From: Cinnamomum chago
Lineage: Eukaryota; Streptophyta; Magnoliopsida; Laurales; Lauraceae
DNA length: 64,000 nucleotides
Assembly (NCBI GenBank): GCA_038049695.1
Contig: CP142457.1
Coordinates: forward strand, 26,922,501-26,986,500
Direction of reading: 5' to 3'
Position numbers and translations under genes: made by a program. A model generated the notes under the pieces. That model saw only the letters and a list, made by a program, of their open reading frames with translations. It was not told where the DNA came from and ran no database searches. Positions 1 through 64,000 of this stretch are shown in pieces (position 1 is the first letter of the stretch; the number at the start of each line of letters is the position of its first letter).

Positions 1-754
1 TAAAAAGTTTGCGATTAGAAACTTGATCTAAACACATTATTTTTCAATGAAACTTGGGAAAATTAAAGTTTGATCAGTGTATTTTCAAACCCCAGAATTT
101 CAAAGAAAAATAATTTTGGAAAGTTGGTGAACCAGTTGCTCAAACATGCCTGGTCGGACCCACCTGTGTGCAGAATTTCTGCACAGTTTTTTTTTTTTTA
201 GGCCATGTTCATACACTCATATCTCATTCGTTTTAAATCGTTTTTCACTTCTGTTTTTTTTATTTGATTCATGCATCATTGTAGTTCAAAATCCAGCCAT
301 TAAACTCAGTTTTAGGTTGCATTAGATTAGGAAAAATCATGCATAAAAACAGCCCCGCATACTAGTTTTTAAGACTTAGAATTTTCTAACATCTCATGGC
401 ATACATTGCATTACTAACTTTCTAGCTTAGGTTTCTTTTGTTTCTACTTTAGTTTCTTATCTTTTTTTTGTACTTTTTATTCTTCATGTTCTAACTTGTG
501 TGTTCTTTTGTAGCAATTTTACTTTTTTAGTTTAGGATTTTTAGATTTAGGAAGTTTTCTTTTCATTGGATTGTAACTAATTTAATTTTTGGAAAGTATG
601 AATGATGAATGTACTTTTCTAGATTTTAGGCTAAGATCTAGATTTTTAATTTAGACCGGTACAAGTTGAGAAGGAACCTTAGTTTACATTGCTACCTATG
701 GATCGACCTGGTCTCACCAGTTTATTACTACATCGCGGCTCTACACTTGAGCTC
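1..754 (+). mobile_element. Gypsy LTR, 3' part (element runs off the left edge)
   Basis: The stretch 236-754 is repeated almost unchanged at 1391-1912, including the run of short T-rich words and the segment ending in CGCGGCTCTACAC. It is followed within 14 bases by a tRNA-Asp primer-binding site, which marks its right edge as an LTR 3' end. tRNA-Asp priming is typical of the Athila branch and some Tat elements of Ty3/gypsy. The two copies differ at only a few percent of positions by eye, so this is a fairly young fossil. No gene lies in it; the 66-codon open frame near its end is LTR sequence. Confidence 0.7.
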
Positions 755-767
755 ACGATCAAGTCTT

Positions 768-785
768 TGGCGTCGTTGCCGGGGA
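768..785 (+). other. Primer-binding site, tRNA-Asp type
   Basis: TGGCGTCGTTGCCGGGGA matches the complement of the plant tRNA-Asp 3' end at 17 of 18 positions. It lies just after the LTR end, as expected for a retrotransposon minus-strand primer site. Confidence 0.85.
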
Positions 786-1390
786 GCGCCATATAAGGTA
801 ACTTCTCTAACTTTCCTTATTTACATTGTTTTATGGGTGTGCTATTTTTGGCATCTTTTAGATTAGGAGGTGCATGCATGGAATGTTAAACTGCCCTAAA
901 TTGGATTAGGAAAGTGCATGGATTGCTAATTAGAAAGGACACATCATTGAATTTTTTTTAGAAAACTTTTTAAAATTGGCAATTACTTTATTTTTCTCAA
1001 CTTGTTTTAAATCTTTTTAGAAGAAAGTGAACCAAAGTGACCTAATCGTTGCCCTTGATCATCTAGGTGCCGAAGCAAAACCTTGTCTAGAGTGTGGAGA
1101 CAGCTAGACTGTTCTAGGCAAAGGTCCTTCAAATGGGTCCGTTCGTGATCCTACCCTTACATGGGGGCTAAACTGTCCGAGTTGGTTTCATAGGGTCGGG
1201 TTGGTGAACTTAAGTAAACTTTTCAACTTTAGGAATTAACTTAGTTGCTGCTTGTGTAGGCTAGTTTCCTTTCTTTTCTCATTTAAAAAAAACAAAAGAA
1301 AAAAAAATAAGAAGTGATTCCAAAAAAATGGACCAATGGAAATCCACAAACATGAGGAGACCCATATAAAGTGATTCCAAAAAATGGACC
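786..1390 (+). mobile_element. Untranslated leader of the gypsy element
   Basis: No coding sequence. The part around 1060-1170 (a block with CTAGACTGTTCTAGGCAAAGG) recurs on the opposite strand at about 4010-4150, so two related elements lie here in opposite orientation. A short direct repeat (GTGATTCCAAAAAAATGGAC, at about 1314 and 1371) closes the leader just before the second LTR copy. Confidence 0.6.
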
Positions 1391-1912
1391 AATCGTTTTT
1401 CACTTCCGTTTTTTTTTATTTGATTCATGCATCATTGTAGTTCAAAACCCAGCCATTAAACTCAGTTTTACGTTGCATTAGATTAGAAAAAGTCATGCAT
1501 AAAAACAACCCTGCATTCTAGTTTTTAAGACTTAGAATTTTCTAACATCTCATGGCATACATTGCATTACTAACTTTCTAACTTAGGTTTCTTTTGTTTC
1601 TAGTTTAGTTTCTTATTTTTTATTGTACTTTTTATTCTTGATGTTCTAACTTGTGTGTTCTTTTGTAGCAATTTTAGTTTTTTAGTTTCGGATTTTTAGA
1701 TTTAGGAAGTTTTCTTTTCATTGGATTGTAACTAATTTAATTTTTGGAAAGTTTGAATGATGAATGTACTTTTCTAGATTTTAGGCTAAGATCTAGATTT
1801 TTAATTTAGGACATGTACAAGTTGAGAAGGAAACTTAGTTTACATTGCTCCCTGTGGATCGACCTGGTCTCACCAGTTTATTACTACATCGCGGCTCTTC
1901 ACTTGGAGCTCA
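1391..1912 (+). mobile_element. Second copy of the gypsy LTR
   Basis: Direct repeat of 236-754, ending in CTTCACTTGGAGCTCACAATCA. It is not followed by a primer site but by pol sequence, so the order LTR, leader, LTR, pol fragment is not that of a complete element. This is a rearranged or nested fossil. Confidence 0.7.
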
Positions 1913-2590
1913 CAATCACCTGGCTTAGACACCAAAATAGCAGTCCACAAACTCAATCTCCAAAAAGATATCAAGCCTGTCAAACAAGGCCAAAGATGAT
2001 TCCGTCCAGACGTGATGGACAAAATTGAACAAGAAGTTCAAAAACTCAAAAGCGCGTCGGCTTCATCCGTGAGGAACAGCATCCTGAATGGTTGGCTAAC
2101 ATTGTCCCAGTGACAAAGAAAAATGGGCAGATCAGGGTCTGTATTGATTATAGAGACCTAACTGGCGCTTGCCCCAAAGATGAGTTCCCGCTCCCCATAC
2201 CAGAGGTGATGATTGACAACACTTGAGGGTTTGAGTGAATGACATTCGTGGATTCTCTGGCTACAATCAGATAAAGATGCATCCTGAAGATAAAAAACAC
2301 ACATCATTTCGGACCCCATTTGGCGTGTATTGCTACACTGTCATGCCATTTGGTCTGAAAAATGCTGGTGCCACATATCAGAGGGCTCTGATGAAGATAT
2401 TCCAAGATATGCAGTACAAGATGGTTGAATGTTACGTTGATGACCTCACCGTCAAAAGCAGAAGAAAAGAGCAAAATGGTCTATCCTCCTATCACAATTC
2501 GATATCAGATATGTACCACAAAAGGCAATCAAAGGTCAAGCTCTAGCAGATTTCCTCGCAGAGCATCCATTGCCTAAAGATTCTCCACTA
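1913..2590 (+). mobile_element. Ty3/gypsy reverse transcriptase and RNase H fragment (fossil)
   Basis: Translated words belong to gypsy reverse transcriptase: GQIRVCIDYRDL, GFSGYNQIKMHPED, TPFGVYCYTVMPFGLKNAG, and the catalytic-site word CYVDDL near 2434-2451. After about 2515 the words KGQALADFLAEHP match the start of the RNase H region in Tat-lineage elements. The piece is much shorter than a full pol gene and is broken in several places. It reads on the plus strand, as does the LTR pair before it. Product: polymerase region of a dead LTR retrotransposon. Confidence 0.85.
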
Positions 2591-3249
2591 AGTCTTTGCC
2601 TGGACGCGGTCCTTTGCCTGTCGCAGCGAAGCTTTGAATTTTGCGAGTTCGGCTCCCGTTGAGAGGAAGGGTCGACTCGCAGGTGTGAAGGCCTTGGCAG
2701 GTTCTTGCGGAGGCCTTACGATGCACGATTTGATTTTGGGCTTGTATGAGCAAGCCGGCTCGTGCTGAGTTGGTTTTGTTTGGCGGAGGGTAGGCTTCTC
2801 CTCTTTCATGTAAGCAAGAGGGTAGAACCGGTTCTCCTTGAGAGGGGCCAGGTATGCTGGCTTTGCTGATGTTTGTGACCTTCGCTGTTTGGGTGAAGGC
2901 CTTGGAGACCAAGTCTTTGAGCAGACCTGGTTTCTTGCTGGTTGAGGCTTTGCAGGAGCACTACGGGCCTCAGGTTTCTTGATGATCGCCCTTGGTATCA
3001 CTGTAGTGATACGTTGAGGGGCGGTTCTCTGCTTCTTGGCAGGTGCGGTTTCTTCTGCGGGTAGTGGGAATGGTCCCAATGACCCGAAGACAATGGTCCG
3101 GGGAGTAGAGTTTGACCCGGTGTCTTCTGAGTTGCCGAGGGAAATGACGCTTCGGCAGCTGGCAGGGCGCTTGTAAGTGCGCTTGGTTTGTTTGTCTTGG
3201 AGCATGAGCTGGTATTCTCATCAAAGGTGATGGTTAATGAAGCTGCCAT
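2588..3249 (-). mobile_element. Leader/gag-proximal ORF of a minus-strand gypsy element (fossil)
   Basis: A basic, Pro/Lys/Arg-rich reading frame on the minus strand. Its start and the block TIVFGSLGPFPLP resemble the plus-strand ORF at 53517-53848 (TLVFGSVSPFDLKK), and both lie downstream of a CCCGGTGGGACT motif that follows an LTR. I read it as the leader protein or N-terminal gag of the element whose long LTR is at 4880-7584. I do not recognise a precise domain. It is a broken copy. Confidence 0.45.
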
Positions 3250-3654
3250 TGTTAGTTTTTGAAAACTTCTGAAACAAGACCATATCCATTAGTAATCACA
3301 AGAATATAGTGATCATAAATGGAAAATACTATGGTTTCGCCTCTTCAAGTCGCCCGAGGGGACATGGCCCAGCCCAAGCAACATGAGGAAGGCAGAAAAG
3401 CCATAGAGGGCACAATTGTTCTAAACGCAGGTAGGGTCAGCTCAGAATGAGCGTCCCAGTGACTGCTAGAAGCAATTGTGAACCTTAATTCAAATTACCG
3501 AGAAGCAAAGCTCACTCAAGGTAAAATGATATAAGGTTGAGATACAAATGTGTCGGTTGCGAATACAGTAGACCCGAAAGGGCGTACTAGCACCGCTAGG
3601 CACAAATGTTGCAAATCGCATCCTTGGAAAGGACACGAGATGGGATTTTTGAAA

Positions 3655-4700
3655 GGTCAAGATTGGATTCATAGGAGAGAGCAAATGGTATTCCAATCCG
3701 AAAATGAGCTCAACATTTCTGCGAGCTCGAAAGTCCGAAAGGAAGGAACCAGGATTTCTCAAATATGAATCCAAAAGTGACGGAAGTTTTTTTTTTTTGA
3801 AAGTGTCAAGATTGGACTTTATAGAAGAGAGCAAATGGTATTCCAATCCGAAAATGAGTTCAACATTTCTGCGATCTCGAAGTCCGAAAAGGAAAGAACC
3901 AGGATTTCTCAAATATGAATCCAAAAATGACAGAAGTTTTTTTTTTTCTTTTTTTTTGAAGATTTTTTTTTTAAGAGTTCACATAGATCTCCAATTCGAT
4001 CTTATGAAACCTCAGTTGATAGATCAGCCCCCAGGTAAGGGTAGGATTACTTAATGAACCCGTTTGGAGGACCCTTGCCTAGAACAGTCTAGCTGTCTCC
4101 ACACTCTGGACAAGGCTTTTCTTAGATCGACTTTGGTCAAAGAACGCAATTGGTGCAACCTTAGTGGCTTTTTTTTTTGAAAGATTTTTTTTTTATGGAT
4201 TCATAGAAGAGAGCGAATGGTGTTCCATTCCGAAAATGGGTTCAACATTTCTGCGATCCCGAAGTCCGAAAAGGAAGAAACCAAAGTTTCTCAACTTAAA
4301 CCCAAAAGAGGAAAATCTGAAAAAAAAAAATTTAAATCAGATTTTGTTTTTGATTTTTTTTTATGGATTCATAGAAGAGAGCGAATGGTGTTCCATTCCG
4401 AAAATGGGTTCAACATTTCTGCGATCCCGAAGTCCGAAAAGGAAAAAACCAAAGTTTCTCAACTTAAACCCAAAAGAGAAAAATCTGAAATTTTTTTTTT
4501 TAAATCAGATTTTGTTTTTGATTTTTTTTTTTTATGGATTCATAGAAGAGAGCGAATGGTGTTCCATTCCGAAAATGGGTTCAACATTTCTGCGATCCCG
4601 AAGTCCGAAAAGGAAGAAACCAAAGTTTCTCAACTTAAACCCAAAAGAGGAAAATCTGAAAATTTTTTGTAAATCAGATTTTGTTTTTGATTTTTTTTTG
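3655..4700. repeat. Five-copy tandem repeat with 150-171 bp spacing
   Basis: A block with GAGAGCAAATGGTATTCCAA (or GAGAGCGAATGGTGTTCCAT) followed by CTGCGATCTCGAAGTCCGAA starts near 3660, 3810, 4190, 4360 and 4530. The first two copies are 150 bp apart and the last three 168-171 bp apart, with long T-runs between copies. A 200-bp leader segment (about 3960-4160) splits the array 2+3. The array stays open in two frames, which yields apparent ORFs with three near-identical segments; I do not take these as genes. Tandem arrays near LTRs are known in Tat/Ogre elements. Confidence 0.85.
4010..4150 (-). mobile_element. Inverted copy of the gypsy leader segment
   Basis: Reverse-complement match to about 1060-1170, including CTAGAACAGTCTAGCTGTCT and the TAAGGGTAGGATTAC segment. 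It sits inside the tandem array and supports a minus-strand element here. Confidence 0.7.
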
Positions 4701-4879
4701 AGAAAAATTTTTTTTAGAAACAAGAAAGACTGGAAATAAACTCAAAAGAAGAAATTTCCAAGAATCCCATCTCATGTGTTCTTTTTTTTAGATGCAAGAT
4801 CCAACATAGGCCACCAACTAAAAAGGAGCCAAAAGGAATCTAAGCACATGTTCATCAAATGAACGAGTCCCACCGGGTA

Positions 4880-7584
4880 TGCCAGCTTGATGGTCCCGGC
4901 TTTTGTCTTTTTCCAAAGCTGCCTCCGCCCCGGGGCTGACGGGGTATGGTGGAGGGAAAAAGGAAAAGCGGGCATCAGTTTTTTTGTACGGGTATGCCAA
5001 TTTCTCTTTAATACTTGGAATTTAGAAATGGTGATCCGGAGATTCACCTTCACAAGTAAAAAGGGAAATGAAACTTTTTTCTAGTTTTCCATTGCATACA
5101 TATTTTAATAAAAGAGACAGTTTTGTTTGAATGCCTCGAAAGGCTTTTTTGTGCCGTAGAAGGCGGTTTGGTGCCGTTGGAGGCGATTTTGCCATGAAAG
5201 GCGATTTACAAATCTTATCAATAATGAAAGACAAGAGATGTGATTTTTTTGTCTCTTTAGAAAAAATACAATTTACAACAGAAAAGTAAGAAAAAGGAAT
5301 CTAACTTCTCATGCGATTGTGGGAGGGCTCGTTCAGATCGATGGTCGCGAGTCATGTATGGGCTCCGCCATCGTCCTTCAGATGAGAACATAGTGCTTGA
5401 TTTCTTGGCTTGGCTCCAACCTCAGATTTTTAGAGGATAAGGACCAAGATAAGGTCCTATATCCGGTAAAAAACTGAGTAGACGGGCTGAAAAGCCGCAT
5501 CTAGCCATGTTGGATAGAAGGAGAGGTGGTCTTTGGGGGGGTGGCCCCCCAAGGGGCTTCAATCACCTTGTTGAACTTGTTGCAGCAGAGTTTTCTTGAA
5601 GGAGCAGGGTTGTAGAGATTTCTCCAAGGATTTTTGAATGATTTTCTGACGATTTTTCCGGCTCTGTGGCGATTTTCTGGCGATTTTTCCGGATCTGTGG
5701 CGATTTTCTGGCGATTTTTCCGGATCCTTCTGATTTTTCTGTGTGTCTCCCCCCTGGAATGCTTGGAGAGGACTCCTATTTATAGGCCTTTTGGTAGCCT
5801 TTAGGAGTGATTTATGAGCCTTTATGGTAATAAAGCTCATTAAGGGAGGAGTTACAAGTTTAATTGCTTTTTGTTTTGTAACTCCTGACTCTTGGATTTC
5901 ATTGGCCGGAGGAGAGTCATGGGCATTTAATCGCCTTTAATCTCCATTATGTTAGGAGTTTCATGGCTTGAATGCCATGATTGCTTGGACTTGTAACTCC
6001 TGAACGGAGGCTTCTGATTGGGCCGTTCAAGATAATGGGTTAATGACCGCATTAACTTGCCATAAACGGGCCAATTGATTGCACTAAGTGGCCACCTTGG
6101 TAGCTGAAGAGTCGCGGGCCATGTTGCGTCTCTTGGAATTCCCTTTGCGATGATCATCGATGGATCCTTATGTAAATCAACATCAGATGATCATGTAGTT
6201 TCAGACATTGGTTGATACCAGCGGGCCGGCAGCATCTGTCCAGTCGATTTCGCGATCGGGCGGGCAGAAAGTGCACTTTTTGGTTGTTCAGCTGGCGATC
6301 AACGAAGTTTTTGAAGTTCTTGGAAGGATTCCTGTGATCTTGGCGAATATCGGCGAATTTGGAGCCTCAAAAGTCTGAATCTGGAAAAATCACAGGGACA
6401 GAACAACTCGTCTCGCGAAAACGGACGAAACGGGGGGTCCCGGGGCGAAATCGGCGCCCCGGACCTCCCAGGGTCGCCGGCCCCATGGTCGCCGGCGACC
6501 ATGGCCCAGGGTCGCAGGCCTGGCCCAGGGTCGCGGGGCTCTGCGACCCTGGGGGGAAAATTGCTTCCCGGGGCCCGTTTCTGGCCGTTTTTCGTCGTTT
6601 TTCGCTTCCGTTTTTTTTTGTTTGTTTTCTATGACATTTCTCCACATTTTTGGCTTGATTTCCCTCTGAAAAACATGATGAGAATCCTTGCAAATTGGTT
6701 TGCAAAGTTTCTGATTTTCCGGGAAAAGCCGAGCGCAGAACTGCTGATTTTCCGCCAGAAGCTGAAACAGGGTCAAACGATGTCGGAATGACCTGAAATT
6801 TGAGGTGAAGCTTCTTGAGCATTAAATAAGACCAACCATGGGCTTTTGTTTGAGTTTTGAAGCCGTTTGGGGTCATGCAAATGCTTGCCTTTGATTTCAC
6901 CGCGACGGAAATGCCGAACTTTGACTTTCGGTCAAACGATGTCCGATTGACCTGAAATTCGACGTGTGACTCCCTCATCAGTAGTTAAGACCAACCATAG
7001 GCTTTCATTTGAGTTTTGAAGCCATTTGGGGTCATGCAAATGCTTGCCTTTGATTTCACTGCGAGGGAAATGCCGAACTTTGACTTTCGGTCAAACGATG
7101 TCCGATTGACCTGAAATTCGACGTGTGACTCCCTCATCAGTAGTTAAGACCAACCATAGGCTTTCGTTTGAGTTTTGAAGCCATTTGGGGTCATGCAAAC
7201 GCTCGCCTTTATTTCACCGTGAGGGAAATGCCGAGCTTTGACTTTCGGTCAAACGATGTCCGATTGACCTGAAATTTGATGGGGAGCCTATTGGAGTTAT
7301 TTTGAGATGATCCACGAGCTCCGAATTGGGTGCCATGGTCCCGGGGTGCTCAGCTGCCGGGAGCTGCTGCTTAGCTGTTTGGAGAAGTGAAGCTAGGCCA
7401 AATGATATCGAAATGACCCGAAACTTCATGTGTACCTCTCTTTTGGTTCTTTTGAGTGACCTTGCAGTTTTTGTTTGATTCTGACAAGATCTGATGCTAG
7501 AAGTGGCGCCTGCCTATTTTGGTAGGATGCGGCTCCGTGTAGCTTTTGGTGTGAAGAGGCAAAGTGACATTTTTGGTGTCAACA
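4880..7584 (-). mobile_element. Long gypsy LTR, minus orientation (LTR1)
   Basis: The right edge reads GGTGTCAACA, the reverse of an LTR start TGTTGACACC, ending at 7584. The whole block matches 32552-35030 on the other strand, in the same order: repeats of the type GTCAAACGATGTCCGATTGACC (6770-7290), a GC-rich segment with GGTCGCCGGCGACC (6470-6540), the AAGCGGGCATC segment and the GTACGGGTATGCC end. About 2.7 kb long and strongly diverged from the other copy, so old. Three 120-130-bp internal direct repeats lie at about 6770-7280. GTAAC at 7585-7589 may be half of a target duplication. Confidence 0.75.
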
Positions 7585-9398
7585 GTAACGTTGTTTAATT
7601 TGAAAGCGAAAGGTGGTGGGACTGACACAAGTTTTACGAATTTGTTGAAAGCCTTAGGAGAGATGCTTCCAGAAGGTAATTTGATGCCTTCTAGCATGCA
7701 CGCAGTTAGAAAGACATTGTCAATTTATGGGATGAAATATGAAAAAATCCATGCTTGTCCCAATGACTGTTTACTTTACAGGGGTGATGAAAATAAGAAT
7801 AGAACTACTTGTCCAACTTGTAGAGTATCAAGATACAAGGAAAATAAAAATGGGACCGACCAAACTAAAGGTGTTCCGGCTAAAGTTTTGTGGTACTTTC
7901 CACCTATTGCAAGATTTAAAAAGATGTTTCAATCTGCGGAAACAGCGAAGTCATTGACATGGCATGCCAATGAGCGATTGGTGGATGAAAAACTACGTCA
8001 TCCAGCAGACGCTCAAGCTTGGAAGTTGGTAGACAAGAGGTGGCCTGAGTTTGGTGCTGAATCGAGAAATCTCCGACTTGCACTTTCAGCGGACGGAGTC
8101 AACCCATATAATAATCTTAGCAGCAAGTACAATTTATGGCCTGTGATGTTGGTAACTTACAACCTCCCACCTTGGCTCTACATGAAGAGAAAGTTCATGA
8201 TGTTGACAATGCTGATATCAGGTCCAAAACAACCTGGAAAAAACATTGACGTTTATTTAGCTCCCTTAATTGATGATTTAATTACTTTATGGAATTCAGG
8301 GGTAGAGGTTTTTGATGCCTACAAGCAGGAGTCATTTCTACTGAGAGCCGTATTGCTATGGACGATCAACGATCTTCCAGCCTATGGTAATCTTTCTGGG
8401 TGTACTGTTAAAGGCTACTTTGCTTGTCCAGTTTGTGCTGAAGAGACATCTTCGTGTAGGTTGAAACATTGTGGAAAAATGTATACACATCCACTAGAAG
8501 ATTTCTATCTCGGCATCATCCATATCGGAAGCAACAAAAGGCCTTTAACGGTAAGAAGGAGTTGAGGGAGGCACCTGAACGATTGAATGGGCAGCAAGTA
8601 CGAAGCAAAGTTGAAGGGATCAAAGTCTCATGGGGGAAAGAGAAGTCAACACAAGAAGTTAATAAAGGAGATAATGGTGTTATGAAATGCTGGAACAAGA
8701 AATCCATCTTTTTTGATCTTCCGTATTGGGAGTACTCACCTCTCCCACATAACTTAGATGTCATGCACATCGAGAAGAATGTATGCGATAGTGTGATTGG
8801 TACTCTACTCAACATTCCAAATAAGACAAAGGACCACCTTAAGAGTCGTCTTGACCTGCAGGAGATGGGTTTAAGGATGGAGTTGGCCCCAAAGGTTGGT
8901 GAGAAGCGAACATACTTACCCCCGGCATGTTACACATTATCTAAAGTTGAAAAAACTAGAGTATGCAAAACCTTGCACGAGTTGAAAGTCCCCGAAGGAT
9001 ACTCTTCAAATTTCAAGCCCCTTGTTTCAATGCAAGATCTGAAATTGCATGGCTTGAAGTCACATGACTGTCACATGTTGATGCAGCAACTACTTCCTGT
9101 GGCAATACGATCTGTCTTGCCAAGCCATGTGATGTCTTCTGGAAATTCAAATATCAAACTTGTCTTCTGGAAAGCCGAGAAGGTTAATTCCGAACCCAGA
9201 TTGGGAGTATGTGACGGTAAGCATGCCTATTTATGCAATGAAGATGCAAGGTTTGTTACTCTTACCATTTGTCTATATGACATTTGTCCACAGTGCCCAC
9301 AACAAGGAGATGGAATTGTATGTGGTTATTACGTGATGAGTTTTATGCGACACTTTTTTATTGATGCCGGTCAATCACTCAAACGCAAGGTGAAATAA
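7585..9398 (+). pseudogene. TNP2-like CACTA transposase, joined to a ULP1-like protease tail
   Basis: Two overlapping plus-strand frames (7564-8565 and 8469-9398) read as one protein if a shift near 8475-8490 is allowed. The first carries the Transposase_21 core: LALSADGVNPYNN, then INDLPAYGNLSGC and a Cys-rich ACPVCAEE knuckle. The second continues with FLSRHHPYRKQ, LPHNLDVMHIEKN and HGLKSHDCHMLMQQLLP, all hallmarks of En/Spm TNP2. After about 9130 it changes abruptly to CPQQGDGIVCGYYVM, the catalytic-Cys region of C48/ULP1 proteases, which many plant CACTA elements encode as a separate or fused gene. The 5' part, including the Transposase-associated domain, is missing because LTR1 is inserted there. 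Role when intact: cutting and joining of transposon ends. Not functional as seen. Confidence 0.85.
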
Positions 9399-9802
9399 AT
9401 AGTTATACACAAATAAATAAATATATTTTTTTTGCTCAATAATTAAAAGTTCAATTAAAAAGAAAGAGAAAAACAAAAGAATGGGATGGAAGTTTAATTA
9501 CACTAGCTAGTTTTCTTACACAAAAGAATGAGTAAAAGTTCCTTAGCTAGTTTTCTTACACTAATGACTACACTAACTTGCTTTTTCTCGAAACAGGTTA
9601 AGGAGTTAGCCAGCATAAAGACATACACCACCAAAGAAATAGATAAGATCTGACTCGAGTTTATCGACTTCATCCAAGGATTTCTTCCTTTATAAAGGTA
9701 TACCTAGGAGTTCAATTTGTATAGTTGAGAAGATTTCATAGTAAGGCTTAGTGACGATACACTTAATTTAATGTGCATTTCAGTTTTTAGGCTTAGTGAC
9801 TA
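9399..9802 (+). other. 3' remnant of the E protease region, AT-rich
   Basis: AT-rich DNA with the weak coding echo VKELASIKTYTTKEIDK at about 9597-9650, which could be the last exon of the ULP1-like protease. CTA at 9800-9802 is the left target duplication of element A. Confidence 0.4.
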
Positions 9803-9819
9803 CACTACAACAAAAAGCA

Positions 9820-10400
9820 CTTTCACCGACGTTTTTTAGCGACATTTCTATAAGTACGTCGGTAAAGGGTGACATTTACCGACGTAATTAATATCGTCGC
9901 AAAAAGTAACTAATTTACCGACGTTTCTTAAAAAACGTCGCCAACAGTCAGCTTTTTACCGACGTTTTTCAACAAAACGTCGGTAAAAATTGTTTTTCCC
10001 GACGTTTTTAATTTCGTCGTTAAAAAGATGACTTCTAACTTTTTATTTTAAAAAAAAGTGATAAAATTTTTACCGACGTTTTAAATACGTCGGTAAAAAT
10101 CATTGTTACAGAAGTTTTTATTAAGAACGTCGGTAAAAAATATTTTTACCGACGTTTTTATTTTCGTCGGTAAATTCTTCCGTTTTAACTTTTTTAAAAA
10201 TAAAAAAAATAATTTAGTTTTTTGCGACGTTTTTAAAACGTCGGTAAAAATCAAATTTACCGACGTTTTTATTAAAAACGTCGGTAAAAATCAATTTTAC
10301 CGACGTTCATTTTTTCGTCGGTAAAGTTTTCAGTTTTAACTTTTTTAGAAATAAAAAAAAACTTAATTTGTGGCGACGTTTTTATTCCGTCGGTAAAATT
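9820..10400. repeat. Left subterminal repeats of element A
   Basis: More than fifteen occurrences of ACCGACG or CGTCGGTAAA, mostly as inverted pairs such as ACCGACGTTTT...AACGTCGGTAAA that can fold into short hairpins. In En/Spm such motifs bind the TNPA-type protein. Confidence 0.9.
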
Positions 10401-10429
10401 TAAAGTAATGTTGGTGAAGTACCGTTTTT

Positions 10430-10739
10430 CCCTCTCCCGCCACCGAACCCTCTTTTCCCCTCTTTTTCCCTCACTCTCTTTTCCCTCCTCTCTCTCTGCT
10501 CTCTGCGATCTGCTCGCTGTCTCTCACTCGTTCACTCTCGCTCCCTCACTCGATCTCTTTGCGTTGTCTCTCTCTCACTCGCCCACTCTCGCTCCCTCAC
10601 TCGATCTCTCTACTCTATCTCTCTCTCACTCTCTCTCTCTCGCTCGCTCTCTGTCGGTGGAGCCCTCTGCTCTCTCTCGCTCTGCTCTGTCTCTCTCGCT
10701 CTGCTCTCTCTCTCTCTCTCGCTTGCTCTTTCTCGCTCT

Positions 10740-10778
<39 letters not shown>

Positions 10779-11110
10779 CTGCTCTGTCTCTCTCTCTCTC
10801 TATCGCTCTCGCTCTCTCGATCTGCACATTATCTCTCTCTCTCGCTCTCGATCTGCTCTATCTCTCTCTCTCTCTCGCTCTGCTCTGTCTCTCTCTCTCT
10901 CGCTCGCTCTGTCTCTCTCTCCCTCGCTCTCGCTCTCTCGACGCTTCAATTTGTCTTTCTCTCTCGCGGCTGCCACTGCTCGGAGATCTCTGCCATTTCT
11001 GTCTCTGCGGGGAGGAAAGCCCTAAGTCGATTGAAAGGAAAGAAGAAAACGAGGGGAAGAAAACGAAGAAGAAGAAGAGAAGAAATCGGACGAGTCTATA
11101 GGACACCATC
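10430..11110 (+). promoter_or_regulatory. CT-rich 5' leader of element A with (TC)n microsatellite
   Basis: From 10480 to 10960 the plus strand is almost pure CT dinucleotide with TCGCT variants, followed by a purine-rich GAAGAAGAAGAG stretch (11030-11095) and CTCGACTGAGgtaccc, which looks like an exon end with a GT donor near 11138. This is the composition of a plant 5' UTR with a first intron. The long Ser/Leu-rich frames here are a product of the microsatellite, not proteins. Confidence 0.55.
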
Positions 11111-11139
11111 GCCATCGCCATACCACTCTCGACTGAGGT

Positions 11140-11880
11140 ACCCCAAATCAAATGGATTGTAAATTTTAATCCATCCAACTGCTGTGAATCCTGCTATGCA
11201 TTTACACCAGGGTTCTGTTTCTGTTTTTATTTTTTTTAATGATTGGGTTAGTTTTGCTTTTGCTCTTGATTGAGATTGGTTTGATATTTAGCTTCTGTAG
11301 TTTTTGGTTGAAACATCTGGATGATGTTAGGGTTGGCTTTTGCAGTTGAAGGTTTGTTTGTTTGTTTTCTTATTTGCTTTTTCTCATAGTTTGATGTTAG
11401 TTTGGCTTTTATTTGTTTGCGACTTCGATGTTGAGATGTAACTTGTTTGTGTTTATTTGATTCAATTTCCTGTCTCAGTTAGTTTCCGAAGGTCTGATCC
11501 CGAGCATTCTGTTGTAGTTTAGTCCTCTCTTTTTCTAGTTGTTATATGGTGTACATCTGAAATTCGAGAGCTCTTATTTCTCGTTTCTCTCCATCTTAAT
11601 AAGAGTAATAGCAGGGGATTTTTAATTGTAATTGGATCTCAGATTTTCTAAGTGTAATTGGATCTCAGATTTTAACTGGTCAGCCTCGAAATTCATGATT
11701 AGCATCTAAGAATTTCCCTAATTCGACTTAATCAGAACGAGTCTGTCTGAGTTGGCCAAGTTTCAAAACCATGGGTTTTTGACACAAAGGAAGTAAACAA
11801 GAAGAAGAAGAAGAGAGAAAAATTGCACATTCATCAGTCATCACTGGACCAAAATTAAATCCTATAAAAATGATGATATC
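11140..11880 (+). other. T-rich, intron-like DNA in element A
   Basis: T-rich sequence with no recognisable coding content, consistent with the intron of a captured 5' UTR. I see nothing else in it. Confidence 0.4.
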
Positions 11881-12570
11881 ACATATCACCACAATTTCTT
11901 TGTAGCACCCGTGACCAAAGGAACCGCATAGTCACCCAAGGACCTATTGGCTTGTTCCTCCATTTCTGTAATTTCAAAGTCAGATTGTTGTTTCTTCTCT
12001 TATTTTAGCCTATGAAGAGTACGTTCTATCTCTGGATCTAAAGGCACCAAGTTCAGATTTTGATTTCGTTGCAGACACTACAAAAGAGCAACCTGAAAAA
12101 GAGTTTAAAACAGTATATATGCAAAACAAACAAAATTTCAGAACTTGATTAATATAGTACAGGTCTCAAGAACTGAAATTACTGAATTTAGACAATAAAA
12201 TGCAAACTGAAATTAAGGAACACAAATTAAATCCAAATTAACCTAGAAATAGTTGGTATCAAAAGTAACAAAATACAGTCCCCGACAACAGCGCCAAAAA
12301 CTTGTTGTGTGATTCGCAAGTGTACGAAGTTTTTAACAAGTAGTATAGATCTCTCGGATCGGATATCGAACCCACAAGGACTATTTTTGTTATCTATTGA
12401 ATTTGTTCTAATTCAATGGTTATTTGGAAAACCGAAATACTCAATGTTGATTAACCAAACAAATAATCTAATTGATTCTGATTAAACTAATAAACAAAAG
12501 ACTGGATGGAGTGCTGAAAATTCCGAATTATGTGACTACTAATTGATATGTACTTGAGTAATTAATGCCA
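11880..12570 (-). mobile_element. Gypsy fragment (LTR, primer site, start of gag) inside element A
   Basis: On the minus strand, TCCCCGACAACAGCGCCA (12279-12296) is the complement of a tRNA-Asp primer site with two mismatches. To its right lies an LTR end with TTCGCAAGTGTACGA on the plus strand; to its left, at about 11890-12080, the minus strand carries gag-like words NLVPLDPEIERTL and GDYAVPLVTG that match Athila-type gag N-termini. So the order LTR, primer site, gag is right for a minus-strand element, but only this 0.7-kb part remains. Broken fossil. Confidence 0.75.
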
Positions 12571-13016
12571 ATGGATGTCGCCATTCTTTAATTATATTTT
12601 TAGTTGTGGTGCTGCTTATTAGTAATGTCACCAAGAATATTTACAATTTTTAGTTTATATTCAGTGAGATAGTCAATCATTTTATTGCCTTTACTAATTC
12701 GCAGTAATCAGTGTTTTTGTTCATGCAACATGCAATGTTTGTGTTAAATGCTAATCATTGGTGTTGGTACACTTTGGACTTGAGAAAGGAGAAAGATAAT
12801 GAAGAATTTAGAGGGCGAAATTATGTTGCATGCTCAAGTCAGTCGAATAAGATTTTTTAATCTAATAAATATGAGTTTCATATATAGATTGAAAGCAGGG
12901 TTTTTGGAAATAACTTTCTGTAGAATTCTATTATTTGTACTACAATGCGAAAGAAGATGAGTGAAAAGAAAGTAATAATGAAATTTTATACTGCATTTAG
13001 AGGTTGCTAAAGAAGC
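12570..13016. other. Non-coding interior of element A
   Basis: AT-rich DNA between the gypsy fragment and the COG1 exon. No recognisable coding or structural signal. Confidence 0.3.
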
Positions 13017-13310
13017 TTAGGTAGGCCAGTCTATAGGATCTAGCCTCTGTGAAAGAGTACGTATCAAACTCATGACACGCTCCTCCCTAGCAGAGTTTGT
13101 ATGGATATGAGCCGGTTTTCGTCTATATGAAGGCTTCAATAGCATATTTTTTGTCGGTTCCTCTTTTAGATTTGAATCTGTACCACTTGAGGACAAATCT
13201 TTCGCACCAGATAAAATGTCAACAGTGAATTGTAAGTCTAATAGAATTTGCAGAACTCCTTTTTCTGACACTTGAGGAAGACCAGCATCTAAACTCAAAA
13301 TGATTTTTGG
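13017..13310 (-). pseudogene. COG1: Captured exon of COG1 (conserved oligomeric Golgi complex subunit 1)
   Basis: The minus strand reads LDAGLPQVSEKGVLQILLDL, then a Ser-rich linker, YRRKPAH, and RVMSLIRTLSQRLDPIDW. I recognise these as the C-terminal region of plant COG1, a tethering factor for retrograde vesicle traffic at the Golgi. The piece stays in frame for about 93 codons and then ends just after IDWPT, where the real protein continues. There is no start, no other exon and no promoter, and it lies inside CACTA element A on the strand opposite to the transposase exons. I infer capture by the transposon. Identification is from memory of the family, not from a search. Confidence 0.7.
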
Positions 13311-14050
13311 TACTGTGATAAAGAGACCTCATTGTAGTTATTGTTTTTGAAATGTTTTGAGTGTTGATTTTGGGCAAAAAATATGTAAATTGAATGACTG
13401 GGGAATGAGGGTTTTTGTTGAATTTTCATTCGGTTTGTGCCGGCCAATTTGGATGGATTCTTTAAGCGCTTGTTCCGTGATTCACACATTCTTTATATAA
13501 GTTGATTGTTCTTCCTCATTCTAACAGTATAGCACATCTCATTGATTACTCACCTTCGAATCACACTACTTTCCTCATACTAATCTCATTGATTACTCAC
13601 TTCAATTGAGGAGGAATTTTTGAGATTTCTAGAGTCCAGTTGGTGATATGGCCGCTGACAAGAAAATAAATTAAAGATTTTAGTATCCAAGGCTTGGTTC
13701 ACTTATAATTCCTCTTGCAGTATGCATATAAAATCCTACTCTAAACTCACACCACAATGTAGGCACCATAAGTGAGATAAAAAGCGATGGTCTACTTATA
13801 ATTGAAATTCCAAATAGACCTATTCCATGGCAAGCTGATCCTGTTTCCAAAATTAAATTGCCTTGCAATACCTGGCTTTGCCAAAGTATTACCATCCTCT
13901 TTCTGCACATGGACGGCAAAGATGTATCTCCATTGGAAAAGATGATTGAAGCAGGCCCAATGAGCTGGACCTCATAAACACATTCAATTTATTCAATATA
14001 GGTGAGTGGATTCTATTTCTAATTGCTAATTACTTGTGATTTGGTCAGAT
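13311..14050. other. Interior of element A with an unassigned open stretch
   Basis: Mostly AT-rich. A minus-strand frame at 13680-13919 (79 codons, plus open sequence upstream) has a mixed composition unlike its surroundings and could be another captured exon, but I do not recognise it. Confidence 0.3.
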
Positions 14051-14686
14051 ATGGACAGGAGTTGGATATTACATTATCGGAACCGATTTAGTGCGGAGTA
14101 CATAGCTGGGGTAAACTCATTTATTGATTTTGCAAAGGCGAATTCGGGCTGGGCAGTGTTGATTAACTGCCCGTGTAACGATTGTTGTAACCATCGGAAG
14201 CATGACTATGTAACCGTGAGAAGTCATCTCCACATTAAAGGAATGATGGTCCATTACCTACGGTGGATATATCATGAGGAACCCATAGTTCAACCCGATG
14301 ATTCGGATGAGAGCGATGATGAATCAGAAGATAATCAAGATGAGTACAATGAGTTGATGGATGATCATCATAGGGGAACTTACTTGGAGGAAGATACTCA
14401 AGAGAGGGATGATTTTGAAAATTTGTTGAATGCTTCTCAGCAAGGCCTTTACCCAGGATGCAAAAGCTCAGATACTCTGTTATCGTTTGTCATCAAGATA
14501 CTGCACGTGAAGGTAGAAAGTGGGTGTAGCAATAAGTCGTTCGACAAGGTCCTGCAGATTTTTAAGGACTTCTTACCCGAAGGTCATGTGGTGCCGGCAT
14601 CAATTTACGAGGCGAAGAAATTATTACGTGACTTGGGCATGGGATACAAGAACATAGATGCCTGCAAACACAATTGTGTGTTGTAG
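14051..14686 (+). pseudogene. N-terminal part of a TNP2-type CACTA transposase
   Basis: The ATG at 14051 begins MDRSWILHYRNRFSAEYIAG, the Transposase-associated domain that opens TNP2 proteins, with its zinc-ligand pattern CPCNDCCNH at residues 43-51 or so. An acidic linker (DDSDESDDESEDNQDEYN) follows, then the conserved SFVIKILHVKVESGCSNKSF and LLRDLGMGYKNIDACKHNC. It stops exactly where the Transposase_21 core should begin, so only about 210 of roughly 1000 residues remain. Upstream codons in frame lack a Met and match nothing, which supports the start chosen. Plus strand, as for the Transposase_24 exons downstream. Confidence 0.85.
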
Positions 14687-14749
14687 AATGCTCAATTTAT
14701 CAATATGTATCCGGGTTCATATCTAATATAAAGCTATTTCAAATCTTAG

Positions 14750-15310
14750 GCGGCACAGAATGCCGGTCAAGCGCCGCCCATTACTCAGTTCTTCCGCGAC
14801 ACCCACTACAAACGAAAGAGTAATGAGTGGGTAAATGTGGTGGCTCAACAGAGACATGTACGTTTCCTAATAAATCAGTACTGATTGTATAATGTCATAG
14901 AAGTATTCTAAATCCTTTATTGATTTAAATGGCAGGAGGCCTTAGTGCAGCGGACCGAGGAGCAGTCGCAGCCCTCTATCACCACTCCGATGACTGAGGA
15001 GCAGATTGCTGCTGATGTGCTTGGGAAGAGGTCAGGCTACGTAAAGGGGTATGGGATATACTCGAGGACCTCTTCCTCTTCCACACAGTCTCGGGCACCG
15101 GACCCTGAGGTGGTCGCCCTGCGCGAGCAACTAGCTGAGCAGGGTAGGAGGCAGGCTGAGCAGCTAGCTCAGCAGGACTGGAGGACACGCCAGCTTGAGG
15201 CCCTCGTTCAAAGGCTGGCAGCTGTGGCAGGAATAGATCCGGTCGCCTTTCTTGACACCACGGGAGAGAGCACTTCTGCTGGGGATGGCACAGCTCCTGG
15301 AGGATCATGA
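14750..15310 (+). pseudogene. Transposase_24 (TNPA-like) C-terminal exons of element A
   Basis: Two exons: 14750-14857 after a CTTAG acceptor, encoding PITQFFRDTHYKRKSNEWVN, ending at a GTACGT donor; and 14936-15310 after GGCAG, encoding EEQIAADVLGKRSGYVKGYG, a coiled-coil with EQLAEQGRRQAEQLAQQD, and a stop at 15308. This is the C-terminal half of the Ptta/En/Spm family (PF03004), proteins that bind the subterminal repeats. The N-terminal half is lost, and TNP2's first exon now lies directly upstream. Confidence 0.8.
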
Positions 15311-15422
15311 TGCGACTCTTTGGTTAGTAGAATACTTTCTTGAACAAATAACATATCATTTGTGTTATTAATTTATAAACACTCAAAATGTAGGATTTGA
15401 ACAAATTTTAACTGCACAGTAT

Positions 15423-15650
15423 GATTGCATTATCATAATCTTTCTCATCAACAAATACTCATTCATCTATGTCATCCTTGATTGCATTATCATAATCTTT
15501 CTCATCAACAAATACTCGTTCATCTATGTCATCCTTGATTGCATTATCATAATCTTTCTCATAAACAAATACTCGTTCATCTATGTCATCCTTGATTGCA
15601 TTATCATACTCTCTCTCATCAACAATTACTTGTGCATCGGGGGTAGAGTA
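15423..15650. repeat. 57-bp minisatellite, four copies
   Basis: Units begin at 15423, 15480, 15537 and 15594 (GATTGCATTATCATA...), each exactly 57 bp. The period is 19 codons, and the minus strand reads a 19-residue acidic repeat, DNAIKDDIDERVFVDEKDY, up to 15686. Copies differ at few positions, so the expansion is recent. It lies in the 3' region of element A. Confidence 0.9.
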
Positions 15651-16119
15651 ACATGTAGGAACTGACCGCTCGCAGATTGGATTCACGGTTAGGGAATTAG
15701 AGCCGATTTTGCTAACGATTTTTATAATTTATGTATATATATATACATGTATATCTTTCGTTTATAATTTCATTATTTCAAGAGATACTAATTTTGTTTT
15801 TGTTTTTGTCATTGCAGATTGATGGACGCTTTCTGATCGGATGCACACTTTGGTGTTGTTTTGTTGTTTTTAGTTTATTTGTATATGTATATTGGACATT
15901 TTTATTCGACTGTATTTTTATTAATTTAGACATTTTTATTCGACTGTATGTTTATTAATTGTACTGTTTATTTAAGGAGATGAATGATTTGATGAAGAAT
16001 GGGGATGATTTTGTTTGGATGTATTATTGATTGTAGTATGAGTAGTTTTATTTTTTATTACAGGTGTATAAGCAGGTTTACAGGAAAATTTAAACGAAAA
16101 ACAAAAAAGTCGATTTTAA

Positions 16120-16809
16120 AAAAATAATATACTTTCACCGACGAAAATGAAAATTTCGTCGGTGAAGGTATTTTTACCGACGAAAAAATAACGTCGGTAA
16201 TGTTTTTATTTTTTTAATTTTATTTTACCAACAAAAAAATAACGTCGGTAATTGTATTTTGATTTTTTTTATTTTTCTTTTATTTTTACCGACGCAAAAC
16301 AGAACGTCGGTAACTTTATTTTTATTTTATTTTGATTTTTCTTTTAATTTTACCGACGAACAATAAACGTCGGTAAAAAAATTTTATCTCGTTTTTATTT
16401 TTCTTTTTAATATTACCGACGAAACAGAAAACGTCGGTAAACTGTTTTTTAGTTTTTATTTTTCTTTTTAATATTACCGACGCACAAGAAAACGTCGGTA
16501 AAATATTTTTATTTTTATTTTTTTAATATTACCGACGGAAACAAACGTCGGTAGAGTATTTTAATTTATTTTTAATTTTTCTTATTAATTCTGCCGACGA
16601 AAAAAAACGTCATTAAAAAATAAAAAAGCGTCGGTGAAAATGATAATTTTACCGACGAAAAATTAATTCGTCGGTAAGGTATTTTCTTGACATTTTTTTG
16701 CCGACGACTGCCCGACGAAAAAAAAAAACGTCGGTAAAATCTTTACCGACGTTTTCTGGACTTTTAGCGACGAAAAAAAATGTCGCTGAAGGTGTAATCT
16801 GTTGTAGTG
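16120..16809. repeat. Right subterminal repeats of element A
   Basis: At least ten units of TTACCGACGAAA...AACGTCGGTAA separated by T-rich spacers of about 70 bp, then the terminal GTAATCTGTTGTAGTG. They pair with the left array. Confidence 0.9.
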
Positions 16810-16812
16810 CTA

Positions 16813-18430
16813 CCTGTTTCTTCATCGGACTATCATCAATGTGAATTGATTCATGAATTTTTGTCTGCATCATCCAATAGGAGTGAAATTTGGCCCATCA
16901 CTATTACTTTTGTGGCAGCGATCTTTGAGGGTTTTGGATTTCAGAGATAAACCATACCATAGTGCTGGCCTCAGAGGGTCCATATTCTATGCACTGGATG
17001 CTTGGAATGGCCTCTAATTTGTTTTGCTACCAATGTTCATGCTTTCTGCTGCCTCTACCCCAGGCAAAAACAATATCTGCCAATTATGCATTCTTCATGC
17101 TTGAAAAACCCAATTTATCACATATGACAACATGAATTGGGGTACAAGGTAAATTTGGGTGACAAATAGCTTGCTAGAAGTTTTCTTATTTCTGACCTGG
17201 GGGCCCAGCTTGGCCCAGCCCTCAAAAGGCCCTTAAAACTAGGGCTTAGACAAAATTGTGAATAAGCTCAAGAAATGTGGTAATGGGTCATGGGACAATC
17301 TTAGCTTTCTGGTCTGTGGACAGGTGGAATGGGGCCTCTGTTATCTTTCTTTTTTTTTCCCTATTTTATGTCCATCTATTTAGTGGCCAAAGTTGGATGG
17401 TCAGGATTTTGCAGTTAGTGTTGCTTTGGTATTTTGCTGTTTTGTCATGTGGCCTGCTACAAAGGTGGTCTGTGTTGCTAGATCCTGTATGAATTAGAAA
17501 TCAGTGTAAGTGATGGATATTCAGCATGTTTGATGCAGAAGACTCTTTAAAAAAAATGTAATTTACTGTGTATCGACTGATTTATATTTATCATCATGTA
17601 GTCACTTGTGTATACTAACCAAAAAAATATTAACTGCATGCATTGATTTGTAAAGTGTGTCACAACTGTAGGCGTGGAAGTGAAAATATAGGCCCATAAA
17701 CATGGTTCAAAATCTTAGTTGCGGAGAGCATTGTTGTCAACCTAGAAAAGTGATATGCTATGACGATACTCAGATGTTACTGTTTATTGTATTCCCTCAT
17801 CATTAGTTTTAATTTATCCCAAAAAAATCTAAAAGAGGTGTTCACAAAGTTTAGAATTTAAAAAAATGCCAGAATCATTTTTTTCTTCCCATAGTACAAG
17901 GATACATAGGAATCTCCAAAGTCTTATTGGGTATGTATTTATTTGATAATCCCTATAGCTCATGTATTGCTATTTCATATTAAATTGTTGAATCTTCTGA
18001 TGTTTAATAAATGAATCAAATGTGTTTCAGGGAATTTAATGTCATTTTAAGCTTGCCTATTTTATTTGAAATGACAGCCATATAAGCAAAATCCCCACTC
18101 CCGCCCTTCCTTTTCATTTGTGATGAATCTTTCCCATTTCATGTTGTACTATAATTGGTGATAGTCTCAAGTAGGTTTTACAAGGTAAACTCCACAAAGA
18201 AAACAATGCTCTAAACATTAAGAACATCTTTACCAACTTGTATTTGGTAATTTGAATTCCTAGGAATTCACAGTAAAGGAGATTTATAATAAGAGTATTA
18301 AAGAGATGAAGAATGAAGGATCAAATCAAGTTCCCTGTCTCTTCCTTTTTGGACCAATATACCGCCGTTGATACTTTGGTTCATTGTGGCCAATATACAG
18401 CATATCGGCTGATAAGCTTACATCATGACT
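16813..18430. other. Interior of element E between elements A and B
   Basis: AT-rich DNA with no clear gene. A plus-strand stretch at about 16870-17010 stays open in two frames and may be an old exon, but I cannot assign it. The rest looks like intron or spacer. Confidence 0.35.
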
Positions 18431-18433
18431 ATG

Positions 18434-19000
18434 CACTACAACAAATTGCACATTTCCCGACACTATTTGCCGATGCAGGGAAAATTTGCGTTGGCAAAAG
18501 TCTTATTTCCAACGCATATTTGGACTACGTTGGCAATTAGTGTCGGAAAATGATAGTTTTACCAACGCAAGTAGGACCGCGTTGGCAAAAGCTATTGAAA
18601 CCGCATTGGCTCCAACAAAAAAAACACCAAAAGAGAGGGAAAGTTTTGCCAACGCGTTTTTATCTAATGGCGACGCAATAATGTGTTGGCAATTATCTTG
18701 TTTACTGGCGACGCACAAGTGTGCGTTGGGAAAGGTCTGAGTTTTTATTCGTACAATTGCCAACGTATGAGTTGCGTCCCCAAAGCCACATTTATGACAA
18801 ACTTACCTTTTCTGACACTATTTTCCGACACAGTGAAAAGTTGCGTTGGCAAAAGTCAGAGAGAATTGCTGCTTTTACCGACTTAAGACTGCATTGGCAA
18901 AAGCTGTGGAAACACTTTCCCGACACTAATTGCTGACGCAGTGAAAATTGGCATTGGCAAAAGTCTTATTTCCGATGCATATTTGGACTGCGTTGGCAAA
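18434..19000. repeat. Left subterminal repeats of element B
   Basis: Repeated TTGCGTTGGCAAAAGTC and TTTTGCCAACGC words, about a dozen, in both orientations, from the terminus to about 19000. Confidence 0.85.
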
Positions 19001-19593
19001 AGTCACATAGAATTGTTACTTTTACCAAAACAAGTAAGACCACGTTGACAAAAGTTATGAAAAACATACAATTATTTTGCTTACTGGCGATGCACAGGTC
19101 TGTGTCTGCAAAGCCCCATTTAGTAAAATTCATTTTTTCCAAAATAATATGAGCACTCCGTTTTAATCGCTTTTATTTATTCCCAACTCTCTACCTCTTT
19201 CATGGATTTTTATTTTTTTATTTTTTTATTTTTTATTCGGGGGGCAACTACAATAGTTTCTAGCAGAGTATGGTGGGAACTTTTTTGAATGGGTCCCACT
19301 CGTCCCCATATATGGATAATCAAAGTAGTTCAAAATGATCATACACATCTAATTATGGGGTATCCCAATTTTTTGTTTAGAATTTAGTTGGAACCACTGT
19401 AAGATTGACCAAACAGAAAACCATGGCTAAAAAAATGTTGTTTTATTAACTCTTTTTTTCGTGTGTTCAATCATACGATGAGATAACCTCCATTCAAAAT
19501 GAGATTTGACGATACCTTATAAACATATGGTAGTTATTCATCGAGGGTCGGACTCATATATAAGGTAAGCCTCTATCCAACTTGAAAAAAACA

Positions 19594-19930
19594 CACTACA
19601 AAAAAAATACATTTTTAGCGTCAAACTTATAGCGACGGCCGAAAAAATTCGTCGCTATAAGACACTTATAGTGGCGGCCAAAGTTAACCCCGCGGTAACG
19701 CAATTTTTAAGTTACTTTTACCGGCGACCACTGATATAACCGTCGTTAAAAGCATTAGTCCAATGGCGCGGAGGCTCCGTGGGAAATTTTTTATTTGTAC
19801 CGTCGAATTTATTGCGGCGGCGAATATTTTCAAGGGTAAAACGAGGTTTTAGCGTCGGTGATGGGATGGCCGACGCTAAAATGTAGTTTTTACGGCGACC
19901 GTAAGTGGCCCCCGGTAAAAGTTATATTAT
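19594..19930 (+). mobile_element. Left end of another CACTA element (F), no partner end seen
   Basis: CACTACAAAAAAAATACAT at 19594 is followed by GC-rich subterminal words (TAGCGACGGCCG, ATTCGTCGCTATA, CCGGTAAAAG). The right end of the small MITE at 61529-61677 is the same family. I find no matching GTAGTG end downstream, so F is either truncated or is an old terminus caught in B. Confidence 0.65.
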
Positions 19931-19939
19931 AATGTCACC

Positions 19940-20360
19940 CCCCCTGATGACCAAATCTCGTGTCTCACTCTAAGATCCCTTTCTCGCCTCACCGCCTCTC
20001 ACGCTTACATCGCCCTCTCGCCCATCACCTTCTCTCCCATCTTCGTCTCCCTACGCAAGTCCCCTACACCTTCAGCATCCCTGCCAGAACCCGTCAACCC
20101 ACCCTCTTCCCGGAGATGAATCTCTCTCTCACGCAGTGCCAGTCTCACGCCAGCTTCTCTCACGCAGTAGCACCTTAATCTCACTGTCTCTCCCCTGCAT
20201 CCCTCCATCTCTTTTGCCCTCTCCATCTCTGTCGCGTCGTCCCTTCCATCTCTCACACTCATCGCTTGCCTTCTTCCCCGATCAGGCTCAGGCAGGCGGG
20301 GCGCAGTCCGGCTTCGGCACAGTCTCAGCTACACACAGAGGTCCGCTCTCTTTCCCTGAT
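19940..20360 (+). promoter_or_regulatory. CT-rich 5' leader in element B/F
   Basis: Pyrimidine-rich plus-strand DNA (CTCTCTCACGCAG, CTCCATCTCTGTCGCGTC), followed by T-rich intron-like sequence (AGGTCCGCTCTCTTTCCC). Same architecture as in elements A, C, D and G: terminus, subterminal repeats, CT-rich leader, then captured exons. Confidence 0.5.
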
Positions 20361-20862
20361 TCTCTCTTCAGTCTTCTTCTTTATTCTTTAATGCCTAGGG
20401 TTTTTGCTTTTGTTGTGCATTCATTTATTTTTGCAGGTTCAATAGGCATTTGATTGTTACTTTTGTCTTTCTGTTCTGTCTTTCACATTACTTTGAGTTT
20501 TGGTAAAGGTGGCTATCCCTCTTCTTCCTCATCTGAAAAAGATCTACTCTAGCAAGTAGTGACGGCACTGTCGATCTCCTTCTCCTTGCCCATTGCAAGG
20601 ATCCCGATTTCTGAACCCACAGAAACTCGTCTCTGATCCGTTCCCTTCTCAGCAACTCAGCCCTTCAGAGTCTTTCTTGAGTCTCTCTGTTTCTCAACAG
20701 ATCACCTTCTCCAAAGTCATCCAGAGTCTCCTTTGATCTGAGTGAGCAGTGTCCAGAGGCAAAGATCTGCCTGTATCTCGGATCTGATCCGAGTGTGGAA
20801 GCAAACATTTTCAGATTTTATTAGCATCTTCTTTAAGAGAGATATCAGTGCGTGTAGCAAAC

Positions 20863-21174
20863 ATGGCAGAGACTGCTGTGGATTTCCTACTTCAAACCCT
20901 GGGTTCTCTTGTGCGGCAAGAAGCATCTCTTCTTCAAGGATTGCGCGGGAACATTAATGAAATCCAACCCGAGATGCAGAGCATGCGCTCCTTCTTGAAG
21001 GATGCAGACAGAAGAAAAAGAAGTGATGATGATGATGGAGTGAGGACATGGGTAGAGCAAGTAAGAGAAGCCACCTACAAGGTTGAGGATATCATTTCTA
21101 GATTTTTTCCCATTCAATTTCTAGCCCCAGATCGATACATGTCAGAAAACCCTAATCCTCTATTGATTGAATGA
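20863..21174 (+). pseudogene. Captured N-terminal coiled-coil (Rx-N) exon of an NLR resistance protein
   Basis: The ATG at 20863 opens MAETAVDFLLQTLGSLVRQE, continues with IQPEMQSMRSFLKDADRR and TWVEQVREATYKVEDIISRF. This is the four-helix Rx-N domain of CC-type NLR immune receptors, including the MRSFLKDAD and VRxxxYxxED motifs. It runs about 95 codons and ends without any NB-ARC. In plant cells, this domain mediates self-association and signalling; isolated copies can in principle interfere with full receptors. Location inside CACTA element B, on the same strand as MOB1 and Transposase_24, points to capture. The upstream GTG codons in frame do not belong to the family; the ATG fits it exactly. 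Confidence 0.85.
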
Positions 21175-23904
21175 CATTTTGAAGGTCTAAATTATTTAGG
21201 TTCCACACTCATCTATTTTCTTGTCCTGTTTTACCAAATTCCCCTGAGATTGTGATTCATGGCGGGGTGTTTGATTTCTCAGGCCTGATATGTCACTTAT
21301 CTGAATCTCATGGGATAACTATTAACTATACTTCAAGAAAGAAAGAATTTCTCTGTTAGTGCGGTAGTGCCTCCTATTGATGGAAGCTTTCACCGGGAAA
21401 TCTGTGCACAACTAAAAAAAGATCATCCTGAAGCCGCCAAAGAGGTGAAGAAAATGCAAACCCCATGGGCTCTACACTATTCTCAGGGACCTTAGTCTTC
21501 ATGGGCTAACAACTGGTGTTTAGAATTTTCCAATTCTCTTAACACAATAGGAACTAAAAAAAAAAGATTCCCGATGATTTCATGAGATGGGAGCAACCCT
21601 GAACTTCTTCCATGAAATAAGAATTCAGGGACCCTGTTTAATCATGATCCAAATACCTAAAAGACTTCCAGGCAATGCCTTTCTATGAAAGGTGCTAGAA
21701 GTAAAGGAATAAATGTGAAGGGGCCATTAAAAAATCTCCCCTTCCATATGAATTAAATACGCACCAATCACCACAAGAAAAATTACATCCTAAGAAAGTG
21801 GCAGTCCTCATCTCCATCTCCACCTTGGACCCCTCATTCCTCACCTCTTTAATACTCCTTCAATGGAGTTCATTCAGTTTTTTGTCTAACTTTTTTCTCA
21901 AAATATAAGCTTTTCATATCTCTGTCCACAACAATTTACTAAATACATCGAAATTTCCATCTAACTCTTTCTTCTTTTAAAAAACCATCCTCATGAAAAC
22001 AGCAACGAGAGATTTATATCTAATAATAGCTTATAATAAAGCTATCATTACTGCATAACTGATATTACTCTTATTTAGACATCTGATGTTTTTATGCTCT
22101 AGGCTTTAACAAATTCCCATATTTACTCAATCCCTTCTTAATAAAAGGGCCTTGATCGCAGATTGAGATACACAGAAAATTTGCTCAAATCCTCACATAT
22201 ATGCCTAATTGATGCTTGGTTAACTATAAAGTGATTTATTGAATTATTGGTGAGTTTTATATTTCATTAGACAAATTACCTCATTTTCTTATTGAACATT
22301 TTCTGGACCATTATTCATTTCATCTTGATTTTGGACAATGTATTGAACTTTGTTATGTAATGAAGGATATAGGAGTGTTGCAGATGTTTTAGTGCAAGTA
22401 CTGTTTGCAAAGAGTTCAAATATGAACTGTGTGAAATTCTCTTTCACCATCATTTTCACCTCTTTTCTCTTCATCTATGGATGGGTTTGCGCAACACTGT
22501 TTCTATTGGTGTTTATCACTTCCCTTAGTTCCACATCTTGGTGAGCTTGTATTATTGAGAGGGCATGTAATATTAATTGTCTAGATCTTGCAATGGCAGG
22601 CCTTGTGGGTTACAAGAAACCATTTGCATGGAAACTCTTAATGATGGTATTATCTAGGGCTACTTTTACTTGAAACTCTATCTACAACTTACGCCAATGC
22701 TCCTTTTATATCTCATTGGCATTGTCATCATCTTACATATCATAGTGATAAACTAGCCATCATTTTAAGTAATATGATTTATCTTTTCTTGCTCTTTTAT
22801 ATTAGATTAGTTTTTGCAGATGAAATGGGTACTTACTACTTACCATTCAAAAGAAAAGATGAAATGGGTACTTTGGCTCTTATATCATTTATGAGAGTTA
22901 ATGTAGCTTTACTACTTAAGTTGACTACAAGTAAGAAAGGAAGATGTTTTGTTTTTTCACTTTGTTGTTATTTACTTAATCCAATTACTTGAGTTTGTTG
23001 GTTTTGTTTCACCTTGAGTTATGGTATTGGTAGCTTTGACTGGAGAGCATTGAAATAGATATTTGGGTTTGCTCTTATTTATGTGAAGTACCTTTTTCAC
23101 CTTTTCTTTTGTTAATTTGATCAAGAGTTGGAATGGAAAGGAGGAGGTTTTGTTTGGTGGGCTGGTCCTTGTGGTTTTGGTTTTTATCAGAACAAAACAA
23201 ATGAGTGTTTGAGAATTGCACTTATGTAATGGATTTCCTTTTTGAATGGAGATGCTGGCTGTACCTTGTTCATGGGAATTACTGTTTATTATGCTTTATG
23301 TTATTGTGGGTCTTCTTATTTATACCAATTGTTTCGAATTACTGTTTATTATCCATCCATGTTTAAGGTTTGGATTGATCTTTGGTTGGCCCTACTGTAT
23401 AGATTATGGAATGAAGACAAGTGCCTGAGGGCGAATGTTTTTTTTTTTTCTTTCAAAGTATCTATCACACACAAGCATACATCATTTCTAACATAAGTAC
23501 TTAAAAGTAGTTGACCAATGTACTTTTACCAAAAATAAAAAAAGGAACCTAGCTAGTCATGCTTTCAAGATTTAATTTAGAAAAACCCATACATTGGAAG
23601 AAAGTGATTTACAGTCATAAAAACAGTTAAATGTATTTGTGAAAATATGTTATACAAAATTCATGTCTCTCTTGAATTTATGTACTATAAATTCATCAAA
23701 CAAATTCCTAAAGGTTTCGAAAAACCCATTACAGGTATTTATCTAAGACCTGCATGAAAGTAGTAATTAGTAATTGCAACCAGTAGCATATATACTAGCC
23801 ACACCTACAAATTTTTTTTTTTCTTTCCTATTTTCCTCTCTTGTAGACCTGCATGAAACTGTACTTCTTTGTGATAATATCTTCTCTCCTTTTCTGTTTC
23901 CATC
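21175..23904. other. Interior of element B, no assigned gene
   Basis: AT-rich. A short stretch at about 21361-21490 (open frame with DGSFHREICAQLKKDHPEAA) looks like an exon of unknown origin. Near 22585-22670 another short open stretch (MAGLVGYKKPFAWKLLM) may also be one. The rest looks like introns. Confidence 0.35.
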
Positions 23905-23997
23905 AATGGATTTCTTCAATCAGGTGAATCTTCTTTATGGAACTATTACAGAATTCTGCACTCTAGTGGGCTATTCTACAATGACAGCCGGACCAAG
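23905..23997 (+). pseudogene. MOB1: Captured exon of MOB1 kinase activator
   Basis: The plus strand reads DFFNQVNLLYGTITEFCT and, after a diverged segment, TMTAGPR, ending at a GTATAT donor (exon end 23997). These are the signature words of the MOB1/phocein family, adaptors that bind and activate NDR/LATS kinases in growth control. In the family, two Cys and two His bind zinc; only the first Cys region is here. About 31 residues of roughly 215. The diverged LVGYS replaces the usual Cys-containing PxxCP. Same strand as the NLR exon upstream in element B, so they could share a transcript. Confidence 0.8.
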
Positions 23998-24729
23998 GTA
24001 TATTTCTCTCTCCCCTGGCATTGGAAGACCTGCAGGCATGTGCTGTAATGTATTTGAATATTTATGCACACTAGACTGAAGTAGGGATGATAACAATGGC
24101 GAAGACGGTTATGGTGATGAGTTAAGAATTATATTTAACAAGAACTAGAGAAAGTACAGAGTGTTCATGTGGTATATTTGGGTTGCGATGCTGTAGAATG
24201 GAAGTCCTCTAAATTTTAGAATGGGTGTGAACTGTGAAGAGACTGTTGTTAGAGACAAGTGCAGGCTACTGGTTTCTAATTTTCAAGAACTTGCCAAGTG
24301 CATGGAAAATTGGGGTTCCTTTTTCTGTTTCTCACCCTAAGTGATGATTCAATTTACATTCTATAGAAGGATCAGCTATTATAGTGCCATATTGCATTAC
24401 CATTTAGCAACTTCTCTTTACTCATTGTTCGTGGCAAGGCAAGAACTACAATTATTATATATGAAGTGAAGTGAGTGATTGATTCCAATTTGATTTTGAC
24501 TATTGAGAAATCCAATTTGACCTCTCCTTTTAAGTCAATTTTCATTCAATACTTAAAGCTTATGGGCCATATAGTAGTGTTTATGGGTAGTCCTTATGAT
24601 TTTAAGCTTAATATGACGAAGTCCACCAAGTTGCACGGGGCACTCTTTGCTAGTATTGTAGATCCCAGTTTATTTCAATTGCCTAACATATATTAATTAC
24701 ATGACATATTTGAATGCTTCGATAATGCA
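23998..24729. other. Interior of element B between MOB1 and Transposase_24
   Basis: AT-rich, no recognisable exon. The last bases, GATAATGCAG at 24720-24729, form a good acceptor for the following exon. Confidence 0.4.
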
Positions 24730-25084
24730 GCGAAGAATGGAAAAGGCATTGTCGCAGCCTGAAATTAACTCTCCAGTGGCTGAGCAACAGGTGATCGAGA
24801 ATCTGCTAGGGAAGAGGGTCGCAAGGAGGCAAGGGTACCACTCGAGGGGCCTATCATCATCTTCTACTGGTATCTTGATGTCTTCTGGGATAAGCACCCT
24901 ACGGCAGCAACTAGCTAATTCGTTGAAAGCACAAGAAGATTTGAGAGAAGAGTTGCGGCGACAGTATGAGGACTCACAGAAGCAAATGCAAGATCAGGCA
25001 GCTGTGTAGGTTCACATGCAGAGTCAGATTCAGTTGTTGCTTTCCCGAGTCGGTATGGATGGTTCGGGTTCCTCCGAAAGATAA
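24730..25084 (+). pseudogene. Transposase_24 C-terminal exon of element B
   Basis: After the acceptor, the frame reads RRMEKALSQPEINSPVAEQQ, NLLGKRVARRQGYHSRG, and a coiled coil LRQQLANSLKAQEDLREELR. It aligns with the element A exon (VLGKRSGYVKGYG) in the same order. An in-frame TAG at 25007-25009 interrupts it, after which the same frame continues with MQSQIQLLLSRVGMDGSG to a stop at 25082-25084. One-exon remnant of a PF03004 protein. Confidence 0.75.
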
Positions 25085-25479
25085 GGATTTGATGGTTTTA
25101 TGAATTGACATGGGTCATCCCTCTAACAAGTTCATTTTGCTCCTTACTGGCCGTGTTTCATGGCGTGCTTTGGATATTTGATGATTAGATTTTAGTTGAG
25201 ATTTACTTTGTTGAGATATTTGACTTTTTTTTACGTGGGATATTACATTTTATGTGGCATGGACAAGTTTTATGATTGGTTTTAGTTTATTGATGACACA
25301 TTATTTTTTATTGTTACATGATGAATGTGGGATTATTTATTGTTTATTAATGCTTATGCTTGTGTAATGTTAAAAATGTAGATTTGAACAAGAAAATATT
25401 GTACAGGAATTTTTCCTAATTTTTTCAATTATTTCTTAATTATTAAGAAAAGCTATTTTTTCAATTATTTCTCAAATAT

Positions 25480-26186
25480 GTATTCCGACGCTAGTATGTG
25501 CGTCAGCAAATGTATAACCGACGTTATTATGCGTCGGTAATTAGGTACATCTATTTCCCGACGCACTGTCTGCGTCTCTAAAAATAATTTTCCTGCATCG
25601 TTGAAGACATTTCCCGATGCTTCAACACGTCGGGATATGTATTACCGGCGTTGTGTATGCGTCGTCAAATATGTATCCCGACACTAGTATTAGCGTCGGC
25701 AAATGTATAACCGACGTTGTTATGCGTCGGCAGTTAGGTAAATCTATTTCCCGACGCATTCTTTGCGTCGCTAAAAATAATTTTCATGCGTCGTTGAAGA
25801 CATTTCCCGACGCTTCGACACGTCGGGATATGTATTACCTGCGTTGTGTATGCGTCGTCAAATATGTATTCCGACGTTAGTATTAGCGTCGACAAATGTA
25901 TAACCGACGTTGTCATGCGTTGGCAGTGAAGTGAGGTTGACCACTAAGTTCATTTTTTTGCCGACGTTGTTGGAATTGCCGACGTTTGGGACGACGCACC
26001 ATTGCGTCGGCGAATGGCCCTTTTTAGTCGACGCTAAACATTATTACGTCGGGAATGGTTTTCTTGGCATTAGGTTGCCGACGTGGTGCCGACGCATTGT
26101 ACTACGTCGGTAAAGCCTGTCCCAACGCAATTCTGAATTTTCCAGATGCGGTGACTGCATTGGTAAAACTGTATTTTGTTGCAGTG
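25480..26186. repeat. Right subterminal repeats of element B
   Basis: Words CCGACGC, GCGTCGG, TGCGTCGTCAAAT recur about every 30-40 bp. Two long copies, 25480-25680 and 25680-25870, are near-identical tandem duplicates of about 195 bp. Confidence 0.85.
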
Positions 26187-26437
26187 ATGACTCAGTTTGT
26201 GATGCATGCGTCTAGTGATTGGATCTATATCCGCATGGACTATGCTCGTATACAGTATGTATATGTTTAAACTGTTACCTTGCATTGTTCATTCATTCTG
26301 TATATCTTAACTTGCAATAGCTTATTTGGAGTTTAGGAGGTTTAAGCTCTAATCTGCATCTGTTGTGCGTTCTTGAATTTGGTTTTTTTGTTGGTTTCAT
26401 TATGCACACAACTTGATCTCAATGTTGTCTTTTGCAG

Positions 26438-26613
26438 ACCGAATGGATCAGCATGCCACAGATCAGATATGTAGTTTCTCAAATTCCGTTTTCCAGACAA
26501 GTTGTGGAAGAATAGTAGGTGTATCGTCTGCTGGACTTGTCAAAGCCAGGACATTGTTGGGTTTAGAGGAAAACTACAAGTTGTGCACTTCTCAGGACAC
26601 TGCTGGGCCATAG
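26438..26613 (+). pseudogene. BRCA2: Probable captured BRCA2 exon with one BRC repeat
   Basis: After a TTTTGCAG acceptor the frame reads MDQHATDQICSFSNSVFQTS then CGRIVGVSSAGLVKARTLLG. The core FQTxxGrxVxvSSaxLxkAxxLL is the RAD51-binding BRC repeat pattern, and the flanks resemble plant BRCA2. BRCA2 loads RAD51 on single-stranded DNA in homologous recombination; BRC repeats contact RAD51 directly. Only one repeat is present, and the frame closes at 26611. It lies in element E DNA, after B's right duplication, on the same strand as E's transposase. Alternative: an unrelated repeat protein with a chance match. Confidence 0.6.
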
Positions 26614-27080
26614 TCAAATTGTTATTATTTTGTAGGTGAATGAAGAACTTAATTAAACGGAGATGGAATGCCTTTTGCTAAGTGGATCTACTAATTAGGT
26701 TAAGTTAATTTTGGTTAGTTAGGGATTTCCGGAAATTGTTTACAATGTAGCTTGCCTTTTTTTCGATGCTTTTGTGAAGGTTTTGGATTATATCGTGATG
26801 CTTTGGTTACGAATTTGAAGGTTAATGTAAATAGTTTGGATTATGGATGGATTCAAATTGACTATGTTTTGAATAGTTTGTTTGATTTAGTGCGTGGACG
26901 AGCAAGTATTTTCCTTAATGTGAATGGTGATTAATTTCCAATTAATGAAATGGTTCTTATTGAATGTTACTATCTATATTTTTTTGCATCTTTTGTAAGG
27001 CAGGTTTAGTGATTTGAAAGTGTATCCATACTGCAGCATGTTATTAGTAATGTATATATTGCATTTTTATTTTTTTTAAA
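26614..27080. other. 3' interior of element E
   Basis: AT-rich, no gene. From 27003 on it matches, inverted, element C at about 35460-35560. Confidence 0.5.
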
Positions 27081-27434
27081 AATGGATGGTATCTTGCTTC
27101 TATGGAAACTGTCACAACTGATGACTAGTTGTGTCACTTTTGGTCCGAAAAACAACATATTGATCACTGCTTTTGAAAAGGGAGACAACAAAGTTATCTT
27201 TCTTGTGACGCTTTTAAGTTATTTCAGTGTCACTTTTGGATTAAAAGTGACACAAGTAACCATTTTTTTGTGTCACTTTGTTAACAGAAACTGACACAAT
27301 AAATGTATTTCTTGAGACGCTTTTACGAACTTTTAGTGACGCCGGCAGATAAGACGCTTGCATAGTAATCAGAAAAGCGACACAAACCACTTTTTAAGAC
27401 ACTTTAAAAGTGACTCATTAAGACTTTTTTTTGT
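27080..27434. repeat. Right terminal repeats of element E
   Basis: Repeated GTGTCACTTTT and AAAAGTGACAC words in both orientations, ending in ACTTTTTTTTGTAGTG. Reverse complement of the left end of element C, with which it shares nearly every base over 350 bp. Confidence 0.9.
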
Positions 27435-27494
27435 AGTGCTTGCAAGACCATTCAGTAGGGAGGTGACTTTCAGTCGATACTTGCATTTTGAAAA

Positions 27495-28060
27495 CCAAAA
27501 GCTCGGCTATAAATGCCACAAAATCGGCTATAAATGCCAAAAACCCGGCACTTACGCCAAAAATTCGGCTATAAATGCCACAAAAAAATCGGCTATAAAT
27601 GCCATTTCAAAATTCGGCTTCCATGCCAACAAAACAAAACTTGGTTTTAAAAAAAAATCGGCTATAAATGCAATAAAAACTGGCTATAAACGCCAAAAAC
27701 TCGGCTATAAACGCCACAAAATTGGCTATAAACACCACAAAAATTGGCTCTTATACCACAAGATCGGCTATAAACGCCACAAATTCAGCTATAAATGCCA
27801 CAAAAAAAATTCGGCTATAAACGCCACAAAACTTCGGCTTCAATGCCACAAACAAAACTGGCTCTCATGCCATTTCAAAATTCGGCTTTCATGCCACTTC
27901 AAAAAAAATTTGGCTCCCATGCCACAAACAAAAATCGGCTTCCATGCCATCCCAAATTTTGGCTTTTACGCCTCAAAATTCCGGCTTCCATGCGGACCCA
28001 AATTTGGCTTTCATGCCATCTCAAAATTCGACTTTCACGCCAAAACAACCATTTGACAAA
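27495..28060 (+). repeat. Short tandem repeat array, about 25 units of 20-26 bp
   Basis: Variants of AATCGGCTATAAATGCCACAA and TTCGGCTTCCATGCCA recur across the block. It yields a 232-codon open frame with the motif GYKCHK, which I treat as a by-product. Such arrays between pol and the 3' LTR are known in Tat/Ogre-type gypsy elements. Confidence 0.85.
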
Positions 28061-28301
28061 AGGTTTTTCACAAAATGACAAACTTTTGATTAAATTTCCA
28101 AACAAACATTCCCATTTAACTATTGCTTGAATTTATCACAAAAGAATTTGAGTGAAAAGAGGGAATACACAAAAAGAGAAGTGCTAAAAAAAATGTCCAC
28201 AAGCACTACAAAAGAAAGAGTACCAAAAAAATGTGTGTATACACGAGTACCAAAAAAAAAAGAAGAAAAAAAAGTTTGTTACAAGAATCAGGAGCTCAGT
28301 C

Positions 28302-31300
28302 TCACATGGTCTTCAACCAAAGACTTAACTCCTCGAGCAGGCCCTTGGCCTTAACCTCTAAAGCTTCCAAGCCACGCTTCTTCAAGATCTTCCCATAAAA
28401 TGCGGCAGAACGCCGCGATCCATCTGCAGCACAGGGAAGCTCTTCCCAAAGAATATGCCATTGCTCGTACTCTTGAGTCTTCCTCCGAAGATTGCTTTCA
28501 GCCTCCTCGACTTGACGAATCAAAGTCTCTTCTCTAGCACGAGCTTCCACAATGGCATCCCATTTCGTAGCAGCTTGTTCCTCCAATAGCTCAAGACGCT
28601 GCCTAGTCCCAACAACCTCTTTATCAACACGACGCAGGTCCTCTGTCAGCCCGATGATAGCCAACTCGGTAACGTTCCTCTCCCGAACGAATTGCTTCCG
28701 AGTCCACGAGATCTCGTCCAGGTCAGACTTGACCTCGCCAGAAGGCTTCAAAAACATCTCATTGAAGAAGTCACCGCTTGGGAAGCTCTTGGTTTCATTC
28801 CACTTGCTCCCTAAAGCTATGACCTCATCAACGAAAGCCTTCGCATCTGCAATGTCCAGGCCAACTTCTTCGCTATTAGCAAGGATGTCCTGTACATGTT
28901 TAATCATGCCAAAGCCAGCTTCTAAATGGCCAGAAGAAAGAGTTTCGATCCATGAGCTCAAAACGCTCTTTAACACTTTCTTCGCATACTCAAGAGATGG
29001 CCCGGACGAAGGCTCACCCCTCTCCAATGGTCGACTGCCCGTGTCATGTCCTGCTGGAGGAGTGCATTAAGCTCTTTCTAATCGGAGACACTAGCGAAGG
29101 AATCTGCTCAGACGATTGCATCTCTCCTGCATTAAAACTAGAAGAAGAAGTCCCTACTTCTGGTTCAACTGCAGGCATCCCCTGCTCTGGCACTGAGATG
29201 GACGGAGGAACTTCTTCCGCTACCTCACAATCTGCCAGCAAAACTAAACAAAAGAGAGGTATGAATATGATCGTTAAAGATTTTCATCATCATCAGGATT
29301 ATTACTACAAATACCTTCTTCGACGATCGGCGGAATACTTTCTGCCTCCATGAGTTCATCTGAAGCGTCGTCAAAGGCCGCATCCATGGATGGCTCAAAA
29401 TCGTCGGAATCCTGTGGCAAGTTAGCTGACAAGAAAACAAGCAACATGTTAGCATATGACAGCACAGACAAAAAAAAAAAGAAATACAAAGAAATTATAC
29501 CAGGTGAAGATTCTGGAATCACTCCAGGATCCCTCGGTTCTTCTTCAGATGTTGCAGCCGGATCCGTCACTGCCTCTTTGGCTGGAACCTCAGGCATCAT
29601 CAAGTCCTCATCTTCCACTGAAAAAGGGAGAGAAGGCAAATCAAAACAAAAGAAATCTCAAAGAAAGAAATGGAAAGAGAAAGAGGAAGAATCATACCTT
29701 CACCAGTGGTCCCTTCCTCTCAGCTCCTCTTTTCCAAAGGCTCATCAGCGTCCCCTGACATCTCTTCAGCGGTGGCGAGAGGGACTTCTGGATCAGGAGA
29801 GTCATCATGTCATCTCTTATTACGGCGCTGTCCTCTCTTCCTCTTACTCCTATGGGATGGTTTACTTGAAGTACCCACCCCACTATCAAAGTCAAGAGCT
29901 TCGCTTGACTCCTCACCGGATCGTCTACTCTTTCCAGTGGACCCCATGGAAGTCTTCTTTAATTTCGCTTGCATCCAAGCGTCGATCTCGGCTTCCTCCT
30001 CTTCGAGCTAATCCAAGACCTCACTAGGTATCTCTTGTACAACTCCTGATCTGATGATGTCCTGCTCACCGAGAAAGTCGATCTTGTGCTTCTCTCCGGA
30101 AAGGAAAACCAGAACTTCCTCTCACCGGACTCCATCTGATCTGCCAAGACCCTTCCCAAGAGATTGCTTGACATCAAGCTCCTTCTTGGAAAGCCCCCCC
30201 GGTACATTGAAAAGCTTTCCGCAAACCATTTCGTGAAGCCAGCAGTCCGAAAATTGGGTAACTCAGGATAGGAAATCATGGAGGTAGTGTCCTCCGCACT
30301 GTAAAAGGCCCATGCATTCCTCCCATCCTGCAAACCTCCAAAGCGCTTCACCATGCTCGAAGGCGCTCCAACAACGCCTTGAGAGAAACCCAACTGCAGG
30401 GTGAAACGCGAGGGAACATACTGCTGGATATCAACAAAAAGGTGTCTCTAGTACACCATCGTACCAACACGTATGTTAAAAAGCCATCCCTTTTCTGCAT
30501 TGGTCAAGGAGTAATGTCTTCCCGACCCCGCCCTGGTGGAATCACGGGAGGCTCCAAAATCAAAAGCCTTCTTCCACAAACCCGAAGAAAGCTTTACTGA
30601 AGATTGCCCGATCTCGACATCCCTGAACCGTCGAATCCTCAAACGGGCAGACAAAAGAGATTCGGAAACGGCTGTCCCTCTAGCCAACCGAATCATGAAA
30701 GGGTCATCATCCTTTGCAACCCCTAAGCGATGGAAGCAGAGACAGTGGTAAACATACCACGAATAAAAACTATGGGCTGAAAATACCCTGTTCATAGGGA
30801 GCCCAAGCCGAACCAAGAAAGTAGCAGCCTGCAGTTCGGTGCACAAGTAGGAGTAAAGAGCTGTCACCAAAGCCAACCGCTCTCCGAATGCCATCTGACA
30901 AGCCAGAAAAATACAATGCGGCCTGATGTGTGTTCCATCTCCTCCAGCGAAAACAGCCTAACCCAACCAATAAGTGAGGTAAACAACGAGATCTCTTCGC
31001 AGTGCAATGTCAGGGCAAATGGCGTCTGTACTCTCGAAGAACTTCTTCAAGTCATCTCACATAACGGAGATCTTCTTCGAACCTGGGTTCTTGGCCCTAG
31101 CATCTTCGGCCATGCCATCAGAAGACTCATCACCGTCAAAGAAGTTGGAGCTGTAATTCTTCCAACTGTCCGTACAGCCAAAAAAGAAAAAAAAACGTGC
31201 AAAAGAAAAAAAACGTCAAAAAAAAAATAGCACGTGAAAGAAAAAAGAAAAGAAAAAGAAAAAGAAAGAAAAGAAAAGAAAATTTTACTTCTACAATGGA

Positions 31301-31342
31301 AATTTCTTGTGGAGGAAGAAAACTTACTTGAAGCCATTGATG
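28302..31342 (-). mobile_element. Antisense PMD (plant mobile domain) gene of a gypsy element, copy 1 (fossil)
   Basis: The minus strand reads as a multi-exon gene: an ATG at 31337 giving MASS with a donor right after it; PMD segments MAFGERLALVTALYSYLCTE, ARLRIRRFRDVEIGQSS and WLFNIRVGTM (30450-31100); FGGLQDGRNAWAFYS (about 30300); an acidic linker; and a coiled coil with RQRLELLEEQAATKWDAI (28302-29027). A second copy is at 55574-57496. PMD proteins are aminotransferase-like plant domains found in transposons and in the MAIL/MAIN silencing proteins. It lies antisense to the plus-strand gypsy LTR at 32552. Antisense extra ORFs are known from Tat-lineage elements. This copy is broken in several places. 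Confidence 0.65.
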
Positions 31343-31461
31343 GAGAAAAAGAAGAAAAGCTTGAAGATCTTTGAAAAAGAAGAAGAATTCTTGATCTTGG
31401 AGCACTCTTGGAGACTCTTGCAAAGAAAGAGAGCAAAGAAGCAAAACCCAATCACCTCTTG

Positions 31462-31469
31462 CTTTTATA
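31462..31469 (-). promoter_or_regulatory. TATA box of the antisense PMD gene
   Basis: Minus strand TATAAAAG about 125 bp upstream of the ATG at 31337, followed by a pyrimidine-rich leader (CTTTGCTCTCTTTC). It suggests the PMD gene has its own promoter rather than relying on the LTR. Confidence 0.55.
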
Positions 31470-31549
31470 GAAGAGAGCAAACCAAAAGAGGAAACAAGGA
31501 GAAAAGAAAGGAGGTAAGTGCTAAAAACTAGCAACCTTCCCAAAAGAAA

Positions 31550-32050
31550 TGAGATTTGAGATATTCTCTCCCAAAATAGAAGATTCTTTGAGAAATTTTC
31601 TCCAAAAAGAAAGGGAATGAGAGATATTTTCTCCCAAAGAGAGATACTTTGAGAAAATCTCTCCCAAAAGAAAGGAAACTTGAGAGATTCTCTCCAAGTA
31701 AGAATATTTTTAGATATTCTCTATCCAAAAGAGATATTTTTAGCTCTTCTTCACAAAATGACACCACGTGAGATTTAAGCCATCTTTAAAAACTTAAGGT
31801 CACATGGGCTAGCCCACATGAGTCAGGTTTAACCCTAAAAAGGGGCTTCCTTTCAAAAATTCCTCTTACCAAGAGTATACAAAATGGTTCCATGCCTCTT
31901 TTGAGCCGATTAAACCATTCAAAAAAAAAAAAAAAGGAGCCTCATGAGTTTCCAAAAAACCAAACCATCCCACCTCATGAACCAAATTAAGCCAAAATCT
32001 TGAAATTGACAACCCACAAAAAACCACACTCTGGTCCCCAACTTGCCACA
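31550..32050 (+). other. 3' region of a gypsy element, low complexity
   Basis: Variants of GAGAGATATTCTCTCCCAAA repeat from 31550 to 31745. No gene seen. Confidence 0.5.
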
Positions 32051-32335
32051 TAAAGCTTGTTAGGACATAAGGCCAAAACAAAAGTCCCCGACCCCCTGGC
32101 TCACCACATACAGCTTGCTAGGTCACAAGGTCAAAACCAAACATGACCCCCCAACTTGCCATATACAGCTTGTTGGGTCACAAGGTCAAAATCCAAAAAT
32201 CAAACCCCGACCCCCTAACCTGTCACATACAGCTTGTTAGGTCACAAGGCCAAAAACCAAAAATCCTTCTTGATCACCTGATGCGCCACATAAAGCCCTT
32301 AGGTTCACAAGATCAAAAGGAAAATCCAAAATCCT
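32050..32335 (+). repeat. Minisatellite, about 60-bp unit, four to five copies
   Basis: Units read CCCCCTAACTTGCCACATACAGCTTG then TTAGGTCACAAGGTCAAAA, beginning near 32036, 32091, 32145, 32207 and 32270. It lies 200 bp before the polypurine tract of the 3' LTR. Confidence 0.8.
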
Positions 32336-32540
32336 AAACCCAAATCCAACTCCCTCATGTCATTTTCAAAACTTTGCCTTGAGATGGTACGTGATCCCTC
32401 TCACTACCATAAAGTCCCTTTGGAAACTCAAAAGGCTATTATAAAAAAAATGCTCAAAGACTCTTGGTCAAATCAAAGACTCTCCTTCAAGTTTCTCTTC
32501 GAGGCACATCGACTCCAAAAGCTACTCATCGCTGTACCTC

Positions 32541-32551
32541 GAGGGGGCATT
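32541..32551 (+). other. Polypurine tract of the 3' LTR
   Basis: GAGGGGGCATT directly before the LTR start TGTTGACACC. The same motif (CGAGGGGCCATT on the minus strand) precedes the LTR start at 45493. Confidence 0.75.
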
Positions 32552-35030
32552 TGTTGACACCAAAAATGTCACTTTGCCTCTTCAACGTCAAGAAGCCACA
32601 TGAAGCCGCATCCTACTACAAACAGGCAATGCTGCTTCAAGCATCAGATCTTGTCAGAATCATTTGAAAACTGCAAGATCCTCCAAGACAGCCAAAAGAG
32701 GAGTCCACATGAAGTTTCAGGCGATTCCGACATCATTTGGCCTAACTTCACTCCTCCGGCAGCCAAACAGGCGCTCCTGGCGGTGGCAGAGTCGAAGACA
32801 TCAAAACTTCGATCAGAGTCTACAAATGGTCTCAAAATACCTCCAAAAGGCTCCACGTCAAATTTCATGTCATTCCGACAATGCTTGACCCGACTTCGAC
32901 GCTCTGAAAGAAAATCAAGCCCCTCGGCGGCAAAAACCACCGGGACCATTACTCATCAAACGGAGCACATGGGCAGCTTCAACATGCTTCAAAAGGGCTG
33001 CACGTCAAATTTCAGGTCATTCCGACAACGTTTGACCCGACTTTGATGCTTCGAAAGAAAATCAAGGCTACCGGCGGCGAGGCACCCCGGGACCATGACA
33101 TCCAAATCGGAGCTAATGGATCATCTCAAAATGACTCCAATAGGCTCCATGTCAAATTTCAGGTCAATCGGACATCGGTTGACCGCACATCAAAGCGTGA
33201 CATCTTCCTCGCGACGAAATCAAGCCTAGCAGCAATGGGACCCCAAACGGCTTCAAAACTCAAACCAAAGCCCATGGTTGGTCCTATCTACTGCTCGGGA
33301 AGCTCCACGTCAAATTTCATGTCATTCCGACATCGTTTGACCTAGTTTCAACTCTTGAAAAAAATCAGCAACTCTGTGCGGCAAAGTCTTCGGCTTTTCC
33401 AAATAGGAAACTTTGTGCCCGGTTTTGCACAACTTCTTGTAGGGTTTTCTCCAGGAGAACCAAGCCAAAAAATGAGGAAAAATGTCAAGAAAAATACAGG
33501 AGAAAAAAGAAGCAAAAAAGCTCGAAAAACGGCCGACGAAACGGCGACCAAAGGGGAAAATCCCCCCATGGTCGCCGGCGACCTTGCTCCATGGTCGCCG
33601 GAGACCCGGGTCGCTGGATTTCCGCCGGAAGGCCCGTTTTCCATCCTTTTTCGCGTTTCGGGAGTTCCAGCCCCTGTGATTTCCTGAAAATCTGATTTTC
33701 GATGTTCGGAAACGACTGATCTTCATCAACATCATGAATCCGCCGTCAAAAGCATCAAATCGTCATCGATCGCTCCAAGATCTCCAACCGGCCGACCAAG
33801 AAAGTGCACCTTCTGTCCGACCGATCGAGAAATCGACAAGACAGATGTCACCGGCCCACTGGTCTCAACTAATGTCTGAAGTTGCGTGATCATCCGACAT
33901 CGATCGACATGAAGATCCATCATCGATCATCGCAAGAAGAATTCCAAAAGACGCGGCACGGCCCACGACTCTTCAACTCCTCGGCGACCACTTAATGATG
34001 TTAATTGACCCAACTAAATGCGGTCATTAACTCATTATTTTGGACGGCCCAATCAGAAGCAAGGAAATGGGAGTTACAAGTCCAAATCATCATGACATTA
34101 AAGTCATGAAACTCCTCTCATCATGGAGATTAAAGGCAATTAAATGCCCATTATCTCCACCAGCCAATCAGAAGCCAAGAAAAAAGAGTTACAAAGTAAA
34201 GGAATTAAAACTTGTAACTCCTCCAATTATGTGGTTTTAATACATTAAAGCCCATAGTCACCTAAAGGCTATCAAAGGCCTATAAAAGGAGGTGATTCCA
34301 AGACACACGGAGACACACAGAAGCCCAGAAAAAATCCTGCAATTTCAAACTCAAGATCCAGAAGCTCTGCTACTCTGAAAAAACTCTGCTGCAGCAAACA
34401 CAAGGTGATTGAAGTCCCTTGGGGTGCACTCCCCCCCCCCCCCCCCCCCCCCCCAAGAAAAAGCCTTCTCTTCTCCTATTCGACATGGCCAAGACGCGGC
34501 TCTTCAGCCCGTCTCTTCGTTTCTTTTATTAGGTATAGGACCTTCCCTTGGTCCTTATCCTCTAAAAAATCGAAGTCCAAGCCAAGCCAAAGAATCAAAG
34601 CATCAAGCGTTCTCACCTGAAGGACGATGGCGATGTCCATACATGACTTGCAATCGTCGATCTGAATTGGTCCCCACGATCTCCTGAGAAGTCAGATTCC
34701 ATTTTTTACTTTTCTATTGTACTTTGTATTTTCTTTAAGAGACAAAAGAATCACATTTCTTGTCTTTCTTTATTGATGAGATTTGTAAATCGCCTTTCAC
34801 AGCAAACAAAATGAAACCGCCTTTAACGGCATTGAAAAAAAAACTGTCTCTTTTCTTAAATATATGTGCAATTTGAAAAGTTAGAAAAAAGGATTGATTT
34901 CCTTTCTACTTGCGAAGGTGAATCTCCGGATCACCATTTCTAAATTCCAAGTAGAATAGAAAATATGGCATACCCGTACAAAAATATAGATGCCCTTTTT
35001 TCTCCCCCTTTCCTCCCTCCAATTTGGATC
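32552..35030 (+). mobile_element. Long gypsy 3' LTR, plus orientation (LTR2)
   Basis: Begins TGTTGACACCAAAAATGTCA after a polypurine tract. Collinear with the reverse of 4880-7584 throughout: the GGTCGCCGGCGACC core at 33575, the AAAGGAGGTGATT block at 34285, the AAATCGCC block at 34790, and the GGCATACCCGTAC end near 34970. About 2.5 kb. It abuts the minus-strand LTR piece that starts near 35090. Heavily diverged from LTR1, so the two are not a pair from one recent insertion. Confidence 0.75.
34431..34454 (+). repeat. Run of 24 C
   Basis: Uninterrupted poly-C inside LTR2. The matching place in LTR1 (about 5535-5552) has a short G-run and C-run. Its exact length may be a sequencing or assembly artefact. 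Confidence 0.8.
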
Positions 35031-35166
35031 CTCTCGGCGACCCCGAGGACGGATGGGAGAGGAGAAAGAAGAAAAAATCGGGTCCATCATTCCTCCCTTT
35101 TATCTCTTTAAACTTCTTATACCCAATTCATACGTAGGAAGTTTGAATTGCTGGGAGATTGGAGAA

Positions 35167-35470
35167 CACTACAAAAAAAATGTCTTAATGAGTCACTTTT
35201 AAAGTGTCTTAAAAAGTGGTTTGTGTCACTTTTCTGATTACTATGCAAGCGTCTTATCTGCCGGCGTCACTAAAAGTTCGTAAAAGTGTCTCAAGAAATA
35301 CATTTGTTGTGTCAGTTTCTGTTATCAAAGTGACACAAAAAAATGGTTACTTGTGTCACTTTAAACCCAAAAGTGACACTGAAATAACTTAAAAGCGTCA
35401 CAAGAAAGATAAATTTTGGACCAAAAGTGACACAAGTAGTCATCAGTTGTGACACTTTCCATAGAAGCGA
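35167..35470. repeat. Left subterminal repeats of element C
   Basis: About a dozen AAGTGACAC/GTGTCACTTT words in both orientations, near-identical to the inverted E terminus at 27100-27434. Confidence 0.9.
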
Positions 35471-35817
35471 GATACCATCCATTTTTTTTTAAAAAAAATG
35501 CAATATATACATTACTAATAACATGCTGCAATATGGATACACTTTCAAATCAACCCTATCACAACCATTTCTACATGAATCTAATCAATCAATGATATGA
35601 GAAGACATAACAAATTTAGGAATGACAAATAAAAGTTCCACAAACCATGAGACTGACACCTTCATGTAAGATAATGGAGGAATGACAGACCAACATAACA
35701 AATTGAGGAATTAACACCTTTGTTGTAACCAAGAAGAGAAAGAAGTGCTAATGAACAATATTATGCCCTGTAGCACATCTATAGGAGCCTTGTAGGAATG
35801 AAAGGAGAATACCATAC

Positions 35818-36176
35818 CTGCGTTGTACAGTGAGCAACTCCATCCCACTTATTGTATGTGCCCCTGCTATTCTCCGTCCACTCCCCATAATCCATCCTAC
35901 AATTAATCATTAACATAAAACTCATCATTATGCTCACTCCCCATCATAAAAGTACCTGCATGATTGCCTCAGAGACACAGTCAAAACCGAAGTCCACAAG
36001 TCCAAGCATTATGGACAATACATCTTTTAGGAAGAGCACTAAACAATGACTAGTGAGAAATTAGCTCATATACCTGCAAATCCACTGCCAAATTCAAATC
36101 CCTTGGATGCAGGTAAGGACAAACAAGCTTTAGCAAGCTTGGCTTCAAGCTTATCAAAGACTGGTGAACCAAGTCC
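35818..36176 (-). pseudogene. Captured chorismate synthase exons
   Basis: Two minus-strand exons. The first, 36176-36074, follows a TCAG acceptor and reads [20 protein letters not shown] then [12 protein letters not shown], ending at a GTATAT donor. The second, from 35955, reads GTFMMGSEHNDEFYVND, then decays: the part down to about 35818 still aligns by eye with the RTRTNRSGGIQGG region but has lost its frame. Chorismate synthase makes chorismate from EPSP in plastids, the last step of the shikimate pathway, using reduced FMN. These exons are near the C-terminus and include the conserved GSGF and SEHNDEF words. They form the 3' end of element C's cargo, on the same strand as MLH1 and HSP70. 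Confidence 0.85.
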
Positions 36177-37782
36177 CTGACACAAAAGGGAATTTATAAA
36201 TATCAGTCCAGTTTTTACAATCCAAGCAAAGCATCCGAGTACACTTTGGAGTTTAACAAACCATTCATGAGGAAAGTTGAATTCTTACACGGGGGGACAT
36301 TTCTTGCAATGCAGGTCAAAACCCCATGGGGTGATGTTGAGATTGGATTAAATCATGGGCATGATTAACTTGCAATTAATCCATCAAATGAGTCGCAGTG
36401 ATGCACCCAATGGCATGATAAAACCCAATGTGAAAATTAATTGGATCAGAGTGATATTTATCAACAGGAGGTCAATTTCCTATATTTACTTTGGTTAACG
36501 TGGACCACACTGCACCAAAATAAAGCATCAGAGTGAAGGTTTTCAAATATTACAAAGGTGAAGGTGGTCTGAATGGAATTATGATAGTGATAAATTGCGG
36601 CAGCAGCAAAGTTGGGAAATAAAATAGACACATGGGTGGCTTGAAACTCGGTATCCGGTATGGAGATTTAAAAAAAAAATGAAATTGATATTTGATGTAG
36701 CTTGTAGACTCATATCATAACACACTTCCCATCCAAGTGCACAAAAAATATCCACAAGATATATGATTACATACTACTTCTCTAAAAGGATTATTCTAGA
36801 TTCTCCATGAGAGAGAGAGAGAGAGAGAGAGGGGAGAAGTAGCCCCAGCTTTGACAAAGATTATTAATTTTCACCAAATCAAAGTCACACAGCCTTCTTA
36901 TCTGTATGAAGTAGCCCCAGCTTCGACAAAGATTATTAATTTTCACCAAATGAAAGTCGCACAACATTCTTATCGGTATGACAATACAAATTCTAGAAAT
37001 ACCTGATACCACTAGCTTGAAGCAATATTCCTCATATAAGCAGGCATTGCTAAATAAAATGGCAGCAGAAATGGGAACCTTCAGCATTCAAGGAGACCAC
37101 AGTCATATCGCTTTAAAAATAAAATACAAACATTACATTATGGTTTAGGCAGTGTATGATGCAAGTTTTAGATTTGAAACAGTTCAAACTTTAAACTCCA
37201 CCAGACCTCCATCTTTCTCACCATTATATCATATTTTTAATTCTTATCTACCACCTAAAAACCATTGCAGATGAAGACATTTATCTGTTTTTAATAGTAC
37301 ATTTTTTGTTTAGATTTTTTGGAACAAAATGGAGAGATGCAGCTGTCTGAAAAGGGGGCTGAACCATAAGATGGCCATTACATAATGATATCAGCCCCTG
37401 GCCATTTGGACCAAACCATGAATTCCCTCAAGTTTGACCTAATGAGTTAGGGGTAAAAAGGTGCAATTAAATACTAAAAAATGAAGAAATTGTCAAAAAT
37501 GTCATCAGTAGTCACCATTCAAAGACAAACATTAAGGTTAACAAAGTTACATTCAGTACTTCACAAAAAAAAAAAAAAGTTACATTCAGAATAAACAATC
37601 AATATTTTTTTATTTTCGAAATTAAGTGTATAGATTCCAAACGTACAATATAAAAAGAATAAAGAATGGCAGCTCCTCCTCACTTGCAGTCTCTGGAAAA
37701 ACCAACGAGAGACACAACCAAGAAGGGGCAGAGTTGAGAAACAATCAATATTGGTGAATGATAATATTCAAATTCTACTTAC
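36177..37782. other. Interior of element C between chorismate synthase and MLH1
   Basis: AT-rich, intron-like. Contains a (GA) run at 36811-36832 and a 72-bp tandem duplication. No further exon recognised. Confidence 0.45.
36836..36979. repeat. 72-bp tandem duplication
   Basis: GAAGTAGCCCCAGCTTTGAC starts at 36836 and again at 36908, with about 90 percent identity over 72 bp. Confidence 0.85.
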
Positions 37783-39189
37783 CATTGATAAAAAGCACCA
37801 GAGTTGTTTTCTTTGCAACATAGTTAGCATCCGAAGTAAAACCATCCATCTTGAAGACTGAGCGAGAAGGATCTTCATCTGAAGCTTCTATTTCCACCAG
37901 ATCACGGGCAACAGATGCACCATAAACGGATCTGATTGCATCCAACCTTGAACAAGTCCCAACTGTGTGAACATCTGCTCTATTTGCACCGTGCTAAATC
38001 AAGTAGACCCAAAATATGGTAACAAGTTAATATTTTTACAACAATGTCTGAAAATTTTCTTCCAAATTAACTTCAATTGTACAGAACAGAAGGAATGTAC
38101 AGATTTGAAAATCCCAATCGGTAAAAAAATCCTCCAAACTAAAACCTTTCAACTTCAAAAATGACAGTATCAGGTGCTAAGAGACCAACCTTTCTGCAAG
38201 AGAAGCTCACATTTACGTTGTGAACTGCAAATCGGCAAATCGTATCCAATATTTTAGAATAATCATCATTAGAGTTCTGCAGCATTTTCCTCCTAGCAGT
38301 CATATTATAGAATAGGTTCTCAATCTGAACAAATGAACAGTGAACTAAGTTTGAATCATAGTAAAAATATCACAAAAAACCAAGATTGAAGGAAAGATGT
38401 GACCTAAGGATATGCAAAATACAATCAGGCCTAGAGTTTGTGAAAGTACGGAAAAAGCCCACACCTGACAATAACCATTAACTATACAGGCTAGATCATG
38501 GATAATATAAAATTGACAAAATAACCAATCTTAGGAGATCCTAGTTATCAATTAGTTTGCTTCATTGTGTGGAGCCTCTAATGTATTACTTTCTTATCTG
38601 TCCATTTGAAGGCAACTAATGGAAATGCTTTCTTGAGGACATTTTTTAGGAAAATATCGATCAAAGATGTCGCCCATCATATCAACACTCGGATCATCAA
38701 TACATATGCAGATGCAGCACCTGTACCCACTCAAGGCTCCAGGATTTTATGCTTAGATTTGAAGGTTATGACCATATAGTCCCTCCACAGATTTGACGCC
38801 TACAAGCATGAGATGGTTCAGATAGAGAAAAATGCCTTACCATTATTTGAGTTCCTTTAACCGCAGCACATGGCCTTGGCTCATGCTCCATCACCCCATC
38901 TCTATATGAAACCCTGTATAGGTTACAATATAGAGTTTTCCAAAATCCTAAGATCAGAAACAAGATCAAACACCATAGATAATGTATGAGATAAATTTTC
39001 TCCAAAATTGAGGCACCTATAACCATGAAGTTGGCCTTCAGTTATTGTTGTCACAGTGACATGACCAACATATGTCATGCTGGCCAATGCCTCTCCTCTA
39101 AAACCCATTGATTGAATGGATTGCAGGTCTTCATATGTAGACAGCTTTGATGTGGTGTGCCTTTCACAGAGTATCGGCAAGTCTTCATA
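37783..39189 (-). pseudogene. MLH1: Captured MLH1 fragment: four consecutive in-frame exons
   Basis: Minus-strand exons: 39189-39017 (YEDLPILCERHTTSKLSTYE, then MGFRGEALASMTYVGHVTV), 38913-38841 (VSYRDGVMEHEPRPCAAVKG), 38324-38190 (IENLFYNMTARRKMLQNSND, then CRFAVHNVNVSFSCRK) and 37993-37783 (HGANRADVHTVGTCSRLDAI, then YVAKKTTLVLFIN). Each has AG before and GT after, phases fit, and 592 bp stay open. MLH1 is the MutL-type ATPase of mismatch repair and of meiotic crossover. The GFRGEAL ATP-lid motif is kept; the N-terminal ATP-binding ENDAGA segment and the C-terminal dimerisation domain are absent. The piece covers roughly residues 70-270 of about 740. It sits inside element C, so this is a captured fragment, unusually well kept. 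Confidence 0.95.
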
Positions 39190-41123
39190 CTGTACATAAC
39201 ATGTTGGTATCATTTATTAGATTTGAGAAGAACAGCAATTGTATCAAATATCAACAGTATTCATACTATGTGCCTGCAAAATATTTAAAATGAAAATGCA
39301 GACCCATGCTCATGCCCCAATCAAGTAACCAAATGTACTTCATTTGACTAAGAAAAATGCTAGAATTATCTATGATTTAGTGTTTTTAGGGTGGCCCGCA
39401 CCACTGCACATGAACCATTGGCTAAAAATCTGATAGGTAAGGTGATTCCACTTTTCTCATATGGTGCTGTCTGAAGCCAATTTCTTAAATGGAATATGGA
39501 CAGTCAATATGATCCATCATTTTACTTTTTGTTTGTCTGGCACAGACACCATAATGTCTAAGGTCGTAATCATGGCCGTAACCAGTAACACTGAGCTGTT
39601 AGTGATCTGCATAACAATTTATATCATATACCTCCCAGGGAATTCGAATTCATGACATTTTGCTCCAATATCATGCTAATAACCAGTAACACCAAAAGCT
39701 TGAGCTGTTAGTCAATGGCACAACAATTTATATCAAGAAATGGAACATCTTGACACACATCCAAATTTTGTTGAATGAAAGCTAAATCATTTCGTTAAAA
39801 GAGAGATTTTTTCCATAATCCATTTTAAGAAAAGATTAGTGGAGACTCATAACCCCAAAAGCCACAGAATCTTCAGCTACCTCCAATACTCCGTCAGATT
39901 TTTGTGACCCTCTTTTCAGTCTGTATAAATACTGCCTAGGTCCATTGGATGATATACAATTCTCAAGCCCTCTTGCTGTTTGTAGTCTATATAAACAGGG
40001 CCTGAGTCCATTTGGGATGTATAAATCTCAAGCCCTTTTGCTCTTGTTGCTCTAGGCTTATGATTTCTATAGCCTTCTATTATGGGCGCATAATTTATAT
40101 TCAATATAAACAGGGCTAAGGTCCATCCAGTAGGGTTTGAGAAAGGTCCATCTTGGATGTGCAATTCTCAAGTTTTCTTGCTCTCTTTGGTCTATGTTTA
40201 TGAGTTCCATTGCCTTCTACTCTGGGTGCATATTGTAGTGTCCAAAGTTGGTCTTCAATCCTGCAAGCTGTAGTCCAATAGATAGCAAAACAGAGCTTGA
40301 TTTATCCTAGACACAGACCTGCCTACAACCCTTTGCAAACGCTAACCTGTGTGGCGGCATTTACCGTCTTAATGACTGTGATCCAGGATTCAGACATCCG
40401 TCTTAAATTGTGAAATGAACTTTGCCATGGCCTAATTGATGATAATGATGAATCAAGCTTTGGACAACTCAAATGCTTCGATGGAAGCAATTTTGAATGA
40501 AATCCAAATCTAGCAGAAACATTCAATCTTAGTTCCCACTGTAGTAAGAAAAGGCAAGATCTACACTGGAGATAAGCTCAAAAAAAAAAAAAAAGATCAC
40601 ATAAACAAACAAAGATCAAACGCAAATCAGAGATATAACCATGATATGTATCTAAAAAGCTAACGAAGACTAGATGAAAGTTAAAATCGTTTTGACAAGA
40701 AATCAGATCGAAGACTGATTAAAATTTAAATCTAGATCTAATTAACGGAGAACACCTAAAATTGATAAAAGCAAAAGATTGAAATGGATAGAACTCAGTA
40801 AAGTTGCTCTGATTGGATTCAAAGCATAACATTTAACAGATCTGTAAGGAAAACTACAAATAAAGCAAGATATATAGTTGAAAGAAGCCAAATACATAGA
40901 AAAAATCAGATCTCAGACACTAAATAAACATCAGATCACAGGTCAAACATACAGCCAAGATAACTCTCTCAAAAAAGAACAGTCTTTCAGATCAAACATA
41001 CAGATAGTGAACCAGATCTAAGTAAAAAAAGAAGCAAAATCCAGATCTAACAAATATCCAAGATCTACAGCCAACAGAGACCATAAATCATCAAAATAAA
41101 GATCGAAACAGATGAAAACTCAC
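39190..41123. other. Interior of element C between MLH1 and HSP70
   Basis: AT-rich, intron-like sequence. Three imperfect direct repeats of a segment with AATTCTCAAGCCCTCTTGCT lie at about 39910-40220. The part 40560-41100, rich in AGATC and CAGATCT, has the look of the first HSP70 intron. No other exon recognised. Confidence 0.45.
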
Positions 41124-41300
41124 CAAAAACGGTGTTGATGGGGTTCATGGCGACCTGATTCTTGGCAGCATCTCCAATGAGACGCTACGAGTCGGTGAAG
41201 GCAACATAGGAAGGGGTGGTGCGGTTCCCCTGGTCTCAACACGATCATGCTGCCAAACGCCGACGCACGAATACGTGGTGCCTAGATCGATCCCGATCGA
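41124..41300 (-). pseudogene. HSP70: Captured first exon of a cytosolic HSP70/HSC70
   Basis: The minus strand reads [20 protein letters not shown], the phosphate-binding start of the HSP70 ATPase domain. A 13-bp loss right after HDRVE shifts the frame, but the DNA still matches the rest of the exon (GGGAACCGCACCACCCC; GATGCTGCCAAGAATCAGGT; ATGAACCCCATCAACACC) and ends GTTTTTG followed by a GTGAGT donor. Plant HSC70 genes have their intron exactly here, in the codon for Asp-72. The usual start MAGKGEGPA is replaced by the CT-rich tract. It would form the 5' exon of any transcript of element C. Confidence 0.9.
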
Positions 41301-41520
41301 GAGAGAGAGAGAGAGAGGGAGAGAGAGAGAGAGAGAGAGAGAGAAAAGAGGGAAAAGAGGGCTTTTGAGGGAAGATAGAGCGAGAGCGAGAGAAGAGCAG
41401 AGAGCGAGAGAACAGAGAGAGCGAGAGTGAGATAAGAGCAGAGACAACGAGAATGAGAGAAGAGACCGAGAGAGGGCTTTTGGAGGGAGAGGGTCAGTGG
41501 GAGCCAAAAAAAGGGCTTTT
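41301..41520 (-). promoter_or_regulatory. CT-rich leader of element C
   Basis: On the minus strand, (CT)n tracts and TCTCGCTCTCGC words lie between the terminal repeats and the HSP70 exon. Same arrangement as in A and D. Confidence 0.55.
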
Positions 41521-41544
41521 TGGAGGCGGGTGAGGAAAAAATAA

Positions 41545-41716
41545 CAACATTATCGACGTTTTGTGTGTTGCGTTATAGAAAAGTGACACAACAAATCTCC
41601 TCTTCGTTTATTCCTCTTCTAAAGTGACACATCAGATCATATGGTGTCACTTTATTGTAAAAGCGACACAAAAGCTCAATTTAAAAGCGAGACTAAAAGT
41701 CCTTTTTTTTGTAGTG
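41545..41716. repeat. Right subterminal repeats of element C
   Basis: AAAGTGACACA and GTGTCACTTTA words, then AAAAGTCCTTTTTTTTGTAGTG. Confidence 0.85.
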
Positions 41717-41719
41717 GAA

Positions 41720-44700
41720 GTTTGCATTAGGAATACGAACACCTTGTAGAGATCAAAAGTGGGGTATGTTTGCTTTCCTTTTTTTATCAATTAGTATTCC
41801 CATTTGAATTGATTAAAATAACATATCAATCTATATATATATATTTTTTTATAAGATCACATTTCAATTTTTTTTCATTTTTTTTTAGCCAGTATTGCAA
41901 CCCAAATTTTTTGTCACATTGCATGATTTATAAGTATGGCATGATTTGGATCTTAGACCTGTAATTTTATCTTGATTTATGCTTATAATTCTGAGCCTAA
42001 TTTAAGCATGTAATTCTGGCCTGATTTAGACCTAAAAAAAATGTGGTTTGATTTGAATCTGTAATTTTGGCCAAGAATTATGTCCTGGGTCAAACCCAGA
42101 ATTATGGTCCAAAATCTGTATTGGATTAGATCCAATATTCTGGCCTGATTTAGACCGATATTCTATCTTAAATTAGACCCAAAATCTGACCTTATTTAGG
42201 CCCAAAAATATGGCTTAAATTGGACCCAAAATCTAGTCTTATTTAGGCCTAAAATCTGGTCTGAATTAGACTCAAAATCTGGCCTTATTTAGGCCCAGAA
42301 ATCTGTCTTAAAATTGGACCCAATATCTGGTCTTATTTAGGCCCAAAATCTGGTCTGAATTAGACTCAAAATCTGGCCTTATTTAGGCCCAGAAATCTGT
42401 CTTAAAATTGGACCCAATATCTGATCTTATTTAGGCCTAAAATCTGGTCTTATTTAGGCACAAAATCTGGCCTTATTTGGGCTCATGATTTTAGATTGAT
42501 TCTGGCTTGAGTTGAATTTATAATTCTGATTAGGCCCATTTGTATTTATTATTTTCAGTTCCTTTACAAAGTTGTTTCCAACCCAAACATATTCCTAATC
42601 CGAAAATAGGCTGAGTTATGGACCTATTTTCTGATTGGATATGGACATTGTAAAGGCTTGTTGAGATCCATTTTACAGTCATTTATACTCTAATAAAGTG
42701 GTCTGGTTCTGACCATTGTTTAGGCCATAGTTCAGCCTAATTTTAGCCAACATTTGGGCTAACTCAGCCCCCAATTTCAGTTAATAATTTGGGCTGAAAC
42801 TCAATTTAATTCATCAAGTATCTGGGTTAAACCCAACCCAATTCCCCTCATTTTTGGGGTGTCTCCTGACACATTCAAAAAATCTATTGCCACAACTGTT
42901 TGTTCTGGAAGATTCTATCTATTTGTTTGGGTGGATACAAAGTGTTTGTAGGCTTTTTGTTTGAGTAGATTTGGGCTGATCATTTGTAGGAATTCAACTC
43001 ATTTGATTGTGGGAATCCATGTTTTAAAGCAACGCTTAGGACAAATTTCAGGTTCATAGTAGACCTTGTCAGGCTCATGACAACCCCTGTTTGGGACATT
43101 TACAATCCATGTCTCATGCCAATTCAAATCATTTTGCCTGTGATTCGGGCTGGGTTCATTCTTTACAATGGGTTGAAACTTGGACTCTTTTATGAACCGG
43201 GTTCTTGAAATGGGTTCATATCTTAAAGCGGGCTCACCTTTAGATAATTTCATGGATGAGTTCATATATAGGGTTAATTTTATGAAATAAATTCTTACAT
43301 AATAAAATCTGATGAAATGGGTCCCTTATTTGTACTATTTTGGGCCCATTTACGTAAGTCATTTGAGCCATTTAGAATCCAAGTCCAGCCACTATTTGAA
43401 CAATATTTTAGGCCAATTATAGACAATTTCTGGTTGATAATCAGTCTTATTTTTACTATTGTTCGGGCTGATTTTCAACCCATTTATAGAAAACAGTTTG
43501 GGTCAAGGTTCAACCCATTTAGAGAAAACAGTTTGGGTCAAGGGTTTAGGTCTATAAACCATTGGTAATCAATAGACCAATGTAGGCAATCAGTCTTTTC
43601 TTGGATTGGTTTTGGTCTATAATTCTGATTCAATTTTCGAACCATAAATCTGTTCTAGTTTAAAATTATAGGTCTGGAATAGTGCTGGCCTGACTTGAAG
43701 TTATAATTATGGCGTGAATTAGGCCTAAAATCTGTCTTAGATTAGACCCCATATTTTGACCTGATTTGGACCCAAAAAACCTAGCCAGATTCAAGGCCCA
43801 AATTCTCTCTTAGATTAGACCCAATATTCTTACCTGATTTGGACCCAAAACCTAGCCAGATTCCGGCCCAGATTCTGTCTTAGATTAGACCCAACATTCT
43901 GACCTGATTTGGACCTAAAACCTAGCTAGATTCATGCCCAAATTCTGTCTTAGATTAGACCCAATATTCTGGCCTGATTCAGTGAACATTTGAATTATAC
44001 CCAGCCTAATTCCAGTCACTTACTGGGCTGTCTCTTTACCCATTCAGAACCTATTCGCAAGACCTATTTATTTAGAAAAGTTCTGCTTTGTTTATTTGGG
44101 TGGATCCAGGTTGTTTGTGGGCTGTTTGTTTGTGGAGAATTCAGGTTTGTGGGCTGTTTGTTTGTGGAGAGTTTTTGCTGTTTATTTAGGTAGACTCAGC
44201 CTATTTGTAGGGTGTTTGGTTGGGAGGATTCAAGATTATGTGGAGGGCAGAAACCTTTAAATAAGGATCTGAATTTCCATTTTTAATGTTAGCCAAATCA
44301 TTTTGTACATAAGATTTTAGCAAAGGGCAGGGACCTTTTAAATCCTTGAATCTCAATTATTTTTTTTTAGTCTTCTTATGGGAGGGCGGACTTCCAAAAA
44401 AAAAAAAGAAATCTGAATCTCCATTTAAAAAAGGAAACAGGATGGGGAATAATTGAAATCTGAATCTCCATTTTTTTATGATAGGTGTAGATATTATTAT
44501 TATTATTATTTTAGAGAGGAGGGCAGAACCCCCTTGTCATAGGATTCTGAATCTCCATTTACAGAAAAGCTATGATATATGAGGAAGATGAGATGATGTA
44601 ATGGAGGATATGAAATGGAGATGATGTGGTGTAGGTGTAGATTTTTTTTTATTTTTTTTTATTTTTTTTTTATTTTTTTGAGAGAGAGAGGAGGGCAGAA

Positions 44701-45493
44701 TTCCCTTGTCATGGGATTTCGAATCTCCAATTACAAAATAGTTATGATATATGAGGAAGATGAGATGATGTAATGGAGGAGATGATCTGCTAGTTGGGAG
44801 GGCGGATCCCTTAAACAAGGGTCCGAATCTCCTTAATTTCAAAGTTTGTGCTATAAGGGATGGAATAGAGATGGGATGAGTGTGATGGAGTGAAGAAGGA
44901 GATCTGTATGGAAAGGAAAGTGAAGAAGATGAAGCAAAAGATGAATAATTATTTTTATGTTTTTTCACCTTGCCTACTTCTCTGTCTTCTCCTTTTGTCT
45001 TTCTATTTTCTCCTTGTCTTTACTTCTCTTTCTCCCTCTCTTCTTTCTCCTCTCTCTGCAAACACCAAAACGAAGTCCTCCCTCTCTCTTTACTTCTCCT
45101 CCTTCTATTTCTTTGTTTGAGAAGTTATGCAACTTCCTGCATGATGAGATCGTCTAAATGTGTGGGGAGTTTCATAAACTTCCCACAACAACGATCTCTA
45201 TTTGAATGGGTCAAATGGTATCTTTCATTGGATCATTTTGTGGGGCCCACATTTGAATTTTGAGGAATAAAAATAGTTTATGTAGGGATTCCAAACTTAG
45301 ACCTTTGGGATGATGTACATTAGCTTAGTCCACTTTACCAGCAACTGCTCATGTAGGTTTTTTTTTTTAACTTTGCTAAAAAAAAATGTTTTGAAATTTT
45401 TATGACTCATGTCATTGATTCATGCTAATTTAATGGGCTTAAACCAATTTCCATCTGCATCTTTTGTTTGGCAAAATTTTGACATCAACAAAT
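41720..45493 (-). mobile_element. Long gypsy LTR, minus orientation, split by element C (continues at 35090-35166)
   Basis: Its start, TGTTGATGTCAAAATTTTG on the minus strand at 45493, is preceded by a CGAGGGGCCATTTG polypurine tract, so this is a 3' LTR of a minus-strand element. The part 43975-45493 is about 95 percent identical by eye to 53945-55573, and 41720-42010 plus 35090-35166 is the inverted match of 52542-52890. Sensible reading: one LTR of more than 3.8 kb, long for a plant gypsy element but within the range of Tat/Ogre types. Open frames near 44600-45260 are T-rich low complexity. Confidence 0.7.
42000..42510. repeat. Degenerate tandem repeat in the LTR
   Basis: Variants of AAAATCTGGTCTTATTTAGGCCC alternate with AAAATCTGGTCTGAATTAGACTC; a unit pair of about 100 bp is repeated near 42240 and 42345. 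A related block (ATTCTGTCTTAGATTAGACCC) lies at 43720-43980. Confidence 0.8.
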
Positions 45494-47230
45494 GGCCCCT
45501 CGAGTCACACATGTGCAAACATTTGTACATGTGGGACTCGAAATTTTATATATATATATATATATATATTGCAACATAACATGTAAATAATTCTTTTTTT
45601 TTTCAGCAATGAGGAAGGAAAAGCAACCGGTTTCTCATTCTTTGACAATTCCTTGTATGCATTTACGAGCTCCCTTCGATCCGGCCAATTAATAGTTTCA
45701 ATGGGATGAAACTGGAGCGAACCTGTTCAATTCTTGATTTTCTTGAATCCGAATCAATTGATCTCCCTGAAGAAGCGATAACTGGACTCCAATCATACAG
45801 GAATCCACGAGTGTTTTTTACTATATGCTTAGAAGCCATCCTAGATGTATAGATCAGCTGACTGTGTTATGTCCCCATGTTTGCTCTGAGGATGTCAGTT
45901 TTTTTAGTACATTAGGAAGGGAAATCGTCAGTGGGAAACGATTACCCTGAGATTGGCAGGAAAAATTTAGAACACTGGGCTTGTTTGAAACAACTTTGCA
46001 GTGGAAGTGTTGGACGAGGGATATAGTTCATCTTTTTGAGATACGCCTTCGCAATGCCAGAATACTAGAGGTCGTTCGTGCTTCCGAAGGAAACTACTTA
46101 AGGGCATCTCATGTATATAAGGCTTTAACAGAATACTGGTGCAAATCCACTAATACATTTCATTTTTGGTGGGGTGAGATGTCAATTTCATTATATGACA
46201 TGTACCGTCTTTACGGATTGCCTATTTTAGGGGTCTTTTTATGATGAGTTTGTACCTGATAATCTTTTTATCTACGATTATGAGGAAAATCTAGTCTCAT
46301 AATCTGATATTGAGCGTCGTGAGAAGAAAATCCTCCATGACCTTTTCAATGAACATCAGGTAGTCCGCAGTTGCAAATCAAAAGGAAAGAAAGCAGCTGT
46401 TTTAAAAGATTGGATAAATCACTTTTATGTGCCCTCGGTGGATGATACATCGATTCAAACAACTATTAAGGATGCAAGATCCAAGAAGGGTGCCTCTATG
46501 GTAAGAAAAATACCAAATCTAAGCGAACCTCAAAATCTTGAAGCTGCATGTAGGCTGAAGTTTTTTTCTCCCAACAGTTTCTTGGCTACTTATATCACTG
46601 CTTGGTTGAGTCAATTTCTTTTCCCTTGCAATAATGGTGATACAATCAGACCTGAGACATTCATCATGGCTGCTAAAATAAGCGTGGGCACGCCTGTTTC
46701 ACTTGCACCACCTGTTTTGGTGAGTATTTATCGAGGCTTAGGAGCAATAGCTGCTCATCCAGATGGGCCATTTTCAGCTGTCATTTTCAGCTGTCATTTC
46801 TTATCCTGTGCATTTTTTGCTCATTTGGTTGGGCTCATATTTCCCGGGGCTTTATTTGCGCCATGGCCCAAAAGATTGCAAAATGGCTTGGGAATATCTG
46901 ATTGATGATGTACCTGTTGATTTGAAGGGATTACCAGCGAGGCATTTCTTCACTCTGCTTGAGAATATGTATTCACGCCCAAATGCCTTCACTGACTAGA
47001 CTCGTTCATTGATTGATCAGAATAATTTGTTGAAGACGCATGAAATAAGTTTTCTTATTTCGATCGCCCTGGTTTACTTCCCTTAAGGCAAAGCAGTAAT
47101 CAAGCTAGGGTCGAACATTACAACCCATGTCGGTTTGCCAGATACCTTGGTTTTGACCAAGCTGTGCCAACTTCCCTCTTCAATGAAATTAAGTGAGGAA
47201 ATTTTCTCTTGGGTCAACAAAAAAGAATTT
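45494..47230 (+). mobile_element. PMD gene of a gypsy element, copy 2, N-terminal part (fossil)
   Basis: Plus-strand segments: ETTLQWKCWTRDIVHLFEIR and CKSTNTFHFWWGEMSISLYD then MYRLYGLPILG (45980-46240), HFYVPSVDDTS, and the block SFLATYITAWLSQFLFPCNN (46430-46790). WGEMSxxLxDxxxLxGLP is the PMD signature. It is antisense to the minus-strand LTR that starts at 45493, the same relation as for copy 1 and LTR2. Broken in several places. Confidence 0.7.
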
Positions 47231-47309
47231 GGGAGCACCTTTTATGCTCAAATACAGGGGTATCATTTATCATACCGGGGGGTTTTAACTTTGGCCGCCG
47301 GTAAAAGTA

Positions 47310-49161
<1,852 letters not shown>

Positions 49162-49545
49162 TCATGCAGCATGCAATACCCAAATATCCAAACAAAGAAA
49201 TCCATTCACATACAAGTAGAACCATAAGAGACCCCCAAACCACACCCAATGATAATCAAATCTATATAGAAACTGCTTGTAGAAATTGTTAAATTAAACC
49301 AAAAAAAAAAAACCACAAAGCACAGCAGGAAGGGTAGAAGCATAATAATTGATTCTTTCTAAGATAGTAACTTACTCTAGATTCTAAAAAGGAAACCAGA
49401 TTTTGCTAACAGCTTTTCAATTTCCAACAAAATGAGAGACAACTATAGTCATAAGCATAAGCATAAACAAAATAGAAACAGATTTCCCAATTGAATTCTG
49501 ACAACTATAGTCACTATGCAGAAAAGGGGAAGATTGAGACTGCAG

Positions 49546-49841
49546 AAAAGATGGTGGAGTATGGTTAGGATTGCAACATTTGTTTTGCCAGCAGCTGCGG
49601 GAGCGCATAAAAGGATGTTCTTGAATGTGAAAAGGGCTGTTTGGTAGGCTTGGCTTTGCACCATGTTCAGTTGGTCCAAGCCATTGAAGGCTGGTTGGAC
49701 CCAATCAGGCATGGCAGAGATTTTTACAAGGTCCTTACCATCTGTAACGGGTTGGGACTTGGACCATGGCAAGTGAACTACTTCATAATCCTCATGGCTA
49801 GTCCTAGAACAGCCTTGAGGAAAGTCTTTCTTTCTCGACAT
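49546..49841 (-). pseudogene. BRR2: Captured BRR2 helicase exon
   Basis: Minus strand reads LPQGCSRTSHEDYEVVHLPW, KISAMPDWVQPAFNGLDQLN, MVQSQAYQTALF and NILLCAPAAAGKTNVAILTI. These match the start of the first helicase cassette of BRR2, the U5 snRNP ATPase that unwinds U4/U6 in spliceosome activation. The segment has the Q-motif region and motif I. In BRR2 motif I is APTGAGKT; here it is APAAAGKT, which would be expected to cripple ATP binding, although the Lys stays. Open through the exon. Lies between UBP and CLC exons on the same strand of element D. Confidence 0.88.
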
Positions 49842-50614
49842 TGGTAGCGCACGCACCTTGATGAAAGGCACTGTTTCAATAGGAATGAAGAGCTAAAAGA
49901 AGAAAACCTAAGAAATTACTTGTAATATTACCATTCCAGAATCATTTGAAGAGGGAAGAGTAGTAGTTTGTATTTTGGTTGTTGTAACTTTCTAGTTTGC
50001 AGTGGAACTAAATACAACCAGCCAAAGACTTAATTTTTTTTTTTGGGAAGAGACAGTAATAACAGAAGTCAAAATTAACATATGAACATTGGAGTCTGAA
50101 TTATCCCTTCTCCCACAAGTCATAAATCTAAGACTGAAACATCTTTTGCCTAATCATCAATCTGCTCCCTGCAACACAAATTTCTTGTTAAGATCTTATG
50201 GGATCTAATACATAGGTTAAATACAGTTTAATGCCCAACGAGCACGCTAAAAAACTACTGTCTTTTAATCTTTTGAAGTTTTACCACATTTTCTGAAAGG
50301 AAAAAAAATCACATCAGCATAGTTGCAGAATGGAACCCCCCAAAACACTAGTAAGGAAGAAAAGGGCAAAAAAGAAAAAAAGGAGAGGAAAAAAATAAAT
50401 CAAATAGTAAATGCATATAGATGATCGATGCTAAGTAATCATCAAACCATGCAAACTTAGAGTCAGGCAAGAAATGTCAGGCACACAGAAAAAGGTTCTG
50501 TTTATGCAAATTGGAACCGCATCATCTTAAGACTGAAACAATCAAAATATAATAAAACCATGCAATTTATAACAGTAAAATATTAAGAGTGCATGGGTCT
50601 AGCTGGATCAATAC
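49842..50614. other. Interior of element D between BRR2 and CLC
   Basis: AT-rich intron-like sequence, no exon recognised. Confidence 0.45.
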
Positions 50615-51298
50615 CTTACACTAGATGATTGGAGCTCCATTATTGCTGAATCATCAGTTTCCTGCAATGCCAACTAAAGAAATAAGGAACCAACCATAAC
50701 CACGAGCTTCACTAAAGCGTAAGAGTCAGAGTTCTGATTCAGTTAAATACCTCGATCAACAAATCTTTCCTAGTAATCAAACCAATAACGCGAGAAGGAT
50801 GAGGGACCACAAACATATGTCTCAACCCTAGTTGACAAAAAAAGATTGTAAACCTGCAATATACATGGAACGCCCAGCAAATTTAAGTGTATAACTTGCA
50901 AATCAAGAAACGGAGAACATATTGTGCAAGGTAAGAAATAACTTAAAGATACCACACCTTTGCCAAAGACATGTCTTCTGGGGCAATGTATAGAGAAGGG
51001 TTCGGAAATGGGGCAAGATCTATTTACATTTCCAAATCATCTTGATTTAAATGAATGTCTTCCACGGACATTCCTTTACTTGACACAGGTTTTGCAAATT
51101 CACTGAAGTTATGCCTGGATTTGAGAAGTCAACCACTGAACCACTTCATACACTATTTGGACATGAGATGGAATAGAAAAATGAGCTTACTAGTCTTAAG
51201 CTTCCACTAACCTGATTGGTACAGATCCACCACTTGGATTACAGGGCAAAGGGCTGTGCTGAAAATCTATCCTGGACTGCAGAACCACCAACAAGTGA
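50615..51298 (-). pseudogene. Captured CLC chloride channel, four consecutive exons
   Basis: Minus-strand exons: 51298-51212 (HLLVVLQSRIDFQHSPLPCN), 51114-50958 (HNFSEFAKPVSSKGMSVEDI then PNPSLYIAPEDMSLAK), 50853-50751 (VYNLF, then LGLRHMFVVPHPSRVIGLIT and RKDLLIE) and 50661-50615 (ETDDSAIMELQSSSVR). All have AG/GT borders. Together they cover the cytosolic CBS-domain tail of a plant CLC-c or CLC-g type vacuolar/endomembrane anion channel; the membrane part is missing. Two lesions: a TAA where Tyr is usual in DDLEMYIDL, and one extra T in the T-run after VYNLF. So it cannot make an uninterrupted protein. Confidence 0.9.
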
Positions 51299-51540
51299 CT
51301 GCAATGAAGACCAATTATATGAAGTCAGGATTTCAATGACAGCACGAGGATGCAGATCATGGGTCAGCTAAGGCACATCGGTCCAAACCATAAGCATTGC
51401 ACCACTGACTGATTCATACATAACATGTTGCAAGAAAAATCTGAACATGCCAATGCCCTAAAATATAGAAACACAACAGGTAGACAGAGTCTATTTTTCA
51501 AGTTTACCCACGAAGCTATTGGACACTCCAAATTTGGAGA

Positions 51541-51895
51541 AGCTGCAACCCTGCAATTCAGCTCCTTTTCACAAACTGCATTTTCAATACAAATCCAATG
51601 AAAAAAAAGGGGGGGATAAAATCACAATATGAACTTCTCCATTTTATGATCTGCAAGAATCCAAAACAAACACAAAATCTGAAAATTCTTTCCCATCCTT
51701 TTTTTTCGATTTCACACTGCATGATATCAGCTGCAACCCTGCAATTCAGCTGCTTTTCGCAAACTGCAGCCTCAATGGAATCCAAAACAAACACAAAATC
51801 GAAATCTGAAAATTTCTTTCCGATCCTTTTTTCGTACGATTTCACGAAATATGATATCAGCTGCAATCCTGTTTGCAGACTGCATTCTCAATAGA
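51541..51895. repeat. Local triplication with AGCTGCAACCCTGCAATTCAG
   Basis: The segment AGCTGCAACCCTGCAATTCA...AAACTGCA begins at 51541 and 51728, with a shorter third copy at 51859; the AATCCAAAACAAACACAAAAT stretch is also repeated. A local duplication in element D, probably in intron DNA. Confidence 0.75.
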
Positions 51896-52189
51896 AACTA
51901 GAACATTTCCTTCTTATAATCTACAAAAATTCATAGCAAACACAAAAATCTGGAAAATCACGATCTACATTTCGATTACAGACCACATACCTCAACTGCT
52001 CCTGAAGCTTTGTTTTTCTGAACATAGCACAAACCGATTCGATCTTGTAGACTCGAAGATCCTGAAGATACGGCATACAGATTCGAGATCTGCAACAAGC
52101 ACTGATCGAATTCGAGATTTGTGGGGAAAAACAGATCGTAAGAGCGAGATCGACATTGAAAGAGATTGAGAAAGGAGCAGATCCCTAAA

Positions 52190-52430
52190 TGTTAGGGTTT
52201 TAATCTTCTTATCTTTGCTTCTGGAAGAGAGATTTGGAAGGCGCTGCAGAGAGAAGGATCTCGTTCGAGCAGAGAGCGATGCGTGAGAGCAGAGAGGGAG
52301 AGTCTGTGAGCTGAGAGGGAAGTTTCGGCGTCGCCGAGACTTGAGGAGGGAGAGTCTGTGAGCAGGAGAGAGCGAGAGAGGAAACGATGCGAGAGAGGAA
52401 ACGATGACTGAGAGAGGGATCAATTAAAAC
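52190..52430 (-). promoter_or_regulatory. CT-rich leader of element D
   Basis: On the minus strand: TCTCTCGCTCTCTCCTGCTC, CTCTCTGCTCTCACGCATCG, then TTTAGGGATCTGCTCC. The position, 100-350 bp inside the terminus and upstream of the captured exons, is the same as in A, B, C and G. Confidence 0.5.
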
Positions 52431-52541
52431 AGAGTATACTTCATCGATCGGGCTTGTATATTTTTTTAACGTTACACCGTCTCATTTAACTGGGCCGCCG
52501 GTGTAACTTGGACGGTAAATACACATTTTCTTGTAGTGTCA

Positions 52542-52890
52542 GAATTATAAGCATAAATCAAGATAGAATTACAGGTCTAAGATCCAAATCATGCCATACT
52601 TATAAATCATGTAATGTGACAAAAAATTTGGGTTGCAATACTGGCTAAAAAAAATGAAAAGAAAAATTGAAATGTGATCTTATAAATATATATATATATA
52701 TATAGATTGACATGTTATTTTAATCAATACAAATGAGAATACTAAATGATAAAAAAAAAAAAAAAAGGAAAGCAAACATACCCCACTTTTGATCTCTACA
52801 AGGTGTTCGTATTCCTAATGCAAACTTCTTAAATCTCCCAGCAATTCAAACTTCCTACGTATGAACTGGGTATAAGAAATTTAAAGAGAT
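52542..52890 (-). mobile_element. Inverted LTR copy preserving the empty site of element C
   Basis: Reverse complement of 41717-42010 joined directly to 35090-35166. At 52830 the sequence AAACTTCTTAAATCTCCCAG reads through the point where element C is inserted in the other copy, with only one GAA. Confidence 0.9.
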
Positions 52891-53440
52891 AAAAGGGAGG
52901 AAGTTAAGAACTTCTCCTTGATACAAGGGAGCCCAAACCACCACTTTTCAAATTTCAAAAAGAATCTCTCTAAAAGAAAAGGTCAAACATCTAACCAAAG
53001 GTTTTGGATCAACCTACCCAATTCAACTTGTTTAGCAAAGAGGTCTGGTCATTTCAAATCCATTGTGATGGGCCAATAAAATACAAAGGATGACCCACTA
53101 TTAAAAAAAAATCATCATCATCAAATTCATCAATTCATGAATCCAATCAAGAAATGGTCATGAAGATCCAGGTGAATTTAAAAAACTACTTCTGACAGCA
53201 AAAGCGAAGAGCGGGAACTTGTCAATTTTTATTCCTATATTTTCTTTGTAAATTTATTTGAGTCAATGTCTTGATAATTAGAGGTTTTCCATTGAGGATG
53301 TAATTAACGATCGATGAGTTCTCACGATCGGGAGTATGATGTACCCACAAAATTGAATGTAAAACCTCCCATTAAATGGAGGGAAATTTGTATCCAATGA
53401 ATTTTGGTGCATTTCTTTATTTATGCATGAATTTATTGTG
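52890..53440 (+). mobile_element. LTR end region, no gene
   Basis: AT-rich DNA leading to TTTTTGTCACACCCGGTGGGAC at 53443-53465. The CCCGGTGGGACT motif also follows LTR1 (inverted, 4868-4880), so it marks the step from LTR to leader. Confidence 0.5.
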
Positions 53441-53449
53441 TAAAAATTT

Positions 53450-53848
53450 TTGTCACACCCGGTGGGACTACTCTTCCTCTCATCTTGGAAGGATTTATTG
53501 ATTCTTTTAACTAAATCCTACATTGGAAATGCAGGGGGGGAAATGGAATCAACAATCAATGTTGCATTCAACAGTCGCAAGGTGATCGTTATCCCTGAAG
53601 CAGCACTCAAAGTCAAATTGGCACCAGAAATCATCCGCATAGCTGCCATGGCCCCGCCTACTCTAGTGTTCGGGAGCGTGTCACCATTTGATCTAAAGAA
53701 GACTCCACATGCTGGGGGCAAGATTCATGTGGCAAAGGACACCCCGGCTCTTGGATCCCGATTTGCACCTCTAATGAAGTCATCAAATCCTAAGTGCGTT
53801 TTCAAAAAGCCTAAGATCCCAATGACTACTGTGAAAATTAGATTATGA
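53450..53848 (+). mobile_element. Leader/gag-proximal ORF of a gypsy element (fossil)
   Basis: Open frame with MESTINVAFNSRKVIVIPEA from 53541, then TLVFGSVSPFDLKK and KKPKIPMTTVKI. It is the counterpart of the minus-strand ORF at 2588-3249. No catalytic motif; function unknown. It ends where a minus-strand LTR begins at about 53850. Confidence 0.45.
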
Positions 53849-53849
53849 C

Positions 53850-54724
53850 CACTGTTTGGGACACAATCCAGCCCAATTTCAGTCATTATTTGGGCTGAGA
53901 TCTAGCCTAATCCAGCATGTATTTGGGTTAGACCCAATATTTTTGGTCTAATTATAAGTCTGATTCAGTGAACATTTGAATTAAACCCAGCCTAATTTCC
54001 GTCACTTACTGGGCTGTCTCTTTATCCATTCAGAACCTATTCACAGGACCTATTTATTTAGAAAACTGCTGCTTTGTTTATTTGGGTGGATCCAGGTTGT
54101 TTGTGGGTTGCTTGTTTGTGGAGAATTCAGGTTTGTGGGCTGTTTGTTTGTGGAGAATTCAGGTTTGTGGGCTGTTTGTTTGTGGAGAGTTTTTGTTGTT
54201 TATTTAGGTAGACTCCGCCTATTTGTAGGGTGTTTGGTTGGGAGGATTCAAGATTATGTGGAGGGAAGAAACCTTTAAATAAGGATCTGAATTTCCATTT
54301 TTAATGTTAGCCAAATCATTTTGTACATAAGATTTTAGCAAAGGGCAGGGACCTTTTAAATCCTTGAATCTTTATTTTTTATTTTTTTATTTTCAGTCTT
54401 CTTATGGAGGGCAGACTTCTAAAAGAAAAAAGAAATCTGAATCTCTATTTAAAAAAGGAAACAGGATGGGGAATAATTGAAAGGTGCATGACTATGGCTA
54501 TATATTTTTTTAGGCAGGCAGATTTCTTATTTTTGTGAAATCTGAATCTCCATTTTCTTATGATAGGTGTAGTTATTATTATTATTATTATTTATTTTTT
54601 TTAGAGAGGAGGGCAGAACTCCCTTGTCATAGGATTCCGAATCTCCATTTACAGAAAAGCTATGATATATGAGGAAGATGAGATGATGAAATGGAGGAGA
54701 TGAAATGGAGATGATGTGGTGTAG

Positions 54725-54780
<56 letters not shown>

Positions 54781-55573
54781 AGAGAGAGAGAGAGAGGAGG
54801 GCAGAATTTCCTTGTCATGGGATTTCGAATCTCCATTTACAAAATAGCAATGATATATGAGGAAGATGAGATGATGTAATGGAGGAGATCATCTGGTAGT
54901 TGGGAGGGCGGATCCCTTAAACAAAGGTCCGAGTCTCCTTTCAAAGTTTGTGGTATAAGGGATGAAATAGAGATGGGATGAGTGTGATGGAGTGCAGAAG
55001 GAGATCTGTATGGCAAGGAAAGTGAAGAAGATGAAGCAAAAGATGAATAATTTTTTTTTCACCTTGCCTACTTCTCTGTCTTCTCCTTTTGTCTCTCTTT
55101 TCTCCTTTTCTTTACTTCTCTTTCTCCCTCTCTCTTCTTTCTCCTCTCTATGCAAACACCAAAACGAAGTCCTCCCTCTCTCTTTACTTCTCCTCCTTTT
55201 ATTTCTCTGTTTGAGAAGTTATGCAACTTCCTACATGATGAGATCGTGTAAATGTGTGGGGAGTTTCATAAACTTCCCACAACAACGATCTCTATTTGAA
55301 TGGGTCAAATGGTCTCTTTCATTGGATCATTTTGTGGGGCCCACATTTTGAATTTTGAGGAATAAAAATAGTTTATGTAGGAATTCAAAACTTAGACCTT
55401 TGGGATGATGTACATTGGCTTCCACTACTTTACTATTACTCATGTAGTTTTTTTTTTTACTTTACTAAAAAAAATGTTTTGAAATTTTGATGACTCATGT
55501 CATTGAATCATGCTAATTTAATGGGCTTAAACCAATTTCCCTTTGCATCTTTTGTTTGGAAAAATTTTGACAT
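53850..55573 (-). mobile_element. Gypsy LTR part, minus orientation, second copy
   Basis: Collinear and about 95 percent identical by eye to 43700-45493, both ending (on plus) in TTTTGACATCAACA. It differs by a large (TA)n expansion at 54728-54778. It directly abuts the PMD copy at 55574 without a polypurine tract, so its edge lies inside PMD sequence, which suggests insertion there. Confidence 0.75.
54728..54778. repeat. (TA)n microsatellite
   Basis: About 25 TA units, next to a GA run (54780-54797). The matching place in the other LTR copy (44640-44670) has T-rich TTTTA units instead. Confidence 0.9.
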
Positions 55574-57496
55574 CAACACACGACAAACTCTATGAAGAGT
55601 TAATGCCTATCAACAGTGCCTAGAGGAACAGTCTAAGGAGTTCCGGCTTATGTACTTTCAGCTTGTTGCCTTCTATGATTTTTTGAAGGAGAAAGAGGGC
55701 ATGAAAGTTAGGTCCAGCAATTGGAGGAGTTTTAGCTTGTCGTCTCCCAACTTCTTTGATAGCAGAGAGTCTTCTGACGGCATAACCCAAGAAGCCAGGG
55801 CTAAGAATCCGGGTTCGAAGAAGACTTCCGTTGTGTGTGAAGATTTGAAGAACTTCTTCGCGGCCACAAATGCCATTTGTTTTGACATTGCGCTGCGGAG
55901 AGATCTCGCTGTTTACTTCACTTATTGGTTAGGTGAGGCTGTTTTTGCTAGTGGAGATGGCACGCACATCAGGCAGCATTGTATTTATCTGGCTTGTCAA
56001 ATGGCGTTTGGAGAGCAGTTTGCTTTAGTGCATGCTCTTTACTCCTATTTGTGCACCGAACTGCAGGCTGCTGCTTTTCTGGTTCGGCTTGGGTTCCCTA
56101 TGAATAGGGTATTTTTAGCCCATGTATTTTATTCGTGGGATGTGTACCACTGTCCTGGCTTCCACAAGTTGGGTGTTGCACAGGATGATGACCCTTTTAT
56201 GACTCAATTGGCTGGAGGGATAACCATCTTCGAATCACTTTTGTCTGCCCGTATGAGGATTCGACAGTATTAGGACATTGAGATAGGGCAGTCTTCTGTG
56301 AAGCTTTCTTCGGATTTGCAGAGGAAGGCTTTTGATTTCGGTGTCTCTCGCGACTCTACCAGGGCATGGTCGGGAAGACATTACTCCTTGACCAACACAG
56401 AGAAGAAGTGGCTCTTCAACATACGTGTTGGCACAATGGTGCAGCGTAGACATCTTTTTGTTGACATCCAGCCGTATGTCCCTTCACGCTTTGTGTTGTA
56501 GTTGGGCTTCTCTTAAGGTGTTGTTAGAGCGCCTTTGAGTATGGTGAAGTGGTTTGGAGGCTTACAGGACGGGAGAAATGCATGGGCTTTTTATAGTGTA
56601 GAGGACACTACCGCCATGATTTCTTATCCTGAGTTGCCCACTTTCCGGACTGCCGGCTTCATGAAATGGTTCGTGGAGAGATTTTCGGTGTACCGGGGGC
56701 TTTCCAAGAAGGAGCTTGATGATAGGCAGTCTTCTGGGATCAGATAGTGTCCGGCGAGAGGAATTTATGGCCTTCCTTTCTAGAGAAAAGCATAGGATAG
56801 GCTTTTTGATGAGCATGACGTCATCAGATCTGAAGTTTTCCAAGAAGTACGTGGTGAGGTCTTGGAACAGCTAGAGCTGGAGGAAGCCGAGATCGACGCT
56901 TGGATGCAAGCGGAGCGGAAACAGGCTTCCGTGGAGTCCACTTGCCAGAGCAGACCGTCCAGCGAGGGGTCAAGTGAGAGACATGATTTTGACAGTGAGG
57001 CACGTTCTTCAAGAAAACTATCCTGCAGAGCAAGAGGAAGATAGGGCAGCGCCATAATAAGAGACGGCATGAAGACTCTCATGATCTGGAAGTTCTTCTC
57101 ACCATTGCCAAAGAGGTGTTAGGGAGTGCTGACGAGCCTTCGGAAAAGAGGAGCCGAGAAGAATAGACCGTTGGTTAAGGTATGATTCTTCTTCCTTCTC
57201 TTTCCGTATCTTTTCCTTCATGGATACTTTCTTGTTTTGATTTGCTGTTTTCTTTTTTTTTTAGCAGGGGATGATGACTTGGTGATGCCTGAGGTTTCTA
57301 CCGATGAGGCGGTGACGGATCCGATTACGGCATCTGAAGAAGAACCAAGGGACCCTGGAGTGGTTCCAGAATCTTCACCCGATATGATTACTTTTTTTTT
57401 GTTGTGTCATCGTTTGCTAAGATATTGCTTGTTTTCTTGTCAGCTAAGTTGTCACAAGATTCTGACGACTTTGAACCATCCATGGATGCAGCTTTT
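55574..57496 (+). mobile_element. PMD gene of a gypsy element, copy 3, C-terminal part (fossil)
   Basis: Plus-strand blocks in order: MYFQLVAFYDFLKEKEGMKV, KKTSVVCEDLKNFFAAT, IRQHCIYLACQMAFGEQFAL, FLVRLGFPMNRVFLAHVFYS, WLFNIRVGTMVQRRHLFVDI, FGGLQDGRNAWAFYS and an acidic tail. It aligns all along with copy 1 (29300-31130 on the minus strand). The tail breaks off at DDFEPSMDAAF, exactly where LTR3 begins, so LTR3 inserted into it. Broken in several places. Confidence 0.7.
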
Positions 57497-57517
57497 TGTT
57501 AACACCAAAAATGTCAC

Positions 57518-60260
57518 TGTTAGACCCCGACCCAGACCAATTCGATTAGTGTGCGATTAGTGTGTGTTTTGTCCTAAGTGGGTTTAGTTGTTGTTGGGTT
57601 AGAAATGATTAGTTTAGTCTTGGACATAGCTTTGGGGATTTTGAGAACGTTTAGTATTAATTAGACACACTCGGAAAGGTCCGAGTGCACGTGTAAGTTT
57701 GGGAAGATCGCATTAATTTCCATGTGAGTGTGATTTTGATTTCATTTGAATGATGTTTCGACGTGTTACAACTTTCGTTTTAAGGCCATTCTTGTTTGAA
57801 GCCCAAAAACCCATGTTTTGGCCCAAAGAGGGTAAAATTGTCTTTTATGCATAAATCTGGACATAATTTTCGAGATCTCGAAACCATGTCAAAAATATAC
57901 TTTTTGGAAACTAGATATTTCGACGATCGTTTTATCCTTCTTCGTCGAAGTCATCCGAGGCCCGCAAGATCGTGTTTTGGCCATTTCAAGTTCAAGTTAG
58001 TTGGGACCCATTCTCCTCACTTAAACCCTTCTCCCTCTCATTCATCCATTTTTCCCTAATTCCTGCAATTGTTCTAAACCTAGGGCAAGGAAAACCTCTC
58101 TTCCTTCCATCTTCATTTCTCTTGCATGAGCTAGCTAGAAGACTCCAAAGAAAATTCTAAAGGCATCTTCTTCTTCACCTCATCTCAAGTTTCCTATTGA
58201 TATCCTTTTCTTGGAAGTTGAAGTTGGGAAAGCTCTCCATTTGTTCTCATTCCTCTTGTTTGGCCATTTTTAGGTAAGAGCTACAACCCATGCTTTTCAT
58301 GAAGTCTTTTTAGTTCTTAAAGATCATGTTTTCCTTGGTTTCAAACCCTTTGGTAAAATGGGTTTCTTGTTTTCAAGATTTAGTGATTTGTATGGTTTTG
58401 CTCTCGGGTTTCCTTGTAGTGTGGAATAGCTTGGGTGGAGTGCTTGAGAAGAGTATTTAGCTTTGGTCCAGGCAAGTGATCTTTATAGGCTTCATGTGCA
58501 TTGTATTTTGATCCTATTGTGTTTTAGAAATTGTGCATATGATTTGTCTACAAGTTTTATGATTTCATTTTTCTTGATTTGGATGTGTGGATGGTGAGAA
58601 ATGAACCCTTGGTGAGCATGGAGGCTCAAGGGATGCTATGTGATTGATTGTTGAGAAGAAGGGGAAGAAAGTGGCAAAAGTTGTGAAAAAGGAAGGCATT
58701 TCTGCTCTCAGCGTGCAGCAGACAGCAGCTTGTCCGCTCGAGCGACCCTGGGTCCGCTCGAGCGACCAAGCCTCTGCCTTACCCGAGCGCAGACAGAGAG
58801 CTGTCCGCTCGAGTGCATGTTAGGTTCGCTCGAGCGAACAGTTCGCTCGAGCGAAGTGTCATCAACATGGCAGGTCCGCTCGAGCGAACCTGCCAGATTC
58901 AGGAAGATGAGTTTTTCCCATTTTGTGTATTTTTCTTGAGGGTTGAAAACTAGACTATGTTAAGGGTTTTAGCTTGACATTGTGTAAATGGAGCTTTGAA
59001 ATGCGACCCAACTTCGGGGACACCAATTCTTGTATATTCTGACATTTGGAGTTTCAATTACACAAAGGTCAATTAGTAGCCTTAGCACATGCTTGTCAGA
59101 TTTTGTATTTGAACTTCCGTCTTGGTACGATAAGTATAAACGTGCACTTGTTTTGAGTTTCAAGTATAAGCTTGTTTTGAAGTTTTGTTTAAAGAAAAAG
59201 GGGATCACTTCCTAAGCGTGTTATGCATAAATCTATGCCTCTTGCTAGTCGTGTTCGTCGTGTTTTGATAAGTGATTTTCCCCTCTTTATCTCGACATGC
59301 TTTGATCGTGTTTTACGTGTTTTGTGCATTCATGAATTAAGTAAACATCACTGAGCTTAGACTGCCCTTTCGGTTTGATCCACTGTCTGGGGGTCTTTAA
59401 ACATGTGGACTGTCTGCAGACTGGTCGTGTATTTATTACACATCGTGCGTGTCCGGTTCCGCGGCTGGAATTTCCGTCTTTGTGGGGAATCGTGTCGTGC
59501 TTATATTATGTATTTCGTGCTTGTCGTGCGTGCTTGCTCTTTTCATTATATAAATGATAGAGAAAGGATGGGCTCTTTGTGGTTGATAACTATTCATGAT
59601 ATATTATGTACTCATGCTAGTTTGGTTTGATATCTTAACTTTGTTCGCATTCTTGAAAATGTACCTCAATTTTTATAGTGTTTCATATCAAGGATTTGAC
59701 TCTATGTTTTCGCTAAACATTATTGTTCATGTTCATGCCTAAATTGATTACCTGCCAAACCGTTGTGTTTGACCCTTGTTTATTGGTGCCCAGGTGCAGG
59801 AGACGTTACCTTTGAGGAGGAGCGTCAGGAGGAGGCTTGTGAGTCAACCCCTGTGAGAGAGTGGCAGCCCGACGATGTCATGTAGACGTCGGGCGGGTTT
59901 CTTGAGTCTCGTAACTTTTTGTCTTGGGGTTCCTTTTGTTTTTGGAGAATTGTATTGGCCTCTGTTGGCCTCTTAAGGATTGTAACAAAACTTAATTTAA
60001 TTTCGTGTTAGTCTTACAACTTAAACCATGTTGGGAATGCCATGTTAGTTCTTTCTTTGATACTATGTTTTGATATTATTGGTCATGGCACTTAAATGTT
60101 TCCTTAGTGCTCATCTTGATGTGTTTTGCTACACGTTTCCGCATACTTGTACGTGTGAGTCAGATTCCGCGTGTCTTTGTGGGAATCCTCACCGCGGAAA
60201 CCTGTGGGAAAGTATCATCTACTGCGTCGCGGGCCCGGGACCCGTTCCGGGGTCGCGACA
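57518..60260 (+). mobile_element. 2743-bp TG...CA insertion with 5-bp duplication, probable solo LTR
   Basis: Begins TGTTAGACCCCGACC at 57518 and ends GGGGTCGCGACA at 60260. GTCAC flanks both sides (57513-57517 and 60261-60265), and without it the LTR3 text reads on exactly as in LTR2. TG/CA ends and a 5-bp duplication are the marks of LTR integration. There is no gag or pol inside, so a solo LTR or a non-autonomous element. 2.7 kb is long for a solo LTR. Confidence 0.9.
58732..58890. repeat. Cluster of six CGCTCGAGCG palindromes
   Basis: CCGCTCGAGCGAC, CCGCTCGAGCGACC, CCGCTCGAGTGC, TTCGCTCGAGCGAACAG, TTCGCTCGAGCGAAG and CCGCTCGAGCGAACC occur within 160 bp of the TG...CA insertion. Five keep the perfect 10-bp palindrome. 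CpG-rich in AT-rich surroundings. Confidence 0.95.
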
Positions 60261-60799
60261 GTCACTTTACCTCTTCGTATACTTTCAACGTCAAGACGCT
60301 ACATGAAGTCGTATCCTACCACAAGCAGGCAATGCTACTTCAACCATCAAATCTTGTCAGAATCAAACAAAAACCGCAATATTCTTCAAAACAGCCAAAA
60401 GAAGAGTACACATGAAGTTTCGGGCCATTTCAACATTACTTCTCCTAACTTCACTCTTCCAGCAGCTGAACAGGAGCTCCCGACGGCGGTGAAGTTAGAG
60501 ACCTCGGTTCACAAAACAGAGCACACAGTTGGCCTCAAAATGCCACTAGAAGGATTTACATCAAATTCTAGGACATTCCGACACTGTTTGGCCCCAAAAG
60601 CAAAAGCCGCAGCAAAATCAGCTCTCCTGGCGGCGACAGCATCGAAGACATCAGATCTTCGATCAGAACCCATGGATGGTCTCAAAATAATTCCAAAAGG
60701 CTCTATGTCAAGTTTCAGGTCGAACCAAGCCAGTAGTCAAGGCTATTACTAAGCAACACACAGAGCCTTCGATCAGAGCCTATGGATAGTCTCAAAGTT

Positions 60800-61935
60800 T
60801 CTATTGTAAAGGTCTAACTATGATTTGATGAATCCATTACATGTATTTCACTTTGAATTGCTTTGTTGTTTTGGATTCTTCATTTAGATTCAAACCAAGT
60901 TAGTTTTAACTTTGATATCATAATGGTTTCATGCTTTGTTAAAACTTTGATTTCTCTCATAACATGAATCTCATATTTGGTTGAATCTCTAGCTAGTTGT
61001 TTTCATTCCATGAACACATGAAACTAATTTGTTTTGAAAACAACTATGCTCATGCATCACATGTATTAGATTTGGAATTTCAAAACAACTTGTGATCCAT
61101 TGATTGTCATATCATCAACAAGTTATTTTTGTACCTGTGATTGGCATTATACTTTAATCAAAACATTTGTAATTTAAACTTTCAAAAGTTTCATTGAGCT
61201 ATCATTTTTAAACTTGATTGAAGTTTTCACACAAACACATTGTACATTCATCTTTGCATTACATAGTGTGTTGTGTGAGTTAGATTTACACTTTTATATC
61301 CGCCTATTTAGAGGCTTTGTATTGAGCCAAAATTGTGTCTCCATCAAGTGTATTATAGACACTACTTAGAGAAAAAACCAACCTTTTGGTGGCATAGGTT
61401 ATCGCTTAGCCTTAGAAACGCATAAGTGTACGGTTAGGGGTGAACCATAAAACCCAAGAGGTTATTGCTTAGCCTTGGAAAGCATAATGTAAAGGTTATT
61501 GCTTAGCTTATTGAAAAACATATATAGTCATTACAAGAAAAACTGCTTTCAGCGGGGGCCGGTGGACGCCGGTAAAAGTGGTCGTGAATGCCGATAAAAC
61601 ATATAGTGGTGGTCACTATAGCCGCCGCATGGCGAGGGTATATAAGTTCGACGCTAAAAATGTATTTTCTTGTAGTAAGTGAAAATCTCGTGGGGGTGGA
61701 ATCACAAGCCAGTAGTGGATGTAGGCACATTGAGGCCGGACCACTATAAATCATTGTGTAATGGTGAATGCTTTATGATGATTGTTTTTGTTAGCTTTGC
61801 ACTCTAGTTCCGAATCATCACTTGTGACTAATTGTATTAAAGAAGTTTAAAATTGGACATAATTGGTCACTAATTAGAAGCTCACCCTATTCACCCCCCT
61901 TTAGGGTTCGGATCCTGGACTTTTAGTTTTCTACA
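60800..61935 (+). mobile_element. Copia-like LTR inserted in LTR3
   Basis: The right part has words typical of plant Ty1/copia LTRs: GTGGATGTAGGCACATTGAGGC with CGGACCACTATAAATC, and CTATTCACCCCCCTTTAGGG near the 3' end. LTR3 text stops near 60800 and resumes near 61935. Exact ends not resolved. No copia coding seen, so a solo LTR or fragment. Confidence 0.6.
61529..61677. mobile_element. 149-bp CACTA-type MITE
   Basis: Ends CATTACAAGAAAAA and TTTTCTTGTAGTA, flanked by AGT on both sides (61526-61528 and 61678-61680). Inside: GC-rich CGGTGGACGCCGGTAAAAG and GACGCTAAAAATGTATTTT. The right end matches the left end of element F (19594), so F's family supplied it. Confidence 0.75.
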
Positions 61936-62221
61936 GGGAAATCATTCCAAAACATGTGCAAAAATGCCAAGAAAAATACCAAAGAAGAAAGAATAAGAAA
62001 AAAACAGAAAACGGCCGAAAGTTGGTGATCGAAAGGGACAAAAATCCCCATGGTCGCCCGCGACCCTAAAAATCTAGGTCGCTGGATTTTCGCCAAAAAC
62101 TCGTTCTGGGTCCCTTTTCGCGTTTCGAGATGACTGGCCTCTGTGATTTTCCAAAAATCTGATTTTCGGGGCACGAAATCCGTTGATCTTCTCAACATCA
62201 CAGATCCGCCATCAAAATCAT

Positions 62222-62852
62222 AGCATATGTGGATCGCCTATCTTGTTAGATATTCATGGAAATTTGACTATGATTCAAATGCTTTGTGTTTCTGATGATC
62301 TTGTCTATTCGTTTATTCTGCTTAGTACTACATATCTATTAATGTTTATATATATATATATCTGCTTGCTGACCGTCATGTCTAATGATGCTACTCTTGG
62401 TGCATAGGAGCAGAGGGAGGAAGTCCAGGCAGATCAACCTGATGACCTCCTACATTATTGTACAAACATCGTTGTATAGTCGTACGGCCCCGTACTGAGG
62501 GCCGTCATGACTATCTTGGCCAGATTCACCTTTTGTCCTTTTATGTTCTTTTGGTTCGGCCCAAGTTTTTGTGTGGCCTTTGTTGTAATTAATACTTTTG
62601 TTTACCTGTTAAATTTTAACCTCGATAAATATATTTCAGCATTTGCTCTTAACTATATATCGTGAGATACCACTTGTTTATTGAAGAAGCTTTCGTTATA
62701 CGTTTTATGCATTTGAGGAAATGTTCACACCTCACAACGGTATTTGATCTATATGGGACATGATTGGGGTCACGTGTCGTGAATTACTTTTGAAAAGTTT
62801 TAATTGACCCTAATCTCACGCATAATCCCCATTTTAACGAATGGGGGTGTGA
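62222..62852 (+). mobile_element. Gypsy LTR 3' part, Tekay/Del-like
   Basis: Ends AATGGGGGTGTGACA at 62852, the 3' end typical of Del/Tekay-type LTRs, with an ATCTCACGCATAATCCCC tract before it. Its left part is cut by the LTR3 junction. No gene. Confidence 0.55.
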
Positions 62853-63083
62853 CACTTATGGGACTCTTAGTACTATGGTGAAGGGCCGAACAGGTAGCCA
62901 ACAACTTGGTTTCCTTACAAACAAGCATGTTCCAGTAGATTTAGACTACTCAAGCCAGAAGATGTTTCATCCCTTACCTCCCAACCTTGGACCTGGTGAG
63001 TGTGTATCTTGGAGCTGTTGAGAGGGAAACATCATTCATCACAGATGATCTTTGGTATGGAATATTTGCTGGAACAAACCCAG
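62853..63083 (+). pseudogene. Exon of a NAL1-like trypsin-type protease gene
   Basis: Plus strand: YGTLSTMVKGRTGSQQLGFL then TNKHVPVDLDYSSQKMFHPL and PPNLGPG, a 4-bp duplication (AGTG at about 62998), then in the shifted frame VYLGAVERETSFITDDLWYG and IFAGTNP, ending at a GTAACA donor after 63083. I recognise the NARROW LEAF1 family of plant trypsin-like serine/cysteine proteases; TNKHVPVDLDY contains the His that serves as catalytic base in the family. The 4-bp gain breaks the frame. Upstream it is cut by a gypsy LTR (62852); downstream, 270 bp into the following intron, CACTA element G begins. Either a decayed host gene or cargo of a transposon whose ends I cannot see. Confidence 0.75.
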
Positions 63084-63350
63084 GTAACATGGTTCCTTTT
63101 TACTACTGTTGTCTTTATGTTCTGCACATGTAAATTGTGAATTGTGATTTTTTTTTTAATAATAAGAGGTTATCGGTGTCGCAGAATGTAAATACAAGTG
63201 TGAGTGGCTCAATTTCTTGTGTTTTACAACTTTCGTGGTTCAAAAAAATTGACTCTATTAGTCCATTTGACCTTATTCACCTGACTTCTCATTTTCTCAA
63301 ACAAAACAGTCTAGAAAAATTGCTTATGGACAAAATAGTGTTTGCTACTT

Positions 63351-64000
63351 TACTACAAGAAAAAAGGCTTTTAGTGACACTTAAAAAGCGGCGGTTTTGA
63401 TTTTCCGCCACTAAAAGGCATTGTATAATTATTAGCAGCAGATAACATTTCCCGCCGCTAAAGGTCTAATTAGTGGTTAAATTTTCGGTCTGGATCCTTT
63501 CTTTTATAATTTGTGTCCCGCTTTTTATGAACTTTTCAGAGTCGAAACTCCATTTCCCCTTCTCCAAACCCCATCGTCTCCAACTTTTTAAAGTCTTTCT
63601 CGAACAACATCAACAAGAAGATGAAGAAGCAGAAGAAGCAAAAGTCGAAGAAGAAGAAGATCCTTATCCAAGCAAGACATTCTTCAAATCTCTCTCCGAA
63701 ACCAACCGTCCTGGCTTTTTCCCACCCCCCCATTTTCTCGTCTGGATTCTGATCTCTACACCATCAGAAGCATTCGACATACACTTCACAAATCTCTTCG
63801 GAAATTGAGGTAAAGATTCTGAATTTTTCTTTGGTGAAGATCATGTTAGATCTGCTGTCTTAACTTATATAGTAAGCTAGATCTTCTAATGCTCTGATTT
63901 ATCTAGCGATTTCTAGTCTGATTTTTTGGGTTTTTGTTCTAGATCTGTTTGTTTAACGTTGAAAACGGTTGAGATTTCTGTTTATTTCGGTCGATTTCTA
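63351..64000 (+). mobile_element. Left end of CACTA element G (runs off the right edge)
   Basis: TACTACAAGAAAAAAGG at 63351 is a CACTA-type tip with the first C changed, followed by AGCGGCGGTTTTGATTTTCC and CCGCCACTAAAAG subterminal words. From 63530 there is a CT-rich leader (CCATTTCCCCTTCTCC; CGAAGAAGAAGAAG) and at 63808 GGAAATTGAG before a GTAAAG donor, then T-rich intron-like DNA. Cargo would lie outside the window. Confidence 0.65.

Follow-up and report, generated by a model that had tools for sequence, protein, structure and literature searches.

A CACTA-type insertion in Cinnamomum chago carries HSP70, MLH1 and chorismate synthase pieces on one strand, along with a likely HSP70-derived intron

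The stretch of Cinnamomum chago DNA analysed here, referred to below as the window, is 64,000 nucleotides long and includes a CACTA (En/Spm)-type insertion that carries pieces of three ordinary host genes, namely those for the heat-shock chaperone HSP70, the DNA-repair protein MLH1 and the amino-acid enzyme chorismate synthase, and which is well bounded, with an empty site present in the same window. The features of the locus are as follows.

35167..41716, strand not applicable: insertion of a CACTA-type transposon, 6,550 bp, recognised by its terminal inverted repeats, the duplicated GAA and a paralogous empty site
35164..35166, strand not applicable: left target site duplication, GAA
41717..41719, strand not applicable: right target site duplication, GAA
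52539..52902, minus strand: empty site, a further, uninterrupted copy of the target repeat that lacks the element, within the window
35167..35552, plus strand: left terminal region with subterminal repeats, also present as another end of the family at 27438-27010
41577..41716, plus strand: right terminal region with subterminal repeats
41124..41299, minus strand: piece of the HSP70 first exon, extending to the donor, with no ATG, an out-of-frame deletion of ~13 nt and one in-frame TAG
39190..41123, minus strand: chimeric intron, 1,934 nt, from the HSP70 donor GTGAGT to the MLH1 acceptor
40704..41050, minus strand: four sense TTNGATYTG motifs, at offsets 74, 103, 128 and 412 from the donor
39017..39189, minus strand: MLH1 exon a (homology)
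38841..38913, minus strand: MLH1 exon b (homology)
38190..38324, minus strand: MLH1 exon c (homology)
37783..37993, minus strand: MLH1 exon d (homology)
36074..36176, minus strand: first exon of the chorismate synthase piece (homology, Pfam)
35906..35955, minus strand: second exon of the chorismate synthase piece, partial and stop-terminated (homology)

Examination of the ends of the element revealed CACTACAAAAAAAA to start at position 35167 and TTTTTTTTGTAGTG, in inverted orientation, to finish at position 41716, as is characteristic of CACTA termini, with the inverted-repeat pairing of the two ends reaching 78% over 40 nt. GAA is found on each flank and a single GAA at the empty site, corresponding to the 3-bp target site duplication of CACTA elements. 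The first-pass annotation had placed a CACTA element with a GAA duplication here, and the length, termini and duplication proved to be exact to the base. The junction at the empty site reads ...GGGAGATTTAA-GAA-GTTTGCATT..., and that at the filled site reads ...GGGAGATTGGA-GAA-[element]-GAA-GTTTGCATT.... When the filled and empty copies of the target repeat were compared, 4 of 77 bases differed in the left flank, beyond which homology stops, and 8 of 277 aligned bases, together with 14 gap positions, differed in the right flank.

The subterminal regions contain short repeats in both orientations, as do those of CACTA elements. Specifically, the exact 10-mers AAAGTGACAC and GTGTCACTTT, each present six times in the window, occur only near both ends of the element (the former at 35327, 35370, 35424, 41580 and 41621; the latter at 35223, 35353 and 41644) and in a terminus at 27.0-27.4 kb. 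This sibling end (27010-27438), the one related terminus in the window, differs from the element end at 12 of 381 aligned bases, together with 53 gap positions, and the interior beyond it differs from that of the element. A fuzzy right-terminus search of the window returned no partner for the end at 27438, and a search for CTT-CACTA returned only position 50707, which provides no partner either. No transposase domain was detected in the element by a six-frame Pfam search at E values up to 1; as such, the element is non-autonomous, containing host coding DNA and no transposase, as Pack-CACTA elements do. Outside the element, a pair of tnp2 ORFs lies at 7555-9398, with the best protein matches, among the 120 listed of 1522, being at 73-76%.

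Protein and Pfam matches, on the minus strand only, confirmed the earlier assignment of three captured gene pieces in a single orientation and in the order HSP70, MLH1 and chorismate synthase. A shared orientation of three pieces is expected by chance in one of four cases. Pfam searches of all six frames at E values up to 1 returned no captured gene beyond these three, with plus-strand frames yielding no match at all.

The HSP70 piece was matched at an E value of about 1e-17, with 34 of 37 residues being equal to those of a bovine chain, and by Pfam on minus-strand frames at 1e-9 and 0.0062. The piece presumably begins some seven codons inside the gene, as judged against plant HSP70; both the missing codons and the size of the deletion were read by hand. 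Thus, of the first exon with its natural donor that had been proposed, the donor GTGAGT was borne out, whereas the start codon is absent and the reading frame is interrupted by a frameshift and an in-frame stop. Nor did the description of this piece as a strong housekeeping 5' end hold, given the lack of the HSP70 ATG and of either of the two promoter signs sought in the 416 nt upstream, namely a paired heat-shock box and, on the transcribed strand, TATA[AT]A. Capture of an HSP70 promoter is, at the level of these two signs, unsupported.

The four MLH1 exons, all present as originally described, together encode 197 amino acids when spliced, with the frame being open for 197 codons. This piece matched the solved MLH1 chain 4p7a (E value 2.1e-60) and flowering-plant MLH1 over its full length, at best with 81% among the 120 listed of 155 matches. 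The minus-strand Pfam match to DNA_mis_repair was sub-threshold (0.02), and the spliced piece alone matched no Pfam family at an E value of 0.001. In a comparison of the 8 full-coverage rows among 14 aligned, picked from the 155 matches, the captured piece presented a single private change among 98 sites invariant in the other rows, as compared to 2 to 8 (among 99-105 sites) in the 7 other sequences, some of which are odd gene predictions that can inflate their counts. Judged from its protein sequence, the MLH1 piece is undecayed, a state for which recent capture alone may account. No near-identical chimera appeared among the listed MLH1 matches (120 of 155; proteins 0.55-1.75 times the query length).

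The chorismate synthase piece was matched at an E value of 3.2e-18 and by Pfam Chorismate_synt at 5e-10. Both of the exons that had been reported are present, although in the second a stop is reached after only some 16 codons. The region that follows, at about 35815-35895, is exon-like by eye but returned no match.

In a model transcript, the exon borders of which were placed manually on the basis of homology and consensus, 6 of 6 donors are GT and 6 of 6 acceptors are AG. The HSP70 piece runs into stops no later than the MLH1 junction, and the junction between MLH1 and chorismate synthase is out of frame, with the MLH1 frame stopping 7 codons into chorismate synthase. The longest ORF of the model transcript (177 amino acids) begins inside MLH1, lacks the MLH1 N-terminus and lies behind six upstream ORFs. 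There is, therefore, no single continuous HSP70-MLH1-chorismate synthase reading frame and, since MLH1 and chorismate synthase are out of frame, a fusion protein of the three is ruled out for these borders. As such, the term "fused" used in the first-pass annotation has to give way to spliced pieces without a common frame.

The intron behind the HSP70 piece was considered separately. Continuity with the exon and composition suggest that a part of it derives from HSP70, and this part probably ends between about 40560 and 40370. Within 420 nt of the HSP70 donor lie four sense copies of TTNGATYTG, a motif chosen after inspection of the sequence, and all four are no more than 1,012 nt from the right terminus of the element. 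When the window was scanned in 10-nt steps on either strand, this was the only stretch with at least three copies per 500 nt. Over the 500 nt of intron that follow the donor, none of 2000 dinucleotide shuffles reached four copies (mean 0.22), with the antisense strand containing none, and shuffling of the whole 1,934-nt intron gave at least four copies in 1 of 2000 cases. The motif is thus over-represented in the sense direction, as in enhancing introns. The window as a whole contains 21 copies, as compared to 11.1 expected, with 21 being reached in 1 of 100 shuffles, and 1 sense and 3 antisense copies lie elsewhere in the element. Activity of TTNGATYTG in intron-mediated enhancement has been published, with position-dependent first-intron motifs in Arabidopsis described as acting even without a proximal promoter (PMC6760150). 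By the criterion used here, an enhancing intron raises mRNA levels if it lies no further than about 1 kb from the transcription start. A survey from 2021 found no significant effect for naturally occurring variants of the motif (listed values 0.17 and 0.21, taken as p-values; PMC8157754). The intron, likely derived from HSP70, is predicted to strengthen any RNA produced from the element.

We consider it probable that this CACTA-type insertion of 6,550 bp, with its HSP70, MLH1 and chorismate synthase pieces on one strand, was built up from genomic DNA captured in steps, is mobilised in trans and gives rise at most to a chimeric, poorly translated RNA, likely boosted by the HSP70 intron. Capture would have taken place at the DNA level, given that introns were kept, and movement is predicted to rely on transposase made elsewhere, since only the ends with their subterminal repeats are present. 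Transcription from or near the right end, or entering from outside, would lead to joining of the HSP70 donor to the MLH1 acceptor, as captured exons behave in the soybean element Tgm-Express1, and the motifs clustered in the intron would then increase the amount of chimeric RNA. Such RNA is possible in light of the six GT donors and six AG acceptors and the enhancement motifs that the intron carries. Its upstream ORFs, together with a stop located 80 nt ahead of the final junction, would be expected to make it a target of nonsense-mediated decay, such that the element would act, if at all, as RNA and not as protein, for instance as a source of small RNAs against the donor genes. The earlier proposal that the HSP70 leader and first intron could drive a chimeric transcript agrees with the GT/AG borders and the intron motifs and disagrees with the absence of a start codon and promoter signs.

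Other explanations were weighed. That a mis-assembly joined three gene fragments is scarcely conceivable, as no supporting evidence was found, the whole block is enclosed by one matched pair of ends with a target duplication and the junctions fit the empty repeat. The empty site and single pair of ends likewise argue against a natural locus at which the three genes lie side by side. A chimeric gene, in which an HSP70 start leads a protein into MLH1 and chorismate synthase, would be in line with the shared orientation, the natural donor and the open MLH1 frame, yet is very improbable given the missing HSP70 ATG, the stops that separate HSP70 from MLH1, the out-of-frame junction of MLH1 with chorismate synthase and the start of the 177-amino acid ORF within MLH1, behind six upstream ORFs.

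We assign an even chance to the gene pieces being inert cargo, that is, silent passengers, methylated and never transcribed, with the motif cluster reflecting an ordinary HSP70 first intron of this plant. The broken HSP70 piece, the failure to find a TATA or heat-shock box upstream and the out-of-frame fusion all point in this direction, as does the matching of 5% of 475 rice Pack-MULEs (chromosomes 1 and 10) to full-length cDNAs, a figure cited in PMC1947982. The intact model splice borders and MLH1 frame speak against inert cargo, although recent capture explains these equally well. It is rather unlikely that small RNAs from the element act on intact MLH1, HSP70 or chorismate synthase, with mismatch repair or crossing over possibly being altered as a result. 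Captured sequences are reported to serve as siRNA reservoirs in maize (PMC13317346), and the protein sequence of the MLH1 piece shows no decay; however, no inverted copy of a gene piece was seen among the 25 longest of the 28 inverted pairs in the element or by blastn against the window, and selection may remove plants with a silenced essential donor gene (PMC13317346). Finally, we regard as doubtful, and quite unlikely, the idea that a Pack-CACTA element took the HSP70 5' intron and its TTNGATYTG cluster without a promoter as a portable, promoter-independent booster that sets a start near the element's own end and drives exons acquired later, those of MLH1 included. If true, gene capture would supply a transposon with expression control, beyond coding scraps.

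As a structure, the insertion adds one clean Pack-CACTA element with several captured genes, the empty site of which lies nearby in the window. More useful is an idea that can be tested, namely that captured 5' ends of genes may be of importance to transposons on account of the position-dependent enhancement motifs in their first introns.

Published accounts of CACTA elements that capture several genes and give rise to chimeric splicing go back to at least 2007 (PMC1947982, PMC8903248). In soybean, captured exons of the CACTA element Tgm-Express1, found in the wp allele of F3H1, are spliced (PMC1947982). Like the present element, Tgm-Express1 is a CACTA element built around exons and introns of several unrelated host gene pieces, with canonical borders. 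At 5.7 kb, as compared to 6.55 kb here, it carries a cargo of five other genes (encoding an unknown protein, CDC2, FPK, malate dehydrogenase and cysteine synthase) and lies inside an expressed gene, the promoter of which starts all isolated transcripts (12 distinct), whereas the present element is known from sequence alone. The passages of PMC1947982 drawn upon make no mention of intron-enhancement motifs.

The Pack-CACTA elements of Arabidopsis and maize (PMC8903248) are also non-autonomous, with CACTACAA ends, target duplications and coding DNA that may stem from several loci, those of maize containing the most loci per element; the gene combination here is different, and singletons were dropped from the annotation in that study. 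By description, the Tpn1 family of Ipomoea nil (PMC5105172) similarly keeps terminal and subterminal repeats around an interior of host genic DNA and generates 3-bp duplications. Members of this family have a mean length of 7,081 bp, as compared to 6,550 bp here, and include identified transposase-coding elements, whereas none was found here.

In the open-access literature, no report of the HSP70, MLH1 and chorismate synthase combination was found, with CACTA-rich papers among those listed not including MLH1 and the one paper that came near being a review in which neither chorismate synthase nor MLH1 appears. Likewise, titles and abstract openings in that literature, together with passages of PMC4158355, offered no description of transposon capture of an enhancing intron, which is no proof of absence; in PMC4158355, a gained first intron is argued to have possibly helped CACTA transposases. 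Shared with the intron-mediated enhancement motif (PMC6760150) are the sense copies in a tract that runs on from exon 1 of a housekeeping-type gene, although here the tract sits in a transposon, away from its own promoter, and its activity is predicted only. The element is of a kind already known, with soybean Tgm-Express1 and the Pack-CACTA and Tpn1 elements being the closest in print, and the new detail is the TTNGATYTG cluster in the intron behind the HSP70 piece.

The element, a CACTA-type transposon insertion spanning positions 35167-41716, is 6,550 bp in length, starts with CACTACAAAAAAAA, ends with TTTTTTTTGTAGTG and is flanked to the left and right by GAA. The CACTA termini and GAA duplication reported in the first-pass annotation are borne out. 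Inverted-repeat pairing of the two ends extends over 40 nt at 78%, with subterminal short repeats being present close to both ends. The strongest proof of insertion, absent from that annotation, is an uninterrupted copy of the target repeat, namely, the empty site at 52539-52902. The right flank of the element aligns with 52828-52539 on the opposite strand (8 differences over 277 aligned bases, plus 14 gap positions), and the match crosses the insertion point and continues 77 nt into the left DNA (4 differences), where homology ends. The empty site contains one GAA, as opposed to two in the element-bearing copy.

The element carries pieces of three host genes:

41299-41124, minus strand: HSP70 piece, first in transcription order, with solved structure and Pfam matches
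39189-39017, 38913-38841, 38324-38190 and 37993-37783, minus strand: four MLH1 exons (a-d), second in transcription order
36176-36074 and 35955 to about 35906, minus strand: two chorismate synthase exons, third in transcription order, with solved structure and Pfam matches

Protein, structure and Pfam matches confirmed the exons and minus-strand order previously assigned. When spliced, the MLH1 piece comprises 197 stop-free codons and is matched across almost its entire length by a solved MLH1 structure. The best 8 protein search results among the matches listed shared 75-81% identity at 99-100% coverage, with 5 of these being flowering-plant sequences, including two from Amborella; judged by this MLH1 piece, a flowering plant is the likely host. 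In the raw frames, Pfam gave a weak MLH1 match (DNA_mis_repair, E 0.02), and it returned none for the spliced piece at E 0.001. A six-frame Pfam search of the element revealed nothing beyond HSP70, MLH1 and chorismate synthase. Because every piece covers just a small portion of the gene concerned and a single pair of transposon ends encloses the whole set, these sequences represent capture and not a gene cluster. Two tandem copies of a 72-nt unit, 92% alike, occupy 36836-36979, in the stretch that separates the MLH1 exons from those of chorismate synthase.

The HSP70 piece contains a CT repeat in place of the start codon and, measured against plant HSP70, of about seven codons. Its two halves match the HSP70 profile in separate frames (profile positions 2-23 and 27-63), the shift reflecting, on reading by hand, a 13-nt deletion. 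In the second half, a stop is seen at the position of a glutamate in the bovine chain, with 34 of 37 residues otherwise being equal. The MLH1 piece, which lacks the N-terminal ATP-binding motifs and C-terminal dimer region known from MutL proteins, carries 1 private change across 98 sites invariant in seven other full-coverage sequences, with the corresponding count in those seven being 2 to 8 at 99-105 sites. Given so few private changes, the captures look recent or else the MLH1 piece appears to be constrained.

The proposed HSP70-MLH1-chorismate synthase fusion protein was rejected, as exons joined at their natural borders share no frame. The HSP70 piece encounters stops upstream of the MLH1 junction or right at it, and the MLH1 frame enters chorismate synthase, only to reach a stop after 7 codons. 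In a model transcript running from terminus to terminus of the element (2,077 nt), the longest ORF (177 aa) begins at an internal MLH1 methionine and is preceded by six upstream ORFs, one overlapping its start. A second ORF of 83 aa, in frame with chorismate synthase, begins within MLH1 exon d in a different frame. As the 177-aa ORF ends 80 nt upstream of the last junction and RNA with such a stop is, by the usual rule, a target for decay, the model transcript would be expected to share this fate.

The idea that the HSP70 leader provides a strong 5' end was likewise not supported, with the 416 nt that separate the HSP70 piece from the right end containing neither TATA[AT]A nor a paired heat-shock box. 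The T-rich tract after the HSP70 donor contains four sense copies of TTNGATYTG (offsets 74, 103, 128 and 412), all within 1,012 nt of the right end of the element. Four copies were seen in 0 of 2000 dinucleotide shuffles of the first 500 nt of the intron (mean 0.22), and four or more in 1 of 2000 shuffles of the whole 1,934-nt intron; the antisense strand of those first 500 nt has zero. The whole element contains 5 sense and 3 antisense copies. Across the window, 21 copies were counted versus 11.1 expected (1 of 100 shuffles as high), and so there is some background richness, yet when either strand was considered in 10-nt steps, this tract was the sole 500-nt stretch with at least three. Since the last GATCT word is at 40561 and T content drops from 0.41 to 0.24 near 40373, the HSP70 sequence in the intron probably ends between these positions. 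In Arabidopsis, each copy of TTNGATYTG raised mRNA about 1.5-fold, and stimulating introns were ineffective when lying further downstream of the start than about 1 kb (PMC6760150). A 2021 survey describes higher mean expression in genes with the motif (effect size 0.37) and, as the table row is understood, no significant effect of natural variants (PMC8157754). This putative intron booster is the part of the element worth testing.

Judging from a second terminus at 27438-27010, the CACTA family exists beyond this single element. This sibling terminus also presents CACTACAAAAAAAA, is inverted relative to the first and shows 12 differences in 381 aligned bases, with 53 gap positions; beyond the first 386 bp of the element its interior is different, and the window yielded no partner end for it. 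A decayed-looking single Mob1/phocein exon (23906-24001, plus strand; Pfam E 2.5e-05, 24.8 bits versus a cut-off of 27), situated upstream of this second terminus, is possibly another captured host gene piece. Other features of the window are as follows:

9803-16809: candidate second CACTA element, ends CACTACAACA and TGTTGTAGTG, common CTA flank
14030-14686: Transpos_assoc domain, inside the 9803-16809 candidate
7555-9398, plus strand: tnp2-type transposase (Transposase_21, E 7.3e-78 and 3.5e-08), split across two frames
20788-21174, plus strand: Rx N-terminal domain of an NLR immune receptor (E 2.2e-22)
43974-45490 and 53960-55578: long direct repeat, 86%
29373-31148 and 57496-55747: long inverted repeat, 80%

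The best relatives of the tnp2-type transposase were 73-76% identical among the matches listed. The 57496-55747 arm of the inverted repeat overlaps a sub-threshold plant mobile domain match (55596-56273). The CT-rich stretch at 41299-41431, beside the HSP70 piece, is 78% like 10670-10808 on the opposite strand, inside the candidate second element, a likeness that may be one of simple repeat only. Reading frames at 24600-25000 and 14924-15310 (+) look alike by eye, both showing LGKR along with LRQQLA or LREQLA stretches, with Pfam assigning no matching family to either. At 63351-63400, TACTACAAGAAAAAAGGC, with AGTGACAC just inside, may represent the degraded end of a further CACTA family.

No transposase domain was recognised within the element. 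In known CACTA systems, ends and subterminal repeats are enough for movement by a transposase acting in trans, and the element would be moved by transposase so supplied. The published Pack-CACTA capture model invokes neighbouring insertions and aberrant excision (PMC8903248, PMC13317346). Published work describes CACTA capture of host gene pieces in soybean, morning glory, Chenopodium, Arabidopsis and maize, pieces of several loci in elements from soybean, Arabidopsis and maize, and more loci per element in maize Pack-CACTAs than in other Pack types (PMC8903248). The HSP70, MLH1 and chorismate synthase combination was not found in the open-access literature searched; gene identity alone, however, does not make for a new kind of element. 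Because multi-locus CACTA capture is known and three pieces have a 1-in-4 chance of sharing one orientation, the element belongs to an already known kind. Its everyday state is most likely that of silent cargo, with occasional chimeric RNA. If transcribed, the element should, by analogy, behave like Tgm-Express1, in which many combinations of captured exons are produced by splicing (PMC1947982).
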